A DNA stretch of 64,000 nt from Ectocarpus siliculosus (taxonomy: Eukaryota > Sar > Phaeophyceae > Ectocarpales > Ectocarpaceae), in the NCBI GenBank assembly GCA_000310025.1, contig FN648616.1, positions 38,499 through 102,498 on the forward strand, read 5' to 3'. The notes beneath the pieces are model-generated. The model did no database searches. It worked only from the letters and a program-made list of their open reading frames with translations, and was not told where the DNA came from. This document shows, one piece after another, positions 1 to 64,000 of the stretch (positions are counted from its first letter, which is position 1; the number at the start of each line of letters is the position of its first letter). A program made the position numbers and the translations under genes.

Positions 1-308
1 GCGCCACTAGGCCACGCCCATCGACGAATATTGCATTCGGGGGTGGTGGGACATAACCAAAGCCTATATCGTTGTAGGCAGTAGGGGTGTAACCCCAACT
101 GATGACGTGCATGTACGTTAGAGTTTCCAGTGCACATCTCAAATGTATAGTGTCGAGTCAAAGCGGTCGAAGCCCGAGCGTCAGCGATAGCTCGGGTAGT
201 TTGACTGATCGAGATTTGCGACGTTTTCCAAAGGTCATCAATGACATCACCCTTTTCACAGTGTTGACCTCTTCAATCCTGTTTGGCGATGAACATCGAT
301 GGGCGTAG
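1..308. other. No supportable gene
   Basis: Short open frames occur on both strands but none has a convincing splice context or composition. An upstream exon or the 5' untranslated part of the giant gene that follows could lie here; I cannot show it. Confidence 0.4.
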
Positions 309-503
309 GTTCTGAAGTGCATCATGCTGCGTGAAGGGTACCTCTCACGCGTCACAAGGTTAGCGGAGGGCATGCAACGAAGGTCGAAACGAAGCTACGG
401 TCTGCCTGAGGCTCTCCCCCCCGGTATGGTTGATCTCCTGGACTTGCTTCGGATTGCCACCCTGGAAACGGTCGAAGCAATCTCCCTATGGAGACTGTCC
501 CAG
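309..503 (+). CDS. Giant gene exon 1 (first visible)
   Basis: In-frame TAG at 306-308 overlaps a possible acceptor (gggcgtag), so this is either an internal exon starting at 309 or the initiating exon with ATG at 324. It encodes a basic helix and the segment LPEALPPGMVDLLDLL, and ends CTGTCCCAG before the donor gtgaat at 504 in phase 0. Confidence 0.5.
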
Positions 504-3500
504 GTGAATGGATGGTTTCGACCGCTTGGACAGCACAAATTTACCTCATAATAGGCAAATTTTTGGGCAGATACCACGCGGCGAAGGGCGGAAGTTCTAA
601 CCCGTGGGTATCCACGCACGATATCGTCGTGTTGACTGATTCTCAACGGACGTTATGGCCCTACCTCCAACCACAGGTAACTCCTACACCCGCACCATTT
701 GAGTGGAACGGCCGCAACTATCTAATGAAAATGCTGCAAGACTGCGACTTTCTGGACCGCGTTGAGGCTCTCCGCAACTGGCTCGGTTTCCCAATATCAG
801 GCAACCCCTTCTTCGTTCCACAAGACGAGGTGAACACTCGCAACGAACCAGATGAAGGCTCCGCCAGTCGAAGAACTAGCCAAATGGTTGGTGCAGGGTT
901 AGGTTTCGATAAGTCCGGCCTGGCCGACGTTGGGAGGCAGCCGTGGCTCGGGCCATTAGTATTGAAGAGCGTCGATGAGGCCGGTAGCGATTTCGGAAGA
1001 GAAGCATATAGCAGCCGACGCCGTAAACAGCGGAGACTACGAAAAACGGATGGAACGAACAGTCTGGCGCCCTACGCTGCTGCTGTCGTGAACGACCCGA
1101 CTCTGCTGGCTGCGGTGAAGGCCCCATCTCCAACGCGACGGGGCGACCAAAACGGCATCCAAGGGTTAGGTCCGAGAACAGACGCCCTCGAGTTGTCACC
1201 TAGAAAGGCTACCGTGGACATTGAGGCATTGGTCCCTAACCTCGTTTCGAGGGATGACGCGTGCAGGATCGGTGTGGCGATAAAGGCTCTGATGGATGAA
1301 CAGAAGCGATTGCTCGAGGCTTCTAAGGTATCGGAGGCAGAAGCAGCGCAATGCTTTGGTCGCCGGCGGAGATCCAGGGCTTGGTCGAGAGTTTCGACCG
1401 CGTCATCGAATGCCGGTTGGCAGAACTTCCGTGCGTCTGTAACCTCGACAACTGGTGCAGCAAGCAAGCGACCATCTAGCTTCGAAGCACAAGTCACTCG
1501 CCGAACAGGATCAACTGTAGGGACTTTGCGCCGCAACCATCAGGTTGCGTCTGGTTTGCCTGAAACAGGCGACATGCGCTCTTTAGTACGGACGGCAGCC
1601 GGGCTCATGAACCAACCGCTGCCTGACCCGCACCCTGGGCTGGGACCGGTGTTACTGAAGTCAGATCTTCCGGGTGGACAACTACACCCTCACCCGTTCC
1701 TCCACACTGTGTCGGATGCTCATACTGCAACGACAGACGGCCTCGAGCAAGAAATCTCAATAGTTGTTCCTACCATCTCGGGTCCGGAAACCGAGGACCG
1801 ATGTTCCACAGCGCCTTCGAACTCGAACTCAATGGTGGCCTCGTCTTCGGCCAGAGATGTAGCGGGTGGGCGGCAAAGGCGAAGCGTTCGCCGTCGATCC
1901 TCGGTGAACCATCGCCGCGCTGTCACTGCCCCGGCGAGTTTATGCAGTTCATCTTCAAGTCCAAGACGTTCGCTCCTGGAGCAAGGACCGCTGATCTCTT
2001 GCGCAATTCAGCAGGATACTCCCACATCTCGTGTACCTTTCGCGGAACGAGCTGAAACGCAGGATATGATGAAACCGTCAGCCTCGGAGTACTCCAGCCG
2101 GGTGTTCGGGCTGTCGCGAAAAGCCGGCGCGGAACTGAGGGCGTTGACGGCCGCGGGGACGACAGGGCGGCGGCAGCCTCCGCCTCGTGAGATACGTCTG
2201 CGCCGCCTGGCAAGGGACGTCGCCCGGCACGCGACGGAACTCCGGCGGCTTGTGGGGGAAGAAAATCGGCTCAGGAAATATCTAGCTTCTCGATGCAGCG
2301 ACGGCAGCAAACAAGATGGCGACAGCCAGTTACTCCACTGCGGGCGAAGAGGAAGTGCGGGAGGCATGGAGAATGACGATGATGCCCTTGCGAGAATGGT
2401 ATCTGTGAGGGAAGATGGCAGTAGAGCTCCTCAGCGGACGGGTTTAGATGCCGTGGACGGTGAGTTACCAGAGCACCACCAGAAGAAGATGCAGACTCTG
2501 CTGGAGGCAAAACGCCGTGAGATCGAGTTGAAGACGTTCGATCTCGGCGTAAAGCGAGACGAGCTGGGCTGCCTTCGGGTGGTGCAAAAGCAGGAGCGAG
2601 AGAGGAAGCTTGCTCTAGAGATGGAACGGAGGCGCGCTCGCCTTGCAGACGGGCAGGTCAGTGCCAACGAAACACCCCAGCCCCATCGTATAAGCCTCCC
2701 CGGTGTTTAACTGGCGTTTCATGGTGGAGCCCTTACGATATCTGCTGCTACAAGTCGATGATGTAGACATGTTGTTCGGTTCCTAGTCGCTCATACCGTG
2801 GGCTAACCTGCACTGCTCAAGTGCCTGGATTAGGAATGGTACACCGTGCCGGTTCGAAACATATTTCCTGCCGCTTGGGATAGACGCGCTGTGTCTACTT
2901 CATGAACAGTTATTTCCCTGGTGGATCGTTGTCGCACGCGATGAAACCAAGCAGAGGTTACCAGATGATGACAAGGTGGCGGAATCGCTCGAGGAGAGTT
3001 CTTGCCTCCTGGTGCAGAAGCGCATCCGGGGAAATACTGGTCGCAAGTACGCGGCGTGGTATAAGGCGCACATTCAACAGGCAAGCCTCCATACCTGACG
3101 GTAGTATCTATTCGACCATGTCAACGACACTTGGGGTTGGTATTTCTCCACCTGGTCTGTGCTACTGTTGTATATGCCGAAGAACATGTGTTCAAAGAGC
3201 TACATGAAATTTAGACTACATCCTCCACCGGGGGACTCAGCAAGCGCGGCTCACAGCACCACGTACTCTACACGCAGCTCCGTTTGGCCATTGCGGCCAT
3301 TCCCAAGTATCATCATTGGAGTGTACGTGTACATGGGCCATTGAAATGCACGGGAGACACATGTTGTCAAAGCATGCCCTCGAGCATCGAATATGTCTTC
3401 CAAAGAGCTACAGTTGAAAAAAAACCCAAATAACCGTTTCCGGCGTCAAATGGCCAGATTGAAATCCGCATCACATTAACATTGTCAACGTCAGTCGCAG

Positions 3501-6500
3501 CACTTTCTAAACGTGACTGTCAACAATGTTGACAGGCAGCAATGACAATTCAACGTGGAGTCTGGTTCATTTGGGACAGAAGAGCTACAAGGCGCCGCCT
3601 CCTGCTACACGCCTCGGCGAGGCCGATCCAGGCGACCATCCGGATGTTCGTCAAGCGACAAGCCTACAAGCGATTGCTGCGAGAAAAGAAGGAATTGTTC
3701 GCAACTTGCAAGGTGAGCGAAAAGGCGACGAGGGAGAACCGTGCCTTCATGAGTCGCCACGAAAGTTGTAGTGCAGCAGTTGAACCGCCTTGTCGGTGGG
3801 TGTCTCTCCAAGCTACTCAACTCACTGAGGGAGAAATTGATGCAGGCCTGATGCTGTGAAATATATAGCTGGACGTTTTCAGCACACCGACGCTATTACC
3901 TTCTCTCTTCTGCTACCAGTTAGTGAATTCGCCCTAATCTTGTTGGTCCGACTATTACCGGGAACGCTTTGTCGACCCCCTCGCCTCTTGTTCGTATCTA
4001 GTGGAAACGAATACCGTTGGTCATGTTTTGTCGGGCTCCGTGTTTTTTAATCGTTCCTAAACCGAAGCATGATGCCTGACGGCTGCATTTATCCGTTCAT
4101 CCGTCTCAGATCCAGAGAATCGGTCGCGGAATGCTCGGGCAGCGGAGGGCGGCGGCACGCCGATCGATGATAGCGGCAGCTACCAGGGCGCTTGACTGGG
4201 TGTCTCTAGAGAAATTACAGCCAAAACACCTCAAGGAGCTGGCGCACGCGATTCATGGTGCTCTCGTAGACCCAGTGGTAAGCAGGGTAATGCATGATAG
4301 TATGAGGAGTTCGTCAGGGTTGTACTCGAAGCCCACACGGATCGCACGTAACGTCCTTCAACAATAGCCCAGTGAGGTTGTTTTCACCCATCCGCACGCG
4401 TGCCCCACCGAACGCTTGGCCTTGGGATGCTGCACATCGGGTATTGGATTAGAACCCCAGGATTCGACCGTCACTCCTCATACCAGCGACGGAAAAAAGT
4501 GGTATCCATGGCCAGGGTACGCTTCCGACTTTGAGAACGTCGGCTCGGGAACATCGCGCGAATGGGCGCGATCCAATTGACAAAACAAAACATTTCTGTC
4601 AATAGCCCAGAGGGTTACTAACACAAGATGAGCAATAAGTGCTGAGGCCATCTCCTTGTTACGACCGTTTCGTTGCACCGGCCCCACACCCACGTGCGAT
4701 GTCATCCCAATTGTTCACTTTTTCCTGTCGACTTGCACCGCGATACCGTACGACACCACGAGCAGCGTCAATTTCCCCCAGCAGGCGTGCTCGGGGCCCT
4801 TCGTGTAACGTTGACAATCTTAGACGATGCAAAAGAAAAATGCACCAGCGGCAGCGGCGGCGGTGGCAGCAGTGGTCGCAGCAACTGCAGCAGCGGCGGG
4901 AGAAACGGCAGCGGCAGCGATGGCGGGACAGGCAGAAGAAGCAGCGGCGTCGGGAACGGCAGTGTGGAAATGGTGACGTTTCAAACAGCCCTTGGGCGCA
5001 CTGTGCGGACCCCAGTGTCCTCGGCGGATCTGACGTGGGAAATGGCTGCGAGAGTGCTGGGAAGACCATTCCGGTAAAGATATTATTAGAGTCAACTGAC
5101 TTGACACCAGACCGTGTTCTAAATAGCCGGTAGCGTTTCGTTGTATATGTGTCCTCTGTCAGCCCTGCTGTAACGATCCTCGCCCCACGCACAATAGAAA
5201 CCTTTCCAATGTACATCTACCTCTGTGATACCGGCAGGACGGCCATACATCATTTCAGTCCTCCCCCTTCTTCGACAAATTAACCCTTCGACACAACCCC
5301 TCTCCCGTCCGCCCACCAAGGAGATCGATGGAGACCACGTGATTACGAGCATGCAGGCATTCGACAGAAGATATATAGTTGCACGACGACAACGCAAAAA
5401 ACGGCGCCAAGACTCGACATTGAAGTGATTCACCGAGGAATAGCAACCGTGCTGGTACCAAAGGAGAACCGCCATCTCGTTTCTAGACTGCACGATATGC
5501 TTTGAAGTACAACACGCCTCCCCTTCCCGAAACCGTACGTCAATAGGCTTTTGCGGCGAATGAGAGCCTTCGCGTCCGGCCTGGGGGCCTCTTCCGACTC
5601 AAGCCCCGCCCGCCTGCTTCACCTCTCCTCCGAGGCCTGTAGACTTCTCGCTGCCTACCGGTCGGACGCTTCGTGGTCCACCGAGTCGCTGGCGGCGATA
5701 ACGCTCGGCGGCACGGCAGCTAGGGCGCTGGTCGGGTGGGCGGTGGAGCTCGAGCGAGGGTACGCGGAGCAGCCTCGCGTTGAAAACTTTCTGAGGTGCG
5801 TCCGCGTGGCACACGCACGGATTTTTATGGTGGGACGGTTAGGGTAGTCGGAGTTAAAGAGACTGCTGTTCCGTTCAAACATCATCAGTTGTGGGGTGTG
5901 CGCCCAGCCTACTTTCTTTGGCGGGGGGGGGATGTAGCGGGGTACGCCGCGGTTTCGACGTGTATGATTCATAGCATCCATTTGAACACGTGCATAACTC
6001 TGGCAACGGGAGGGGTAGGACGCCACGTTGAAGCACACAAGGATAACAACACGGGCAAGTTTGGAGCGATTATGTAATTGACATTGCACCAGCAGATTTT
6101 CGTCCCCCACATGTACAGTGTTTGTACGTACGGATAGCGTGGTTAGACAATACATTTTCTGAGTACTTTTCAAGCTTGTCGCGCACTTGCGCCCTCGAAG
6201 ATATCTACAAGGGGTCGGTGTTATGGTCCACCTGGTACGGCAACACGGCAAGTCCTCAAGGGCCGCCGAGCTCTGATCCATGTTGAAACTCCCTAAAAAA
6301 TCACGGCCTCTGTGAAACCGAACCCGCCCCACCACTCAGAGACGCGCAGCCTGCGTGGCTCCGGAAAGGGCGGTCCTTCCAGAGACGCCGCCGAGCGTTG
6401 GAACTCCACGCGGAGTCGTGTCGGCAAGCGGTGGTGGTTGCGAGGCAGTACCGCGAACACCTGGAAAACCGGGGACGTGCTTATGGTGACCCGGTCGTGG

Positions 6501-9500
6501 CGTTGGAAGTGCTGGAAGAGCAGCGTCAGGCTGCGGAAGAAGCGGTTCAAGATCTGGAACGCAAGAGGATAGAGTTTCTAGCCACGCAAGCTAAAGCCGA
6601 GGTAGGTTCGCAGCGATGAGAATGTTCTAAAGATTTCACCATCGAAAGTAGAACCATCTGCTCATCTGCTGGGACATCTGAGTGTGTTTGGGGGGTTGAG
6701 ATTTCCCGTATGAACCCGGGTCCTCGGATACCTGCATTCGTAAACGTTGTGGGGTTCCGACAAATCACCGCTCTGTGGTTGCGACATATATCAGTGTTGT
6801 GAAAAGAATAGTGTAGGTGGTCGTGTCGGCAGTTCAACCTCCCGTCTTCTGAGGTCACTCAGAAACAGACAGGGAACTGTTTAGGTATGCATTGTCGACG
6901 TAGGGCGAACCAGACACTGACCACCATGTCGGTGGCTACCTGGCTGCCCTCACTTCGGATTCGGAACGGCTCGTCCCTGAACCAACAGGAAGCTGCCGGG
7001 AGGGCTCTCACGGACGATGTGGAGTTCGCAGAGCGGGAAGCCTCTGTAGCTGCAAGGGCGGAGGAGATGGCTCGTCGGCTCGGGCAGAGCGGGTCCGAGG
7101 AGATAGCTGCTTTGGCCGGGAAGACGCTCGACTGTGGAGTTATCCTCAGGCGTGTCATGTTGTACTATTAATACTCCTAACTGTGACCAGCTATTTTTGT
7201 GTAGTTTGCCGTCGTTGCCTCCATTCCTAATGAGTATTTCCTTCGTCTTGGGTACGTACGACCGATCAGCTCTATTCGGGTGTGCACGTGACTGCACGAG
7301 TGTAGATGGGTGACAGTGAACCAGAAAAGTAAGGGGCAGATAAATCTGGGGGAAGCACGTGGTGCCAGGGTGGTCCTAAGACGGGGACAAACAGGTGTGG
7401 GAATCGGGCTTTCTCGAATATGAGTGAAGTTTATCTTCCAGCGTACGGGAACTGTCCCTAGAAAGGATAGCTTCGCTGTTGGGTGTGTCATAAACGGAAG
7501 TAGGGTCGCTAGGGGGCTACATTCGCTTTGTTCGTGTGGTCACTGCTGCTGTGTCGATCGTTGTTGAGCCTTGTCTTCGAACACAACTATGCAGGCGTCG
7601 GACATAAAAAACGCCGGTACCTTCACATGATGCCCAATAACGGCAACGTGAACCATTGAGAATCTTTCAAGTAGACCACCATGAGTTACAATCACGACCA
7701 ATTTCAGCGTGCTTAGCTACCTCAACGAGGTCGTTGAAACAGCGATTGATGTCCGCGGAGGAGGTTTATATCCAAGCCGGATTTCGGGATGGCCCATGCA
7801 ACACTCGCGTTCATTTGTTCGCAAACAACCAGCACTCTATCGTGTCAAATTTCGCACACATCGTCCCCCCGCAACGCTCGCAACCACGGGCTGGGTTGCT
7901 TCTCTGTGAATCATTGTAATTGTAGGGAGTTGCAGAGGCGGTTGCGCGTGTGGGAGCGGCGCTGTCGGCAGGAGAATCGACCCCTTCTGCAGGAGTGGAT
8001 TCCTCCGACGGAGAGTCAGAGAAACATGTCCCGAGCTTTGGGGGAAGTTCGCGCGTGGAAGCAGATCACAGTCGTGCAGAAAACAAGGTGGGGCGCGTCG
8101 GTGTGGTTGCGGCCTCGTGTTTTACGCCATCGCTCATGAACAGACGAAAGTTGCCTCCGTCAAGGGGCAACCAGCCCTGGGTACGCAAGGCTGAAGAGGT
8201 ATGGTGGCCACCGCAGGTCTTACCGTACACTTAGCTCAAGAGTAGTGGCTGCAATAATCAACTCCACGACTACATGGTCCACCCACCACCGGCACGTAGT
8301 TGCAGACGACGAGAGAAAACTGTCAGAATGCGCCATGAGCATTTGAACGCCGGTTGCCACCATTATACAGGCTTGTCGAAGACGCGGGAGGGCGTCGGTT
8401 CGTCAAGGGCTTCACCGGCAAGGACATGGAAATTTGGAGGAGCGCTGTCGAGGGGTTGGCAGCATGTGGTGCGGACATTGAGTCGGGTGAGGCGAGACTA
8501 GAGGAAGACGTGGGCCGGTTCGAACAAGAGATCTCGAGAGTCAATGCGGAGATTGCGGCTCAAAAGGTACCAGCGCATATGAAAAATTGATAAGAAGCAA
8601 GGGCTCGAAGCCGGTCGTCCCGGTGGTCTAGTTGATATCCTCGAAACCTTCTAGAGGTCAGGTCAGGGGTTCGAATCCCGGCGTAAGCGAGCTTTTCTTG
8701 CAAAGTGAGTTTTTCCCTCGCTTCCGCTCCTGGCCTAGTGGATAGCGCTAGTTCGTGTGTACACAGAGGGAAGAGAGTGCTGAACTCTTCTCGCAGTAAA
8801 AATCGAAGGCAAAGTACCGCAGAAGGGGAGGGTAGAGGGGGGCTCTTCTGTGTGACCACGGGTTGGAGTAAACGGCACCAGTGCTGTGAGCGCTGATTTG
8901 AAGTGAAGACAAAAAAAAAAAAAGGGCAGCACCGCCGTATTGCCACAGCGTTTGTCTTTTGATATCCGTGCTCCGGTTTGACTTGGCCAGAGCAACCCGC
9001 TGATGCACTCTTACCCCTTTGATCCCCTACACTCTAGTTTCTCGAATCGATGGAATGTGTCTGTGGTTTGATAAATGAGACGTTGGGAAAGGGTTTGGTG
9101 CCAGAACGGGCATGCGTTTGGATTTAGGAGGTGGCTCGCGTAAGTTTAGACCGGGGCATGGCTCCAAAAGCAATACTGGTGCAATACACGAGGAGCGGTG
9201 TGTTTCCGCAGAAAGTAGGAGGTACACCGTGCCTTCACCAGTGTTGTTTTTGGCTTTGGTGGTGCCGTGCGACGGCTCACCCTTGACGCGTGCGTTCCTC
9301 ACTTTCGTGTTCTCTCTGCTCCCTCCCAAAGGTCAGCTCCGCTCGCTGGGACAACACCACCAAAGAAACACAAGCCCTAGAACGGCAAGAGGATGCGGAC
9401 GCCGCTCGCGACGAGCGGAGGACCGCCATGGGCGCAACCCTTCCTCCCGGGATGCTAGAAAACCCTTCTGGGACTTGCGCGGGGGGCGGCGTTGAAAGCC

Positions 9501-12500
9501 AGGGTCCCTCCGGCGGGTCCTCCCAACGACGACCCGTGCTGTTGCTCCTGGGGCTCGACCTGCCGGCCTCTGTCCGAGAAGAGGTAAGGGCCGGACTCGA
9601 ACGTGATGCTCCCGATCTATTCGGCCAGCATGTCGTTGGTGTCGACGCGCTCCCTTCTCTGGCGTCCGCAGCGCAGGCGGCAGGGGGGCAAGGCTGTTTC
9701 TTGGAGCCGTGTCAGGAACAGACGGCAGGAGCAGTGACACCTCCTCCTTCTACTCAACCAATACGGGAGACGGTTGTGACCGGCAATACCGGTCAGAGAG
9801 GTTCGCCCAAACATGGCGAACGTCTCGGGGGCGTGGCAACTGCACGCGGCGACTTCGAACAGGGTGTTGTCGCAAGGACGCGAGCTAACCTGGTACAAGC
9901 CGCGCTATCGGCCGGCAAGAACGTATCTCTCGAGGTGGTCCCCGGCCCGGGGCTATGGGCGCGGGGGCGTTTTCTTCGGGACCTAGAGGCCCTCCTCGGG
10001 GGATTGGACGCGTGCGGGTGTGGCGTAGACCACAGCGACACCGATACGAAACAGACGTCTGGGCCGACAGTGCTGCTAGTTGAAGGGCACAGCCGAAATC
10101 GCGCCGGAGGGGGCATGGACGTGAGCCACGGCACGAAGTTCGTAGGAGAAGGCGCCGCGAAAAACTGGAAGGCGGACCGTTCTTACGATCAGGGACCGGA
10201 AAGGACACTCCCCCCTGCATTGTTGACCGCCAGGAGGCTGAAAGCTCTCATGGAGGAGGCGGCCCAGTGTCTACACGATCTGTCTACCGAGTACGGGAGA
10301 ACTCCCAGTCCGTTCAAGGCGATACAAGATGACAGCTATGCCTCTAAAAGTTCTAAGGCACCGAGAGAAGCCCATCAACGACGCCAAGGAACAATCAGAG
10401 CAGAGGGCTCAACGGACCCCGAACGACCAAACGCTGGCAGTTTCCCGATGAGAAAACAGTACAACGCTTCGTTGGCGACGACAGGCTCCCGAGGGATGGC
10501 TTTGCTGCTGGCAGCATGTCACATGCTCCTTCACCCTGGTCGACGATATGACTTAGGGGAGTTCAGGACGGGAAGAGGTCTGGACGTGTACTTGACCGAA
10601 GGCATGACGATGCAAAAATCGCCCGGTAAAGCGCCAACCACGTCGAGCGAAGAGGTTGAACTTGGCGCCTTTGAAATGGTTCACGCCTTCAACCTAGCAA
10701 GGAGCTGCCGCGAAGAGCTTGCCGAACAGGGGTCGGCTCGGGGCGTGGCCGCCTTACTCCGTCGAGCAGACCTTTACTCGACGCCACTCGAAACAGCCGT
10801 TGCCCTCCAACGCCTTGTGCAGCACTCCGACTGGCCCGTGGCCTCTCCTCGTTCCGACTTCGCCGGGTGTTCCGCTTCTGGGGCGTTCGTAGGATGGGTT
10901 GTTGCAGCCGTGGCTGTCACGACCGAGCTTGTTCTCGGAGGGGGTGGGGTAGAACTGGGGGCAGGTTCAGGTTCAGCCCGAAATCCTTCAGGTGACGAGC
11001 GGAAGGCCGTGGCGTCAGGTACGGGTGTTGAAGGCCGGGGTTGGTGTGGAGGGGCGGGCGGGGCGGGGTCGACAGCGGAAGGTAGCGGCGGCAATGCGCT
11101 GCTATCTACAAGCATGAGAAACTTACAAGAGGAACGAACGCGGGAACAGAGGCTCCTGCTAGGAATGGAGACGTCCTTGATTGATGAGATCGTTGCTGTT
11201 CTGGACGACGATTCACCGTGGTTGCCACCACCGGAAGACCCCGAAGGACATGGGGACGTGAGAAATCGGCGCCAATGCAGGGCTTCGGAGGTGTTCAATG
11301 CACTACTGGACACAGTTTTAAGGCCTTTCAACGTGAGTTTCAATATGTGGCGGTGGCGGCTCTAATGTCCAGTTTCTCTGTTCCGGGTATCATAACTTAC
11401 ATGTACCCGTAAACGGCAGGAGCCTTGTCGCCTCCTGCACAGTGGTTGTGTGAGATTTGGCATCCATGACTCTCAACATATTCGAAATTGCTGCCCTTAC
11501 TGGCGCTTGGAGCTCACCGGCTGTCAACCAGATCAAGCAGAATCGTCACACGAACCCTCGGTATCGATTTTCCGCACGCCTCCCGTCGCCGCCTGGATCA
11601 CTGAACACCGGGCAAGGTGTTCGAGGTGGTGGACCACGAAATTTCTTTAGGCCACAGCCCCCCACAACAGCAAGAGACGGCCTTCGCTCCGTCAGTGCCA
11701 CAGGCAAGGGGAGAAGGACCTGTCAGCAAGCAGATGGGGGTTTGCCGTGGTGGTAGTGACCGGTTTGGCGTGACGGTGAGCAGGGCGTTCGGGTCGATTT
11801 ACGCCAGAGCCGTGGTGCTAGGTACAGGGAGCATGCGGAAAGGCCAAGCGGTGACGGCTCGAACGAAGGATGAAGACTTGATCCCTCTTCTTTCTCCGAA
11901 CTGGATGGAAAAGTGAGTACACAGCGTACGATACTCGTAGCGTGCAGTTTCGCATGTGCGTTGCACATGGGTGAAACAACAGCATTGTTGAATATCGTGT
12001 CGTAACAATGTTTCAGTGCGGGCGGACGTTCGTACTTGTTTGGTTGCAGGCGTATGCCATGGTTCCGCTTACGGTGGAGAAACAGCACGCCCACAGACTG
12101 TACGGATATGACCTCGCTGAACCCCAGAGGTGTCGTGTAACATACTGTGTACACGCCTAAATCCAGCAGTCACGAAATGACATATGGCACGAGGGACGAA
12201 AAAATCGACCAAATATTCATTCCTTTGGTCGACAACAGAACGTCGATTAAATCGATTCTGTGTGTACAAATAGGGCCCAGCAGCGTACAGCAAAACATCC
12301 CAGGCGAAATTCCATCGAGTATCGTAGGGTCCCCATGTCCACCACGAAAAATACAAGGTAACGAACATGGTTGGGCGTCCCTGTGTATTCACCTCAACGA
12401 CGCGCCGTCTTTTTTTCTGCTCTTAAGAAAGGAAGCCCACCCCCCCACCCGCCCCGTTCTTGCGTCTCCAGACACGACCTTTCCGCCCTACGCGAACTGA

Positions 12501-15500
12501 GGACCGAGCCCGCAGTGTGGCGTGCCCTGGTGGACACTCTCGTTCTACATTTCCCGAATCATGAAACATTTGGCCCTACTGGCGACGGCACCCGGGCGGC
12601 TAAACTGTCCTTCAGACACGAGAGGCGCTTGACGCTAGAAACCAGCTGCTTGCTCATGGGTCGCGTGGTTCCAGTCGCCGTGTTCGAAGAAAGCCGGAGC
12701 GATTTCTGGTGCGAGGGGGTAGTACCGGCGGCTCTAAGCTCCCTCGGCAGCTCGGGTTGCCCGGTAGTGACAGGAATGCGGGTACCGAAAGAGTGCATCC
12801 CCTTGATCCTCGACAGCAACCACCCCATGCGCATGCAGACGATCCTGAACGCGTCTGACCTACGAGAGCTGAGCGGCCTGATCGCCGACCGTCTCAAGCT
12901 ATCCCGTGTTGGATCGTCGCAACGAGAACAGCGCTCCTGCCACAGCTGGCTCGATGGCGCGATACGGGGGGAGAATCGACCCGGTAACTCGGAGGACCCC
13001 TCAGGGATGGCCACTGATCTTGCGAACGCTGCACGGCGCGACAAGGTCCAATCACGAGCAGAATTCAAACTGAGTTTGAGGAAGAGGAGCGTCGGGCAAG
13101 TGATATTTTCACGCTTGGTGTCCTTCTGGGTGCCAGCTGTCGACAAGGGGGATGGCGACAACGTAGGGAGGAATGTCTCTGATGTAGGGAACATGGATGG
13201 GCGCCAGAAAGAGGACCGATTGCTGGTAATCCCATCCACATCCTCTGGGCATGTCGTCCAACGCCTTATCGTCGTAAAGAAATTTGCCCACAGAGGAGCA
13301 TGCGGAGAGCTTCGAGGGGAGGTGTATGATCCTGGTACGGGCGGTGCAGCAGAGATCTTCGTTCTCACTCCGGAGCTTACCCGCATCCTACTCGGGGACT
13401 GGCGTGCAGAGCTGGAGAATGGCGACCGAACAAAGAACATGTCTACCCGCTACTGGAGTTATGCGCTCACCTGGAGGTTAAGGCTAGGGTTTAACGCTGA
13501 AGCCAACGAGAAGACAGGAGATGGTAGCGGAGGTGTTGTCAACACAATGCACACATCCCGCTCTCACTACACAAATCGGGAGGATCCGCTGCCTCATCTG
13601 ACTGTCGACGAGAGGAAGCCTCTTTTCTCACTTCGCAGAATCGGTGCGAGTTGGGAGATTTGGCCTGCAGATGGGGGTGGCGACGATTCACTGGAAAAGC
13701 GCATGGCATACTTTGACATGCTCATACTCGCAACTCAACCGGAGACGGGTGGCCACCTGAAGATGCGTGCGCATAGACGAACAACTTCGATAGAATTTGT
13801 GGTAACGCACTGTCAAACGATGGCTGTCTTCAGGTTTCGAGTTCCCGTCAGAGCATTCGTGAAAGAGTTCGACGCCTTAGTTGCCGCGTGCTTGACAGCG
13901 CCCACGGCACTCTCGTCAGAGTTGAACCTGTCAGTACCAAACGATGGACTGCGCAACATGGCCGGAAAATGGCTGCACTACTCTCCCGGCGACGCGAAAA
14001 TTGGGTGCCGCCCTACCTTGTCCCTCATCTTTCCTGGGACAAAGGTCGTCACGGCCAAGTCCTACGTCAGCCTTCGCGGGGCACGTCACCAGCCAGCCAC
14101 CCGCAGAGGTAGCCACTCCGACTCGGCTAGCCGACGACTAGATCGTCGCGAGAGGGGAACGGATGGTACCGACATTGCAGGAGGGCAGGACAATCCTTCT
14201 CTCCAAGGGCGTGTATGCCACAGTGGCGAGGAACGTCAGCCTGAAAGTGGTGGGAGGCACGGAAGTAGAGGCTGGAACGCACGTGGGATACCTCTGCGTG
14301 TCGAAACTAGAAACGAGCGCATGATTTTCCGTCGCAGGCTTGCAGTACCTCGATCAGAAGACGTGTATTTGGGACGGGAAAATCCCTCGTTCGCCGGACA
14401 GAGACAGGAGGGAGGTACCAGAGAAAAAGGGGTCGGTGAAGGACTTCCTATGGTTTTGGCCATCAGCGTGTACGAATCGTTTACAGCAAGGTCTACAGGG
14501 AGGATAGAGCGATATCTCAAGTTCTGTGCCCGGGACGAGACTGTTCGTCCCACCATGGAGACCATCACAACCATACCCTGGGTCGGAACATGCGAAGGGA
14601 TTGAGGGTGGCAGAATGTGGCGGGTTGTCACGCAAGGCCTGAGGTGTGGGTGCACGCGGGATGAGATGGGAAATCGAGTGGGAATACGGCTGGTTGTGTC
14701 GACGGAAGAGATGCTTGGAAAGACGGACATCTACAACAGCGTTGAAGATCAACACCAACGACATTCGCAACCGCTCGCCCCGAAACTTTCGAGCGAAGAG
14801 GCCAGCGATGTGGACGAACGCAGCGAAGCAAAAATGGCAGCAGTAGGCGGAACCCTCAACACTCACAACAACGATATACCGGCTGTATCTGGGCCCACCC
14901 GAACATGCGACAGGCAGCTTGGACAAGGGCCGTCGACTACTATGCGCGGGCAGACTAACCCAGCTACAGTCGTGGACACAAATGGCCAACAAGACGATTG
15001 TTACACCTCTACCGACTGCCCACGGTCGACGTTGCCCGACCTACTTCGAAAGGAAAGTGGAATATCCCAACGATATAGAGAGTTTGGTATGGATCGGACA
15101 ACGAAGCTCTACACCGGGTGGCATGACATTACCGGGGTTCGACTACACGTGCAGTGCTTCCAGGAGGTGGGTTGCAACAGACAAGAACTTCACGACAATC
15201 CAGGTAATGCCGGCGGCGACGAGCTGGCGGAGAGTGGGTGGCAACCGGCAGGGCGGGGAGGAGCTATCGACCTTCCGCGCGCTGCATCACTGCGGTTTGT
15301 TGTTTGCAACCCAAGTAGTGGGTACAGGACGGGGCTTCAGGTTTCCGTGAACGACGTGTACAGGAATCTTTCGGTCGATGGTGGGATCGTCGAAGCTGGG
15401 CTTCTGGATGCCGGGCGCCGCCCGGCGCTAGCAAGGGCCATTGCTCAAAAGCTCCGCCTCGTGTTTCAAGAGGGTGGTGGCTACGAGGTGATTCTTCCGT

Positions 15501-15541
15501 TGCCGGCGAGTTGGAACAGGGCCTCTCCAAGAGTTGGGTAA
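309..15541 (+). CDS. Giant IQ-motif coiled-coil protein, multi-exon, possibly 5'-partial
   Basis: At least 14 exons can be chained on the plus strand, mostly with agreeing phases, giving roughly 3,000 residues and ending at TAA 15539-15541. Seen in the protein: an N-terminal helical segment (exons 1-2), a coiled coil at the end of exon 2, three IQ motifs (exons 3-4) expected to bind calmodulin or light chains, a Ser/Gly linker, a coiled-coil block (exons 6-10), then two long C-terminal exons without recognisable domains. Exons 1-2 (LPP..V, then W....ML.D.DFL and NPFF) and exon 6 (GGTAARALVGWA.ELE.GY) faintly recall the dynein heavy-chain stalk / microtubule-binding segment (LPP..V, W...ML.D..FL, NP.F, AA..L..W). 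A cytoskeletal or ciliary scaffold is therefore an inference only. It could also be two adjacent genes; phase continuity across 8371-11775 and 12050-15541 argues against that. The weak links are the starts or ends of exons 5 and 8. Confidence 0.6.
677..2656 (+). CDS. Giant gene exon 2, 660 codons, with C-terminal coiled coil
   Basis: The acceptor is ctacctccaaccacag and the phase (0) matches exon 1. It begins with PFEWNGRNYLMKMLQDCDFL and then NPFF, the part that recalls a dynein stalk. The middle 400 residues are Ser/Arg-rich and look disordered; smaller introns inside are possible because composition is uneven. The last 110 residues form two heptad-rich helices (around nucleotides 2195-2280 and 2470-2640). 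Donor gtcagt at 2657, phase 0. The open frame continues upstream to 488, but that part is better read as intron. Confidence 0.55.
3536..3712 (+). CDS. Giant gene exon 3, two IQ motifs
   Basis: The exon is 59 codons, phase 0 at both ends (acceptor gttgacag, donor gtgagc at 3713). Two IQ motifs are visible: TIQRGVWFIWDRRATRR and PIQATIRMFVKRQAYKR. Their Ile residues are 26 positions apart, the usual spacing of tandem calmodulin or light-chain sites. This is the strongest functional clue in the gene. Confidence 0.75.
4110..4277 (+). CDS. Giant gene exon 4, third IQ motif
   Basis: The exon is 56 codons, phase 0, between acceptor ccgtctcag and donor gtaagc at 4278. It opens directly with IQRIGRGMLGQRRAAARR, a canonical IQ motif, so an exon boundary separates it from the first two. 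A helical segment of about 35 residues follows. Confidence 0.72.
4763..5073 (+). CDS. Giant gene exon 5, Ser/Gly-rich linker
   Basis: The frame chosen encodes a Ser-Gly-rich run from an AGC/GGC repeat, then VEMVTFQTALGRTV and a helical end. It stops after CCATTCCG at donor gtaaag (5074), phase 2, which fits exon 6 exactly. The 5' edge is uncertain: the phase-0 acceptors at 4762 and 4765 have poor pyrimidine tracts. Confidence 0.45.
5547..5795 (+). CDS. Giant gene exon 6, helical
   Basis: Acceptor gtcaatag, donor gtgcgt at 5796, phase 2 in and out. It encodes a helical stretch containing ITLGGTAARALVGWAVELER. The AA..L..W pattern resembles the segment after the microtubule-binding region of dynein stalks; the similarity is weak. 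Confidence 0.65.
6385..6601 (+). CDS. Giant gene exon 7, coiled coil
   Basis: Acceptor ccttccagag, donor gtaggt at 6602. It encodes 72 residues of strongly charged heptad-like helix (from LELHAESCRQAVVVARQYRE to FLATQAKAE). Phase agrees with exon 6 and leaves phase 0. Confidence 0.68.
6989..7161 (+). CDS. Giant gene exon 8, coiled coil
   Basis: Acceptor ccctgaaccaacag, phase 0. The Ala/Glu/Arg-rich helix reads EAAGRALTDDVEFAERE, then ARAEEMARRLGQ. The 3' edge is not secure: the exon must leave phase 2, and the only GT in that phase (7162) is a weak donor. Confidence 0.5.
7926..8087 (+). CDS. Giant gene exon 9
   Basis: Acceptor taattgtag, donor gtgggg at 8088. Two frames are open. The helical one (ELQRRLRVWERRCRQENR) is chosen because it leaves phase 2, as exon 10 requires. 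Confidence 0.5.
8371..8566 (+). CDS. Giant gene exon 10, coiled coil
   Basis: Acceptor ccattatacag, donor gtacca at 8567. It encodes about 65 residues ending in the acidic helix RLEEDVGRFEQEISRVNAEI. Phase 2 in, phase 0 out, fitting both neighbours. Confidence 0.68.
8611..8923 (+). mobile_element. tRNA-derived SINE in an intron of the giant gene
   Basis: The head has an A-box-like TGGTCTAGTTGATATC (about 8624) and a perfect B box GGTTCGAATCC (8668). Its flanks do not pair into an acceptor stem, so it is not a working tRNA gene. A second A-box-like TGGCCTAGTGGATAG lies near 8731. The element ends in A13 (8911-8923). Head, body and poly(A) in this order are diagnostic of a SINE mobilised by a LINE. 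No clear target duplication was found. Confidence 0.6.
9332..11332 (+). CDS. Giant gene exon 11, 667 codons
   Basis: The acceptor is ctccctcccaaag and the donor is the excellent gtgagt at 11333; phase 0 at both ends. The coiled coil of exon 10 continues for about 30 residues. A globular part follows (LLLLGLDLPASVREEV, later LLVEGHSRN and MALLLAACHMLLHPGRRYDL), then a Gly-rich disordered region (about 10940-11100) and a helical end. I recognise no catalytic motif. The hydrophobic strands followed by helices suggest a nucleotide-binding-like fold that has lost its P-loop, which is speculation. Confidence 0.65.
11617..11775 (+). CDS. Giant gene exon 12
   Basis: It starts GTGTTCGAG after acceptor gggcaag in phase 0 and can end at donor gtgagc (11776), phase 0, which fits exon 13. 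The frame stays open to 11912, where another good donor (gtgagt) sits but would break phase, so alternative splicing is possible. Confidence 0.5.
12050..12129 (+). CDS. Giant gene exon 13, 80 nt
   Basis: Acceptor ttggttgcag, donor gtgtcg at 12130. It encodes AYAMVPLTVEKQHAHRLYGY then DLAEPQ; its phase 2 end joins exon 14 as Arg-His-Asp-Leu. Confidence 0.5.
12472..15541 (+). CDS. Giant gene terminal exon, 1,022 codons
   Basis: Acceptor ttcttgcgtctccag; a single open frame to TAA at 15539-15541. It encodes a mixed alpha/beta protein (RALVDTLVLHFPNHETFG, later SLRRIGASWEIWPADGG, ending YEVILPLPASWNRASP). Repeated Trp/Tyr-containing strands suggest several beta-sandwich-like units, but no named family was recognised. 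A stretch near 14100-14290 is compositionally odd and could be an unspliced short intron without stops. Confidence 0.65.
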
Positions 15542-17079
15542 ACACGGGCCTGTGTTTTTTGCGACCCGATAGGTTCGGATGGTGTAACTTGCCATCGTCT
15601 TTTTTGCCCTTGTTTTTTCTTCACGATCGTTCAAACGTTTTTCCTATATATTGCGCCCGTTGTGTAGCGTGAGACTTGCAGCTTGTCGACGGCCTGGCAC
15701 CTATCATCTGCTGGACAATCTAGCGCCATACTACAACACGGGAATGTTGGACAAGTTTCCTCCTCGTATTGTCACTGTTCTAGCAGGTGGTCGCGGCCGA
15801 ACACAAGTTTGGTTGTGCTGCATGAATTTCAAAGCGTGTCGTCACTTCTTGGGTGTGCCTTCGTGTTTGAAGGCGGTGTACCCTACCAACCTCAGTCGCC
15901 TTCCTCGTGCCTAGATGCCGTGTACGAATCTACTGCAAGCGCTGCCTTGACTGGGCAACTGCAGTAGGCAACTGTAGTACAGACCACGTCCCCACACTTA
16001 ACATCGAACCCTCATATTATTGCCCCCTGGGCTCGCGTATTTCCTCTGTAAGGCAACCCAACACCGACAACATACATTTTACACTAGTTGGGGGTTCAAG
16101 CTGGGCGTCTGTTCTTGATCACGGTCTGATTACCAAGTTGTCGGGGCCTGTATTTCGTAGCTCCTAGGTTCTTAACTGTTGCCGCATACTGTAGCGAATC
16201 TCCTCGCATGGACGGGGAATGAGAACGATCGCCGCCGATGGTGCAATGATGAAAAGCAGTGCAGATTATGACCAGAACAGCACCCGGCAATCACACATGC
16301 AGTACATTATTCCAGTTGGACACCGTTGAGTTCCAAAAACTCCATCGGTTGTTGCACAGGGCAGCGGTTGGGTCTTGTATTCACGAGCATACCACTCAGT
16401 CTACCTCACACACACCCTAGTCAAACCGACCGAAATTGTCATCGGTACATGCCCAGACAGGAAAATGTCGGAGAGAGTCGAGAAACCCGACACAGAGTCC
16501 CGAAAGACCCTGAGAAAAACGTCAAGGGCCGTGAAAACAGGACTCTAGGGGAGTCCGCTCTCAGAGTTACATGGTGCGGGCGAGTACCGCGCGGGTGAGC
16601 CCTTAGTTTGATATCTTCGGAAGAAACGCACACGAGCCACTGCATTTGCCGATACGGTACGACACGGCGGACAATCCGACCATGAGCAAGGGTGTAGGAA
16701 TTTCCAGTGTACTCTCTACATACTTACGGTGCAACACCGATAACCTATACAATGCACCGGAGACTGTTGTTGCGGTAAACATCCGTAGGTGCTCATGTAC
16801 TGACCCCTTCAACAGCGGCAGCACACTTTCGATTGACATCAAACATACCAACAACGTGTGTACCGACTAATCCGAATGAAAGTATTCAAGATTAGGCCAA
16901 AAAAATAGAAGAGCAACGTATACCGCATTTGATACCGCAATAGAGTGCTGCGTGCAACGACCCAACGACCCGCCCCCTCCTCGATATTTTTTTATCGGCT
17001 GGGTCAGTCTAGCTTGAAGCACAGCCATAAACCATCGAGGTTAAAAACAACAGCTAGAACGCCTCACCGGAAATACCTT
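15542..17079. other. Intergenic, no gene recognised
   Basis: T-rich tracts follow the stop of the giant gene (15555-15650), a plausible 3' UTR and poly(A) region. Only short open frames follow, none with coding character. Confidence 0.45.
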
Positions 17080-17770
17080 CGGTGGTCCATGTTCACGGCG
17101 TGTCGAGCATCATCTTACGGGGCAACGTAGAAATCAGCAACAACGACACACGCCCGGTGACATTCTTGACAACAGGCCCGCGCCTTCGGTACGTTTCGCC
17201 CTCAGAAACAAAATATCAAGAAACGACACAAACTCCCGTCCTGTGGTACACAGGGCAACACAGTCTACATCGTGCGCTGCAAGGCAAATACCCTACGGCG
17301 ATCAGCTCCTGCAGAATGTACAATCCTCCCGCCTCCACGCCTTTAGGTTGAATTGCCAGGGTAAAAGTGTCACAACTGCTGGGTTCGCGTGCCCTCAGGA
17401 CGTGTCTACCCTTTTGCCGCCCATCATACACCTGTTCTCGGTGGTCGGTGTACAACATTTCACAACATCTCACAGGGTCGATGGCAGGACTCCGATTTGT
17501 TCAGCACAGTGGACTACCATAGACGTCCTCCGCGACCTATGTCCTGTTGCCGCCCAAGTTATTCGTACCTTTCTCGGGCGAGTCGTGTCACGAAAAGAAT
17601 AAACCATGCACAAGAGGGGAGCGCGAACTCGACACGATGGGGCATCATGGTCTTGCTTGCTGACAGCGGCGGGGTTGTACTTAGACTCGTACCCGTCTTA
17701 CCAGTGATGCCGGTCCCATTCTACGTCGAATCCTGAACTCGCCAATCCCGAGAGCGTGCCTCGAAAGCTG
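17080..17770 (-). repeat. 3' flank of FNIP gene A, homologous to 34830-35546
   Basis: Blocks shared with the 3' side of FNIP gene B include ACACGGTCTACATCGTGCGT-like sequence (17257 versus 35004), TTTTGCCGCCC followed by GGTCGGTGTA (about 17412-17452 versus 35160-35197), CAACTTGACACGAT-like sequence, and GCGGGGTTGT-type sequence (17668 versus 35411). They keep the same order and spacing, so the duplication is larger than the gene. Confidence 0.65.
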
Positions 17771-19291
17771 TCATAGCAGACTATGTCCGCAACGAGTCAC
17801 ACTCTGTAAGGAGGCCGGCCACACGACTCCGACGATAGGTTGGTTGAAATTCGATCCAAATACATCCCCGAATGATAACTGTCGCAAGGAGACCGGCCAC
17901 ACAACTCTGATGATGGGCTGATTGAACCGGAAACCAAATGATAACTGCTGCAACGAGGCTGGCCACACGACCTCGGCGATGGGCTGGTTGAAGAAACGAC
18001 CAAACGATAGCCGCTGCAGGGACGCTGGCCACACGACTCGGGCGATGGGCTGGTTGAACTGATCCCAGAACGATAGCTGCTGCAGGGAGACCGGCCACAC
18101 GGCTTGGGCGATGGGCTGGTTGAATTCATCCCCAAACGATAAGTGTTGCAGGGAAGTCGGCCACACAACTTCGGTGATGGGGCGGTTAAAGCACCTTCCA
18201 TAAGATAGCTGCCTCAGAGAAGATGGCCACATGACTCCGACGATGGGCTGGTCAAATTTGAAACTAAACACTAGCCGCTCCAAGTTGGGCGGCCACACGG
18301 TTCCAACGATGGGCTGATTAAATTTGAAACTAAATGACAGGCGCTGCAAGGAGGCTGGCCACATGGCTCCAACGATGGGCTGGTTGAACTCACGGTCAAA
18401 TGACAGGCGCTGCAGGGAGGCCGGCCACACGACTTCGACGATGGCCTGGTTGAAGGATCGTCCAAACCATAGTTGCTGCAGAGAGGTGGGCCATATGACT
18501 CCAACGATGGGCTGGTTGAACTCAGGGCCAAACGTCAGGCGCTTCAGGGAGGCGGGCCACACGACTTCGACGATGGCCTGGTTGAAGGATCGTCCAAGCC
18601 ATAGCTGCTGCAGAGAGGCGGGCCACACGACCTCGGCGATGGGCTGGTTGAAGTCCCTTAACAACCATAGCTGCTGCAGGGAGGCAGGCCATGCAATATT
18701 CGCGGGTATGTTCGATGTGAACACAAGCCGCTTGAGGTCTCGAGGCCAAACCACCATCTCCTGGCTTGCTGCCGATGAGTCACCATTTTCCCGACGACGT
18801 TCGGACCCGGACCGCAGCTCTATAGCAGCCGTCTGCGGTAACATGCCTGTCGGAAGCGCCCACGTGAAACCAAAAGCCTTCACTACCGGCACGCCATTCC
18901 AGGTGGACACCGCTCCACTGCGGCTGTTGGGTGCGGTGTGTAACGTGGAAGGACAACACAAGCTGCGGGGCAATTGTCGGTCGACACGCACTTGCAAGGT
19001 CGGGACACTTCTACACGCCCCACAAAACGCCAGCGACACAAGCTGTAGCTCCAGTGTAGACGCATACCAGCGCTTATCATGTTCGTCACAAACCTGGTTC
19101 AATGCGACGATGAAGGCGTCCAGGCAGTAGACTCCTCCTGGGACAGAGGATGGAGGATATACGCGTACAATGCAAACGAAACGTGGCGTGAGCCTAAGGG
19201 GCAGGGTCTTGCTGCGAGATTGAGTCAGAGATATCGGGGACAGGGGCGTAAGAGAGGAAGGAGGTCCTCCGAGATGATAAAAAAAGGGCAA
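17771..19291 (-). CDS. FNIP (IP22) repeat protein A
   Basis: The open frame spans 506 codons. The conserved part begins near residue 56 (CLDAFIVALNQ, nucleotide 19126), where its paralogue has a splice-acceptor-like sequence; the first about 55 residues are probably intron, with an unseen upstream exon. A Cys-containing domain follows (STLELQLVSLAFCGACRS), then a Ser-rich linker. Residues 205-494 are 13 tandem 22-residue repeats of the form LQxLSFGxxFNQPI + VxVVWPAS, and the cap is LQSVTRCGHSLL. This matches the FNIP/IP22 family of Dictyostelium, some giant viruses and stramenopiles, where repeats stack as a leucine-rich-like solenoid used for binding. The last repeat has a 4-residue insertion. 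No signal peptide or membrane segment is evident. Partners are unknown. Confidence 0.8.
   Translation of the reverse strand: MPFFYHLGGPPSSLTPLSPISLTQSRSKTLPLRLTPRFVCIVRVYPPSSVPGGVYCLDAFIVALNQVCDEHDKRWYASTLELQLVSLAFCGACRSVPTLQVRVDRQLPRSLCCPSTLHTAPNSRSGAVSTWNGVPVVKAFGFTWALPTGMLPQTAAIELRSGSERRRENGDSSAASQEMVVWPRDLKRLVFTSNIPANIAWPASLQQLWLLRDFNQPIAEVVWPASLQQLWLGRSFNQAIVEVVWPASLKRLTFGPEFNQPIVGVIWPTSLQQLWFGRSFNQAIVEVVWPASLQRLSFDREFNQPIVGAMWPASLQRLSFSFKFNQPIVGTVWPPNLERLVFSFKFDQPIVGVMWPSSLRQLSYGRCFNRPITEVVWPTSLQHLSFGDEFNQPIAQAVWPVSLQQLSFWDQFNQPIARVVWPASLQRLSFGRFFNQPIAEVVWPASLQQLSFGFRFNQPIIRVVWPVSLRQLSFGDVFGSNFNQPIVGVVWPASLQSVTRCGHSLL
17810..18679 (-). repeat. 66-bp coding repeat array, 13 copies (FNIP gene A)
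   Basis: Each 66-bp unit encodes one 22-residue FNIP repeat. Units 2 and 4 (both with GRSFNQAIVEVVWPAS) are nearly the same in DNA, which points to a 132-bp two-unit duplication. Residues 7-9 and 15-17 of the unit vary most, while FNQ-P and WP are nearly fixed. Confidence 0.85.
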
Positions 19292-20984
19292 GAAACGCCA
19301 TAACTACCAAAAACAGCCGTGTCCTGTAAATTAGCAACTCTATTTTGTCTGTTCATGTTGGACACCCCTCTTTCGAATATTATGTCGGGGCGGGCAAAAA
19401 GAAAGTTTACTGTCGAAGACCGAATATACCGTAGTTTATTGTGCGCGAAAGAATTCGAAACATCTCCCAGATCTACGAATTGTAATGGTATTTGACCCCT
19501 TCCTTCAGAATCAATCACCTTTGAGCTGTGTGGAACTCTCTTGTCCGACCACAGTAGCAGGTTGTTGTTGCTTTCCGTTGTTCTCTTTCTCTTGATTAAC
19601 GCTTTCCAAGCCAACTCACAATATCCCACGCACACACGATCATAGATCGCCTGTACGCACACACTGAACAGAAGGGCACATGTCTCGGCATAAAGCCCTG
19701 ATCTAGCATGACGTCACGTCTTAGCATCCGACGGCGCCACATAACCATGATCAACCACGATCACATGTCTACCTCCAAATACCATAACAGAATGTGTTAG
19801 GGTCCTTGTTGTGCCGCCCTGGAGGCGTGTTGGTTCGGATGTCTTGGTTCGGTTTTCTGGGGTTCCACAACGGGAAAGGTCTCACGGAGTTCTAATTCTG
19901 CTGCCTCGTTGTTCCCGCAGTGCTGTTTGTCTTCTATACAGCAGCGCACAGAGAGGGGGACGGATGCATGTGGATAGCTCTCGTTATTGACTGCTAGCTG
20001 CTCTCCTGCTGCATCTGCTTCCTGCTGTGGGAACAAGAGCCGCACACAACAGCAAACTTTATCATCATCGGCAGAGGGTGAGTCCCGGTCACAACTTACA
20101 GCGCTGCACAGTATAGCCGAGTGGTGTGGGTTCCGCGCCGATAATCCGTTTGGGTGGTGGCGTGATGTTGCCGCGTGCGTAATGAGACCGCAAATCGAAA
20201 GTACTGTAGCAACGCATCACATCAAACATTAGCCCGACAAATAAGTCAACTATTGCCCTACAAGCCCTCGCGCGCCACTGCTGCTGTGCTACCCTATCCC
20301 TGCTGTACAGCAGTCATGACATCTTGGGGGTGCTGGAACTACTGTACGTATCGTTGCTGCTGTTGGATGTTGGATGGTCGGTGCGCGTCTTTTCTGTCTG
20401 CGAGGGGCGAGATGGGCAAAATTTGGGTCGTACTGACCAAAAAATATTATTTGTGTGCGTGTGTTGCGCCATTATACCCATCAGAAAAACAAGTCAGCTA
20501 TAGTCTATGGTCTACAAGGCCGTGCACTGCTGCTGTACTACGCTCTTGCTGCGGTAAGCTGTCGTGGCGCCTAGTGGGATGCTCGCGACAATACTTCAGT
20601 CGAGGCTATACATAGTCCCGCATGGATTTCGTTGGAAAAATCTATGCGTATTGTGCGGCGCAATCACTCCCGGTACAGTATGGGTAGAAAATAATTGATG
20701 GGTAAGTTTGAGAGTTACCTGGGCAATGCAGGGGGCAGAACTTTCGGAGCCCCTGTCAGAGGGGGGCGGTCCACTCCCACTCGATAATTCCTACATCATG
20801 TCCAAGGCACAAAATACTGCTGCTGTCCGATAAGAGTCGATATCAAAAGTGAGGTCTTCTTCCAGATTGCGCACAGCGTGGTACGCATATCCCTTACCAG
20901 TGTTTACCGCCGACGGAACAAAAACATTAGAGGAATATTGTCCCCCACCTTCCGCGTACCGCTGTAAGTGTCATTTGCTACTGC

Positions 20985-21080
20985 CCTCTCTTCCGTTGCA
21001 GCCTCAACAAATCAACCTCTCTCACCTTGAGTACCCATGGCGACCGCGCTGCGCACCGAGAGTGTGGGCAATCGGCGTCC
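20985..21080 (+). repeat. Dispersed repeat family, copy 1
   Basis: The core CCTCAAC..A...AACC + TCTCACCTTGAGTACCCATG + GCGACCGC recurs at 32060-32140 and 41290-41380 with about 70-80% identity by eye. Coding potential is absent, so it is probably a transposon fragment. Confidence 0.5.
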
Positions 21081-21695
21081 TGTTTGCGATTGTCAGTGCC
21101 TAGGGGAACATACCAGCACACATTCGGCATTCGGCGGACCCCTGTAAGGGTTGCAAAACACAGGTCCGCAAGGAGAACCGGTTCCAATGTCGTGGTTCAG
21201 GGTTCACGTGTTCAGGTGCTCAGTTAGCAGGGTATAAAAGAGTGCCTGCGGCCCTGCGGTCGCGCAGCGTTTTGAGGGGAAAACGCTCTCAGCGCAGAAT
21301 CTCCTGGGGCGAATCTGCGGCTTGCCGTAGAAATAGTTTTGGCCACACGTTTTCGCCGGAGGCGAATATTTTTTTTTGCGGACCCTATCCGCGCCGGTAG
21401 GCAAGAAAAAAAATGTTACACTGCTGTTTTTTCGCTGGGAAGAGAAACATATCCTTGTTTACTAGACTGACCGGGGGCGGGGTAATAGTTTTTTTTAGGG
21501 TTGGAAGAACAGTACCTGCAGTAGGCTCGTGCGTTGTTGTTAGAGATATATACTATATGTTGTACCATTGGCTCAAATTTACCACACAGCTGTCAGACAC
21601 AGCAGCAGCAGTGTTGAGTTGTGGGGGCGCCATAAGTTGTGGGGGCGTACATAATTTGATACAGAGAGGGGGGGTGGTGTTCATCATCATCATCA

Positions 21696-21765
21696 TGAAT
21701 GCGGACCGCACCTCATAAATAAATGCGGCCCGCACCTCATATATATATGCGGCCCGCACACTCAA
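21696..21765. repeat. Three tandem palindromic units TGCGGnCCGCA
   Basis: About 25-bp units, each containing the palindrome TGCGG(A/C)CCGCA followed by CCTCAT and an AT spacer, sit at about 21699, 21723 and 21748. A decayed fourth (TGCGGGTCGCA) is near 21814. Confidence 0.65.
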
Positions 21766-22163
21766 CAGGAAACGCGCGTCCCACATATATATGTATGCCC
21801 AGAAAGATCCATAATGCGGGTCGCAGGAAGGAAGTAGAGAGGGGGGTGTTGTGTTATTCACCATCAGCTTTGCAGCGCAAAAAAAAAAACTCTGTTCCTC
21901 TCTCTGGTTCGAGCTTGCATCTGGCGACTCAAAAGCTTGTGATGGGTGACCAAACTAGCACGGAAGGCACAGATGGCGCCCTAGGCCCTCGCACACAAGT
22001 ATAGAGAGGTTTACAGCAGCAGTGCATGCATGGACCCTCCCGCCTCGCTCTCCCGGTGATGTGTGTGTATCTCCCGCCCCGCCTGCCCATGTCCCCTGGT
22101 CTCATCTGTGTACGTAGACTATATGTATGTTTTTGTGCCTTGCCACGAGCAGCAGCAGCAGTA

Positions 22164-22187
22164 CAGAACGCGCCACCACTTAAGAAC
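22164..22187 (+). repeat. Left terminal inverted repeat
   Basis: 24-bp perfect inverted match to 29307-29330; outer flank TA. Confidence 0.85.
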
Positions 22188-22471
22188 TTAGCAGTTAAGA
22201 ACTTGAGCCTCAAAAAATCCAAAAACTAAGAACATGGCCATAAGAACATGTGCTCAGTTCTGACGTCGTATAAGAACTAGAACCCGCCTTGGTAGTGTAC
22301 CAATGCTCACACAGATAAGAACGGAGCCCAAAACACGGGCGGCTGCAAGATAAGAACGCGAGATAAGGTGGCGGGGGTGACCCCAACAGCAGTTAGTTTC
22401 AGATTCAAGGGGTGGGGGGGGGGGAGGGGCACCCCGTGAAATATTCTTGCACGTGCCGAGGGAGGTGACCG

Positions 22472-23371
22472 ATGTACACACAGTGTACCCCCCTCTGCGA
22501 GGCATTTCGTGTGCTCGTGGTGCTGGGTGCGTTCCACGCTGCGTGTATGCTGATCAGGCAATGGGTTGGGGCTGCCATGGAAATTCTCGACAGCCGCGAG
22601 GAGTACCGGTTTCGCCTTTTCGAGAAGTGCGGCATGGCGATGGCTGTTGGCCGTTCGGGCGATGACCGAATCAACTTGGAGGGTTTGGACAAACCGTATA
22701 CCTTCATGGGCGCCGAGGACTCCAGCGATGACGAGGGACCTCTAGAGCCTGGGGAGGGTGCGGGGGGAGGGGGTGACCAGAGGTTTGAGGGAGACGGAGA
22801 CACCAGCAGGGAGGGCATGGAGGACGGCGGGTCCAGCGACGAAGACGATCACGGCAAGTTGGATGTTCACCAGACTCTTTGTATTTTGTCGTTGTTGTTG
22901 CCGTTGCTGTTGCTGGTGCTGGTGCTGTTGCTATTGTTGTTGTTGTTGCTGTTGTTATTATTGTTATTGTTACCGCTGTTGCTTCCATGGATGTTTCATG
23001 TTGAGGAAACTAACTTTCTGACGACGGTGATGTTACTGCGTGATTCAATGCCGATCTCTGCAGACACGGCCCGCGGCCAGAACGACGAGCTGAGTCTTGT
23101 GGACGAAGACGACACCATGGACCCGGCCCATGAGATTCACGGCATGCAGATTCCCGACGGTTTTCGCCTTCAAGAGGCTACTCCCGGTGTTCTTGATAAT
23201 TCGTTACTGCAGCGTGGAGTACTAGTTAGGCTGAGTCTAGGTTGGTTCGGTGGGCTGATCACTCGACAGTCTAAGGAGCGTACCCGTCACCTTTACGACT
23301 ACCGTGTGCATTTTGAGCTAGACCAAAGTACACACACGCAGCATGAAGCTGCCGTTGGAGAAGTGCAGTGA
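22472..23371 (+). pseudogene. Transposon-borne ORF fragment, transposase-associated C-terminus
   Basis: The 299-codon frame starts MYTQCTPLC, has an acidic middle (GAEDSSDDEGPLEP, GSSDEDDHGKL) and a poly-Leu run produced by a (GTT/CTG)n tract at 22885-22985, which is more likely an intron or slippage tract. It ends with GWFGGLITRQSKERTRHLYD then YRVHFELDQ. That last motif resembles the small beta domain (W..G.I......Y.Y.V.F) that terminates many stramenopile transposon proteins. Coding resemblance continues past the stop in another frame (LEKCSEDADAVVGSWVLLEG at about 23356), so the end is frameshifted. It is the probable remnant cargo of the host transposon. Confidence 0.5.
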
Positions 23372-23575
23372 AGATGCGGATGCGGTGGTAGGGTCGTGGG
23401 TTTTGCTGGAGGGGACACCGTAGAGGAGGGGAGAGATCCTACCATCGCAGAGCAGGGGAGAGATCTGGCCACAAGCAGTACACTCACAACAGGAGGAGTT
23501 ACTAGAGCGGGGAGGACACGCACGCCCAACGTGACACTTGTGGACCATTAAGCAGTTGAATGTTGCCCATGATAC

Positions 23576-23907
23576 TGTTGGTAAACTCGTGGCTTCTGGG
23601 GAAAAGATGTTGTATTGATGAGACCTTGGGTCGAGAGACAGGGTAGCAGAGTGGAGTGAGCTGGGTGCGCGAGCACCGCAGCATCAGCCATGTCGCTCGA
23701 CCAACACACAAAACATGGAACTCGGACCAATGTACTATCCGACATACCGAGAACACGCTCGGGTCTATGAACCATCCGACATACCGAGAACACCATCCAC
23801 GAAGAACATTCCTAGAAACATTCCTACCAAACGACAGTCCCGTTATTTGAACTTCCTGTTAGTGTTCTGCGCTACTTGTCGACACACAGCAGCAATAATC
23901 ACGAACA
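23576..23907 (-). repeat. 3' LTR of the copia element
   Basis: 332 bp, TG...CA, apparently identical to 28664-28995 at a constant offset of 5,088. Confidence 0.92.
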
Positions 23908-23989
23908 CCCTCCCTTGGGGCTGTTGTCTCGACCAGACCAAATATATATCAGAAATAGCAAAAATTGAAAACACGACTCAGACCTCTAT

Positions 23990-26083
23990 CTACTTCTCAG
24001 ATCTCGAGCCTAGAGCAAAATTACGATGAACTTCAAAAAGATCTCTCGGCAGCGCCTTCGTCAGGATGTCCGCATGCTGTCTTTCGCTAGCGACATGACT
24101 GATTTCCAACACTCCCTCTTCTGTCAAATTCCGAAGAAAATGGTGCCTCACGTCAATGTGCTTACTGTTACACGAACTAAGTGGATTCTCAGCAAGTGCA
24201 ATTGCACCCTCGTTATCCTCGCGTACCTGGATCTTACCAAGCTTCTCACTAGGCCTCAAGAACTCGAGCATTCCGTTGACAAACAGAGCCTCTTTCACAC
24301 CGTCACCCATCGCAACATACTCTGCTTCAGTGGTTGAAAGTGTGACACATTTCTGCGTCCTAGAAATCCAAGCAACAAGACAGTCAGCTACAAGAACTAG
24401 TGCTCCCGAAACTGATCTACGATCAGTGGCCTTACTGGCAAAGTCTGCGTCTACGTATACCAACGTGCCTACGTCTACCATAGTGTCCTGCTTGTACTTC
24501 AAAGTTAGATGTGCCGTCTCCAGAAGATAATTCAGAATCTTCTGGGCCGCCTTCCAGTGGCTCTTCTTTGGCTCGTGAGAGTGCCTCGCCACCGCCCGCA
24601 CAGCATTTGAGATGTCGGGCCTTGTCTGGTTGGCGATCCACATCAGGCTCCCCACCACCTCTCGGAACGGCACATCTCCTGCCCCCTCATCCTCCATCAC
24701 GGACCTGTAATCGTTAGCAGGGGAAGCAGGGATCGAGCTGGTGCGACAAACATTGAATCTCTCGAGAACACTCCTGATGTAACTCTCTTGAGACATCTCA
24801 ATCGTACCAGCCTCGCGGTCGCGAACGAATGCGCAACCAAGAAAGAACTTGACCTCGCCCAAATTCTTCGTGGGGAGAGAGTCACCTAGCGCTTCCACAA
24901 CCATCTTGGCAAGCCTCTCAATTCCTGCATACAGAATGTCATCCACATGAATCGCAATCATACCCAACACCTCGTCTCCCATAATGAAACGAAGAACACA
25001 GGGGTCAGACAGAGACTGTTCGAAACCAATCCTCTTCAGGTCCGACACAAGTCTCTTGTGAAATGTTCTAGATGCCTGTCTCAGTCCATACAAACTCTTG
25101 TCTAAACGGACTACCTTTCCTGTCATCGACTCACAGCCAGGAGGCAACTTCATGAACACCTCGTGATCCAATTCCGACTGAACAAACGCTTGCTCAATGT
25201 CAAAGTGAAGAAATTCCAAGTCATACTTGCACGCCAATGCTACCAACAAACGAATTGATGCAGCATTTGCAGTAGGCGAGAAAGTCTCAAGATAATCCAC
25301 ACCATGCTTCTGCTTGAAGCCCTTCGCTACAAGCCTAGCCTTGGCCTTCACTATCTTGCCTGTTTCATCTGCTTTCCATTTGTAGACCCATCTAGCATCT
25401 ATCACGTTACAGCCTATCGGAGCCTTTACTGCTAACGCAAACGTTCCTGCTCTTAACAAGCCTTCAAATTCTACAGACATGGCTTCGTCCCAAATCGTGG
25501 AATACTTTGATTGGCGGGCTTCTTGATAGCTTCCCGGTTCTGACTCTACATCTTGAATGAGCACTTTCGGCAATTCCATTGCATCAGATGCTCTCTGTTC
25601 GACTAAGAGTGCCAATATTATTTCTGATGCGGAGATGGGTCCTAGAGTGGCCATGAGGCCGGGTACGCTCTGCTGATTTACTGCCCGAGTTTGCGCACGG
25701 GTTCTGCCTTCTCTGACTTCAACATTCTCATTCATAGCAGTGTTGTAACTAGCAAGCTCATGCCGCGCACGACGATTGGATGGTACGTGCGTAGCAGGGG
25801 GAAATGCCTCCGATTGTACCTCCTGCCCTCCCGGCTCAACCAACTCTTGATCCAAACCTTCCTGACTCTCCGACTCTACCTCCTGCCCTCCCGGACCCGC
25901 CGATTCTGTCTGCCCTGGCTCCGGCCCTCCCTGCCCTCCCTCATCGGAGAACTCGTCTGCTGGAGAAGACACAGGGGGAGCTGAGCTACTAGGGGAATTA
26001 ATCGCGGGCGAAGATGGCATAGAGGGGGACAATGCCTGCATCAACACTGCCAACCTCATCGATTGTTCCACCAGAGACATCAC
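23990..26083 (-). CDS. Copia pol: reverse transcriptase and RNase H
   Basis: The 697-codon frame starts at a non-ATG codon, so it is the 3' part of the polyprotein. A Pro/Ser/Gly/Glu-rich linker (QEVESESQEGLDQELVEPGG) precedes the RVT_2 domain: VIDARWVYKWKADETG, KARLVAKGFKQ, DIEQAFVQSELDHEVFMKLP, SLYGLRQA and the catalytic HVDDILYAG (YVDD box variant). RNase H shows VDADFASKATDRRSVSGA and LSTTEAEYVAM. The frame is intact to its stop, unlike the upstream domains. It lies in a different frame from integrase, so expression as one polyprotein would need a shift. Confidence 0.92.
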   Translation of the reverse strand: MMSLVEQSMRLAVLMQALSPSMPSSPAINSPSSSAPPVSSPADEFSDEGGQGGPEPGQTESAGPGGQEVESESQEGLDQELVEPGGQEVQSEAFPPATHVPSNRRARHELASYNTAMNENVEVREGRTRAQTRAVNQQSVPGLMATLGPISASEIILALLVEQRASDAMELPKVLIQDVESEPGSYQEARQSKYSTIWDEAMSVEFEGLLRAGTFALAVKAPIGCNVIDARWVYKWKADETGKIVKAKARLVAKGFKQKHGVDYLETFSPTANAASIRLLVALACKYDLEFLHFDIEQAFVQSELDHEVFMKLPPGCESMTGKVVRLDKSLYGLRQASRTFHKRLVSDLKRIGFEQSLSDPCVLRFIMGDEVLGMIAIHVDDILYAGIERLAKMVVEALGDSLPTKNLGEVKFFLGCAFVRDREAGTIEMSQESYIRSVLERFNVCRTSSIPASPANDYRSVMEDEGAGDVPFREVVGSLMWIANQTRPDISNAVRAVARHSHEPKKSHWKAAQKILNYLLETAHLTLKYKQDTMVDVGTLVYVDADFASKATDRRSVSGALVLVADCLVAWISRTQKCVTLSTTEAEYVAMGDGVKEALFVNGMLEFLRPSEKLGKIQVREDNEGAIALAENPLSSCNSKHIDVRHHFLRNLTEEGVLEISHVASERQHADILTKALPRDLFEVHRNFALGSRSEK

Positions 26084-27411
26084 GTCGCAAAAGAATGTGG
26101 GGAACTCCTCTTCCTAAAAGCGGCCATACCTCAGCTTCTACATCGTCGTCACGTTCCTCCCCTCCCTGCTCTGCAACCTCTATCGGCAAGAGAGACGGTT
26201 GCAGTGGAGGGAGTTGTGACGGCAACGCTTCCCATGTCACATTCCTCGTTTCCTGAATAGTTCCAGCCCTCGTAAGTACTCTATGACAGTTACGCGGGTG
26301 GTCTCTCGAAGGACCGACATAAAAGCAAGCCTCACCCTTCGGTAGCAGCTTAGACGGACGCTGCCACCTACAGTACGCCGGTTTCAAAAACGGATACGGT
26401 CTAGCATGACTAGCTTCACCATGCCACATCTCATACGGTGACTTACTGTCGGGGTTAGCGGAGCAAGCTGTGTGGTTGATTGCTTCGCAAGCCCAATGCA
26501 TCGCCTCAGCCCATAGTCTATCAGTCTTAGGTAATTGCACATGCCCAAACAAAACTTTTGCCTGAATACGAGCAGCCATTGCCGCCGCCTCAATCAATCC
26601 CAAACCACGCTCTGCAACACCGTTGTATTGGGGACTGTAAGCCGGGGTGAACTCTTGCTTAATCAAGAGCTCGTTGCACACGGACGCAAATTCTCCTCCG
26701 AAAACCTCCCACCCATTGTCAGATCTAACAATCTCAACCAATGATGGGATACCATCAGCACAAACACTTGCAAGGAAACTCCGGAAAGCAACTCCGGAAA
26801 GCACTCGCAGCGTCTGATTTACTTTTCAGGAAATACATCCATGTACGTCTTGTGAAATCATCCTTCACTATCATGGGGTAATGTTTACCCCCTACGGACG
26901 CAACGTCCTTCCGCCCTCCCAGGTCAACAAAAACTCTGCCCAACTTTTTGTCTGATCTGCATTTTGTTTCATGAGCAATCCCTTTCTTGAATGCCTTCGA
27001 CATCGAACATCCCGTACAAGCATGCATTTTACCGGTCAACTCGATACCTAGTCGCTTTGCAGTTGTACGAAGCAATCCCTCATGCGAATGAGCATAAATG
27101 TTATGAAACTCGTTCACATCCATCTTAGATTCATGCTTGGGGTTTGAAGGAGTGAGGGCAGTTAACACCGAACCAACAGATTTATCTTCAAGACGATACG
27201 CAGTCTTAATTAGCATGCCATCGAAGCTCTGAAAAATAGTATGTCCGTCGAAAACAGTCATCACACCATCAGGACCACCAAGCAAGGTAATTCCATGACT
27301 CACCACCAATCTGCGCTGGGAGAAAAGAGGTGATATCCCAAGTTGGGAGATTACAATACATTCTCCAACTCTACAGAAACTCAAATCAGCAGTCACAAAC
27401 ACCAACTCCAA
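25998..27411 (-). pseudogene. Copia integrase, frameshifted
   Basis: In the upstream frame (27411-26755): GAG-pre-integrase residues, zinc-binding H-x4-H (HNIYAH) with CTGC, then the first catalytic Asp (VFVDLGG). The second frame (26804-25998) carries the second Asp (IVRSDNGWEVFGGEF) and the Glu (YSPQYNGVAERGLGLIE), completing DDE. The frames meet at a 13-bp tandem duplication of AACTCCGGAAAGC (26777-26802), which accounts for the shift. A second shift separates integrase from reverse transcriptase near 26000-26083. Confidence 0.88.
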
Positions 27412-28572
27412 GGTTCCAGACAGTGCTCTGGCTCAAGGGTAGAAAGTGATTTTTCAACACTCGAAATGCCTTGCTGGGGAAACCTGCATGCCTAGCCATG
27501 GTTTTGAGAGAGTTCTTCAAACAGTCGAACAAAATCCACCTTGATATCTCAGTCTGGCACAGCACACCCATGTATGTTGTATCCTTTCTCTTACCCAGGG
27601 GGTCAGATCGAATTCAATGCTTGCAATCGAAATCTCTACATGTAGCACAGAAACAAAAGCCTCATACAGATTATTGTTGTGGGCACTCAGTAGAAACAAT
27701 TGTGACCACGACGGATACGACACGTCCGTCCCGTCAAAAACAGAAGCTTTGGGAACTTTGAAAAGGACTCCTACCCAAGTTTTCTCCTGTGTTATTAATG
27801 CCGACCCCAGGAATATATGTGTTTCCACTGGCGACACATCCCCACCACTCACTCGATGGAGTAGATGGGGGCGGAATGGAAGACTGGCTACCTAAAGCCC
27901 CACTAACCATTCCCGGAATGGAAGACTGACTACCTAAAGTCCCACTAACCATTCCCGAACCGAAAGACTGGCTACTACCCGAAGCCCCACTAACAGTTCC
28001 AATCGAACCAAAGCTTGCAGCACCAGCAGAGGGACGATTTACAGCAGATGCATGAGGGTTCAAGTCTGAGTCTAGAAGACTACTACTCCCAACTCTCACG
28101 CTGGACATGCCAAGGACTTGGGCACTGCTGCACTGCTGCCCTTACCTCCCGCAGTCCTGCCAGTAGCATCTACAGGATGCCAACCGGCGTCGGTTCCGCC
28201 GCTGGCTCTACCACCAGCAGAGGAACGACAAACAACAATTGCACGAAGGTTCAAGCCTGAGTCTGCAAGACTACTACTCCCAACCCACATGCTGGACATG
28301 CCAAAGCCTTGGACACTACTGTCCGTACCTCCCACAGTCCTGCCAGTGACATCCGATTGATGCACACCAGCATACTCTGTTCCGCCGCTTCCCGGCGCAG
28401 CAGCAAATGAAACAGAGGACTCCACCTGATCACCTCGTTGCCCAACAAGCGACTTGATTATGCTCGTGAGCTGGGACAACAGTGTCTCAATCGAATCCAG
28501 TCTCTCACCACCAATAACATCCTGCGAATAACCCGGAGGTGGGTCATCCAACATGATCCCCAGCAGGCCCAC
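27386..28572 (-). pseudogene. Copia gag remnant with internal deletion
   Basis: From the 5' side: a Ser/Gly-rich leader with an internal duplication (GMSSMWVGSSSLADSGLNL and MSSVRVGSSSLLDSDLN), then UBN2-type gag (FDGTDVSYPSWSQLFLLSAH; later FDCLKNSLKTMA and FRVLKNHFLPLSQS) in shifting frames. Near 27415 it passes straight into GAG-pre-integrase sequence. The CCHC zinc knuckle and the D-S/T-G protease motif expected between them are absent. Confidence 0.75.
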
Positions 28573-28663
28573 TCATCACGAAGCAAGGTGATCAATCTTC
28601 CTCCGTTCAGTCTTGACGTACAGTCCAAGGGGACAAGCAGCAGTCGACTGGTTCGCTATAGCG

Positions 28664-28995
28664 TGTTGGTAAACTCGTGGCTTCTGGGGAAAAGATGTTG
28701 TATTGATGAGACCTTGGGTCGAGAGACAGGGTAGCAGAGTGGAGTGAGCTGGGTGCGCGAGCACCGCAGCATCAGCCATGTCGCTCGACCAACACACAAA
28801 ACATGGAACTCGGACCAATGTACTATCCGACATACCGAGAACACGCTCGGGTCTATGAACCATCCGACATACCGAGAACACCATCCACGAAGAACATTCC
28901 TAGAAACATTCCTACCAAACGACAGTCCCGTTATTTGAACTTCCTGTTAGTGTTCTGCGCTACTTGTCGACACACAGCAGCAATAATCACGAACA
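28664..28995 (-). repeat. 5' LTR of the copia element
   Basis: 332 bp, apparently identical to 23576-23907; the flank GATAC at 28996 matches the one before the other LTR. Confidence 0.92.
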
Positions 28996-29306
28996 GATAC
29001 CTCTTCTTACGGCGATGCCGCGTCTGTCTGCCCTCTTCTACTTTACAGTGATCGCGGAAGCTGCAGTGCGTTCGATCCGGAGGTCCTGTTGAACGATAGT
29101 TTTCTGCTGGTGTCAAACACTCTACTTTCAAGTGTCACGTTGAAGTCCATCCGCATTGACCTACTGTACAGTAGTTGGTGTAGAAATAAGAACAAGAACC
29201 CCATTTATCGTAGGTGGATGCCTGCTCCAAATAAGAACTCGGCAAATAAGAACATGTGCTCGGTTTGGGGCAACCAATAAGCGTCGAGCCTCACGCAAAA
29301 TAAGCG

Positions 29307-29330
29307 GTTCTTAAGTGGTGGCGCGTTCTG
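29307..29330 (-). repeat. Right terminal inverted repeat
   Basis: Inverted perfect copy of 22164-22187; outer flank TA. Confidence 0.85.
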
Positions 29331-29332
29331 TA

Positions 29333-32059
29333 GCTCAGCAGCAGAACCGGAGAACCAAAAAATCACGTCTGCCTCAGTTTTTGGCGGGGACGCTTGAATG
29401 CGACATATGTATTCTGCACAACACGTGCTGTGCTATCTCGACGCACCGACCACGGATTGACAAGGTAGCTGTTGGGACAGCTCGCGCAAAATTTTACTTG
29501 TTTTTTTGTGAACAAGTCGTAGATTGCGATTTGGTGCCTAGATGGTGAAGTGGGGTCCCAGTCTGCTGCTGCGTATTTGGTCACAGACGGACGGACGTCT
29601 ATCGTGTGCTTACCCCCCCCCCCCAGGGGCAAATTGTTTTGTTTTTTCGGACACACACGTGCACATGACGATCCCTCCAAACAGCTTTTTTGCAAAACAA
29701 AAAGTGCACCCCTATACGGGCCACTCTTCCCGCAATATAAACCCATTAATACAACACGTACAATACACCACAAACAAATGTTTGATGTTTGACGCTGTAT
29801 TTTCTGCTGGAAAAGACAATCGTAATCAATCCTGGTTTGAAACACGTAAAAACACCACAACTTTACCAACCATGGTTTTTAGACGGAAAACCCCAAATAT
29901 TTTAGGGCCCGCGGCGCCTTGCGTAAAGGACCAGGGAGGGTGTTCGCGTATGCATCAGCGCATGCATGAGGATATTCCAACGGGACCGTAGAAAGTGGCT
30001 ACGCAGATAGGAATTGATAGTTCCCTGGGTTGGGTCTATGGTTGAGCCACGGGGCTCGGCTCTGCGGGAGTGCTTGCTACGTTGTGGCACTCTCTCTCCC
30101 GCCGCGTTGTCTGACAGTCTTGATCTCGTCTGATGTCAATAGTACAAGCGACACAAGAATCAACACACACAAGGGTTTACGAAATCCACATGTCAACAAG
30201 AGACGCACCACGCGTAGTCGGGGGCGACGGAAGGGGAGAAGAGGCCGGAGCTGAAAGCGCAACCTTCTTCTCCAGCAAAGCGACGCAGCTTCTGAGAATC
30301 GACAGGGCCGGCTAGAGCTTTGAACCGGACGAGACCAGCACCAACTCGGCTAGCTTGGTTGCGTCGCCCCACAGCTCGACCCTATTCATCTGCGGAATCG
30401 TCAATTTGCCGGTGTTGTGAAGTGTCTTGCTGGTTTCGGATCGGTCACAGCAGGTCATACAGGTCGGACATGAACGCTGCTCGCAACTCTGGAATACCGC
30501 GATCAGATCCAAGGCGCTTCAAACTATGTACTGCTTCGCCACGTTAGGAGTCTATGAGACTGTCCCTTGTAGTAGAAAACAGAAGATATCCCAAGTGTTT
30601 GCTCCGTGGTGTGCAAACTCTGCCTATGCCCCCAGAACATCGCCGCCCGGCGTTGCCCGCAGGTTGCTTGATCCAGTAATGCAAATCCCAATTTTGGTGT
30701 TGTAGCCAGCCACTGTCGACCATCACAGACACCATAGCCAAACGCATACTACAATAGAGCACATACAGTGTAGGCATCAATTTGAAAGACGGCATGTCAC
30801 AACGCCAACTGCATTGCTTGGTATAGCACACAACGTAGCTGGGGGAAAAGGACGGATTAGGTGCCCAAAGAGCGCCCATGAAATGCCATGTGTACCGTGT
30901 GCTTGATCAGCAGCCCCAGGGTCAGACATATCTACATCTGTGTTTACAGCGTCCAGGCGCCTGGCTGATGGGATGCCTGTGACGCCCCAGGGATGTCCCA
31001 GTGGGACGTCCTGAGCGACCCAGCCAGACGCGTGGGACGCCTCACGCGACGGCCGGTGGACCGTCTTCCGCGTCCCAAGGGCCGTCCCAGGCGTCCTATG
31101 GGACATGTCACGCCTACGTCAATTCCCAACCTTCATCACTCGGCAATTTTGAATGTACCAGGACAGAGAATTTGAAGTATGATTACGCGGGCGAATCTCT
31201 CTAATACATGTATTCCATGTGTGAAACTGTTCATTTATCTGTGGGCCGCGCGCTTTCAAAACGTTTGTTGCACCCCAATCTGAATAAATGAAGGAAAGGG
31301 GACACCAGAGCAGAGGTGTCGTCACCGCGGCAGCGAAGAAACCACCGTACAGATATGCTGCCGTGCGGGTTGTTCATCATACCAACGAGATGATTGATGA
31401 TGGTTGCTTTGGGGTGTTCATTCCAAATAACCTCATATGGATTCAAGAGAGCGAAGAAGATGCAGAGATGCCAGAGCATCACCATCATCACATTGCTTGA
31501 AGTGGTCTGGCGAGAGGACGGGGGTGCAGACGATATGGAAACATGCACGATCCCTTGGTGTTGGCACTACTGCTATAGCTCGACATAAAAATGCGCATGC
31601 GGGTATTTGTGGGATCTCCCTCCTCGCTGTTTCTACGCTCATCTTCTTGCTGCTGCTACTGCTGCTGCTGCGCCTCGTTATCGATAGGAACTAAGTTTGG
31701 TCTTTGTTCGTTCTATCCTGGTTTGGGCGTGTGGTATGCGGCAGTTGCAGCTCCCAGGCTCTCGGCTGATGTGTGTTGGTCTGTGAACAGGTTAGTTCGG
31801 ATGCGGTACCCAGAAGCGGCGTAAGTGCAAATAAAATAACTCGAAAATAGACGCCAAAGTAGGCGCCAAGTTGATGTGAATCTGTTCTGCAGTAGTGGCT
31901 TGTTGCTGCCTGATCATTCCAGTACGGACGACGCTTGGGCTGTGATGCCACTGATGACAGCATAAAACTATTGTACATATCTTGGACTTGGCACGCGTGT
32001 TGGCCACCTACTGACCCGCACTGTGAAGTTTCATATGTTATTTCGTGTATCCCTTTTAT
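29333..32059. other. Intergenic, no gene recognised
   Basis: Scattered short open frames only. On the minus strand 30312-30450 (ending AELVLVSSGSKL) has mild coding character. A foldback region at 30965-31135 is listed separately. A CTG tract lies at 31645-31675. Confidence 0.4.
30965..31135. repeat. Imperfect foldback rich in GGGACG/CGTCCC
   Basis: The block has many GGGACG/CGTCCC words in opposite orientations. The centre pairs TGGGACGC...GACGG (31041-31063) with CCGTC...GCGTCCCA (31070-31087). Outer arms such as GGGATG...GTGACG and CGTCAC-type words can pair less well. It may be a small foldback element or a structured RNA. Confidence 0.5.
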
Positions 32060-32140
32060 ACCGTTTCTATCTCAACCCAACCCAACCCTTCTCACCTTTG
32101 GTAGTCATGGCAACCGTTGTGCACCAATAGCTCTGTGGAC
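32060..32140 (+). repeat. Dispersed repeat family, copy 2
   Basis: CTCAACCCAACCCAACCC, then TCTCACCTTTGGTAGTCATG and GCAACCGTTGTGCACC, homologous to 20985-21080 and 41290-41380. Confidence 0.5.
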
Positions 32141-32309
32141 GTTCTTGCCAGGGTCAGAAAGTGCGTTGCGAGCAATCGGCGGAACCCGTTGCAGGGTCGG
32201 TCGGATCGACCTGCCGTCCCTCAGCCCCGTTGACGAGGGAAAGGGACGGCTGGACCCTTTCGCGATATAAATGAAATATGCACGCAACGCAGGAGGAAGG
32301 TTTCGCAAG

Positions 32310-34580
32310 AAAATAAAAAAAGAAGAAAAAGAGCCCTCTCTCCGGAGTTCACCAGGCAAAGGGCAGTTTGCAATGAATGCTCGATCCTCGACTACATCCT
32401 GGTAGATAGGGGGAGCACACAGATCCCAGAACTGCACGTAAGTGCGATAGATATAGGTTCGACCGACCACTTCAAACATCGACCGATCTAGAAAGATGGA
32501 GTAAGAAACAGAGGAAAGTGTTCCGGTGGAAAGTAGAGCGTTTGGGAGACGAGGGAACACGGGATGAATTCCAGAAGGGACTGGCTGGAAGTGTAGAACC
32601 CTTCAGGAAACTGCTGAGAAGCGTCCAAAACGGACAGACAGGTAGACGTACAAGTAGCAGGGGACAGGGTGATCGAAGGGTGGGAGTCCATAGTGAACAC
32701 AACGGCAGAGAGAGTAGTGGGAGAGAAAGTGGTACGATGTGGGGTATCGGTTAAGTGGTGGGATGACGAGCTGAAAGAAGAAATAGGGGAACATGGAGAA
32801 ATCTTCAAGCAGTACCTGAGTGAGGGGGCTGAGGAGAGTTGGGAAAAGTACAGGGCCAAGAGGAAACAGGTGAAGGGACTACAGTGAAAAACAAGAAAAA
32901 GTGCATTTGGGACGAAGTAGTGCAGAAGGCCAACGGAGGCCTGGAGGGGAACGTCAAGCAGATGTGGGAACGGATTATGTAGTGGGATGGTAAAAAAGAC
33001 CGCGCAAGGGGGGGATACAGGGGTGTAGCAACTTTGCGAGGTGTAAACGGTGGACTAGCCAGCAGTGGGAAGGGAAAAAGGGAAGTTCTAGCAGGACACT
33101 ACAAGAGACTTGGAGTGCCGTCGGAGAATGAACCTTTTGACCAAGTGTTTAAGAAGGAGGTGGACGCATGGGCCCAGAAAGAAGAAGAGACATCGAAGGT
33201 AGAGGTTGGGAACGTAGAACTAGAAAAGGAGTGCACTGAGACGAGGTTGAGGCGTGTGTGAACAAGCTGCAGTGCCACAAAGCAGCAGGGGCGGATGGGA
33301 TAATACAGTAGTCGACGACGAGTTCATGAAGTTTGGGGGGAAGGGGATGATCCAGCTGATGGTACTGTTGTACAACTGGGTGTGGAAAAACGAGTGTGCG
33401 CCAAGTAGATGGAGGGAAGGAGTGGTTGTGAACTTGTTTAAGAAAGGAGACAAGACTGACCCAGGAAACTACAGGGGTATCACACTGTTGAACACAGTAG
33501 GAAAAGTGTTCTGTAAGCTGCTGAACGATAGGATAGTGGGAGTATTGGAGAAGGAACGTAGAAGTAGTGAGGGCCAGGCAGGTTTCCGACAGAAGAGGAG
33601 GTCCGTACACCACGCAATCACGGTAGGGAGAATCATCCAAGGTAGAAAGAGGGCGGGAAAGCCGACGTACTGCTCCTTCCTGGACGTGAAAAAGGCATAC
33701 GATATGGTATGGAGAAATGGGCTGTGGAAACAATTGTTCAAGTACGGGATCAAGGGGAAATTATGGAGAGTGCTGAAGAAGATGACAGAGTGTACGAAAA
33801 GCGCGGCCATGCTAGACGGAGAACTGTCTAAATTCTTCGACATTGAGCAAGGGGTCCCACAAGGTTGCACGCTGTCCCCAACATTGTTCCAGGTGTTCAT
33901 CAACGATCTGTTGGAAGTCGTAGAGGCAGTCCGGAAGGGAGTAAAAGTAGGGGACACGGAAACTTCGGTGTCAGGAATGCTGTTTGCGGATGACTTTGTT
34001 GGTATGTCGGACACCTCTGAGGGACTGCAACTGCAAATTGACGCGGCGAATAAGTTTACTGATAAGTGGAGATTGTCTGCCAACGTTAAGAAGAGTGCCG
34101 TCATGGTATGCAACTAGGACAGGGAGGAACCAGTAGAACATAGATGGAAGTGGGGGATAGAGGAGATTGCAGTAGTGGACCAGTACACATACCTCGGAGT
34201 AGAGATCGCAAAAGACTGCTCGTGGAATGCACACATGTCCAAGGTAGCGGAAAAGGGCAAAGCACGAGTAGGGAAGCTGCACCCAATACTCGCAAACCGG
34301 CACCTCGATACACGCATCAAATTGACGGTTTTGAAGAGCGTAATATCGTACCACCGCTAGAGTACGCCGGAGAGTATGGGAAGGCAATAAGAACGTAGTG
34401 AAAGCATTCGAGGCGGCGCAGATGAAAGCAGCGAAAATCATCCTAGGATGCTCCAAGCGCACAAGCAATGCAGCCGTCAGGGCAGAATTGGGGATCCAAT
34501 CCCTACGGTCGGGCAGAGACGCAAGGAAGCTGACATGGCAGCTGTGGAGTGCAGCGTACGAAACTCTTCAGTTTCCGATG
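32310..34580 (+). pseudogene. Decayed, 5'-truncated LINE (APE endonuclease tail and reverse transcriptase)
   Basis: It starts with the last residues of an apurinic-type endonuclease (CSILDYILVDRGSTQIPELH then AIDIGSTDH, 32379-32480). The inter-domain linker follows in several frames (VKWWDDELKEEIGEHGE; LAGHYKRLGVPSENEPFDQV). Then reverse transcriptase 33254-34117: REGVVVNLFKKGDKTDPGNY, RGITLLNTVGK, SSEGQAGFRQKR, FLDVKKAYDMVW, VPQGCTLSPTLF and the catalytic LFADDFVGM. The post-RT region (YTYLGVEIAKDCSWNAHM; then VKAFEAAQMKAAKIILGC) runs to about 34580 in two more frames. Several stops and shifts mean it is dead. No clear poly(A) tail. The 5' truncation is typical of target-primed reverse transcription. 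Confidence 0.9.
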
Positions 34581-34829
34581 CAAATGCTCCACGGCTACGT
34601 TCTTGTCGTATGCAATGCCATGTATGTTTTCCCAAGTACCCTTCCTTGTATCTGTGAACGTGATGCAGCTTCCGGATGGCCCCACGCGGGTCATAAGTGA
34701 ATGCTCGAAACTGCACGGCGGTCCATGAAAAAACCCTAACCCTTACCCTGATTCAACAAGTCGGGTTTACCTAGCTACGAACCCACGTGTTACACCCAGG
34801 CACATTAACTTAGCATGCCATCTCCGTCG

Positions 34830-35546
34830 ATTGTTCGCTCCCTTGGCGTGCCGAGCATCGCGCTGCGGTCACAATACACAAGCAGGGACATGATACATGC
34901 TCGATTACATGCTCCGACACAGAATCCGCCGTAACCCTTGCCCTCCACGCACGCACCCTCCGGTGTGTTTCGTCCCCCAGATTTCCGGTGGCGTACAGCG
35001 AAACACGGTCTACATCGTGCGTTGCAACGCACAGCTTACGGCGACCATCTACTGTGGAATGCGCACCCCTCTTACACCCACGTTTGAACGTGGAATTAGC
35101 AGGGAATGTGCGTACTGCTCAAGTGTCTTGCCTTGATTCTGCGTCGGACTGGGTTAGTTGTTTTGCCGCCCTACACACACTTCCATCGTCGGTGTAGAAA
35201 ATTTCACAACGTCTCCAAGGCTCCACGCCAGGAAACTGATCTACCTATGCAGCACCATGGCCGCGCCAGGCCTTTCCCACGATCGTCGCTCTGCTGGTCC
35301 CCAAGAAAATGATGCCACTTTCGAGCGCATGTCATGAAAGCACAAGCAAATACACTTACGTAGAGAGGATTACCAACTTGACACGATTGGGCGCATTGGT
35401 CATCCTCGCTTACAGCGGTGGGGTTGTCAAGCACGCCGGAGATCAATAATGCACCTAGACGCGTACCCTTCTTTCTAACGATGGAGTTCCTAGTCTACCT
35501 TGCTGAACACAAGATCCGCACACCCTGCGTCGTTCGTCGACAGCAG
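34830..35546 (-). repeat. 3' flank of FNIP gene B, homologous to 17080-17770
   Basis: Ordered similarity blocks match the 3' flank of gene A; see that entry. The decayed LINE ends about 250 bp away. Confidence 0.65.
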
Positions 35547-37145
35547 TCAAAGCAGACTATGTCCGATACGAGTCAGACTTCGTAGCGAGGCCGGCCAAAT
35601 AACTCCGTCCACGGATTGGTCAAAACCAATCCCGAATGACAGCTGCTGCATGGAGGCCGGCCATACGACTCCGACGACGGGCTGGTTGAAGAAATGCCCA
35701 AACGATAAGTGTTGCAGGGAGGCCGGCCACACGACATGAACGATCGGCTGGTTGAATGTAGAACCAAACGAAAGCCGTCGTAGGGAGGCCGGCCACACGA
35801 CTCCGACCACAGGCTGGTTGAAGATACGCCCAAACGACAAGTGTTGCAGAGAGGCCGGCCACACAGCTCCGACGATGGGTTGGTTGAACATCCAACCAAA
35901 CGAAAGCCGCTGAAGGGAGGCCGGCCACACGACTCCGACAACAGGCTGGTTGAAACAAAAGCCAAACGACAACTGCTGCAGGGACGCCGGAAACACGGTT
36001 CCGACGATATGATGGTTGAATGGATATCCGAACGATAGCTGCAGCAGGGAGGTCGGCCACACAACTCCGATAACGGGTCGATTGAAGTTGTGCCCAAACG
36101 ATAGCTGCTCCAGGGAGGCTGGCCATACGGCTCCGGCGATGGGCTGGTTGAACGTACCCCAAAACGTCAGCTGTTGCAGGGAGGGCGGCCACATGGCTCC
36201 GACGACAGGCTGGTTGAATCCCAATCCTAACGATAATCTTTGTAGGGAGGCCGGCCACACGACGCCGGCAATAGGATGGTTGAACTTGAAACTAAACGAT
36301 AGCCGTCGCAGGGAGGCCGGCCACACGACACCGAGGATGGGCTGATTGAACATTGGACCAAACGATAACTGCTGAAGGGAAACTGGCCACACAGCTCCGA
36401 CGATGGGCTGGTTGAACTCACGACCAAACGATAGCCGCTGAAGGGAGACAGGCCACGCGACTCCGATGATGGGCTGGTTGAAGTAATCCCCAAACGACAG
36501 CTGCTGGAGGCAGGCAGGCCATGACACCGAGTTCACGGACCTTTCCGAATGAAACACCAACCGCCTGAGCTTTTGAAACCAACCCATGCCGCCTCGGCCT
36601 GTTGCAGATGAAGGTCCCGTTGGCTGACGATTTTCTGACACTTGGTGCAGCTCAGTGGCAGACTTCGGCAGTAGAATCTCCATCGGAAGTGCCCACATCC
36701 AACAATTAGCCTGCACAGCCGGCACTCGGCTCGAGATGCAAGCCTCTCGACTGCGTTTGTGGAGTGTCGCGTGTGACTTGCGAGGAGACCACAAGCTAAG
36801 AGGCGTTTGTCGATGGATATGCACGTCGAAGCTCAGGGCACTTCTGCACGCCCCACAAAACTCCAGTGACACAACCTGTAGCTCCAGCGTAGATATATAC
36901 CAACGCTTTGCTCGCCCATCGCCAGCCTGGTTCAACGCGACGATGAAGGCGTCCAGGCAGTCGCTCCTGCCTGGGAAGGGTGGTATACATACACGTAGGA
37001 ATGACGATAAAAAGGGTGTTGAACTTGGGACTGTTTCTTGCCACGCGAATGAGTACGTGAAGTCGGAAACAAGGGAAACGGCAGAAGAGGTGGGTTGTCC
37101 GAGTCGATACCAACATAATAAACGCAGCCCTTGATGATCAAACAC
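35547..37145 (-). CDS. FNIP (IP22) repeat protein B
   Basis: The open frame spans 532 codons and is paralogous to gene A over its whole conserved part. Similarity begins at CLDAFIVALNQ (residue 63, nucleotide 36959), just after an acceptor-like CCACCCTTCCCAG, so the true exon probably starts near 36970 and the upstream residues are intron. RWYISTLELQVVSLEFCGAC matches A closely; the linker (residues 105-185) has diverged strongly. Residues 213-520 are 14 FNIP repeats of 22 residues and the cap LRSLTRIGHSLL matches A. No membrane segment. As with A, a binding solenoid is the family expectation; the ligand is unknown. Confidence 0.82.
   Translation of the reverse strand: MFDHQGLRLLCWYRLGQPTSSAVSLVSDFTYSFAWQETVPSSTPFLSSFLRVCIPPFPGRSDCLDAFIVALNQAGDGRAKRWYISTLELQVVSLEFCGACRSALSFDVHIHRQTPLSLWSPRKSHATLHKRSREACISSRVPAVQANCWMWALPMEILLPKSATELHQVSENRQPTGPSSATGRGGMGWFQKLRRLVFHSERSVNSVSWPACLQQLSFGDYFNQPIIGVAWPVSLQRLSFGREFNQPIVGAVWPVSLQQLSFGPMFNQPILGVVWPASLRRLSFSFKFNHPIAGVVWPASLQRLSLGLGFNQPVVGAMWPPSLQQLTFWGTFNQPIAGAVWPASLEQLSFGHNFNRPVIGVVWPTSLLQLSFGYPFNHHIVGTVFPASLQQLSFGFCFNQPVVGVVWPASLQRLSFGWMFNQPIVGAVWPASLQHLSFGRIFNQPVVGVVWPASLRRLSFGSTFNQPIVHVVWPASLQHLSFGHFFNQPVVGVVWPASMQQLSFGIGFDQSVDGVIWPASLRSLTRIGHSLL
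35586..36509 (-). repeat. 66-bp coding repeat array, 14 copies (FNIP gene B)
   Basis: Repeats 9-13 alternate FNQPVVGVV with FNQPIVGAV or FNQPIVHVV, a two-unit (132-bp) periodicity. One repeat has FNHHIVGTVFPAS, losing the usual Gln-Pro and Trp. Confidence 0.85.
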
Positions 37146-39257
37146 AACCGCACCCGGTGATTAAACCACCTGGTCATGTCTGTTCATGTTCAACATCCCT
37201 CCATCGAGCATAGGTTGGGCCGGGCATGCGTACCATGCGGTTTCCTACTCTACAAGGCTCATGGCGAAACAGGGAACTTGGTTGTTCGATTGAAAATTCA
37301 TGAAGTGAGTCGTTTGCATGCGTCTGGAGCTATCGATTGAAATCGCACTGTAATACAGACACATTGAAGTAACTCAGGCTCTTCGCCACTGTTCCTAGTG
37401 ATGCAAGAAAAAGAGGTCAACCCCAGAAGCTTGACAATGAACATCTCTTCGTTCGTGTGCCTGTAACGTCACGGATGATCAGCCTCTCGAATTTCAAGAG
37501 TTGTTGATCCTTCCTGGTGTTTAAGGGTGTTTCCTCCACCCAGAACCGGGACAAACGTTTATGCACTGTATCTGTGGGACTGGTGTTCAAACATCTGGCA
37601 AGCGTCTTGTTCCGACGCTGCAAATCTGCTCGTGGCCAAAAAATCTCGTGCCTCGCCTTGTTGTCAGTATTGGCCAGCGTTCTATTCCAAATCAGACTCT
37701 GGACGACAGTAGTTGAGTTCCGCTGAAACGCATGGCAGCTGGGGTTGCGTGTGTGTGTACTTCAACATACACAATCGTCCGCACCATGCCACCGGATAAG
37801 TACAAGTCTCAGTGGAAAATAATGTTTGGCATAGCATCCATGGATCAAAGGTTTGTGGAACGTAGACAACGTGTCTTCATTGGGTCAAACACCGTTAAAC
37901 TCAAGAACAAGTACAATACGCGAGGAGTTCCAGAATATGCACGGGATAGACTGAACGGATTGCTTTGGCGGTAGGTACGAGTTCGTTGTAGAAACGGGAG
38001 ACACCCGCACCCCGCCACCGGGCATTCTTGTGGTTCTGTCGGGTACCTCGACACCAAGCAGCCATGTCATCCCCCAAGTTTAACGCGAAGAGGGTCGTTT
38101 CGTGCATGAGATTTGGGCGTCGCACCCCAAGTGGCCTTGGATGGGCCGCAGTTCGGGGGGCTGGGTCTGTAAGGATGGGTCATAACGGAACTTTCGAATG
38201 TCGAATATGTATTCATACTTACGGATTCAATCAAATCCGGACTTGGCTGAACCGCAACCATAGTTGGTGAGTGGTGGCTACTCGCACGCACGGTGCTTGC
38301 CCATGTACCAAATTCCACACGAACTCCATGCACTGTCGTACACCGGCGAGCAGAGAGAGAGGACCAAAGTCAACGCCTCTAGGGTATCTTCGCGTCGGTA
38401 TTGAACACGACTGGCGGGGAAAAAAAGTGTGTTTGGGCATGTTGGTGTGTGCGACATGCTCACGCGTGTTGTCGAACCTCAAATTCATAGACCGATTCGT
38501 GGCTTTCGGTCGCATTAGGTTGGATTGAGAACCTCGTATGTACAGACACGGTGTGCTTGAACACAGGGGTCAGGTTCGCGTATGGTATGGGCTTCTCAAG
38601 AGGGTTAGATTCCCATGTGGTGTGGCCACGTCACAACAACAGCAATCTGGCCATTGGAAAACGGCGGACCTTGAGGGTGATTGTGACATTTGTTGGATAG
38701 AAGAATGTTCGCTTCGATCATTGGAGACTGACAATTTTCCTGACACTCTGAGAGTTGAGGTCGAAATACAGCAGATCCAGTTCCTTTCGTAGCTATTTGT
38801 AATATTTGCAAGCCCGCACCGATAGGGGTGGCTGTTTGTTTCGAAATATATGAGCTGTTTAGAGGGATGGTACAGGTGATGTACGTGCCAAACAAAACAA
38901 ATCTCCTAGAAGGGGTGTGAAAAATACGCCACCCGTGTGTGAGCCTGTCTGACGGTCGATAAAATCCAGGAGATTGGAGTCCATTTCACCAACTAGGCAC
39001 CAAATTCCAAGCCAACACTTGTACCAAACAAGAAATATTCTCCCCGAGCCATCACAACTGCTTCCCGCTCAACCCGTGTTCAGTGCGTCGAGTTACCAGG
39101 GCATCTGTGCCGAACATGAAGTCGGGAAGCGCACTTCTCCGCCAAAGAAAAAGTCAGAGACGTGATTTCGTAGAACCAATTCTGCTGCTGGCAGCGACGC
39201 AGAGAGGGACAGAGACACGGACGACGGCGAAGTGAGACACAAACCAAGGAGATAGGA
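37146..39257. other. No confident gene; Cys-containing exon-like frames on plus strand
   Basis: Frames at 38064-38270 (TFECRICIHTYGFNQIRTWL, ending at donor gtgagt), 38340-38527 (KVCLGMLVCATCSRVL) and 38538-38792 (EGDCDICWIEEC) contain paired cysteines and could be exons of a degraded or unrecognised gene. I could not chain them. The 5' flank of FNIP gene B occupies the first about 70 bp. Confidence 0.35.
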
Positions 39258-40540
39258 GTGGAGAGTGTGGCCTATACTGCTGCTGACAGCTGACGGCGGA
39301 GGAAGCAAGAGGAGAGAAACGTTTGGTTGTCGGTCTCGGTAATACCGTTCGTTGTGTTGGGGGGGTGTTCACGAGTAGCGAGTGCTTTTTTCGTGATCAG
39401 CGACCGTGGAGAGACGCACACCAACAACACGTTCCTAGACGCCACCATTGTTGATGCACGAACTGCTGTATACTTACCTCTGCACTTGTGTGCGAGAGAG
39501 TGTGGCCTGTACTATTACTCCTGATGGCTAACGGCGGCGGAAGCGAGAGGAGACAGGCGTTTGGTCTTGACTCAACCGGTGTGTTGTTGTGCGTTTTCAT
39601 GAGCACCGAGCGTTTTATACAGTTAGCGCCCGCAACTAAGAAACGCTTATTTCAGGTCCAGCCTCGAATTCTTATTGTGGGCTATAAACTCAGCGGATGT
39701 CGTTCAGTTTCTTATATCATTTTTCTTATTTTTTCGTGCAGCCAAATCCTGCTGAATTTCTTAAATCGGCAATTTCTTATTTCTCTGCTTTCCTCGCCTC
39801 CCGTACTCAACCCCGATTCGCCACATGTTCGTTGAGATTCTGCGCATGCTCCTCCAAAGTAAGGATATCGGAAGACCTCAAACCCCGCAACTCTTCAATG
39901 GTTGTTTAGAAGGTGCTTCTTGATGTCCCCGAGCTGGCTCGTCGACAGCTCTTGTTGATCTCTGAGGGTGACCAGCTTGGTCAAGCCCTCACGAGAGCTG
40001 GCGGAGAGCACCATCCTAGCCGTCTACAGCAGACAGCATGTCGTGGTTCGCAGCCTGTCTGGTGTGCTGTGCCAGAGCTTTAGCGCCAGCAGAGCAGAGC
40101 GCAGAGCCCGCAGCGGGCCGGAGGGGGCGCCGCAAAAAAAAACACTCCCCCCTCGGCGCAACTAATAATAATGCACTAAAATTGTATGGGAGGGGGGGAG
40201 GGGGGGGAGAGGGGGAAAGAGCGAGAGAGCTGTGGGGTTTGTTTCTTATTCGACACACTCCCCCGTAACCCCTCGTTTCTTATGTCGCTGCTGTGTTTCT
40301 TATTGAGACATTTCTTATTGTGTGACCCAGATTGAGCTATGTTTCTTAACCCTATTTTCTTATTTTCGTGAAAAAGTGAGCCTATATTTCTTTAAAATGA
40401 TTCTTACTTGCGGGCGCTAACTGTATGTGATTGGCGATTCTGGAGAGAGACACATCAACACGCTCCTAGAAACACCACCATTGTTGATGCATTAACTGCT
40501 GTACAACTCTCTACACTTGTGTGCGAGGACCTACAGTAGT
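39258..40540 (+). repeat. Tandem duplication of about 235 bp, second copy carrying a MITE
   Basis: Copy 1 (39258-39492) and copy 2 (about 39490-39619 plus 40424-40540) share, in order, GAGAGTGTGGCCT, GGAAGC(A/G)AGAGGAGA, CACCATTGTTGATGCA, AACTGCTGTA and CACTTGTGTGCGAG. Confidence 0.72.
39620..40423. mobile_element. 804-bp MITE with 23-bp TIRs and TA target duplication
   Basis: The ends CAGTTAGCGCCCGCAA(C/G)TAAGAA are inverted with one mismatch (39620-39642 and 40401-40423) and flanked by TA (39618-39619, 40424-40425). TTTCTTAT/ATAAGAAA motifs recur inside both ends at least ten times. No coding capacity. The TIR start (CAG..., GCGCC core), TA duplication and TAAGAA subterminal words relate it to the transposon at 22164-29330. 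Confidence 0.82.
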
Positions 40541-41289
40541 GTCCGACCAGTGGCTTCCTTCCTACTCTGGTCAACCATCAACGCGCTTTTGAATGGCCTG
40601 TCAAACACGAACGATGTTGCCTGGTTTTCCTTGAATGTATTCATAGACCCGTGGAATTCTCATCTTGCTTCGAAAACAGTGATGTGGTGGTATACGACTC
40701 TGTACAGCAGTATGCTGTTGCTGTTGGAGACAAGCCCCAACCGCTGCTCTCTGTATGACAATTCAAGTTTTTTTACTCACTCCCCGACGGGTCTCACATG
40801 TCACGCGTATGATTGATAGGGGTTCCCTTTCGATTCGATACGAAATCAGTCTACGGCAGTAGTGCTGTGGAGCCAAATCTTTTGGCAAGACATGGACTAC
40901 GTGTTAGGATGTTCGCTTGGTATGCGCCTGGCGCCTGACTCGATATTCGCTGCCTGAGTGCCTGCGGTGAATGCCTTGTGCATGTGGGATGCTGTGTCAC
41001 GTTCTTTTTCACCAAGACACCACTTTCTTCGAAGATTGGCAACTTGCTGCTTTTTTTACCCGAGTCGACGACTGCTGTTCAGCAGGCAAACAACCTGGAA
41101 CATATTTGGAGGGGGAATTATGGCATGACCCCCACCTACCCCTTCCCAAACAGCAGTTGTGAGAGAAAAGGTGGTCTGTCCCACCGGACGAAAGGTCATG
41201 GGGGCCAAAGGAGCACCGGGGACTTGCGTGTGTTGCCTGAAGTTTCATCGTAAACTTCGAAGTATCAGCCGGATGTACCTCGTCTGCCC

Positions 41290-41380
41290 CTTCTCCTTCG
41301 TTTCAGCCTCAACCCAGCGCAACCCGTCTCACCTACGGTGGCCATGGCAGCCGCTGTGCAGTACACCAACAGCAGTGTGG
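41290..41380 (+). repeat. Dispersed repeat family, copy 3
   Basis: TTTCAGCCTCAACCCAGCGC, AACCCGTCTCACCTACGGTG, then GCCATGGCAGCCGC; matches 20985-21080 and 32060-32140. An upstream GAAGTTTCAT is also shared with copy 2. Confidence 0.5.
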
Positions 41381-41431
41381 GCGTGCTTGCGGGGAGCAGA
41401 GGACGCCTTCGGGATTGGTCCTTGGGAGCCT

Positions 41432-41465
41432 TGGCAGCTGGCAGCTGGCAGCTGGCAGCTGGCAA
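41432..41465. repeat. 7-bp microsatellite (CAGCTGG)n
   Basis: About four and a half copies of GGCAGCT in tandem. Confidence 0.85.
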
Positions 41466-42361
41466 ATTGCGGTGCTGCGGTGTAAACGTGTAGACGATGT
41501 CTGGACGCCGGAGCCGGACCTGCGAACCGGTTCTGCAACATTCCATTCCACGTGCCACGTGCCAGGCAGCATCGCTGATCGCCGACTCGCTCGCAACTTT
41601 TCTTTGCACGGTCGTCTGTGTCACCCAGCTGGTCTCACCAGCCGGCAGACACCGGCTTCGTTAACGACGTGTGGCGTGGCTGCAGCCGTATGGTTGTTTG
41701 GTCAACAAGTTTTGCACCACCTCTCGCACGTGGTGAGTTGACAGAGCGAGTGAGACTCTACAAAGAGGAATCTGCGACGAAATGCCACATGTATGTAGTG
41801 TTCCTCTCGGGTCATGCCGTTAGATTCGTGTGGTTGGCTACTCATGTTCAACAAGATGCCCGAACGAGAACATTGCCAGCATATGTTGTCCAGGGTAGAG
41901 TATGATTCGGCCGTCGCAATGTTTTGCAGGGTAAGCAGATGAGCACTGCCTGGCCTGCACTGATCTGCAAATGCCGATTCGCTGGCATGGCGCTGCTGGT
42001 ATCCCACGGGGAAGATATCAATCCTGACGATGCTCAAAGGGGTTCGGGAGCGCATGGTGCACCATTCAGAGACGGACCGTGCTCAGCATCAAACATGAAG
42101 AGGTTCCGAATCTCATGAGCACACGGTGCGTTCACTACATAGTCTAGATCCTTGCGTCCTGTAGAATATATGTAGAGAAAGTTACATCGAAGAGCGTCTT
42201 GCGTGGTTTCGGTGATCCAAGCCGCGCTCACACACGATTTGCTCCCAATCCTTGAATACAAAGCACGCATTCACCCCTCTTTTGCCAGCAACGACTTCAT
42301 TCTGCTACACTGTATATCGCGGGTGCCCGCACCGGCACAGCGGGGTGGCGTTGTGATATAG

Positions 42362-42573
42362 GCGTCCTCCTGGGGGACAGCGGAAGCGATACCATAGGGG
42401 TCCTTCCGGTCTGGCACTCCCCCCAAACCGTGAGCAGGTTCGAAAACCGAGCCTTGAAACCTGATGCTTCTTCTGTGCATGCTGTGCCCCTTGCTGACTG
42501 TTTGGTCGGAACTGACATTGATGCAACAACCTTCATTGGATCATTACAAGAGGTTCGGCAATCTCGTGTACAA
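42362..42573 (+). CDS. Orphan exon, unknown gene
   Basis: Between acceptor gttgtgatatag and donor gtaggg (42574), one frame is open and reads like protein: GVLLGDSGSDTIGVLPVWHS, then LKPDASSVHAVPLADCLVGT, ending FIGSLQEVRQSRVQ, phase 0. It lacks an internal start, so it must be an internal exon if real. Family not recognised. Confidence 0.4.
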
Positions 42574-42977
42574 GTAGGGTAACACCTCTCAGCTCTCCTC
42601 GCCTAATTTCTGGAGGTGGCACTTCTCTCAGGCTTTCAGTTGTGAGGCATTCTGTAGTTCTCTATGAATGTGTTTGGAGACTGCGCAGTGTGTTGTACGG
42701 CCACGTGTCTTCTTCGCATGCCCTACCGAGTAACCCTTAACCGTGTCGCTCCCCCCCGCGCCTAGACCTTTCTTGCACGTGGACGGTTTGCTGGCACTGG
42801 TCGGTCCTCATGGTGCTTCTATTCCATAAGACGATGGTGCTTCTCTTGAGTGAATATGTCATCGTTGCCGCGTGCGAGTCATCGGCAACGCATTTCCAGA
42901 GAGCACAATTTTTTTGGGTGTGAGCTGATCTTAAGCTTCGATGGCATGTTTCTCCGCGCCCTCGTTTTCTGTGCCAG

Positions 42978-43131
42978 GTTGAAGGGCGACCCCATTCGGC
43001 AGTTCCGCAAGTCTTTCGAGCGGACAAAAGGTGATCAAGACATTCTCCGCCGCAGCGCCCACTATCAACAAGCGCGACACCAGGTCACCACCGACCTTGC
43101 TTGGGCCAAAGTAGACGAGAGATCCCCCGTG
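42978..43131 (+). CDS. Orphan exon, unknown gene, charged helix
   Basis: Acceptor gttttctgtgccag and donor gtgaga (43132) bracket a 51-codon frame (LKGDPIRQFRKSFERTKGDQ, then HYQQARHQVTTDLAWAKVDE). It enters in phase 2 and leaves in phase 0. It does not join 42362-42573 directly in phase, so either an exon is missing between them or they are unrelated. Confidence 0.4.
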
Positions 43132-44249
43132 GTGAGAGCTTATGTCACGACGTACACACCAGCGCTCCCCTTTGGGCAAAAAACGCTTCTTACTATTTTA
43201 TTGGGTGAGGGCTAACGGTTTGTCGAGCATGTGAGTGGTGGCGAGAGCACAGGTTGTTCTACAAAGGTTAGTGTAGGGTCCACGGCTGAGCTATGTTTCT
43301 TGTAGCCCTATGGTTTTACATAGAGTAGAGGACAACGCGCCGAAACAACACGAAAAGGCTGTTTTTCGGGATAACTTCAGCCTCGGCTTCTTGACGAAAT
43401 ATTTCTCAACTTCAGGCAGGCCCCTACTGGCAGGGACGCCTGTCATAGAACGCGGTTTTATTATGTCTGGTCTGCTAATTGCAGGTAGAAATGAGTCTCA
43501 TTTTTTGTTTGTATCAGGAAAATGCACGAGAAAAAGGTAACCGTGATACAACTTGATTGAGATATCCACTACTCAACCTCCAAGTATCCTCGATAGATCT
43601 ATTGTTCTATAAAAAGTCGAATAATATATCAGGCCGAATAGAACAAAAACGGGATCAATAGGATGTTCGGCTCCTCTTGTTTACTCTCTGAAAGCGAAAA
43701 CATCGGGGATACACCTGAGAGAGGAATAGTGTGTGGTCGGAGGTGAGTCTGGTGGGAGGTGAGTCATCTCCTCAAAAAAATATAGGGTTCTCCATTCAGT
43801 GCCGAAGCGCAGGCAAAAGACTGAGACAACGAAAGTCTAGTGCAAGGGTGTTCATATTTTGGTGGAGAGATTTTCCCCCCTTCCTCTCACAACGCATGTT
43901 CGTCTCCCCAATATCATGCCTGTGACCCCGGGGGGCGGCTCGAAGGATGTGATGGCGGTAATTTGCACGGGACGGATTTTAAACAACGAGGTTTGTCCAA
44001 GAGGACGTTGCCATTTTCGAGAAGAAACAGGATTTGGAAGTATCACAGGGTGGACACGTCAATTGTATCCGATGGCCGTTTCATTTCTAGACCATGTTTG
44101 GAAGACCCGGAGGAGAGCAGGAAGAGGTACTCGCTTGGTATACTTGTGCGGTCGACTGTGTTTGGTTGACATCGTAAAAATAAGTTGAGAGTGGATTATT
44201 TTGTGCAATAGCATCCTCGGTAAATTTTGGGTGCGTGTGGTAATAACAG

Positions 44250-44464
44250 GGGCCTGAATCCGACACATGAGGCACCTAAAAAAGGCCCTGCGCGTCCAAA
44301 GAATATTCTGTACGAAGAGGCAGAAGAAAGCGAAGGCGAGGATTGCGTTCGGGTGAGGGAGCGGAAGACAGGCAGCTGTGATTGGGGTGCAGTGGAAGAA
44401 TGGCAGCCTGTAAGGTCCATTGACGTGAGGGACCCGGGGAATATTTGCACCTCACGTTGTTGGG
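44250..44464 (+). CDS. Orphan exon, unknown gene
   Basis: Acceptor ggtaataacag, possible donor gtgaga at 44465; the frame stays open 11 nt further to TGA. It encodes an acidic protein piece (KNILYEEAEESEGEDCVRVR, then DWGAVEEWQPVRSIDVRDPG). Recognition failed. Confidence 0.35.
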
Positions 44465-44475
44465 GTGAGAAATGA

Positions 44476-46973
44476 AAATCGACCGTGTCAGCACAACTAA
44501 AGTTCGACCCCCCGCGAAATCAAGAAAATGTTATGTTGCTATTCTGTATTTTGCTCATGGCTTGCATACAGTACCCTCTGGCTGCGGCAGGAAGCTACCA
44601 TGTTCACTTGCAATCTCTGCTGAGTCCTCACCAACTTCGTTAATCGGTACTAGCAAGGCGGTGACATTTCGCAGTGTGTCCCCGGTTTCTCACGCATGTG
44701 CGTAACTGGCTTGCTCGTGTTTTTGCGTGGCTGTCAATCGCGGGGCAGATACAAAGCATAGCCAACTGCTGCCATGAAGGAATTCCAAACAAAAAATGGG
44801 TCATCCTCGCGTGGTATCAACAGAACGAATGAAGTCATGGTGAAGCAGCAGGGGGGCAAAAGATATCGCCCCGTACATCCTGCTCGCTTGTCGGCCGTCC
44901 GTCATCCTTGCTCACCGACAGCTATAGAGTCGAGATATTCATACAGTTGATAAATCTATACACAACGATATTGCACAAGACCTCAAACGGTACCGGTGCC
45001 AATGCCATCTTCCCGGCTACATAGATAGTGTCTCCATTTGGCTAACGCCTGAACCCCGCCGGTCGACCTGCTGACCCATGCCGCCGGATTGCGCCAACCA
45101 CCGAAACCGTGTTCCCCGCCGCCATTATACGCGACCCACGTCACCCGGTTTTCGGCCCTCTACCTTGTCTACTGTGCGCACGTCCCCACAATCATGTCAA
45201 GCACCACGGGGTTCGGAGAAGCAAGTTCGCCAACTCATACAACGATGACAGATCGAGCTGTCTGGTTCGGTAAAGAGGAACACAGTGTGCGCATAGGGCG
45301 ACCCTGGCTCGAAGCCCTTACCCTAGCCATGCCCAGAAACCGACGCCGCAAAATCACGGCAAACACACGGCACGAACATACTGCTGTACTTGAGGTATCT
45401 CGAAAGGGATGCTTTTGGCCGTGGGTGTATGCTGTTTCAATTTGAGCGTCTGCTTTCCACGCCGCTCATGGAAATGCTCCATCCTACCATAACCGATGTG
45501 TGATGCTGCCTCCTCCCACCGGGCCTCTCGGCGTCGTCTGTTAGCACTCCCTTTTCTGAACTATAAGAAACTGTTTGAACCGCGTGTGTTCTACCCACAG
45601 CTAAGTCTCATTTACCCCAAACTTCGCTCTGTGTGTGGTAACCATGAAATGGGACCCTCTGCCGCGAAAAAAGCTGCGCACGCAAACAAAACTCATGAAG
45701 TATTTTTTTACATGCGTACCTGCCCGGTTGAAGACACAGAATCCTTTCACGCTCTACCCGACTAATTCATCAGCTGCGTGACCTGGGTTCCCTGATTCCC
45801 TGACTCTCTAGTGTTTCGCAACGGTTTCCATGGCTCTTTGTTTCCCTAAGCCTATTTTACAATATGTCGACCTATAACTGTAGAGTACAGTGTGTCCCAT
45901 CAAATCGATCCAGGCCTGATTGGCCTACGTTCCATGACGGGGTGTCATTCTACACACAGCAGCCATCTTCCTGAAGAACGCAAAAAGGAAACCACATTGG
46001 TGCGCCAGGATGTCCCCCATTCCGCGGTTGACGGTGTGGCATTCCTGGGTACGCTAAACTCAGCTGCCACCCACCACCATTTCAATGCACCAAGTTTCAG
46101 TGGTGTAAGGGCTGGCAGGCGTTCGCCCAACATTTTTCTAGCTCCCTTCTTCCTCATCCACCCCACTCACACGGTTCCATGTATGGCAGAACACCTGGCG
46201 ACCTTTTCTCGATATAACTGACTAACAGATTTGCCACATGCCAGTCACGACTCACCTGTCAGTGTTTGGTCACCGCTTCCGTCCAACCCCCTTGGAATGC
46301 CTCCTCGTCAAATCTTGAGGCGTCCAGCAACCTGGCGTCGAGCCATCAGTCGCATTTCCCCCTCTCTTCATGCCTCATGAGTCCTTCCAGATGAGGCCAG
46401 ACCTATGGACACAGCCTCAAGGCGCCTGCCAAACACTCAACCAGCAAGATCATCCCCCGCGGCCTTCGCTAGGTAGTCTACGCCTTGTCACCGGCATCTT
46501 GCTGTCAAGACTTCCCCTCCTCATCCATCCTCCGTCGTCGCGGGTTTTCTTTCCCTTTCTCTTTCTCCTCCGCCAGTTCGATCTCTGGCGAGAGATGATC
46601 GGTGGTTGGGTGGCGTGCCTTCGGGAACATCACGTGGCCCCTGACCAGCGCGTATCGTCCAGGAACCGACACCGACTTCAGGAACAGCAGCAGCTAAACA
46701 ACATAATACCAACAGCAACAACAACAACAACACCAACTCCACTCAGAGCTCATTTCCCTTTCGCTATAGGCCCCTTCCCGCCGGAGCTGGGAAATGTCAC
46801 GTACTCCGTGTACACACACACTCGATGTGAATCCCTGGGCTCAAGCATCATCTCCGACGAGTGAATAATTGAGGGGTGTGGAAGAACAATATGGGTAGAA
46901 GTCGGGAGTCATTCCTACGCGAAATTACCGACGGTGAAAACAACGACCAGAACAACTTGACAACAACCGGCAC
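44476..46973. other. No gene recognised
   Basis: Several short frames (for example 45089-45445 and 45892-46221) lack splice or family support. A short CAA run lies at 46711-46732. Confidence 0.4.
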
Positions 46974-49900
46974 TCACTTTCGCATCTTGACGGTCAGGGA
47001 AGGTTCCTGGTACGATACCGGACGCGCAACACCCCTCCGAGGCCGTCGACTGCTGGGCGGTGGCGAGGCCTCCATCGATGGAAACGGCGTCGACGCGCGA
47101 GACCTGGAACTCGCCGCTAGCCCCGAGGGTGTGGCCCCAGGGGAGGGTGGAGAGTACTCCCTACGCGTTGTTCTGCTGGGGGCGGGGGCGGGAGAGGCGG
47201 CAGTATCAGGCCGAACTCCGGCGCCTGTCCCTGCTGCTGCTGCTGCCGCCGCCGCCGCTGCCGCAGTTGCTGCCGTTCTTTTCGAAAGGGTCCTTCGCCT
47301 TGACCACCCCTCCGAGTGTGCTTGCCCCACCGGGTCTATCTGCTGCATGAAGCCTCTGGGTGCGTCGTTCCCGGCCTCATCGGCGGCGGTAGGACAATAT
47401 TCTAGAGAAGAATGACTCTGCGATGTCAAGCCCGGCGGGGGGAAGAGCGTCTGCAGGCTTCGGCGGCGAGCCACAGGTAGCTCGAACGACGCGTCGCCGC
47501 TGGGGCTGGAAAACTGCTTTCGGTGCAGGTTTTTGGTGGGAACGACAGTATCAAGCGCAAGAGGGGGGCGAGGAGACGGGTCCGACGCGTTTTGCGACCT
47601 GATGGCCGTGAAATCGCCAGGGGTGGGCGTATACGGCAGCGATAGACACATCAACCCGCTGCGACGCTTGTCAAATCGCATCGGGTCAACAAACTATTCG
47701 GATTGTAGGCATGAGGGATGGTGGAGGGGGGGGGGGGGCGGTTGGAAATTGGAGACGTCAGGACGGTACACACAAGGAGTACTCATTAGTTTCAAGAGAA
47801 GGTGACATGTCCTTGTCTCAAGCACGCCTTCAATTCATCGTGCATTTCCCGGCATGGCGTCATTTCTTGCAACACCGAGCGACATATGGGGTGGTACGGG
47901 ATGCGTTTGCACCGCGAAGCAACTAAATATGTCCATGGATGTTTTCAAGCAATGCACGAAAACGATACATTCCCACAGCATGCTTTCGCCCACATGTAGT
48001 CGGCCGGGATTTCAGTTTCGCCTTGAAACATTCCATGGGAGAGAAAATCCTTGCAATACATTCTGATGCCACCATGCTGGGTTTGCAAGTCCTTGATGGT
48101 AGCGACAGTATTTGCTACAACTGAAAGCACACGCGGAATCTGGACAGAAGTAAGTTTGTGATTGTCGATTTGTGTGCGAAAGGTTTGTGGCAGAAAGTGC
48201 AGGTGAAGGCCATACAACAGCATCAAAGCAAACTTGTCATCGTCGTTGCCGTCTGCTTCCTGCACGGCTTTGTCCGAATCACTGCACTCGCCGGCTGAGC
48301 GCCCCGGTTTTCCGGCGAGGCCTTAAGGAATGCATCCCCTCCAGCGTCCTCCTCTTCGCCGCCACTCCTCGAAAGGTCCAACGTCCGAGATGCCCCATCC
48401 CCGTCCCCGGCGCTACCTGAGCGCTCCAGGGATCGAGAAGTCCTGCCCCTGTTGCTACTTGACCGCCCTTCGTCTTCAGGCGGCTTTGAGAGACGGCACG
48501 CGCTGCTGCTACTGCTGTTGCTGCTGCCGCTGCTGCTGCCACGACTTGCTCCACCAGCTCCTTCCGGCGACCGCGAACCAGTAGCAGCAGCAGCAGCTCC
48601 TGCATGATTCGAAGGTAATGGATGAGGCGGGGTCCTCGTCGGCGGTGATGACGGAGTTTGTTGCCGCCCGTGGTGCTCATTCTCCTTGCTCCCTCCCCTC
48701 GGGGGCAAGAGGGGTGGGCGATTGTGCGGCTGTTCGCTGAGGCGGAGATGATCCTGGAGGATTTTCGTGTTCGGCAGGATGGAAGATCTCCTGTGGGTCG
48801 CGAGCAAGACAAAAAAGGCAGAGATAAGTGTAATGTAGCAGAGGGGAGTGGCTGCGACGTGTTGCGCGGGTAGACGCGGGTGTGTGTACATCAGAATTAT
48901 TATTAATGCTGATTGGAAGGAGAAGATTCCGTCGGGAGGATTGGGTGGCGGAAAGACGTTGGTCTTGGCGTAGTACATAAGGGGGTAAATATCTCCACTT
49001 CGATCGGCAGGTACAAAGGAACTCTTTGGGGGACACCGTGGTACGGGGAGCGAGTAAAATGCCTCTCGTGTGTCCAAACTTGGAGTGACAAGCGTGCGGC
49101 AGAGGAGGCTTGCTTTTGCTCGTCTATGAAGAGATGCTAGCTGACGGCCGTTCGCTCAGCGGCAATGTTGCACCCCCGGCACAGTCGCAAGGTAGGGCGG
49201 AACAGGGCTATGAGAGTGACAAAACAAACAGCAACAAGATCCAGCAGCAACAACAGCAACAGCGGCAACAACGAAACAGCGTCAAATGAAATGAACCGCG
49301 ATGAATGAGAACGGTCATACCTCCCTCGCCGGTTAGAAACTGGTACCGACGGCGGCTCTTCCGTTCCATGAAGTTCATCGGCGTCGCGTAGGCTTTCCTT
49401 ACGTCCGTCACCCTCACTGATAGATGGGAGCATGGGTGTTGAGCAGATGGGAGCATATTTTTATTATTCACCACTCAACCACAACGGATGCAGGAAGTTT
49501 CCAAGCCGGACTGTGCGAATCGGGTTGTCTATCAACGAGATGAAAGGGTTGTGTGTGTTCGTAATAACCGCCTCAACCAAAATTTGCTCGAATTAACGGT
49601 CAAATATTCCATACGCCGTAGTCGTCAAAGCCTGAGCGTCATGCGCATGAAACCCAATCACTGTGAAACAACGGGTTACCATGTGAAGTGAGCTCATAGA
49701 CTACTGGTTCTTTGTCGGAGGCACCCACTCCGAACATAGGCTTGCGTCTACTGTTTGGCCTCCCTCTCTCCCTCTCGTACCCCATTCGGCACCCGTACCC
49801 TCCGAACGGCTCTGCAGATGTTGTGCTCGTGGTGGTGGTACCGGAGGGAGCAACTGGGGCTGACGGAGGTGAGTGAATTGATACCATCGTCCCGGCGGTG

Positions 49901-50650
49901 TCACCGACTGGAGCTTCGGATAGTCTTCTGCTGCGGTTGACTTGCGTGGACTCTCTCCAGAGTTGACGCATCTCTTGCCGCAGCGCTTGATACTTGACCT
50001 TGAATTCGTTCTGATTTTGGATCGAGAATCGACAGTTCAACGAAACGTGTATGGCAGAAACGGCGGGAGAATCAGGGAGCCGCCGTATTTCTCAGAGGAT
50101 TCCATTCAACCCTGATGCTATTTTCTCCCGTGAAAACACGGTATCGAGTAAAGCGGACTTGAGACACTTGTTCGGTTTGAACGATAGTGACGGTGTCCCG
50201 TATCGGATTTGAATGCCACGGCTAAGAGAGCGCCTCGTGACATGGACCATGGCAAAATGGCAGCCACGGAATGAATTTGAGGAAGCTACTCTTAGACACC
50301 GTTCCCATGGCTGAACCGGCCCCCAATGTCCAGGCGATGGTAGAGATGTCTGGTTAGGTGGTACTGTCGGAATTAATGGGGAATCGCCCTTTTGAATAAC
50401 TGGGGAGCAGTGACTGTGAGAACGCCGCAATGAAAAGTTTGGAGTTATTGTGAGCTGGGAAGTGAAGTTTCCGACCATTCAAAATATGAACACGAGGACG
50501 TTTGCACTGACAGTTTCACCACCGCTTCCCACCACCGCAAAAATCACCCACCAGTTCCTTGGCAAGATCTGAGTTTTGAGTCCGTAGAGTGTCGTTGTCC
50601 GAGCGCAGCTTCCTGTTCTGCTCATCGATATCTGCGTGCCTCAGTTTGGT
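46974..50650 (-). CDS. Coiled-coil, Ser/Ala-rich protein, multi-exon, 5'-incomplete
   Basis: Three exons chain in phase on the minus strand. 50650-50552 is 33 codons of pure coiled coil (TKLRHADIDEQNRKLRSDND, ending DLAKEL). 50010-49680 continues the helix (NEFKVKYQALRQEMRQLWRE) into a Ser/Thr-rich tail. 49416-49321 reads VTDVRKAYATPMNFMERKSR and ends FLTGEG. Downstream, 48812-48223 and about 47510-46974 have long Ser- or Ala-rich frames from CAG-type repeats and look like further exons, but frame choice there is not settled. Asn/Gln-rich heptads followed by low complexity are common in centrosomal or scaffold proteins; no family is assigned. The start lies upstream of 50650 and was not found. 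Confidence 0.5.
49321..49416 (-). CDS. Coiled-coil gene exon c
   Basis: Acceptor ccatctatcag, donor gtatga, 96 nt, phase 1 at both ends. A second open frame (SEGDGRKESLRDADELHGTE) exists but does not fit the incoming phase. Confidence 0.5.
49680..50010 (-). CDS. Coiled-coil gene exon b
   Basis: Acceptor gatccaaaatcag, donor gtaacc. Phase 0 in, 1 out. It carries YQALRQEMRQLWREST and then a disordered Ser/Thr/Pro-rich stretch. Confidence 0.55.
50552..50650 (-). CDS. Coiled-coil gene exon a, 99 nt
   Basis: Acceptor gcgtatactcag, donor gtgggt, phase 0 at both ends, no internal Met. Heptads of Leu/Ile/Asn pattern over the full 33 residues. Confidence 0.6.
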
Positions 50651-53005
50651 CTGAGTATACGCCCCAGACATAGAGATGGATTAAATGCGAACCAGGTACA
50701 TGTAGTCAAGTGAATGTCCATCTCACAGCTCAAGGCATGAAACCACGGAGAGTATCTCATGGTTTCTATCATGCCACCAACGCCTATTCAAGAGATGCTT
50801 CGCACAGGGAGCAATATGTCCTTTGATAGTTGGCCGCGGTGATGCGCTTACACAGCGGACGGAGCGAGCACGCCGATATCTTTGCGGGAGAACGTCTGAG
50901 GTTGGACCGCTGCTCTATAGATAAATGCTTGTAGGCTTGTCTTCGCTTACACAGTAGGGAGTTGAGGGCGTGTTACTTTTAGGCCGTTGCGATGGGAATG
51001 CATGGGAATGTGAGTTGTGATTTACAGCAGTGAAACAGTGGGTGTACGTCTGCTACAGTACGTCTTGCCGCAGCAAGTAACGAGAGGTTTCACAAGAAGT
51101 TGTCCGAGGGGCATCTACTGTAGACTACATAGCACAAGATGGTCTAACATTGTGCACAACCCTCGAATACGCACCAGCGGGAAAGCACCATTCTGCCTCG
51201 AGCGACCACCTCGTGAGCTTGGCCCAACCAGCTTTCGGCGGCGGCCGGTACTGGTGCTCATGCCCTCAGCTTGCAGCGAGCGGCACATGGACGACACAGC
51301 AGCGGCGAGATGAGACGGACAAGGGGACAGGTAATAGTGGTGAGCTGGCATTTCTCCCATTGCAGGACTCCCTCAAAGATGGGAGCATAGCAGTATTTAT
51401 TTGCCTTATCTCGCACGTGTGGTGTGGCCTATGTAGCACGATGGCACCTCACACACAAGCTGCACTCGAAGCCCATGCCCATGGCCTACCCTCCTGCTGT
51501 ACACAGGAGCGGGGTGCTACATCAGATTTGAAATGAAGTTTGGGAACGAGCAGAACAGGGACCCTTGAAGCTCAAGTCGCTGCCGTCGGTGACCAGGGAA
51601 CCCCTTCTACAGTAGCAGTGCTTACCGACCCACCCACCCCGTCTCTCTCTCTCTCCCAGTCCAATCCAGTTTGATGTCCGTGTGTGTGTTCCTCTGGCGT
51701 GCGGCGCGCAAAAAAAAAAATTGTCATCTCCGATTCCGAACTTTCGAACGTGTTTCGGCATACGGCTGCTGTAGTAGTGTGAAAGGAACAAATAATAGCT
51801 GGGGGCAGAAGAAAGGTATGGAAAAGGTAGAACACGTACTATTCTTGTACCCTCGCCTCTCTCTCTCTCTCTCTTCGCTCTCTCTAGCACGCGCGCGCTC
51901 TCGTATGCATACCAGGGAGTTCGCTACACCTACTTGTTGTAGCAAGTTAGTACTCGGTGTGTTGGCCACAGTACTCAGTAATTGACATCATCGACCCCCC
52001 ATGAAGGCAGGATGGATTCATATCAAAACCGCTTGCTTTGTGCTTTCGAGACATATGATGCTCATTATCCCCAATTGTATTTCAAAGATTATGTACAGCA
52101 CGAGTCCGTGCGGAATGAAAAGTGCTGGTTGAACAAAACAACCGTGCCGTGAGAGTCACAATGTTGGACGAACGGAGTCGAGTCCCGGGACAGTGTCCTT
52201 CCCATCTGCGGACACATGACCCCTTTCAGAAAGCATTTACTTATGAGTAGCTGTGTTGCCGTATGCTACAAGAGGAAATAAATCGCTCGGAGGATCCGGA
52301 GTATATGAAGACGGTGTGTAGTCGACCCTGGTTTTGGGCCATATGTGATTCTCGACAGAGATTCCACGATGCCGACCATTCCCGACACCCAGGAAAAAAA
52401 AACTGCAACCCAGTTGAGATGGAGGTATTGATCTATCAGTACGGTTCTGTGGCAGGCTGGTGGTGGTATGGCGAGCATATCAAGCAGGGCGCATAGGTAA
52501 GGGAAGACGATCTAACCCACAAGCTACATATGACACACCCAACAAGGTGAAGAGGGTACAACCTGCCAATATTTCAACAATTTTTGGGGTTGGGTGCCGA
52601 ATGAGTGCCATGAGAAGGGGCGTGGTGTACAGAGGGAAGGTGGCCTACTGTATGTAGTTGGGCCAAGGCCATGCTCGGTTCGTCCTAACGATGCATGATG
52701 TTGCGTAAGCGACATGCACGGCCGAAACGCATTTGACTGCGAGATACTACTGTAGTATTTTCTTGCAAAAGCCGGGAATCGGTGTCTAAAACAAGAGGGT
52801 TGAAAATTATCCCTATCGTGGGTCCATGAGTATCGCGTCGTGTTTGCGGACGAAACCATGAAGCGGTGCCGTAATAGTTCCAAAGCTGATCCTTGTGTGA
52901 AGGTATCGATCGGTTCTTAGCGGGAAGTTATCTACAATCTTTTCAGGCAACCACGCGTGTACCAATACATGACGTTCCGACTTTATTGCCACAGACACCA
53001 CAGCT
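50651..53005. other. No gene recognised
   Basis: The missing 5' exons of the coiled-coil gene should lie here or beyond. CT microsatellites occur at 51642-51657 and 51858-51875. Nothing else is supportable. Confidence 0.4.
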
Positions 53006-53494
53006 CTACTTTGCCACCACCCCCTCCTCGCCTCTCGCCAGCTTCGGGTTGCTGTACTCCCAAAACGACTCTATCAGCACAAACGGGAACACCGTGCTCT
53101 CCGACACATAGGCACCCAGGTCGAAAAATCGCCCGCTTTCGTCGAGCAAAGGGGGGCCCGGCGGGGGTAATCCCGACTCCTTCGGGGGTAACTCTGCCCC
53201 GTCTACCCCTTCCCCTTCAGCCGCCTCTCTGCCTTCCATATATTCCCGCTCTTGCTTCACAACGCCTCGGATCTTGCTTCGGACGGCGTTGTCTTTGGCC
53301 TTCCACGTGGTGAACCAATCAGGCAAGGACGAGCGTTCGATGCCCCAGAGATCTAGCCATTCCAAACCGTCACCGCCGCCACCACCTTCCTGAGATGCTG
53401 ATGGAACCCCACCGGGGGGGGTATTCGTCTCGGCTGCTGTCGGCATCGACTTTTCGGCCTCTGCGTTGAGTTCTTCCCAAGTGCGGCTGGCTAC
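53006..53494 (-). CDS. VTT gene exon 7 (soluble C-terminal tail)
   Basis: Acceptor aggcgcctcag. A Gly-rich linker, LEWLDLWGIERSSLPDWFTT, a charged helix KIRGVVKQEREYMEGREAAE and a terminal acidic/aromatic part to TAG. Confidence 0.82.
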   Translation of the reverse strand, partial: VASRTWEELNAEAEKSMPTAAETNTPPGGVPSASQEGGGGGDGLEWLDLWGIERSSLPDWFTTWKAKDNAVRSKIRGVVKQEREYMEGREAAEGEGVDGAELPPKESGLPPPGPPLLDESGRFFDLGAYVSESTVFPFVLIESFWEYSNPKLARGEEGVVAK

Positions 53495-56400
53495 CTGAGG
53501 CGCCAAAAGAGGTCCGCGATAGGCGAAAGGACAATGCAGATTCACACATTTCACTCTCCTTGCAAAAAACAATGATAAAAGCCTGCCTCTGCGTTCACCT
53601 TGACACCGAGCAATGTCAACATTTTCTCCTGAGGAACGACATCGCCTCGAAACATGTACAGCTAGTTCACGTTCACAAGGGCGCAGCAGCAGTGCGATAA
53701 AATCCCATTTCACGAAGCCGTATTTGAGACAATGTTTCCGAGCGGAAACTTCAAGGCAAAGAGTCTGCAACTAGGGAAGCAAGCCCTGCGACTTTGGCAC
53801 ACAAAAGACTTAAGCATCTGAAGTCCTATTGCCAACCAAAAAGCAGATGACGCGGCGATATAACACACATGTCGGCGTCCAGCATCCCATACCTAGCGTT
53901 GGTGGTTCCCGAAGCCACACCGAGTAAGCAACACACACAATAACAAAAACATTTCTCCCGTTTCTCACCTGACTAGCGAAGGTCCCCACGAGGACGACGA
54001 CGAAGAATGTGCCGACTAGCGCCAGATCACCTCCAACGCCGGCTTCTCCATCCACCATCTGCTTGCCGAAAACACCTAGATCTGTGGCCGTCAGGCGCGA
54101 GTGAAGCGACAACTTTGAGAGTGAACCACAGCAACGCGAGTTTTCAGTGTGCTTGGCACTCTACCTCAACGCGTACTGGGGGGAAGGGGCCCCTTGCGGA
54201 GCAATTGTACATGTGGCGATTCTCCGTACAGAAATCTCGCTATTTCGAATAACAGCGTCTGCGATCATGACGACATATCCGCGTCCGACTAACGTGCCGC
54301 TATAGCCCTTCCGTGTTGTTGAGCGAATGAGTGGACTCGTTATCCCGTCCGTTGACGTCTTCCTGGCATGTTCACGGCTGCTGGGGCCACATCTGAGGAC
54401 AAATGCACCCATGAGGACCGCATGCAACACGAATGTTTTAACCGTCACCATGAACCCCAGCAAATCAAATTTCGTGGTCCATGGGGGGTACTCGTGTGTG
54501 GGGTGCTGAACAGCGCAAGTTTTTGTCCACGTGCATGTGCACGTTGTCGGCCTTGTCGAAAATGATAAATACCTGGAACAAACCCGCACGCCATGAACCA
54601 CGATCCTGCTAGAACTGGTTGAAGACAAACACGCGATTTCGAAACTATGCACCACAACGCTCTCGCACACGTGGCCGGAATACGCTACTCAAGAGCTCTT
54701 GGTGTCGAGAATGCACAGGAACTACGGCGTTTCTAAATTACATGCACAAACGTTTCTGACGGCTGTATGGAGAGAAAACTACAACTTGAGCGTGCTTGCG
54801 AGCATGCGTGTGGAACCAACAGACTACCCACGAGGGCCGCACAGACCCGTGTGTTTTTCGTGAACTCAATGCATTTCGCGGCTCGACCAGACAGCGGTTA
54901 GGTTGGGGGCAAGAAAAACAATCGGGACACAAGCGGAACTCTGAAAACGATCCGGCCCCAAGTCCTGCAAACGCCAAATGACTCACAGCTGTCGAGGAGG
55001 TACGGCTTGAGGGACCCGACGGCCATGCCCGAAAGGAACACGGGCAGCGGCAGCGACGTCGTCCCGTAGACTGCAGCGGCGTGCGCATCCGTACGAGTGC
55101 ACGAGTGCACGTCGTATGCGCCAAACAAGGAACGGTCCCACCAGTTCAAAGCAAACACACAAAAGCAAACGGGACGTCATATTGGATGACTCGCTCATGA
55201 ACGGATCGGCCTTCTGGCGTGACTTCTACGCACACAAAAGCAAACGGGACATTCTAAGCAAACGAGACATCATATTGGACGACTCGGTCATGAAAGGATT
55301 GCCTTTTCGCGTGACTTCCACGCGGAAAAGGTCAGCATCGCTATATGCTATAGGCTCGACAGAAGCTCTAAGGTCACGGCGAGACGAAATCGAGCTATCA
55401 AGCCCCGGCCAAGGCGATGAGCCTCTACCGTACAGCAGTCGTAAGGGCTGCACAGCAGCAGTGCGTGCACCAGTCCAAGCCGACGACTATTGTGCCTCGT
55501 GTTGCGACACCTCGGGCCAGGAAAAGAACAAACTTGTTTGCGAGAATCGTTCCCTCGTCACCGGAGTGTGGCGGTGGAGAGGAAGGTGGGCCAATACGGT
55601 ATCCTTAAGGACAGCCGATCTGCTTGGATGCTGCTACGCCTAAGGTTGCTGCGCAACGTCAGAGGGGGGCGGACTGCCATACTCCGCTCCGCTCCTGGTG
55701 GGGTTCCCCTAAAACAACGTGATTTTCCAAAGAGCACGTTGCCTTTTTGAGTCACGTGCCCAGCAACAGGCAGCTAGGCAACAGCGGTTACGATGTGGTG
55801 ACTTATGTCACTGGCTGGGGGAACACAGTAGCAATTCGGCGACGCTACCATACGAAGGGATACACGCACACGCCGCAGTCTTGCAATACGCCAAACGGCG
55901 ACACTGGCATCCATGCAGAATTGTCGGTTGTCGACACAACAAGTCTAGCAGCTCCTTCCCGCGCTTGGGGTACATGCGCCACATGACGCACCCTGACCAG
56001 ACGGGATCCAAAAAACATAGAGTCCTACTCCTTGAACTGCGTGCGACGAGTAGGGCGGGTGATAAAAACATGTAATGTAGCGCGGGAGGTAATTGGATTC
56101 AAAAGATCGCTGCATTTATGTGTTGGTATTTCCTAATCGGTCTTCGGCCGGGCAAAACGGAGAACCCTCGCCATGAATCATTTCTGTTTGTCACTCACCG
56201 TAATTGTATGCCCCCAGCGGGATGGGCAGCACCGGTGCTAGCCTGAGCGTTACAACGGTCTTGAAGCCTTCCTCGGACACCACCTTCTCCAAAGCTCGCA
56301 GTGCCGGTCGCTTTTCCAGCTGTGGCGCAAGACGTACGGTAGACGATGGCGTACGAGTCAAAGGGGCTGTGGAAATGCCGTACGTACCCGTTAAGCGATT

Positions 56401-59400
56401 CCTGCAGCGGGAGTGTGTGCTCTTGACAAACTGACACGACATCCAAAAATCGGAGGTTTGTATGCTGAGCTCCTGCTCCTCCGTGCGAGAGATTTGAGAA
56501 AAACCTGCGTTGGATTAATATATAACTTCAACATTTGGGAGGTACATCCCCGTTGTACCTGCATATTTGTGAAGAGATTCCAATGGCGCATCTTGAAGCG
56601 AGCAAAGAGGATTGTTCGGCACCCCAAATCATTGTGAGAGGCAGTCGAAAAGACAGAGACCGTAGTCGGGCTAATGTATTGGTGCGGGCCGATTTCGTCA
56701 GAAACGTACCTCAAATACAATTGCAGACAGACGGCTCATACTCTCTCCGATCCCACTCTCATACAGAGTGCCCCAATCCATTGCACTTCTTTCCGGCTAC
56801 ACATTCGAACCTCAAAAGCCAGCTCTGACGAAAAAGCTCACGTGTGTCACCCTTCAAAGAGAGAACAAAGAACCCTATCCTTACCTACCTATAATCCTGA
56901 GCCCTAACCCTCACCTGCTCTTCGACCTGCGTGCGAAGCGTGGTGCGTGCGAGCTGGAAGCCCAGACCGGACGCAATCGTCGCGCACGCCGTCGACACCA
57001 GCGCGCCCTGCAACACCCCCCCGAACACCACCCCCGACCCCAAAGCCAGTACGATCGACAGGAAGTCCACGCAAAACGTCTTGGCGACGACCCTGCGACA
57101 AAGGGTGGCATGCACACGCGCCGGGAGGGGGTCAGATGACTGGAAACTTGTGTGCTCGGGATGTATTGTATCCTAATGCAACGACCGGCGTGTTGTTAGT
57201 GGTCAGCCAGTAAGCGTGGCCGATGCCATCCAAAAAAAAAACACGCGACCAATAATCACGCCAACACACGAACACACTTATCGACATTCGTGTTTCGGCA
57301 TGACGGCTGCGATGCCAGTTTCGACAGCAGTACCACCAGCATGATGGGCAGGAATTCCACAGAAGAAAAGAAAAGTATCCGCTGCCCTTGTGGCGGATGC
57401 CGCAAAAAGAGGGGAAGCAGGGAAACGGAGTACTGGATCTTACTCCTGTCTCACCATCATGTTTCCCGGGGAAAATGTTTCGAATCGTTCTTAACATCGT
57501 TCTCAAAATTGTCACAGAGAATTGAGTGGATGATCGGCAGACGAAGACCATCATATCGTGGCATGCGGAAAGCCCGTCAGGCACAAGAACTATCAGCCAG
57601 CAAAAGCAGAAGCAGCAACGGCAGTTACATGCCTAATCCAAGACCGCACATCACTATTCGAGATGAAAGGAAAGGACCCGGTCAGGGTTGAGTTGGCATG
57701 GTAAGGTATGAAGGGGCAGTTGGGTGACCTGTTGCGACCTGGTTCGAAAATGAGTGGATAATTCGCGTTGAGCGGGCATGACCATTTCTTGAAGTCGGCT
57801 TTGGGCGGGGGGGGGGGCAGGATAGAGCGGCGGTGGGGATGGGCGAGACGTGTACTTGTAGCTCGATCTCGTGCACACAGCCGTGATATATTGTACAGTA
57901 GAGTCTTCAACTCTCACAACGCCACGCAATGCGGCCGTTGATTTTTTCGCTCCCTGGCCTCCGCCGTCGATTCCTCCCTGGCCCGCGACCACGATGAAGT
58001 CTTGGGTTGAAATTAGCACACGGAATAACTCGGAAGAAAGTGATCGTCAAAAAATAAAAATAAAATTAGGGTAACTGACGCACGTCTCACCAGCCTCCAA
58101 GGAAGTAAGCGTAGCGTACTGGCCCCAGGCCGTCGAAAAACGCTAGGAAAGACTCCACATTCTCCTTGATGCCGGTGTCTTCTCCAAAGTCCAGCCCGAG
58201 AGCCTTTACAACGTTGTGTGGAGCGGCAAAAGAGCGGCTAAGCATATTTGCTGCCGCCAAAAAACAACGGCGGTACTGGGTTGAGGCTCCACGAGCTACG
58301 CTCTTAGTCTTAGCCTCGACGGCCAAAGGCTACGGAGTTTTGGCGTTGAGGAAGGTTCAGACGTGTTCATCGTTTTAGAGTGGAATAGGAGCATGGCACG
58401 TCAACGACGAGGGTCGGTGCCTTTGCAATGGCGTTGTTGTTGCGCTTAGCCTTGATGGCAAGAGCAACACAGGTGGGGAAAAGGTTCAATAGTGGCGGTC
58501 AGGCTGCGCTCACGTGATACACACGTCCACCTAAAATCTCCCGCAGCACTACCCTCCTGAGCCTCAAGGCAGAAATTCTCAAAAAGAAGAGGAAGCAATC
58601 ACGCCAGCGTAGAGTGCTGACAAAAACTTGTGGCGTGAGCTTTACGATAGGCGTGTACGCCCCACGACCGCCATGGGGCTGTTCCGTTACAAGAATTAGA
58701 GCAGTCACTTTGTGCCACCAGGGCAGCCCCTTTCGCTGGTTACAACAACATCTGGTCCGCCGAAGAACTGCTGTGCGTGTAGCCTTGAGGTTGGTTCATG
58801 CTCTGGCTTGGAGGACATTCGAGTCCACCCAAGAGGGGTGAATCGGGAGCATTGCGACGCCTTGACTGCCAGTGTTCTCCACCAATCTGCAACGAATACT
58901 ACTTACCCGCGCTGTACATCACACACGCGCGGTGGAGACTCAACCCTCGAGTCCAAAAATTGCAGCAGTGTGTTGGTGGACGAATAAAAAAAGCAGCAGG
59001 TACCCAGACACAATGAAAAACGCTTTCAATGGGGCGCATCACACACAAGGTGGTGCCGGCTTGTACAATTCCTCACCGAAACAAGCGCAGCCCGGCCCCC
59101 TAACCTTAGCGTTGCTGCTGCAACCGCTAGTGCAATGGCGGAAATCACCAGCGAGCCCTTGCCATCCTCCACCAAGCTGTCAGTCGCGACATCCTCCCCC
59201 GCTATCGATTCCCGAGCCCCTCGCAGAGCCTTTGCAGCGGAGAGTGTGGCTCTCGTCATGTCTCGCCTGCTGTCCCAGACCTCAATGTGTGCTTTCAGGT
59301 TTGCTTGTCTCAGCTTCTCGGGCACCTCTGCAGGTTGGTTCATGTTCATGTTGGGCCGATGCGGCGCGATAGGGCGATGATGTGGGGTGGATGACACAAC

Positions 59401-59499
59401 ATGCGGGTGCTTGGGATACGCGACGAAGGGGCGGGCGAGGAGCGCATGGCAGAAGGAGGGTGCGACCAAGAGAGGAGGAAGGACCCGGAGTAAAAGCAT
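53006..59499 (-). CDS. VTT-domain membrane protein (TVP38/TMEM64/DedA, SNARE-associated), 530 aa
   Basis: Seven GT-AG exons (59499-59077, 58275-58091, 57092-56915, 56319-56199, 55070-54987, 54081-53969, 53494-53006) chain with matching phases to exactly 531 codons including TAG at 53008-53006. The N-terminus MLLLRVLPPLLVAPSFCHAL is a signal peptide followed by a basic, Pro/His-rich stretch, as in bipartite plastid presequences of algae with complex plastids. A hydrophobic segment near residues 121-141 follows (VISAIALAVAAATLRLGGRA). The VTT domain shows VLALGSGVVFGGVLQGALVS...LGFQLAR, then GFKTVVTLRLAPVLPIPLGA + YNY, and SLPLPVFLSGMAVGSLKPYL + LDSY, then a final membrane helix LALVGTFFVVVLVGTFA. 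Family members act as lipid scramblases or transporters. The about 160-residue C-terminal tail (LEWLDLWGIERSSLPDWFTT) has no known domain. Confidence 0.88.
53969..54081 (-). CDS. VTT gene exon 6
   Basis: Acceptor ctgacggccacag, donor gtgaga. LGVFGKQMVDG then the last membrane helix. Confidence 0.85.
54987..55070 (-). CDS. VTT gene exon 5, 84 nt
   Basis: Acceptor cacgccgctgcag, donor gtgagt, phase 1 at both ends. YGTTSLPLPVFLSGMAVGSL then KPYLLDS, the segment after the VTT signature. Confidence 0.88.
55163..55345 (+). repeat. Two-copy tandem repeat in a VTT-gene intron
   Basis: A unit of about 90 bp (AGCAAACGGGACGTCATATT, then GACTCG, GTGACTTC, CGCACACAAAAG) is repeated with about 80% identity. 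Confidence 0.65.
56199..56319 (-). CDS. VTT gene exon 4
   Basis: Acceptor tcttgcgccacag, donor gtgagt, 121 nt. Encodes the amphipathic helix LEKVVSEEGF and the signature LRLAPVLPIPLGAYNY. Confidence 0.88.
56915..57092 (-). CDS. VTT gene exon 3 (core VTT segment)
   Basis: Acceptor accctttgtcgcag, donor gtgagg. FLSIVLALGSGVVFGGVLQG and the conserved LAR arginine are here. Confidence 0.88.
58091..58275 (-). CDS. VTT gene exon 2
   Basis: Acceptor ggagcctcaacccag, donor gtgaga. Encodes the lumen-side helix ending DGLGPVRYAYFLGG. Leaves phase 2. Confidence 0.78.
59077..59499 (-). CDS. VTT gene exon 1 (start and targeting sequence)
   Basis: ATG at 59499-59497 chosen because it immediately starts a hydrophobic signal peptide. 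The frame is open further upstream, but that part lacks targeting character. Donor gtgagg at 59076, phase 0. Confidence 0.75.
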
Positions 59500-61069
59500 G
59501 GTTGCTCTCGTCAGCTCGTGAGAGACAGAACAAGCGGCGGGGCTCTCTCCTCTCGGGCCGCTGCAACTTCGGTCGGCCTCAACGCCGTGCGCGCGCGAGG
59601 TGTGTGTGAACCAAAACGCCGCCAACACTTTTCTGTTCCGAAATCCGAACCAAAGGATCGAAACACCTAGCAACGTAGTGTGATATAAGCTTTTAACTGG
59701 GTTTGTGTTCTGATGTGGAGCACTGCGAACCAATCACAAGTGAGGTGTGGTTCTACTAGCAAGGGTGGTTCTGCTAGCACGTCGGGTCCAAGGGATGTTT
59801 GGTCAACGCTGTCGATGCTCGTGATGCAATCACGGGTCTCTGTTGTGCACAAGGGGTAGAGTCGAATGTGGTCTCTTTTAGTCAGCCTAAGGTGAACTCC
59901 TGATCATCAAGAACACCTACTGTAACTCAACCGCTTATCTATCCAATCTCACGAGGCTGTCCAATGCTATGCTAAGGCGTCACACTCAACACAACGCTAT
60001 GGGGACGGCACTCACGCTCACCTAAACCCTTGTCGAAGCTATGCCAAGCGGCTTCTGATCAAAGGGGTTGGCTGTAGGAGCTCTGAAAAATCAGAATAAT
60101 CCAAATACCTTGGGGACTCCAGGGAAACGGGTATAACTTCAACCATACGGTTACAATCTGCGGAGCTTCCTACAACATTGCCCCACCCTTGCTTCGCGGA
60201 ACAATTCCCCTAAATTTTTTCGTGGAAAAGAAAATAACATAAAACGGTAGGAAGCTCTTCGAAATGATCAAAGTACTCCCCCCCCTCCCGTTTTCCATTG
60301 CTAAATACTTTAAAAACAAAGAACCACTCCATATAATAATCATACTTTGCCCCTCCTACACGGGTTTCGACATTTTGTTTCTTACTGCGACTTTGTGCAC
60401 TTAAATGCGGGACACGGTTCTCATCCATACTGAAATCCTAGTGGGAACTTTGCTGAAATAGGGGTGAAAGGCTTCACTTCTTGGCCAATCCGACCCACCC
60501 ATATCAAGACATACTTCTTGCGGTTCCAGACTAATGGGCTGAAACCAACTCTTCTCAATCGCGGGAAACGTACTTTCAAATTGCTAACTTGCTGAACCAT
60601 TCTGCCCGGGTACTCCCAACTACCGCCTCAACCAAGCAGGATTCTAAACAACCCTGGAATGCCACCGACAGCCCCATAGAAAACCAGAGTTTTACCCCTG
60701 ACCCATAGGCCCTGCCGATGACACCCAACGCTGTTCTTCCTCCTACCAGCACTGACCAGTATTATTAAATGTCCCGTCTCTCTCGGTTGTCCTGCTAGTA
60801 AACTTGAAATGTCGCGTTCTGCTAAGATCTGAAGAGCACACCAGGATTACTATCATCTGAAGATCGCCTAGAGTTGGGGAATGACACGATTCTGTAGTCA
60901 CCGACCCACCCAACTCTGCTCCACGCAAAATAAATTAATGACGTTGCCTATAAAAAATCAACTCATGTATCCATTAACAGTACCTTGGGCTCAACGACAC
61001 ATCCAATGACATGCCTTCCCCAACCACTTGGAGTAACATAAGATGAGATCAAAACATAAAACACAACAC
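59500..61069. other. Promoter side of VTT gene, then AT-richer gene-free DNA
   Basis: The VTT promoter must lie just above 59500, but no TATA box is obvious. From about 59900 the sequence becomes AT-richer and lacks coding frames, a change that leads into the tandem arrays. Confidence 0.45.
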
Positions 61070-61670
61070 AAGAAGGAGGCTTCTAGGCATGTCCGATACC
61101 ATGCACTACCCAATTGCTTGACGAGAATAAGCATAAACGTAAACACAAAAAGGAGGCTTCTAGGCATATCCGATACCATGCCCTACCTAATTGCTTGACG
61201 AGAATAAGCATAAACATAAACACAAAAAGGAGGCTTCTAGGCATATCCGATACCATGCCCTACCCAATTGCTTGACGAGAAGAAACATAAAACATAGACA
61301 CAAAAAGGAGGCTTCTAGGCATATCCGATACCATGCACTACCCAATTGCTTGATAAAGTAAACATAAACACACACACAAGAAGGAGGCTTCTAGGCATAT
61401 CCGATACCATGCCCTACCTAATTGCTTGACGAGAATAAACATAAAACATAAACACAAGAAGGAGGCTTCTAGGCATATCCGATACCATGCCCTACCCAAT
61501 TGCTTGATGAGAAGAAACATAAAACATAAACACAAGAAGGAGGCTTCTAGGCATATCCGATACCATGCCCTACCCAATTGCTTGACGAGAATAAACATAA
61601 ACATAAAACACAAAAAGGAGGCTTCTAGGCATATCCGATACCATGCCCTACCCAATTGCTTGATGAAACA
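61065..61670. repeat. Minisatellite, 76-79 bp unit, 8 copies
   Basis: AGGAGGCTTCTAGGCAT recurs at 61073, 61151, 61228, 61306, 61382, 61460, 61539 and 61616. The rest of the unit is TCCGATACCATGCCCTACCC, AATTGCTTGACGAGAATAA and an A/C-rich spacer that absorbs the length variation. Confidence 0.92.
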
Positions 61671-61992
61671 TATACGTAGATAACCACGGACAACAAGGGG
61701 ATAGCCAACTTCCCTCACTATGAATACCCACATCCCACCAGTTGCATCACCGACACCGTCGATATTTCGATACATCCATATCCTCGTACACCTAAACACT
61801 AGGCCAGCTGCGGAGGTAGTTGCGGTCCCAGGAAGATCCCACTCCAGAAGAATAGATAGTCGATGGTGCCAGGAACCAGATGTCCTTCCCGAGCTCGTAG
61901 CAGAAGAGGGGAGGTCGATCGACACATGATTATGAGTCGAGCCCTGCACCCTTACTGGAGAAACTCCCTCTGATGGAGCACCATAACTAAAG

Positions 61993-62750
61993 CGGGAGGT
62001 CAACACCGTGTGAGGGTGTGTCGCGAACTCGATCCCGCCCGGGGAAGCACATCACCGACGGAACACAGGAACAAAGACGGGAGATCAACGACACGTGATG
62101 GTGTGCCAAGACCTCGATCCCGCCCGGGGAAGCACAACACAGACGGAACACAGGAACAAAGACGGGAGATCAACGACACGTGATGGTGTGCCAAGACCTC
62201 GATCCCGCCCGGGGAAGCACAACACAGACGGAACACAGGAACAAACACGGGAGATCAACGACACGTGATGGTGTGCCAAGACCTCGATCCCGCCCGGGGA
62301 AGCACAACACCGACGGAACACAGGAACAAAGACGGGAGGTCAACGACACGTGATGGTGTGCCAAGACCTCGATCCCGCCCGGGGAAGCACAACACCGACG
62401 GAACACAGGAACAAAGACGGGAGATCAACGACACGGGATCGTGTGCCAAGACCTCGATCCCGCCCGGGGAAGCACAACACAGACGGAACACAGGAACAAA
62501 CACGGGAGGTCAACGACACGTGATGGTGTGCCAAGACCTCGATCCCGCCCGGGGTAAGCCCAACACCGACGGAATGCAGGAACAAAGACGGGAGATCAAC
62601 GACACGGGATCGTGTGCCAAGACCTCGATCCCGCCCGGGGAAGCACAACACCGACGGAACACAAGAACAAAGACGGGAGATCAACGACACGTGATGGTGT
62701 GCCAAGACCTCGATCCCGCCAGGGGAAGCACAACACAAACGAACACGAGA
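61993..62750. repeat. Satellite, exactly 85-bp unit, 9 copies
   Basis: CTCGATCCCGCC starts at 62028, 62113, 62198, 62283, 62368, 62453, 62538, 62623 and 62708, always 85 bp apart with no indel drift. Most units carry CACGTG; units at 62453 and 62623 carry CACGGGATCGTG instead, giving a two-unit (170-bp) pattern in the right half. Confidence 0.95.
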
Positions 62751-62759
62751 AGCATACAC

Positions 62760-62967
62760 ACTCTGACTTCCTCCTCTTTTCATCTCCCTTCGTCCCTCTT
62801 TTCCTTCTCCTTCTATTCCTTCTCCTTCTTCTTGGTTTCCTTCTTCTTCTTTTCATTTTCCTTCTTTTCATTTTCCTTCTTTTCATTTTCCTCCTTTTCC
62901 TTTTCCTTCTTTTCCTTTCCCTTTTTTTTTTTTTTTTCCTCCCCCCCCCCCCCCGGTTCCCCCCCCG
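62760..62967. repeat. Polypyrimidine tract ending in poly(T) and poly(C)
   Basis: About 180 bp of CTTCTTTTC-type sequence, then T runs and C runs. Prone to polymerase and base-calling error; the exact lengths are not trustworthy. Confidence 0.85.
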
Positions 62968-63165
62968 GTGTTTGCCATCGGGGTTTGGGTTTTCGTCGCT
63001 TGGCAACGACGTTGTAAAACAAGCCCCCCACTCGGTGTTTGCCATCGGGATTGTGTTTTCGTCGCTTGGCAACGACGTTGTAAAACAAGCCCCCCACTCG
63101 GTGTTTGCCATCGGGATTGGGTTTTCGTCGCTTGGCAACGACGTTGTAAAACAAGCCAATTCACT
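62968..63165. repeat. 66-67 bp tandem repeat, 3 copies, each with a hairpin
   Basis: GTGTTTGCCATCGGG recurs at 62968, 63035 and 63101. Each unit contains CGTCGCTTGGCAACGACG, with CGTCG and CGACG pairing around CTTGGCAA. Confidence 0.88.
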
Positions 63166-63618
63166 TCGTGAACTCGGCAACCAGGTTACCGTTTTTTTTT
63201 TTACCTCGTTTTTTTTTTTTGCGGTAACCATAATGGTGGTCGAGTAGATCATGTTGTGCGGGGTCGAGAAACCTCACTCCGCGCAACGGGGGATGATCGC
63301 ACCACGTTGTGTTAAAATGGTCAAGCTTCCTCGAGGCAGTTACACAGTGCTTACAACTGTCTCTGGAAGTGAAAGCACCAGAAAATAAATTAAGTCATAC
63401 GTAGCTGTCATCCGTACGCAAGGAAGTAAGCACAAGATGCCGAACACCCTTAGCAGGATGCAGCTCACCCTTCATGCGACTCGCCAAATACCTCACGGCG
63501 CTTCGCGCTTGGTGATGTGAGAGCCTGGTCCGGTGAGAACCCGGCGTGCTCCGTCCCGGCTTTGTAGGGATGCGAGGTCAATGGTCAAACGACTACGGCA
63601 TGCACGACTATGAGTACA

Positions 63619-64000
63619 CCCCCCCCCCCCCCCCGGGGTTGCCCTCCGGGGTGGGGTTTCCTCCCCTGGGAAACAACTTTTAAAAAAAACCCCCCCCCCC
63701 CGGGGTTGCCCACCGGGGTTGGGTTTTCCTCCCTTGGGAACCACCTTTTAAAAAAAACCCCCCCCCCCGGGGTTGCCCACCGGAATGGGTTTTCCTCCCT
63801 TGGCAACCAACTTTTAAAAAAAACCAAATTCCCCCCTGAAATCCGCTACCAAGGTACCGGTGTTTTTTTTTAACCCCGTTTTTTTTTTGGGGGGAAACCT
63901 AAAGGGGGGCCAATAAAACAAGGTGTGGGGGGGCCAAAAAACCCCCCCCCCCCCAACGGGGAAGAACCCACCCCCTTGTGGTAAAAAGGGCAAACTTCCC
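63619..64000. repeat. Degraded copy of 62941-63330, probable low-quality sequence
   Basis: The order of elements repeats the previous block: poly(C), three about 66-bp units, the T-run pair, then AAGGTGTGGGGG where the first copy has CATGTTGTGCGGGG, to AAACTTCC versus AAGCTTCC. Differences are almost all mergers into homopolymers (TCGTCGCTTGGCAACGACGT becomes TCCTCCCTTGGGAACCACCT). Confidence 0.7.

Follow-up and report, generated by a model that had tools for sequence, protein, structure and literature searches.

The window analysed here, a 64-kb stretch of brown-algal DNA, holds two minus-strand open reading frames, gene A (17771-19291) and gene B (35547-37145), each carrying an array of tandem repeats as one uninterrupted open frame. 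Both had been recognised in an initial annotation of the sequence, and its count of 13 repeats in A and 14 in B was recovered when the frames were split at WP, which delimits units from 18691 down to 17822 in A and from 36521 down to 35598 in B. The features referred to below are the following.

17239..19396, minus strand: duplicated block at A, 65.6% identical to B over 2270 alignment columns
17771..17821, minus strand: gene A C-terminal cap (WPASLQSVTRCGHSLL) and stop
17822..18691, minus strand: repeat array of gene A with 13 FNIP/FGxxFN units, all 22 residues long except the last (A13), which has 26
18692..19135, minus strand: gene A N-terminal region, an open frame common to B, constrained over about the first 36 codons and not over the rest, without known domain
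23551-28938: Copia-type LTR element between A and B, with direct repeats at 23551-23850 and 28639-28938 (96%, at least 300 bp)
34984..37226, minus strand: duplicated block at B
35547..35597, minus strand: gene B C-terminal cap (WPASLRSLTRIGHSLL) and stop
35598..36521, minus strand: gene B repeat array, 14 FNIP/FGxxFN units, each of 22 residues
36522..36971, minus strand: gene B N-terminal region, with 69 of 143 residues identical to A
61052-61664: high-identity tandem array, about 8 copies of 78 bp
61989-62736: high-identity tandem array, about 9 copies of 85 bp

The duplicated block, about 2.2 kb long, comprises the gene plus its flanks, with homology extending past the repeats on both sides; A and B are paralogues from this one block duplication. 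A six-frame search of the 64-kb window, allowing one mismatch, found no further tandem FNIP units. Two open frames lie antisense to the repeat genes, at 18324-19130 and 36655-37134 (both plus strand), and are probably shadows of the sense codon pattern.

A and B belong securely to the FNIP/FGxxFN class of leucine-rich repeat (LRR) proteins. The Pfam FNIP family (PF05725, cut-off 21) matches gene A with 191.1 bits (E 2.8e-57) and gene B with 203.2 bits (E 4.5e-61), and in a phmmer search of PDB sequences the only strong matches to B among the seven listed were Crov588 (6e-136) and Crov539 (2e-52). Numbering follows PMC9525666, position 1 being the first L of LxxLxFGxxFN. Unit length is 22 residues in 26 of the 27 units; L4, F10 and P20 are invariant, and W19 (26 units), N11 (25), Q12 (23) and P13 (23) bear out the earlier description of FNQ-P and WP as nearly fixed. 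F6 is kept in 23 units and G7 in 20. The combination of P13 with W19 and P20 is the signature of the Crov539 subclass, and on sequence grounds both genes fall, like Crov539, in the WP subclass. Pfam matches of the arrays to DUF7182, DUF2938, PduV-EutP and Plectin were short or low-scoring and lay inside the repeats; we took them as chance, the PduV-EutP match exceeding its own cut-off by 0.8 bits.

The two solved relatives, Crov539 and Crov588 of Cafeteria roenbergensis virus (CroV; PDB 7ZAL, 6NYR; PMC9525666), have the 22-residue LxxLxFGxxFNQ repeat in common with A and B, and Crov539 also has QPI and WP. Unlike A and B, they are encoded in a viral genome and show no such N-terminal region; position 3, mostly Q or R in A and B, is given as His/Tyr or Thr in PMC9525666. 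The class is large: CroV has about 70 such proteins, and Dictyostelium and a brown alga printed as 'Endocarpus' contribute 557 and 104 sequences, respectively, those of the alga being mostly WP (PMC9525666); for Saccharina japonica 121 FNIP proteins are given in the accessible part of PMC4421812. Compared by description, these brown-algal proteins agree with A and B in Pfam family and WP sub-motif (PMC9525666; PMC4421812, partial text), and A and B very likely belong to the same set.

An AlphaFold model of B, built from two sequences, has a mean pLDDT of 65.5, with values of 68-92 in ten-residue blocks over the repeats and below 50 for residues 1-132. Each unit contributes one strand at positions 3-6, sometimes shorter in later units, and positions 8-9 come directly after it. 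The best Foldseek matches to this model were 6nyr (two chains; E 3e-19) and 7zal (8e-14), followed by other LRR proteins. The arrays are thus predicted by the model to form an LRR solenoid like that of the solved Crov structures, a fold that A and B would share with both viral proteins.

Variability within the unit is concentrated at two positions. Over the 27 units entropy reaches 2.99 bits at position 8 and 3.76 bits at position 9, where 23 distinct dipeptides occur; the next highest values are 1.83 bits at position 15, 1.47 at position 16 and 1.12 at position 17, three positions occupied mainly by V/A/I, G/E and V/A, respectively. Counted over all 351 pairs of units, pN at codons 8-9 is 0.710 against a pS of 0.496 in the remaining 20 codons, a ratio between paralogous units of 1.43 (1.28-1.63, from a bootstrap that treats the units as independent, which 27 units of two genes are not). 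Codon bias may have lowered the reference pS. The excess recurs within A alone (1.46; 1.19-1.88) and within B alone (1.50; 1.29-1.74). Elsewhere pN falls below the synonymous reference: 0.61 of it at position 7, 0.51 at the concave-face positions 2, 3 and 5, and 0.15, indicating strong constraint, at ten core positions. Nucleotide distance at codons 8-9 exceeds that over the rest of the unit in 343 of the 351 pairs, and among the 14 closest pairs it does so in 13; B2 and B10 differ by 6.7% over the rest of the unit and by 67% at codons 8-9. There are counter-examples: the closest pair, A2/A4, has identical dipeptides, and A3/A5 nearly identical ones. These observations, from 27 units of two genes, support a hypervariability restricted to the two codons that encode the "xx" of FGxxFN.

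The initial annotation had proposed that residues 7-9 and 15-17 both change from unit to unit on the exposed face of a solenoid. Diversification of exposed residues is supported for codons 8-9, in A, in B and in the pooled units, and published structures of the family do place positions 8-9 at the rim of the concave side (PMC9525666). Position 7, with G in 20 of 27 units, does not belong to the variable set, and the second site fails: pN at positions 15-17 is only 0.67 (0.52-0.84) of the rest pS. This agrees with PMC9525666, where residues 17-18 of the WP subclass are said to pack in the core; positions 15-17 do not form a second variable face.

Could the variability of positions 8-9 have arisen without selection? 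They might simply be the least constrained residues of the solenoid, drifting neutrally in old units on a surface with no binding role. In the published structures they do not contact the core (PMC9525666), and the N-terminal linker of A and B likewise evolves under little constraint. Under neutral drift, however, pN at codons 8-9 is not expected to surpass synonymous divergence, and here it does. Moreover, Ala and Val are missing among the 54 residues concerned (4.7 expected from base composition), and we regard drift as rather unlikely, though an explanation to be taken seriously. Alternatively, codons 7-9 might be a local hotspot of mutation or conversion that generates the diversity. Synonymous divergence inside codons 8-9 is itself high (pS 0.77, from few sites), and at codon 7 the third base approaches saturation, being as diverse (0.74) as the variable codons. 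Yet the adjacent 3' codon, F10, is quiet, with a third-base diversity of 0.26 and its first two bases fixed. Distances at codons 8-9 also correlate with both unit halves (r 0.19, p 0.0008; r 0.15, p 0.006), from which it follows that the variable codons partly track unit history; and the residues at positions 8-9 are biased in make-up, charged ones numbering 21 of 54 (13.4 expected from base composition). A hotspot is thus very unlikely, and we infer that selection rather than local mutation diversifies the two codons.

The order of the units offers a second perspective on the pair. The unit order of A aligns with that of B no better than permuted orders do, whether all positions are used (p 0.45 and 0.81 for two gap costs) or the variable codons are left out (p 0.55 and 0.59). 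Copies of B made to diverge in place, at assumed rates roughly equal to the flank synonymous rate, reach mean scores of 1.45-1.69 (5% quantiles between 1.21 and 1.48), where the actual pair scores 0.14; permuted scores in this simulation (0.36-0.39) are above those of the real arrays (0.16). For these 27 units the comparison supports the view that A and B are no longer collinear in unit order while their flanks are, and the rearrangement of the arrays suggested by the initial annotation holds to that extent. Its two-unit duplications survive in part. Permutation supports a duplication of A2A3 to A4A5 (p 0.025), in one of the two arrays tested, but gives no support to B10-11/B12-13, the strongest candidate of B (p 0.25). 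Although TRF ranks a 132-bp period over the 66-bp period, we rejected it as a general feature, since neither array has an excess of similarity at lag 2 (p 0.36 in A, 0.34 in B). We also dropped the idea of one pool of units shared by both arrays, units within an array being slightly closer to each other (difference 0.010, p 0.014); the nearest neighbour lies in the same array for 19 of the 27 units, where about 13 would be expected. Tested for linkage, the two halves of the unit give r 0.07 (p 0.28), and an interleaved control gives r 0.17 (p 0.09). Unequal crossing over, the process invoked by the initial annotation, is compatible with these data as a candidate source of array change.

The N-terminal region presents a different picture. 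Its frame is open in both copies across 143 codons, with dS 0.43 and dN 0.38. Constraint is confined to the first 36 codons (dS 0.44, dN 0.14); dS and dN in three later blocks are 0.22 and 0.41, 0.57 and 0.47, and 0.51 and 0.59. For three alternative readings, one sense and two antisense, dN/dS is below that of the ORF frame, but all three contain stops in at least one copy. What speaks for the N-terminal frame is therefore its freedom from stops, together with the constraint on its first block. No Pfam family was found in the N-terminal region of B, nor in the first 69 residues of A or B; that of A gives one weak match below cut-off (DUF2895, E 0.069). An F-box, considered in view of the F-box fusions of Megavirus (PMC9525666), has no Pfam support. 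Fold prediction for the region has a mean pLDDT of 34.1 and yields no fold.

The TTG and GTG starts of the two ORFs are mechanical. Single-base indels seen on reading the A/B alignment 5' of a shared CCCAG suggest that the first 50-60 residues or so of each ORF are probably non-coding. The conserved AACATGAACAGACA, with an ATG at 19356-19354, is a candidate start, although inspection by eye did not reveal, in both copies, a donor and an acceptor that agree in phase for a first exon. With the N-terminal region unconstrained past 36 codons and the first exon not found, A and B may be pseudogenes.

Taken together, the properties of A and B are best explained by a recognition scaffold, a role predicted from sequence. 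We consider it reasonably probable that these WP-subclass FNIP/FGxxFN paralogues have dipeptides diversified by selection, a lost unit order and a putative binding surface. On this reading the conserved L, L, F, F-N-Q-P, I and W-P would build the core of a curved solenoid, with the two free residues between FG and FN placed at the edge of its concave face. Selection would diversify these two codons in every repeat, and each protein would display its contact dipeptides, 13 in A and 14 in B, in a row. The arrays would have lost their common unit order after the gene duplication, and the dipeptide row could serve as a binding surface of a specificity peculiar to each gene. The array would be joined to a short conserved N-terminal segment. 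To assign these genes an immune function would be a guess.

That A and B are instead remnants of giant-virus or virophage DNA, lacking any host role, is highly improbable: FNIP genes are abundant in CroV and mavirus (PMC9525666; PMC3671162, partial text), a FNIP pseudogene lies inside a viral insert of Ectocarpus (excerpt of PMC2373305) and the Saccharina FNIP sequences are reported as nearest to CroV (PMC4421812, in part), but the core codons are strongly constrained, both arrays are open from end to end, four of six other window ORFs scanned against Pfam had no match and two had retroelement domains, and protein-based scans of a viral-contig collection gave 3 pattern matches with the B repeats, 23 with the alignment and 4 with Crov539, none of which was confirmed. 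A motif scan of the same viral contigs found 12 loci with one motif apiece and zero tandem arrays. A collection of genome contigs gave 56 pattern matches, none confirmed.

The finding in A and B illustrates well a property that has already been published and does not amount to a new kind of system. The two variable positions, the idea of multi-ligand recognition and the comparison with lamprey variable lymphocyte receptors are already on record for the family (PMC9525666). Positions 8-9 are likewise the most variable in Crov588 (3.19 and 2.79 bits, the next value being 1.91, by our own count of 24 units), and a FNIP gene is among the hypervariable regions of reactivated virophages (PMC10945749, partial text). 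The likeness to the lamprey receptors, as compared in PMC9525666, is one of working principle, since both use an LRR scaffold on which the contact residues vary; A and B do not belong to that group, and there is no evidence in them of somatic rearrangement. The initial annotation had also drawn a parallel with immune-like repeat genes of brown algae. Brown-algal LRR-ROCO GTPases do combine an LRR solenoid, reported diversifying selection on concave-side positions and a candidate recognition role (accessible part of PMC11378527). The mechanism differs: each LRR of the ROCO genes is a separate 72-bp exon subject to exon shuffling (same source), whereas A and B each hold their array in a single frame, and neither ORF has a Pfam match to ROC-COR domains.

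A and B add to the published picture a codon-level test, in which only two codons of each repeat are diversified, and the case of a duplicated pair whose unit order has been lost. The literature searched, which included few subscription journals, contained no title on selection tests in brown-algal FNIP repeats. Ordinary strain data would now suffice to test the recognition idea in brown algae, a group in which immune receptors remain candidates. It is tempting to speculate, doubtful as the proposal is, that FGxxFN solenoids form a repertoire spread over the brown-algal genome, with a specificity that lies in two residues of each repeat, under diversifying selection and with rearrangement of single units. 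If true, this repertoire would constitute a germline recognition system separate from the exon-shuffled ROCO receptors and mechanistically unlike them.

Some observations concern the remainder of the window. The Copia-type element has an RVT_2 match in the ORF at 23990-26083 and a weak integrase match, below cut-off, in that at 25998-26804. Its presence marks the DNA as eukaryotic, and the WP sub-motif together with the published FNIP counts points to a brown alga as the most likely source. The sequence at 63600-64000 looks like a deteriorated version of about 62940-63340; its long homopolymers and blurred bases are those expected of a low-quality read end, and it is probably an assembly artefact. 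Finally, comparison of the A and B loci revealed a short inverted pair, 21907-22027 and 40487-40612, about 73% identical over 128 columns, which is possibly a small mobile element.
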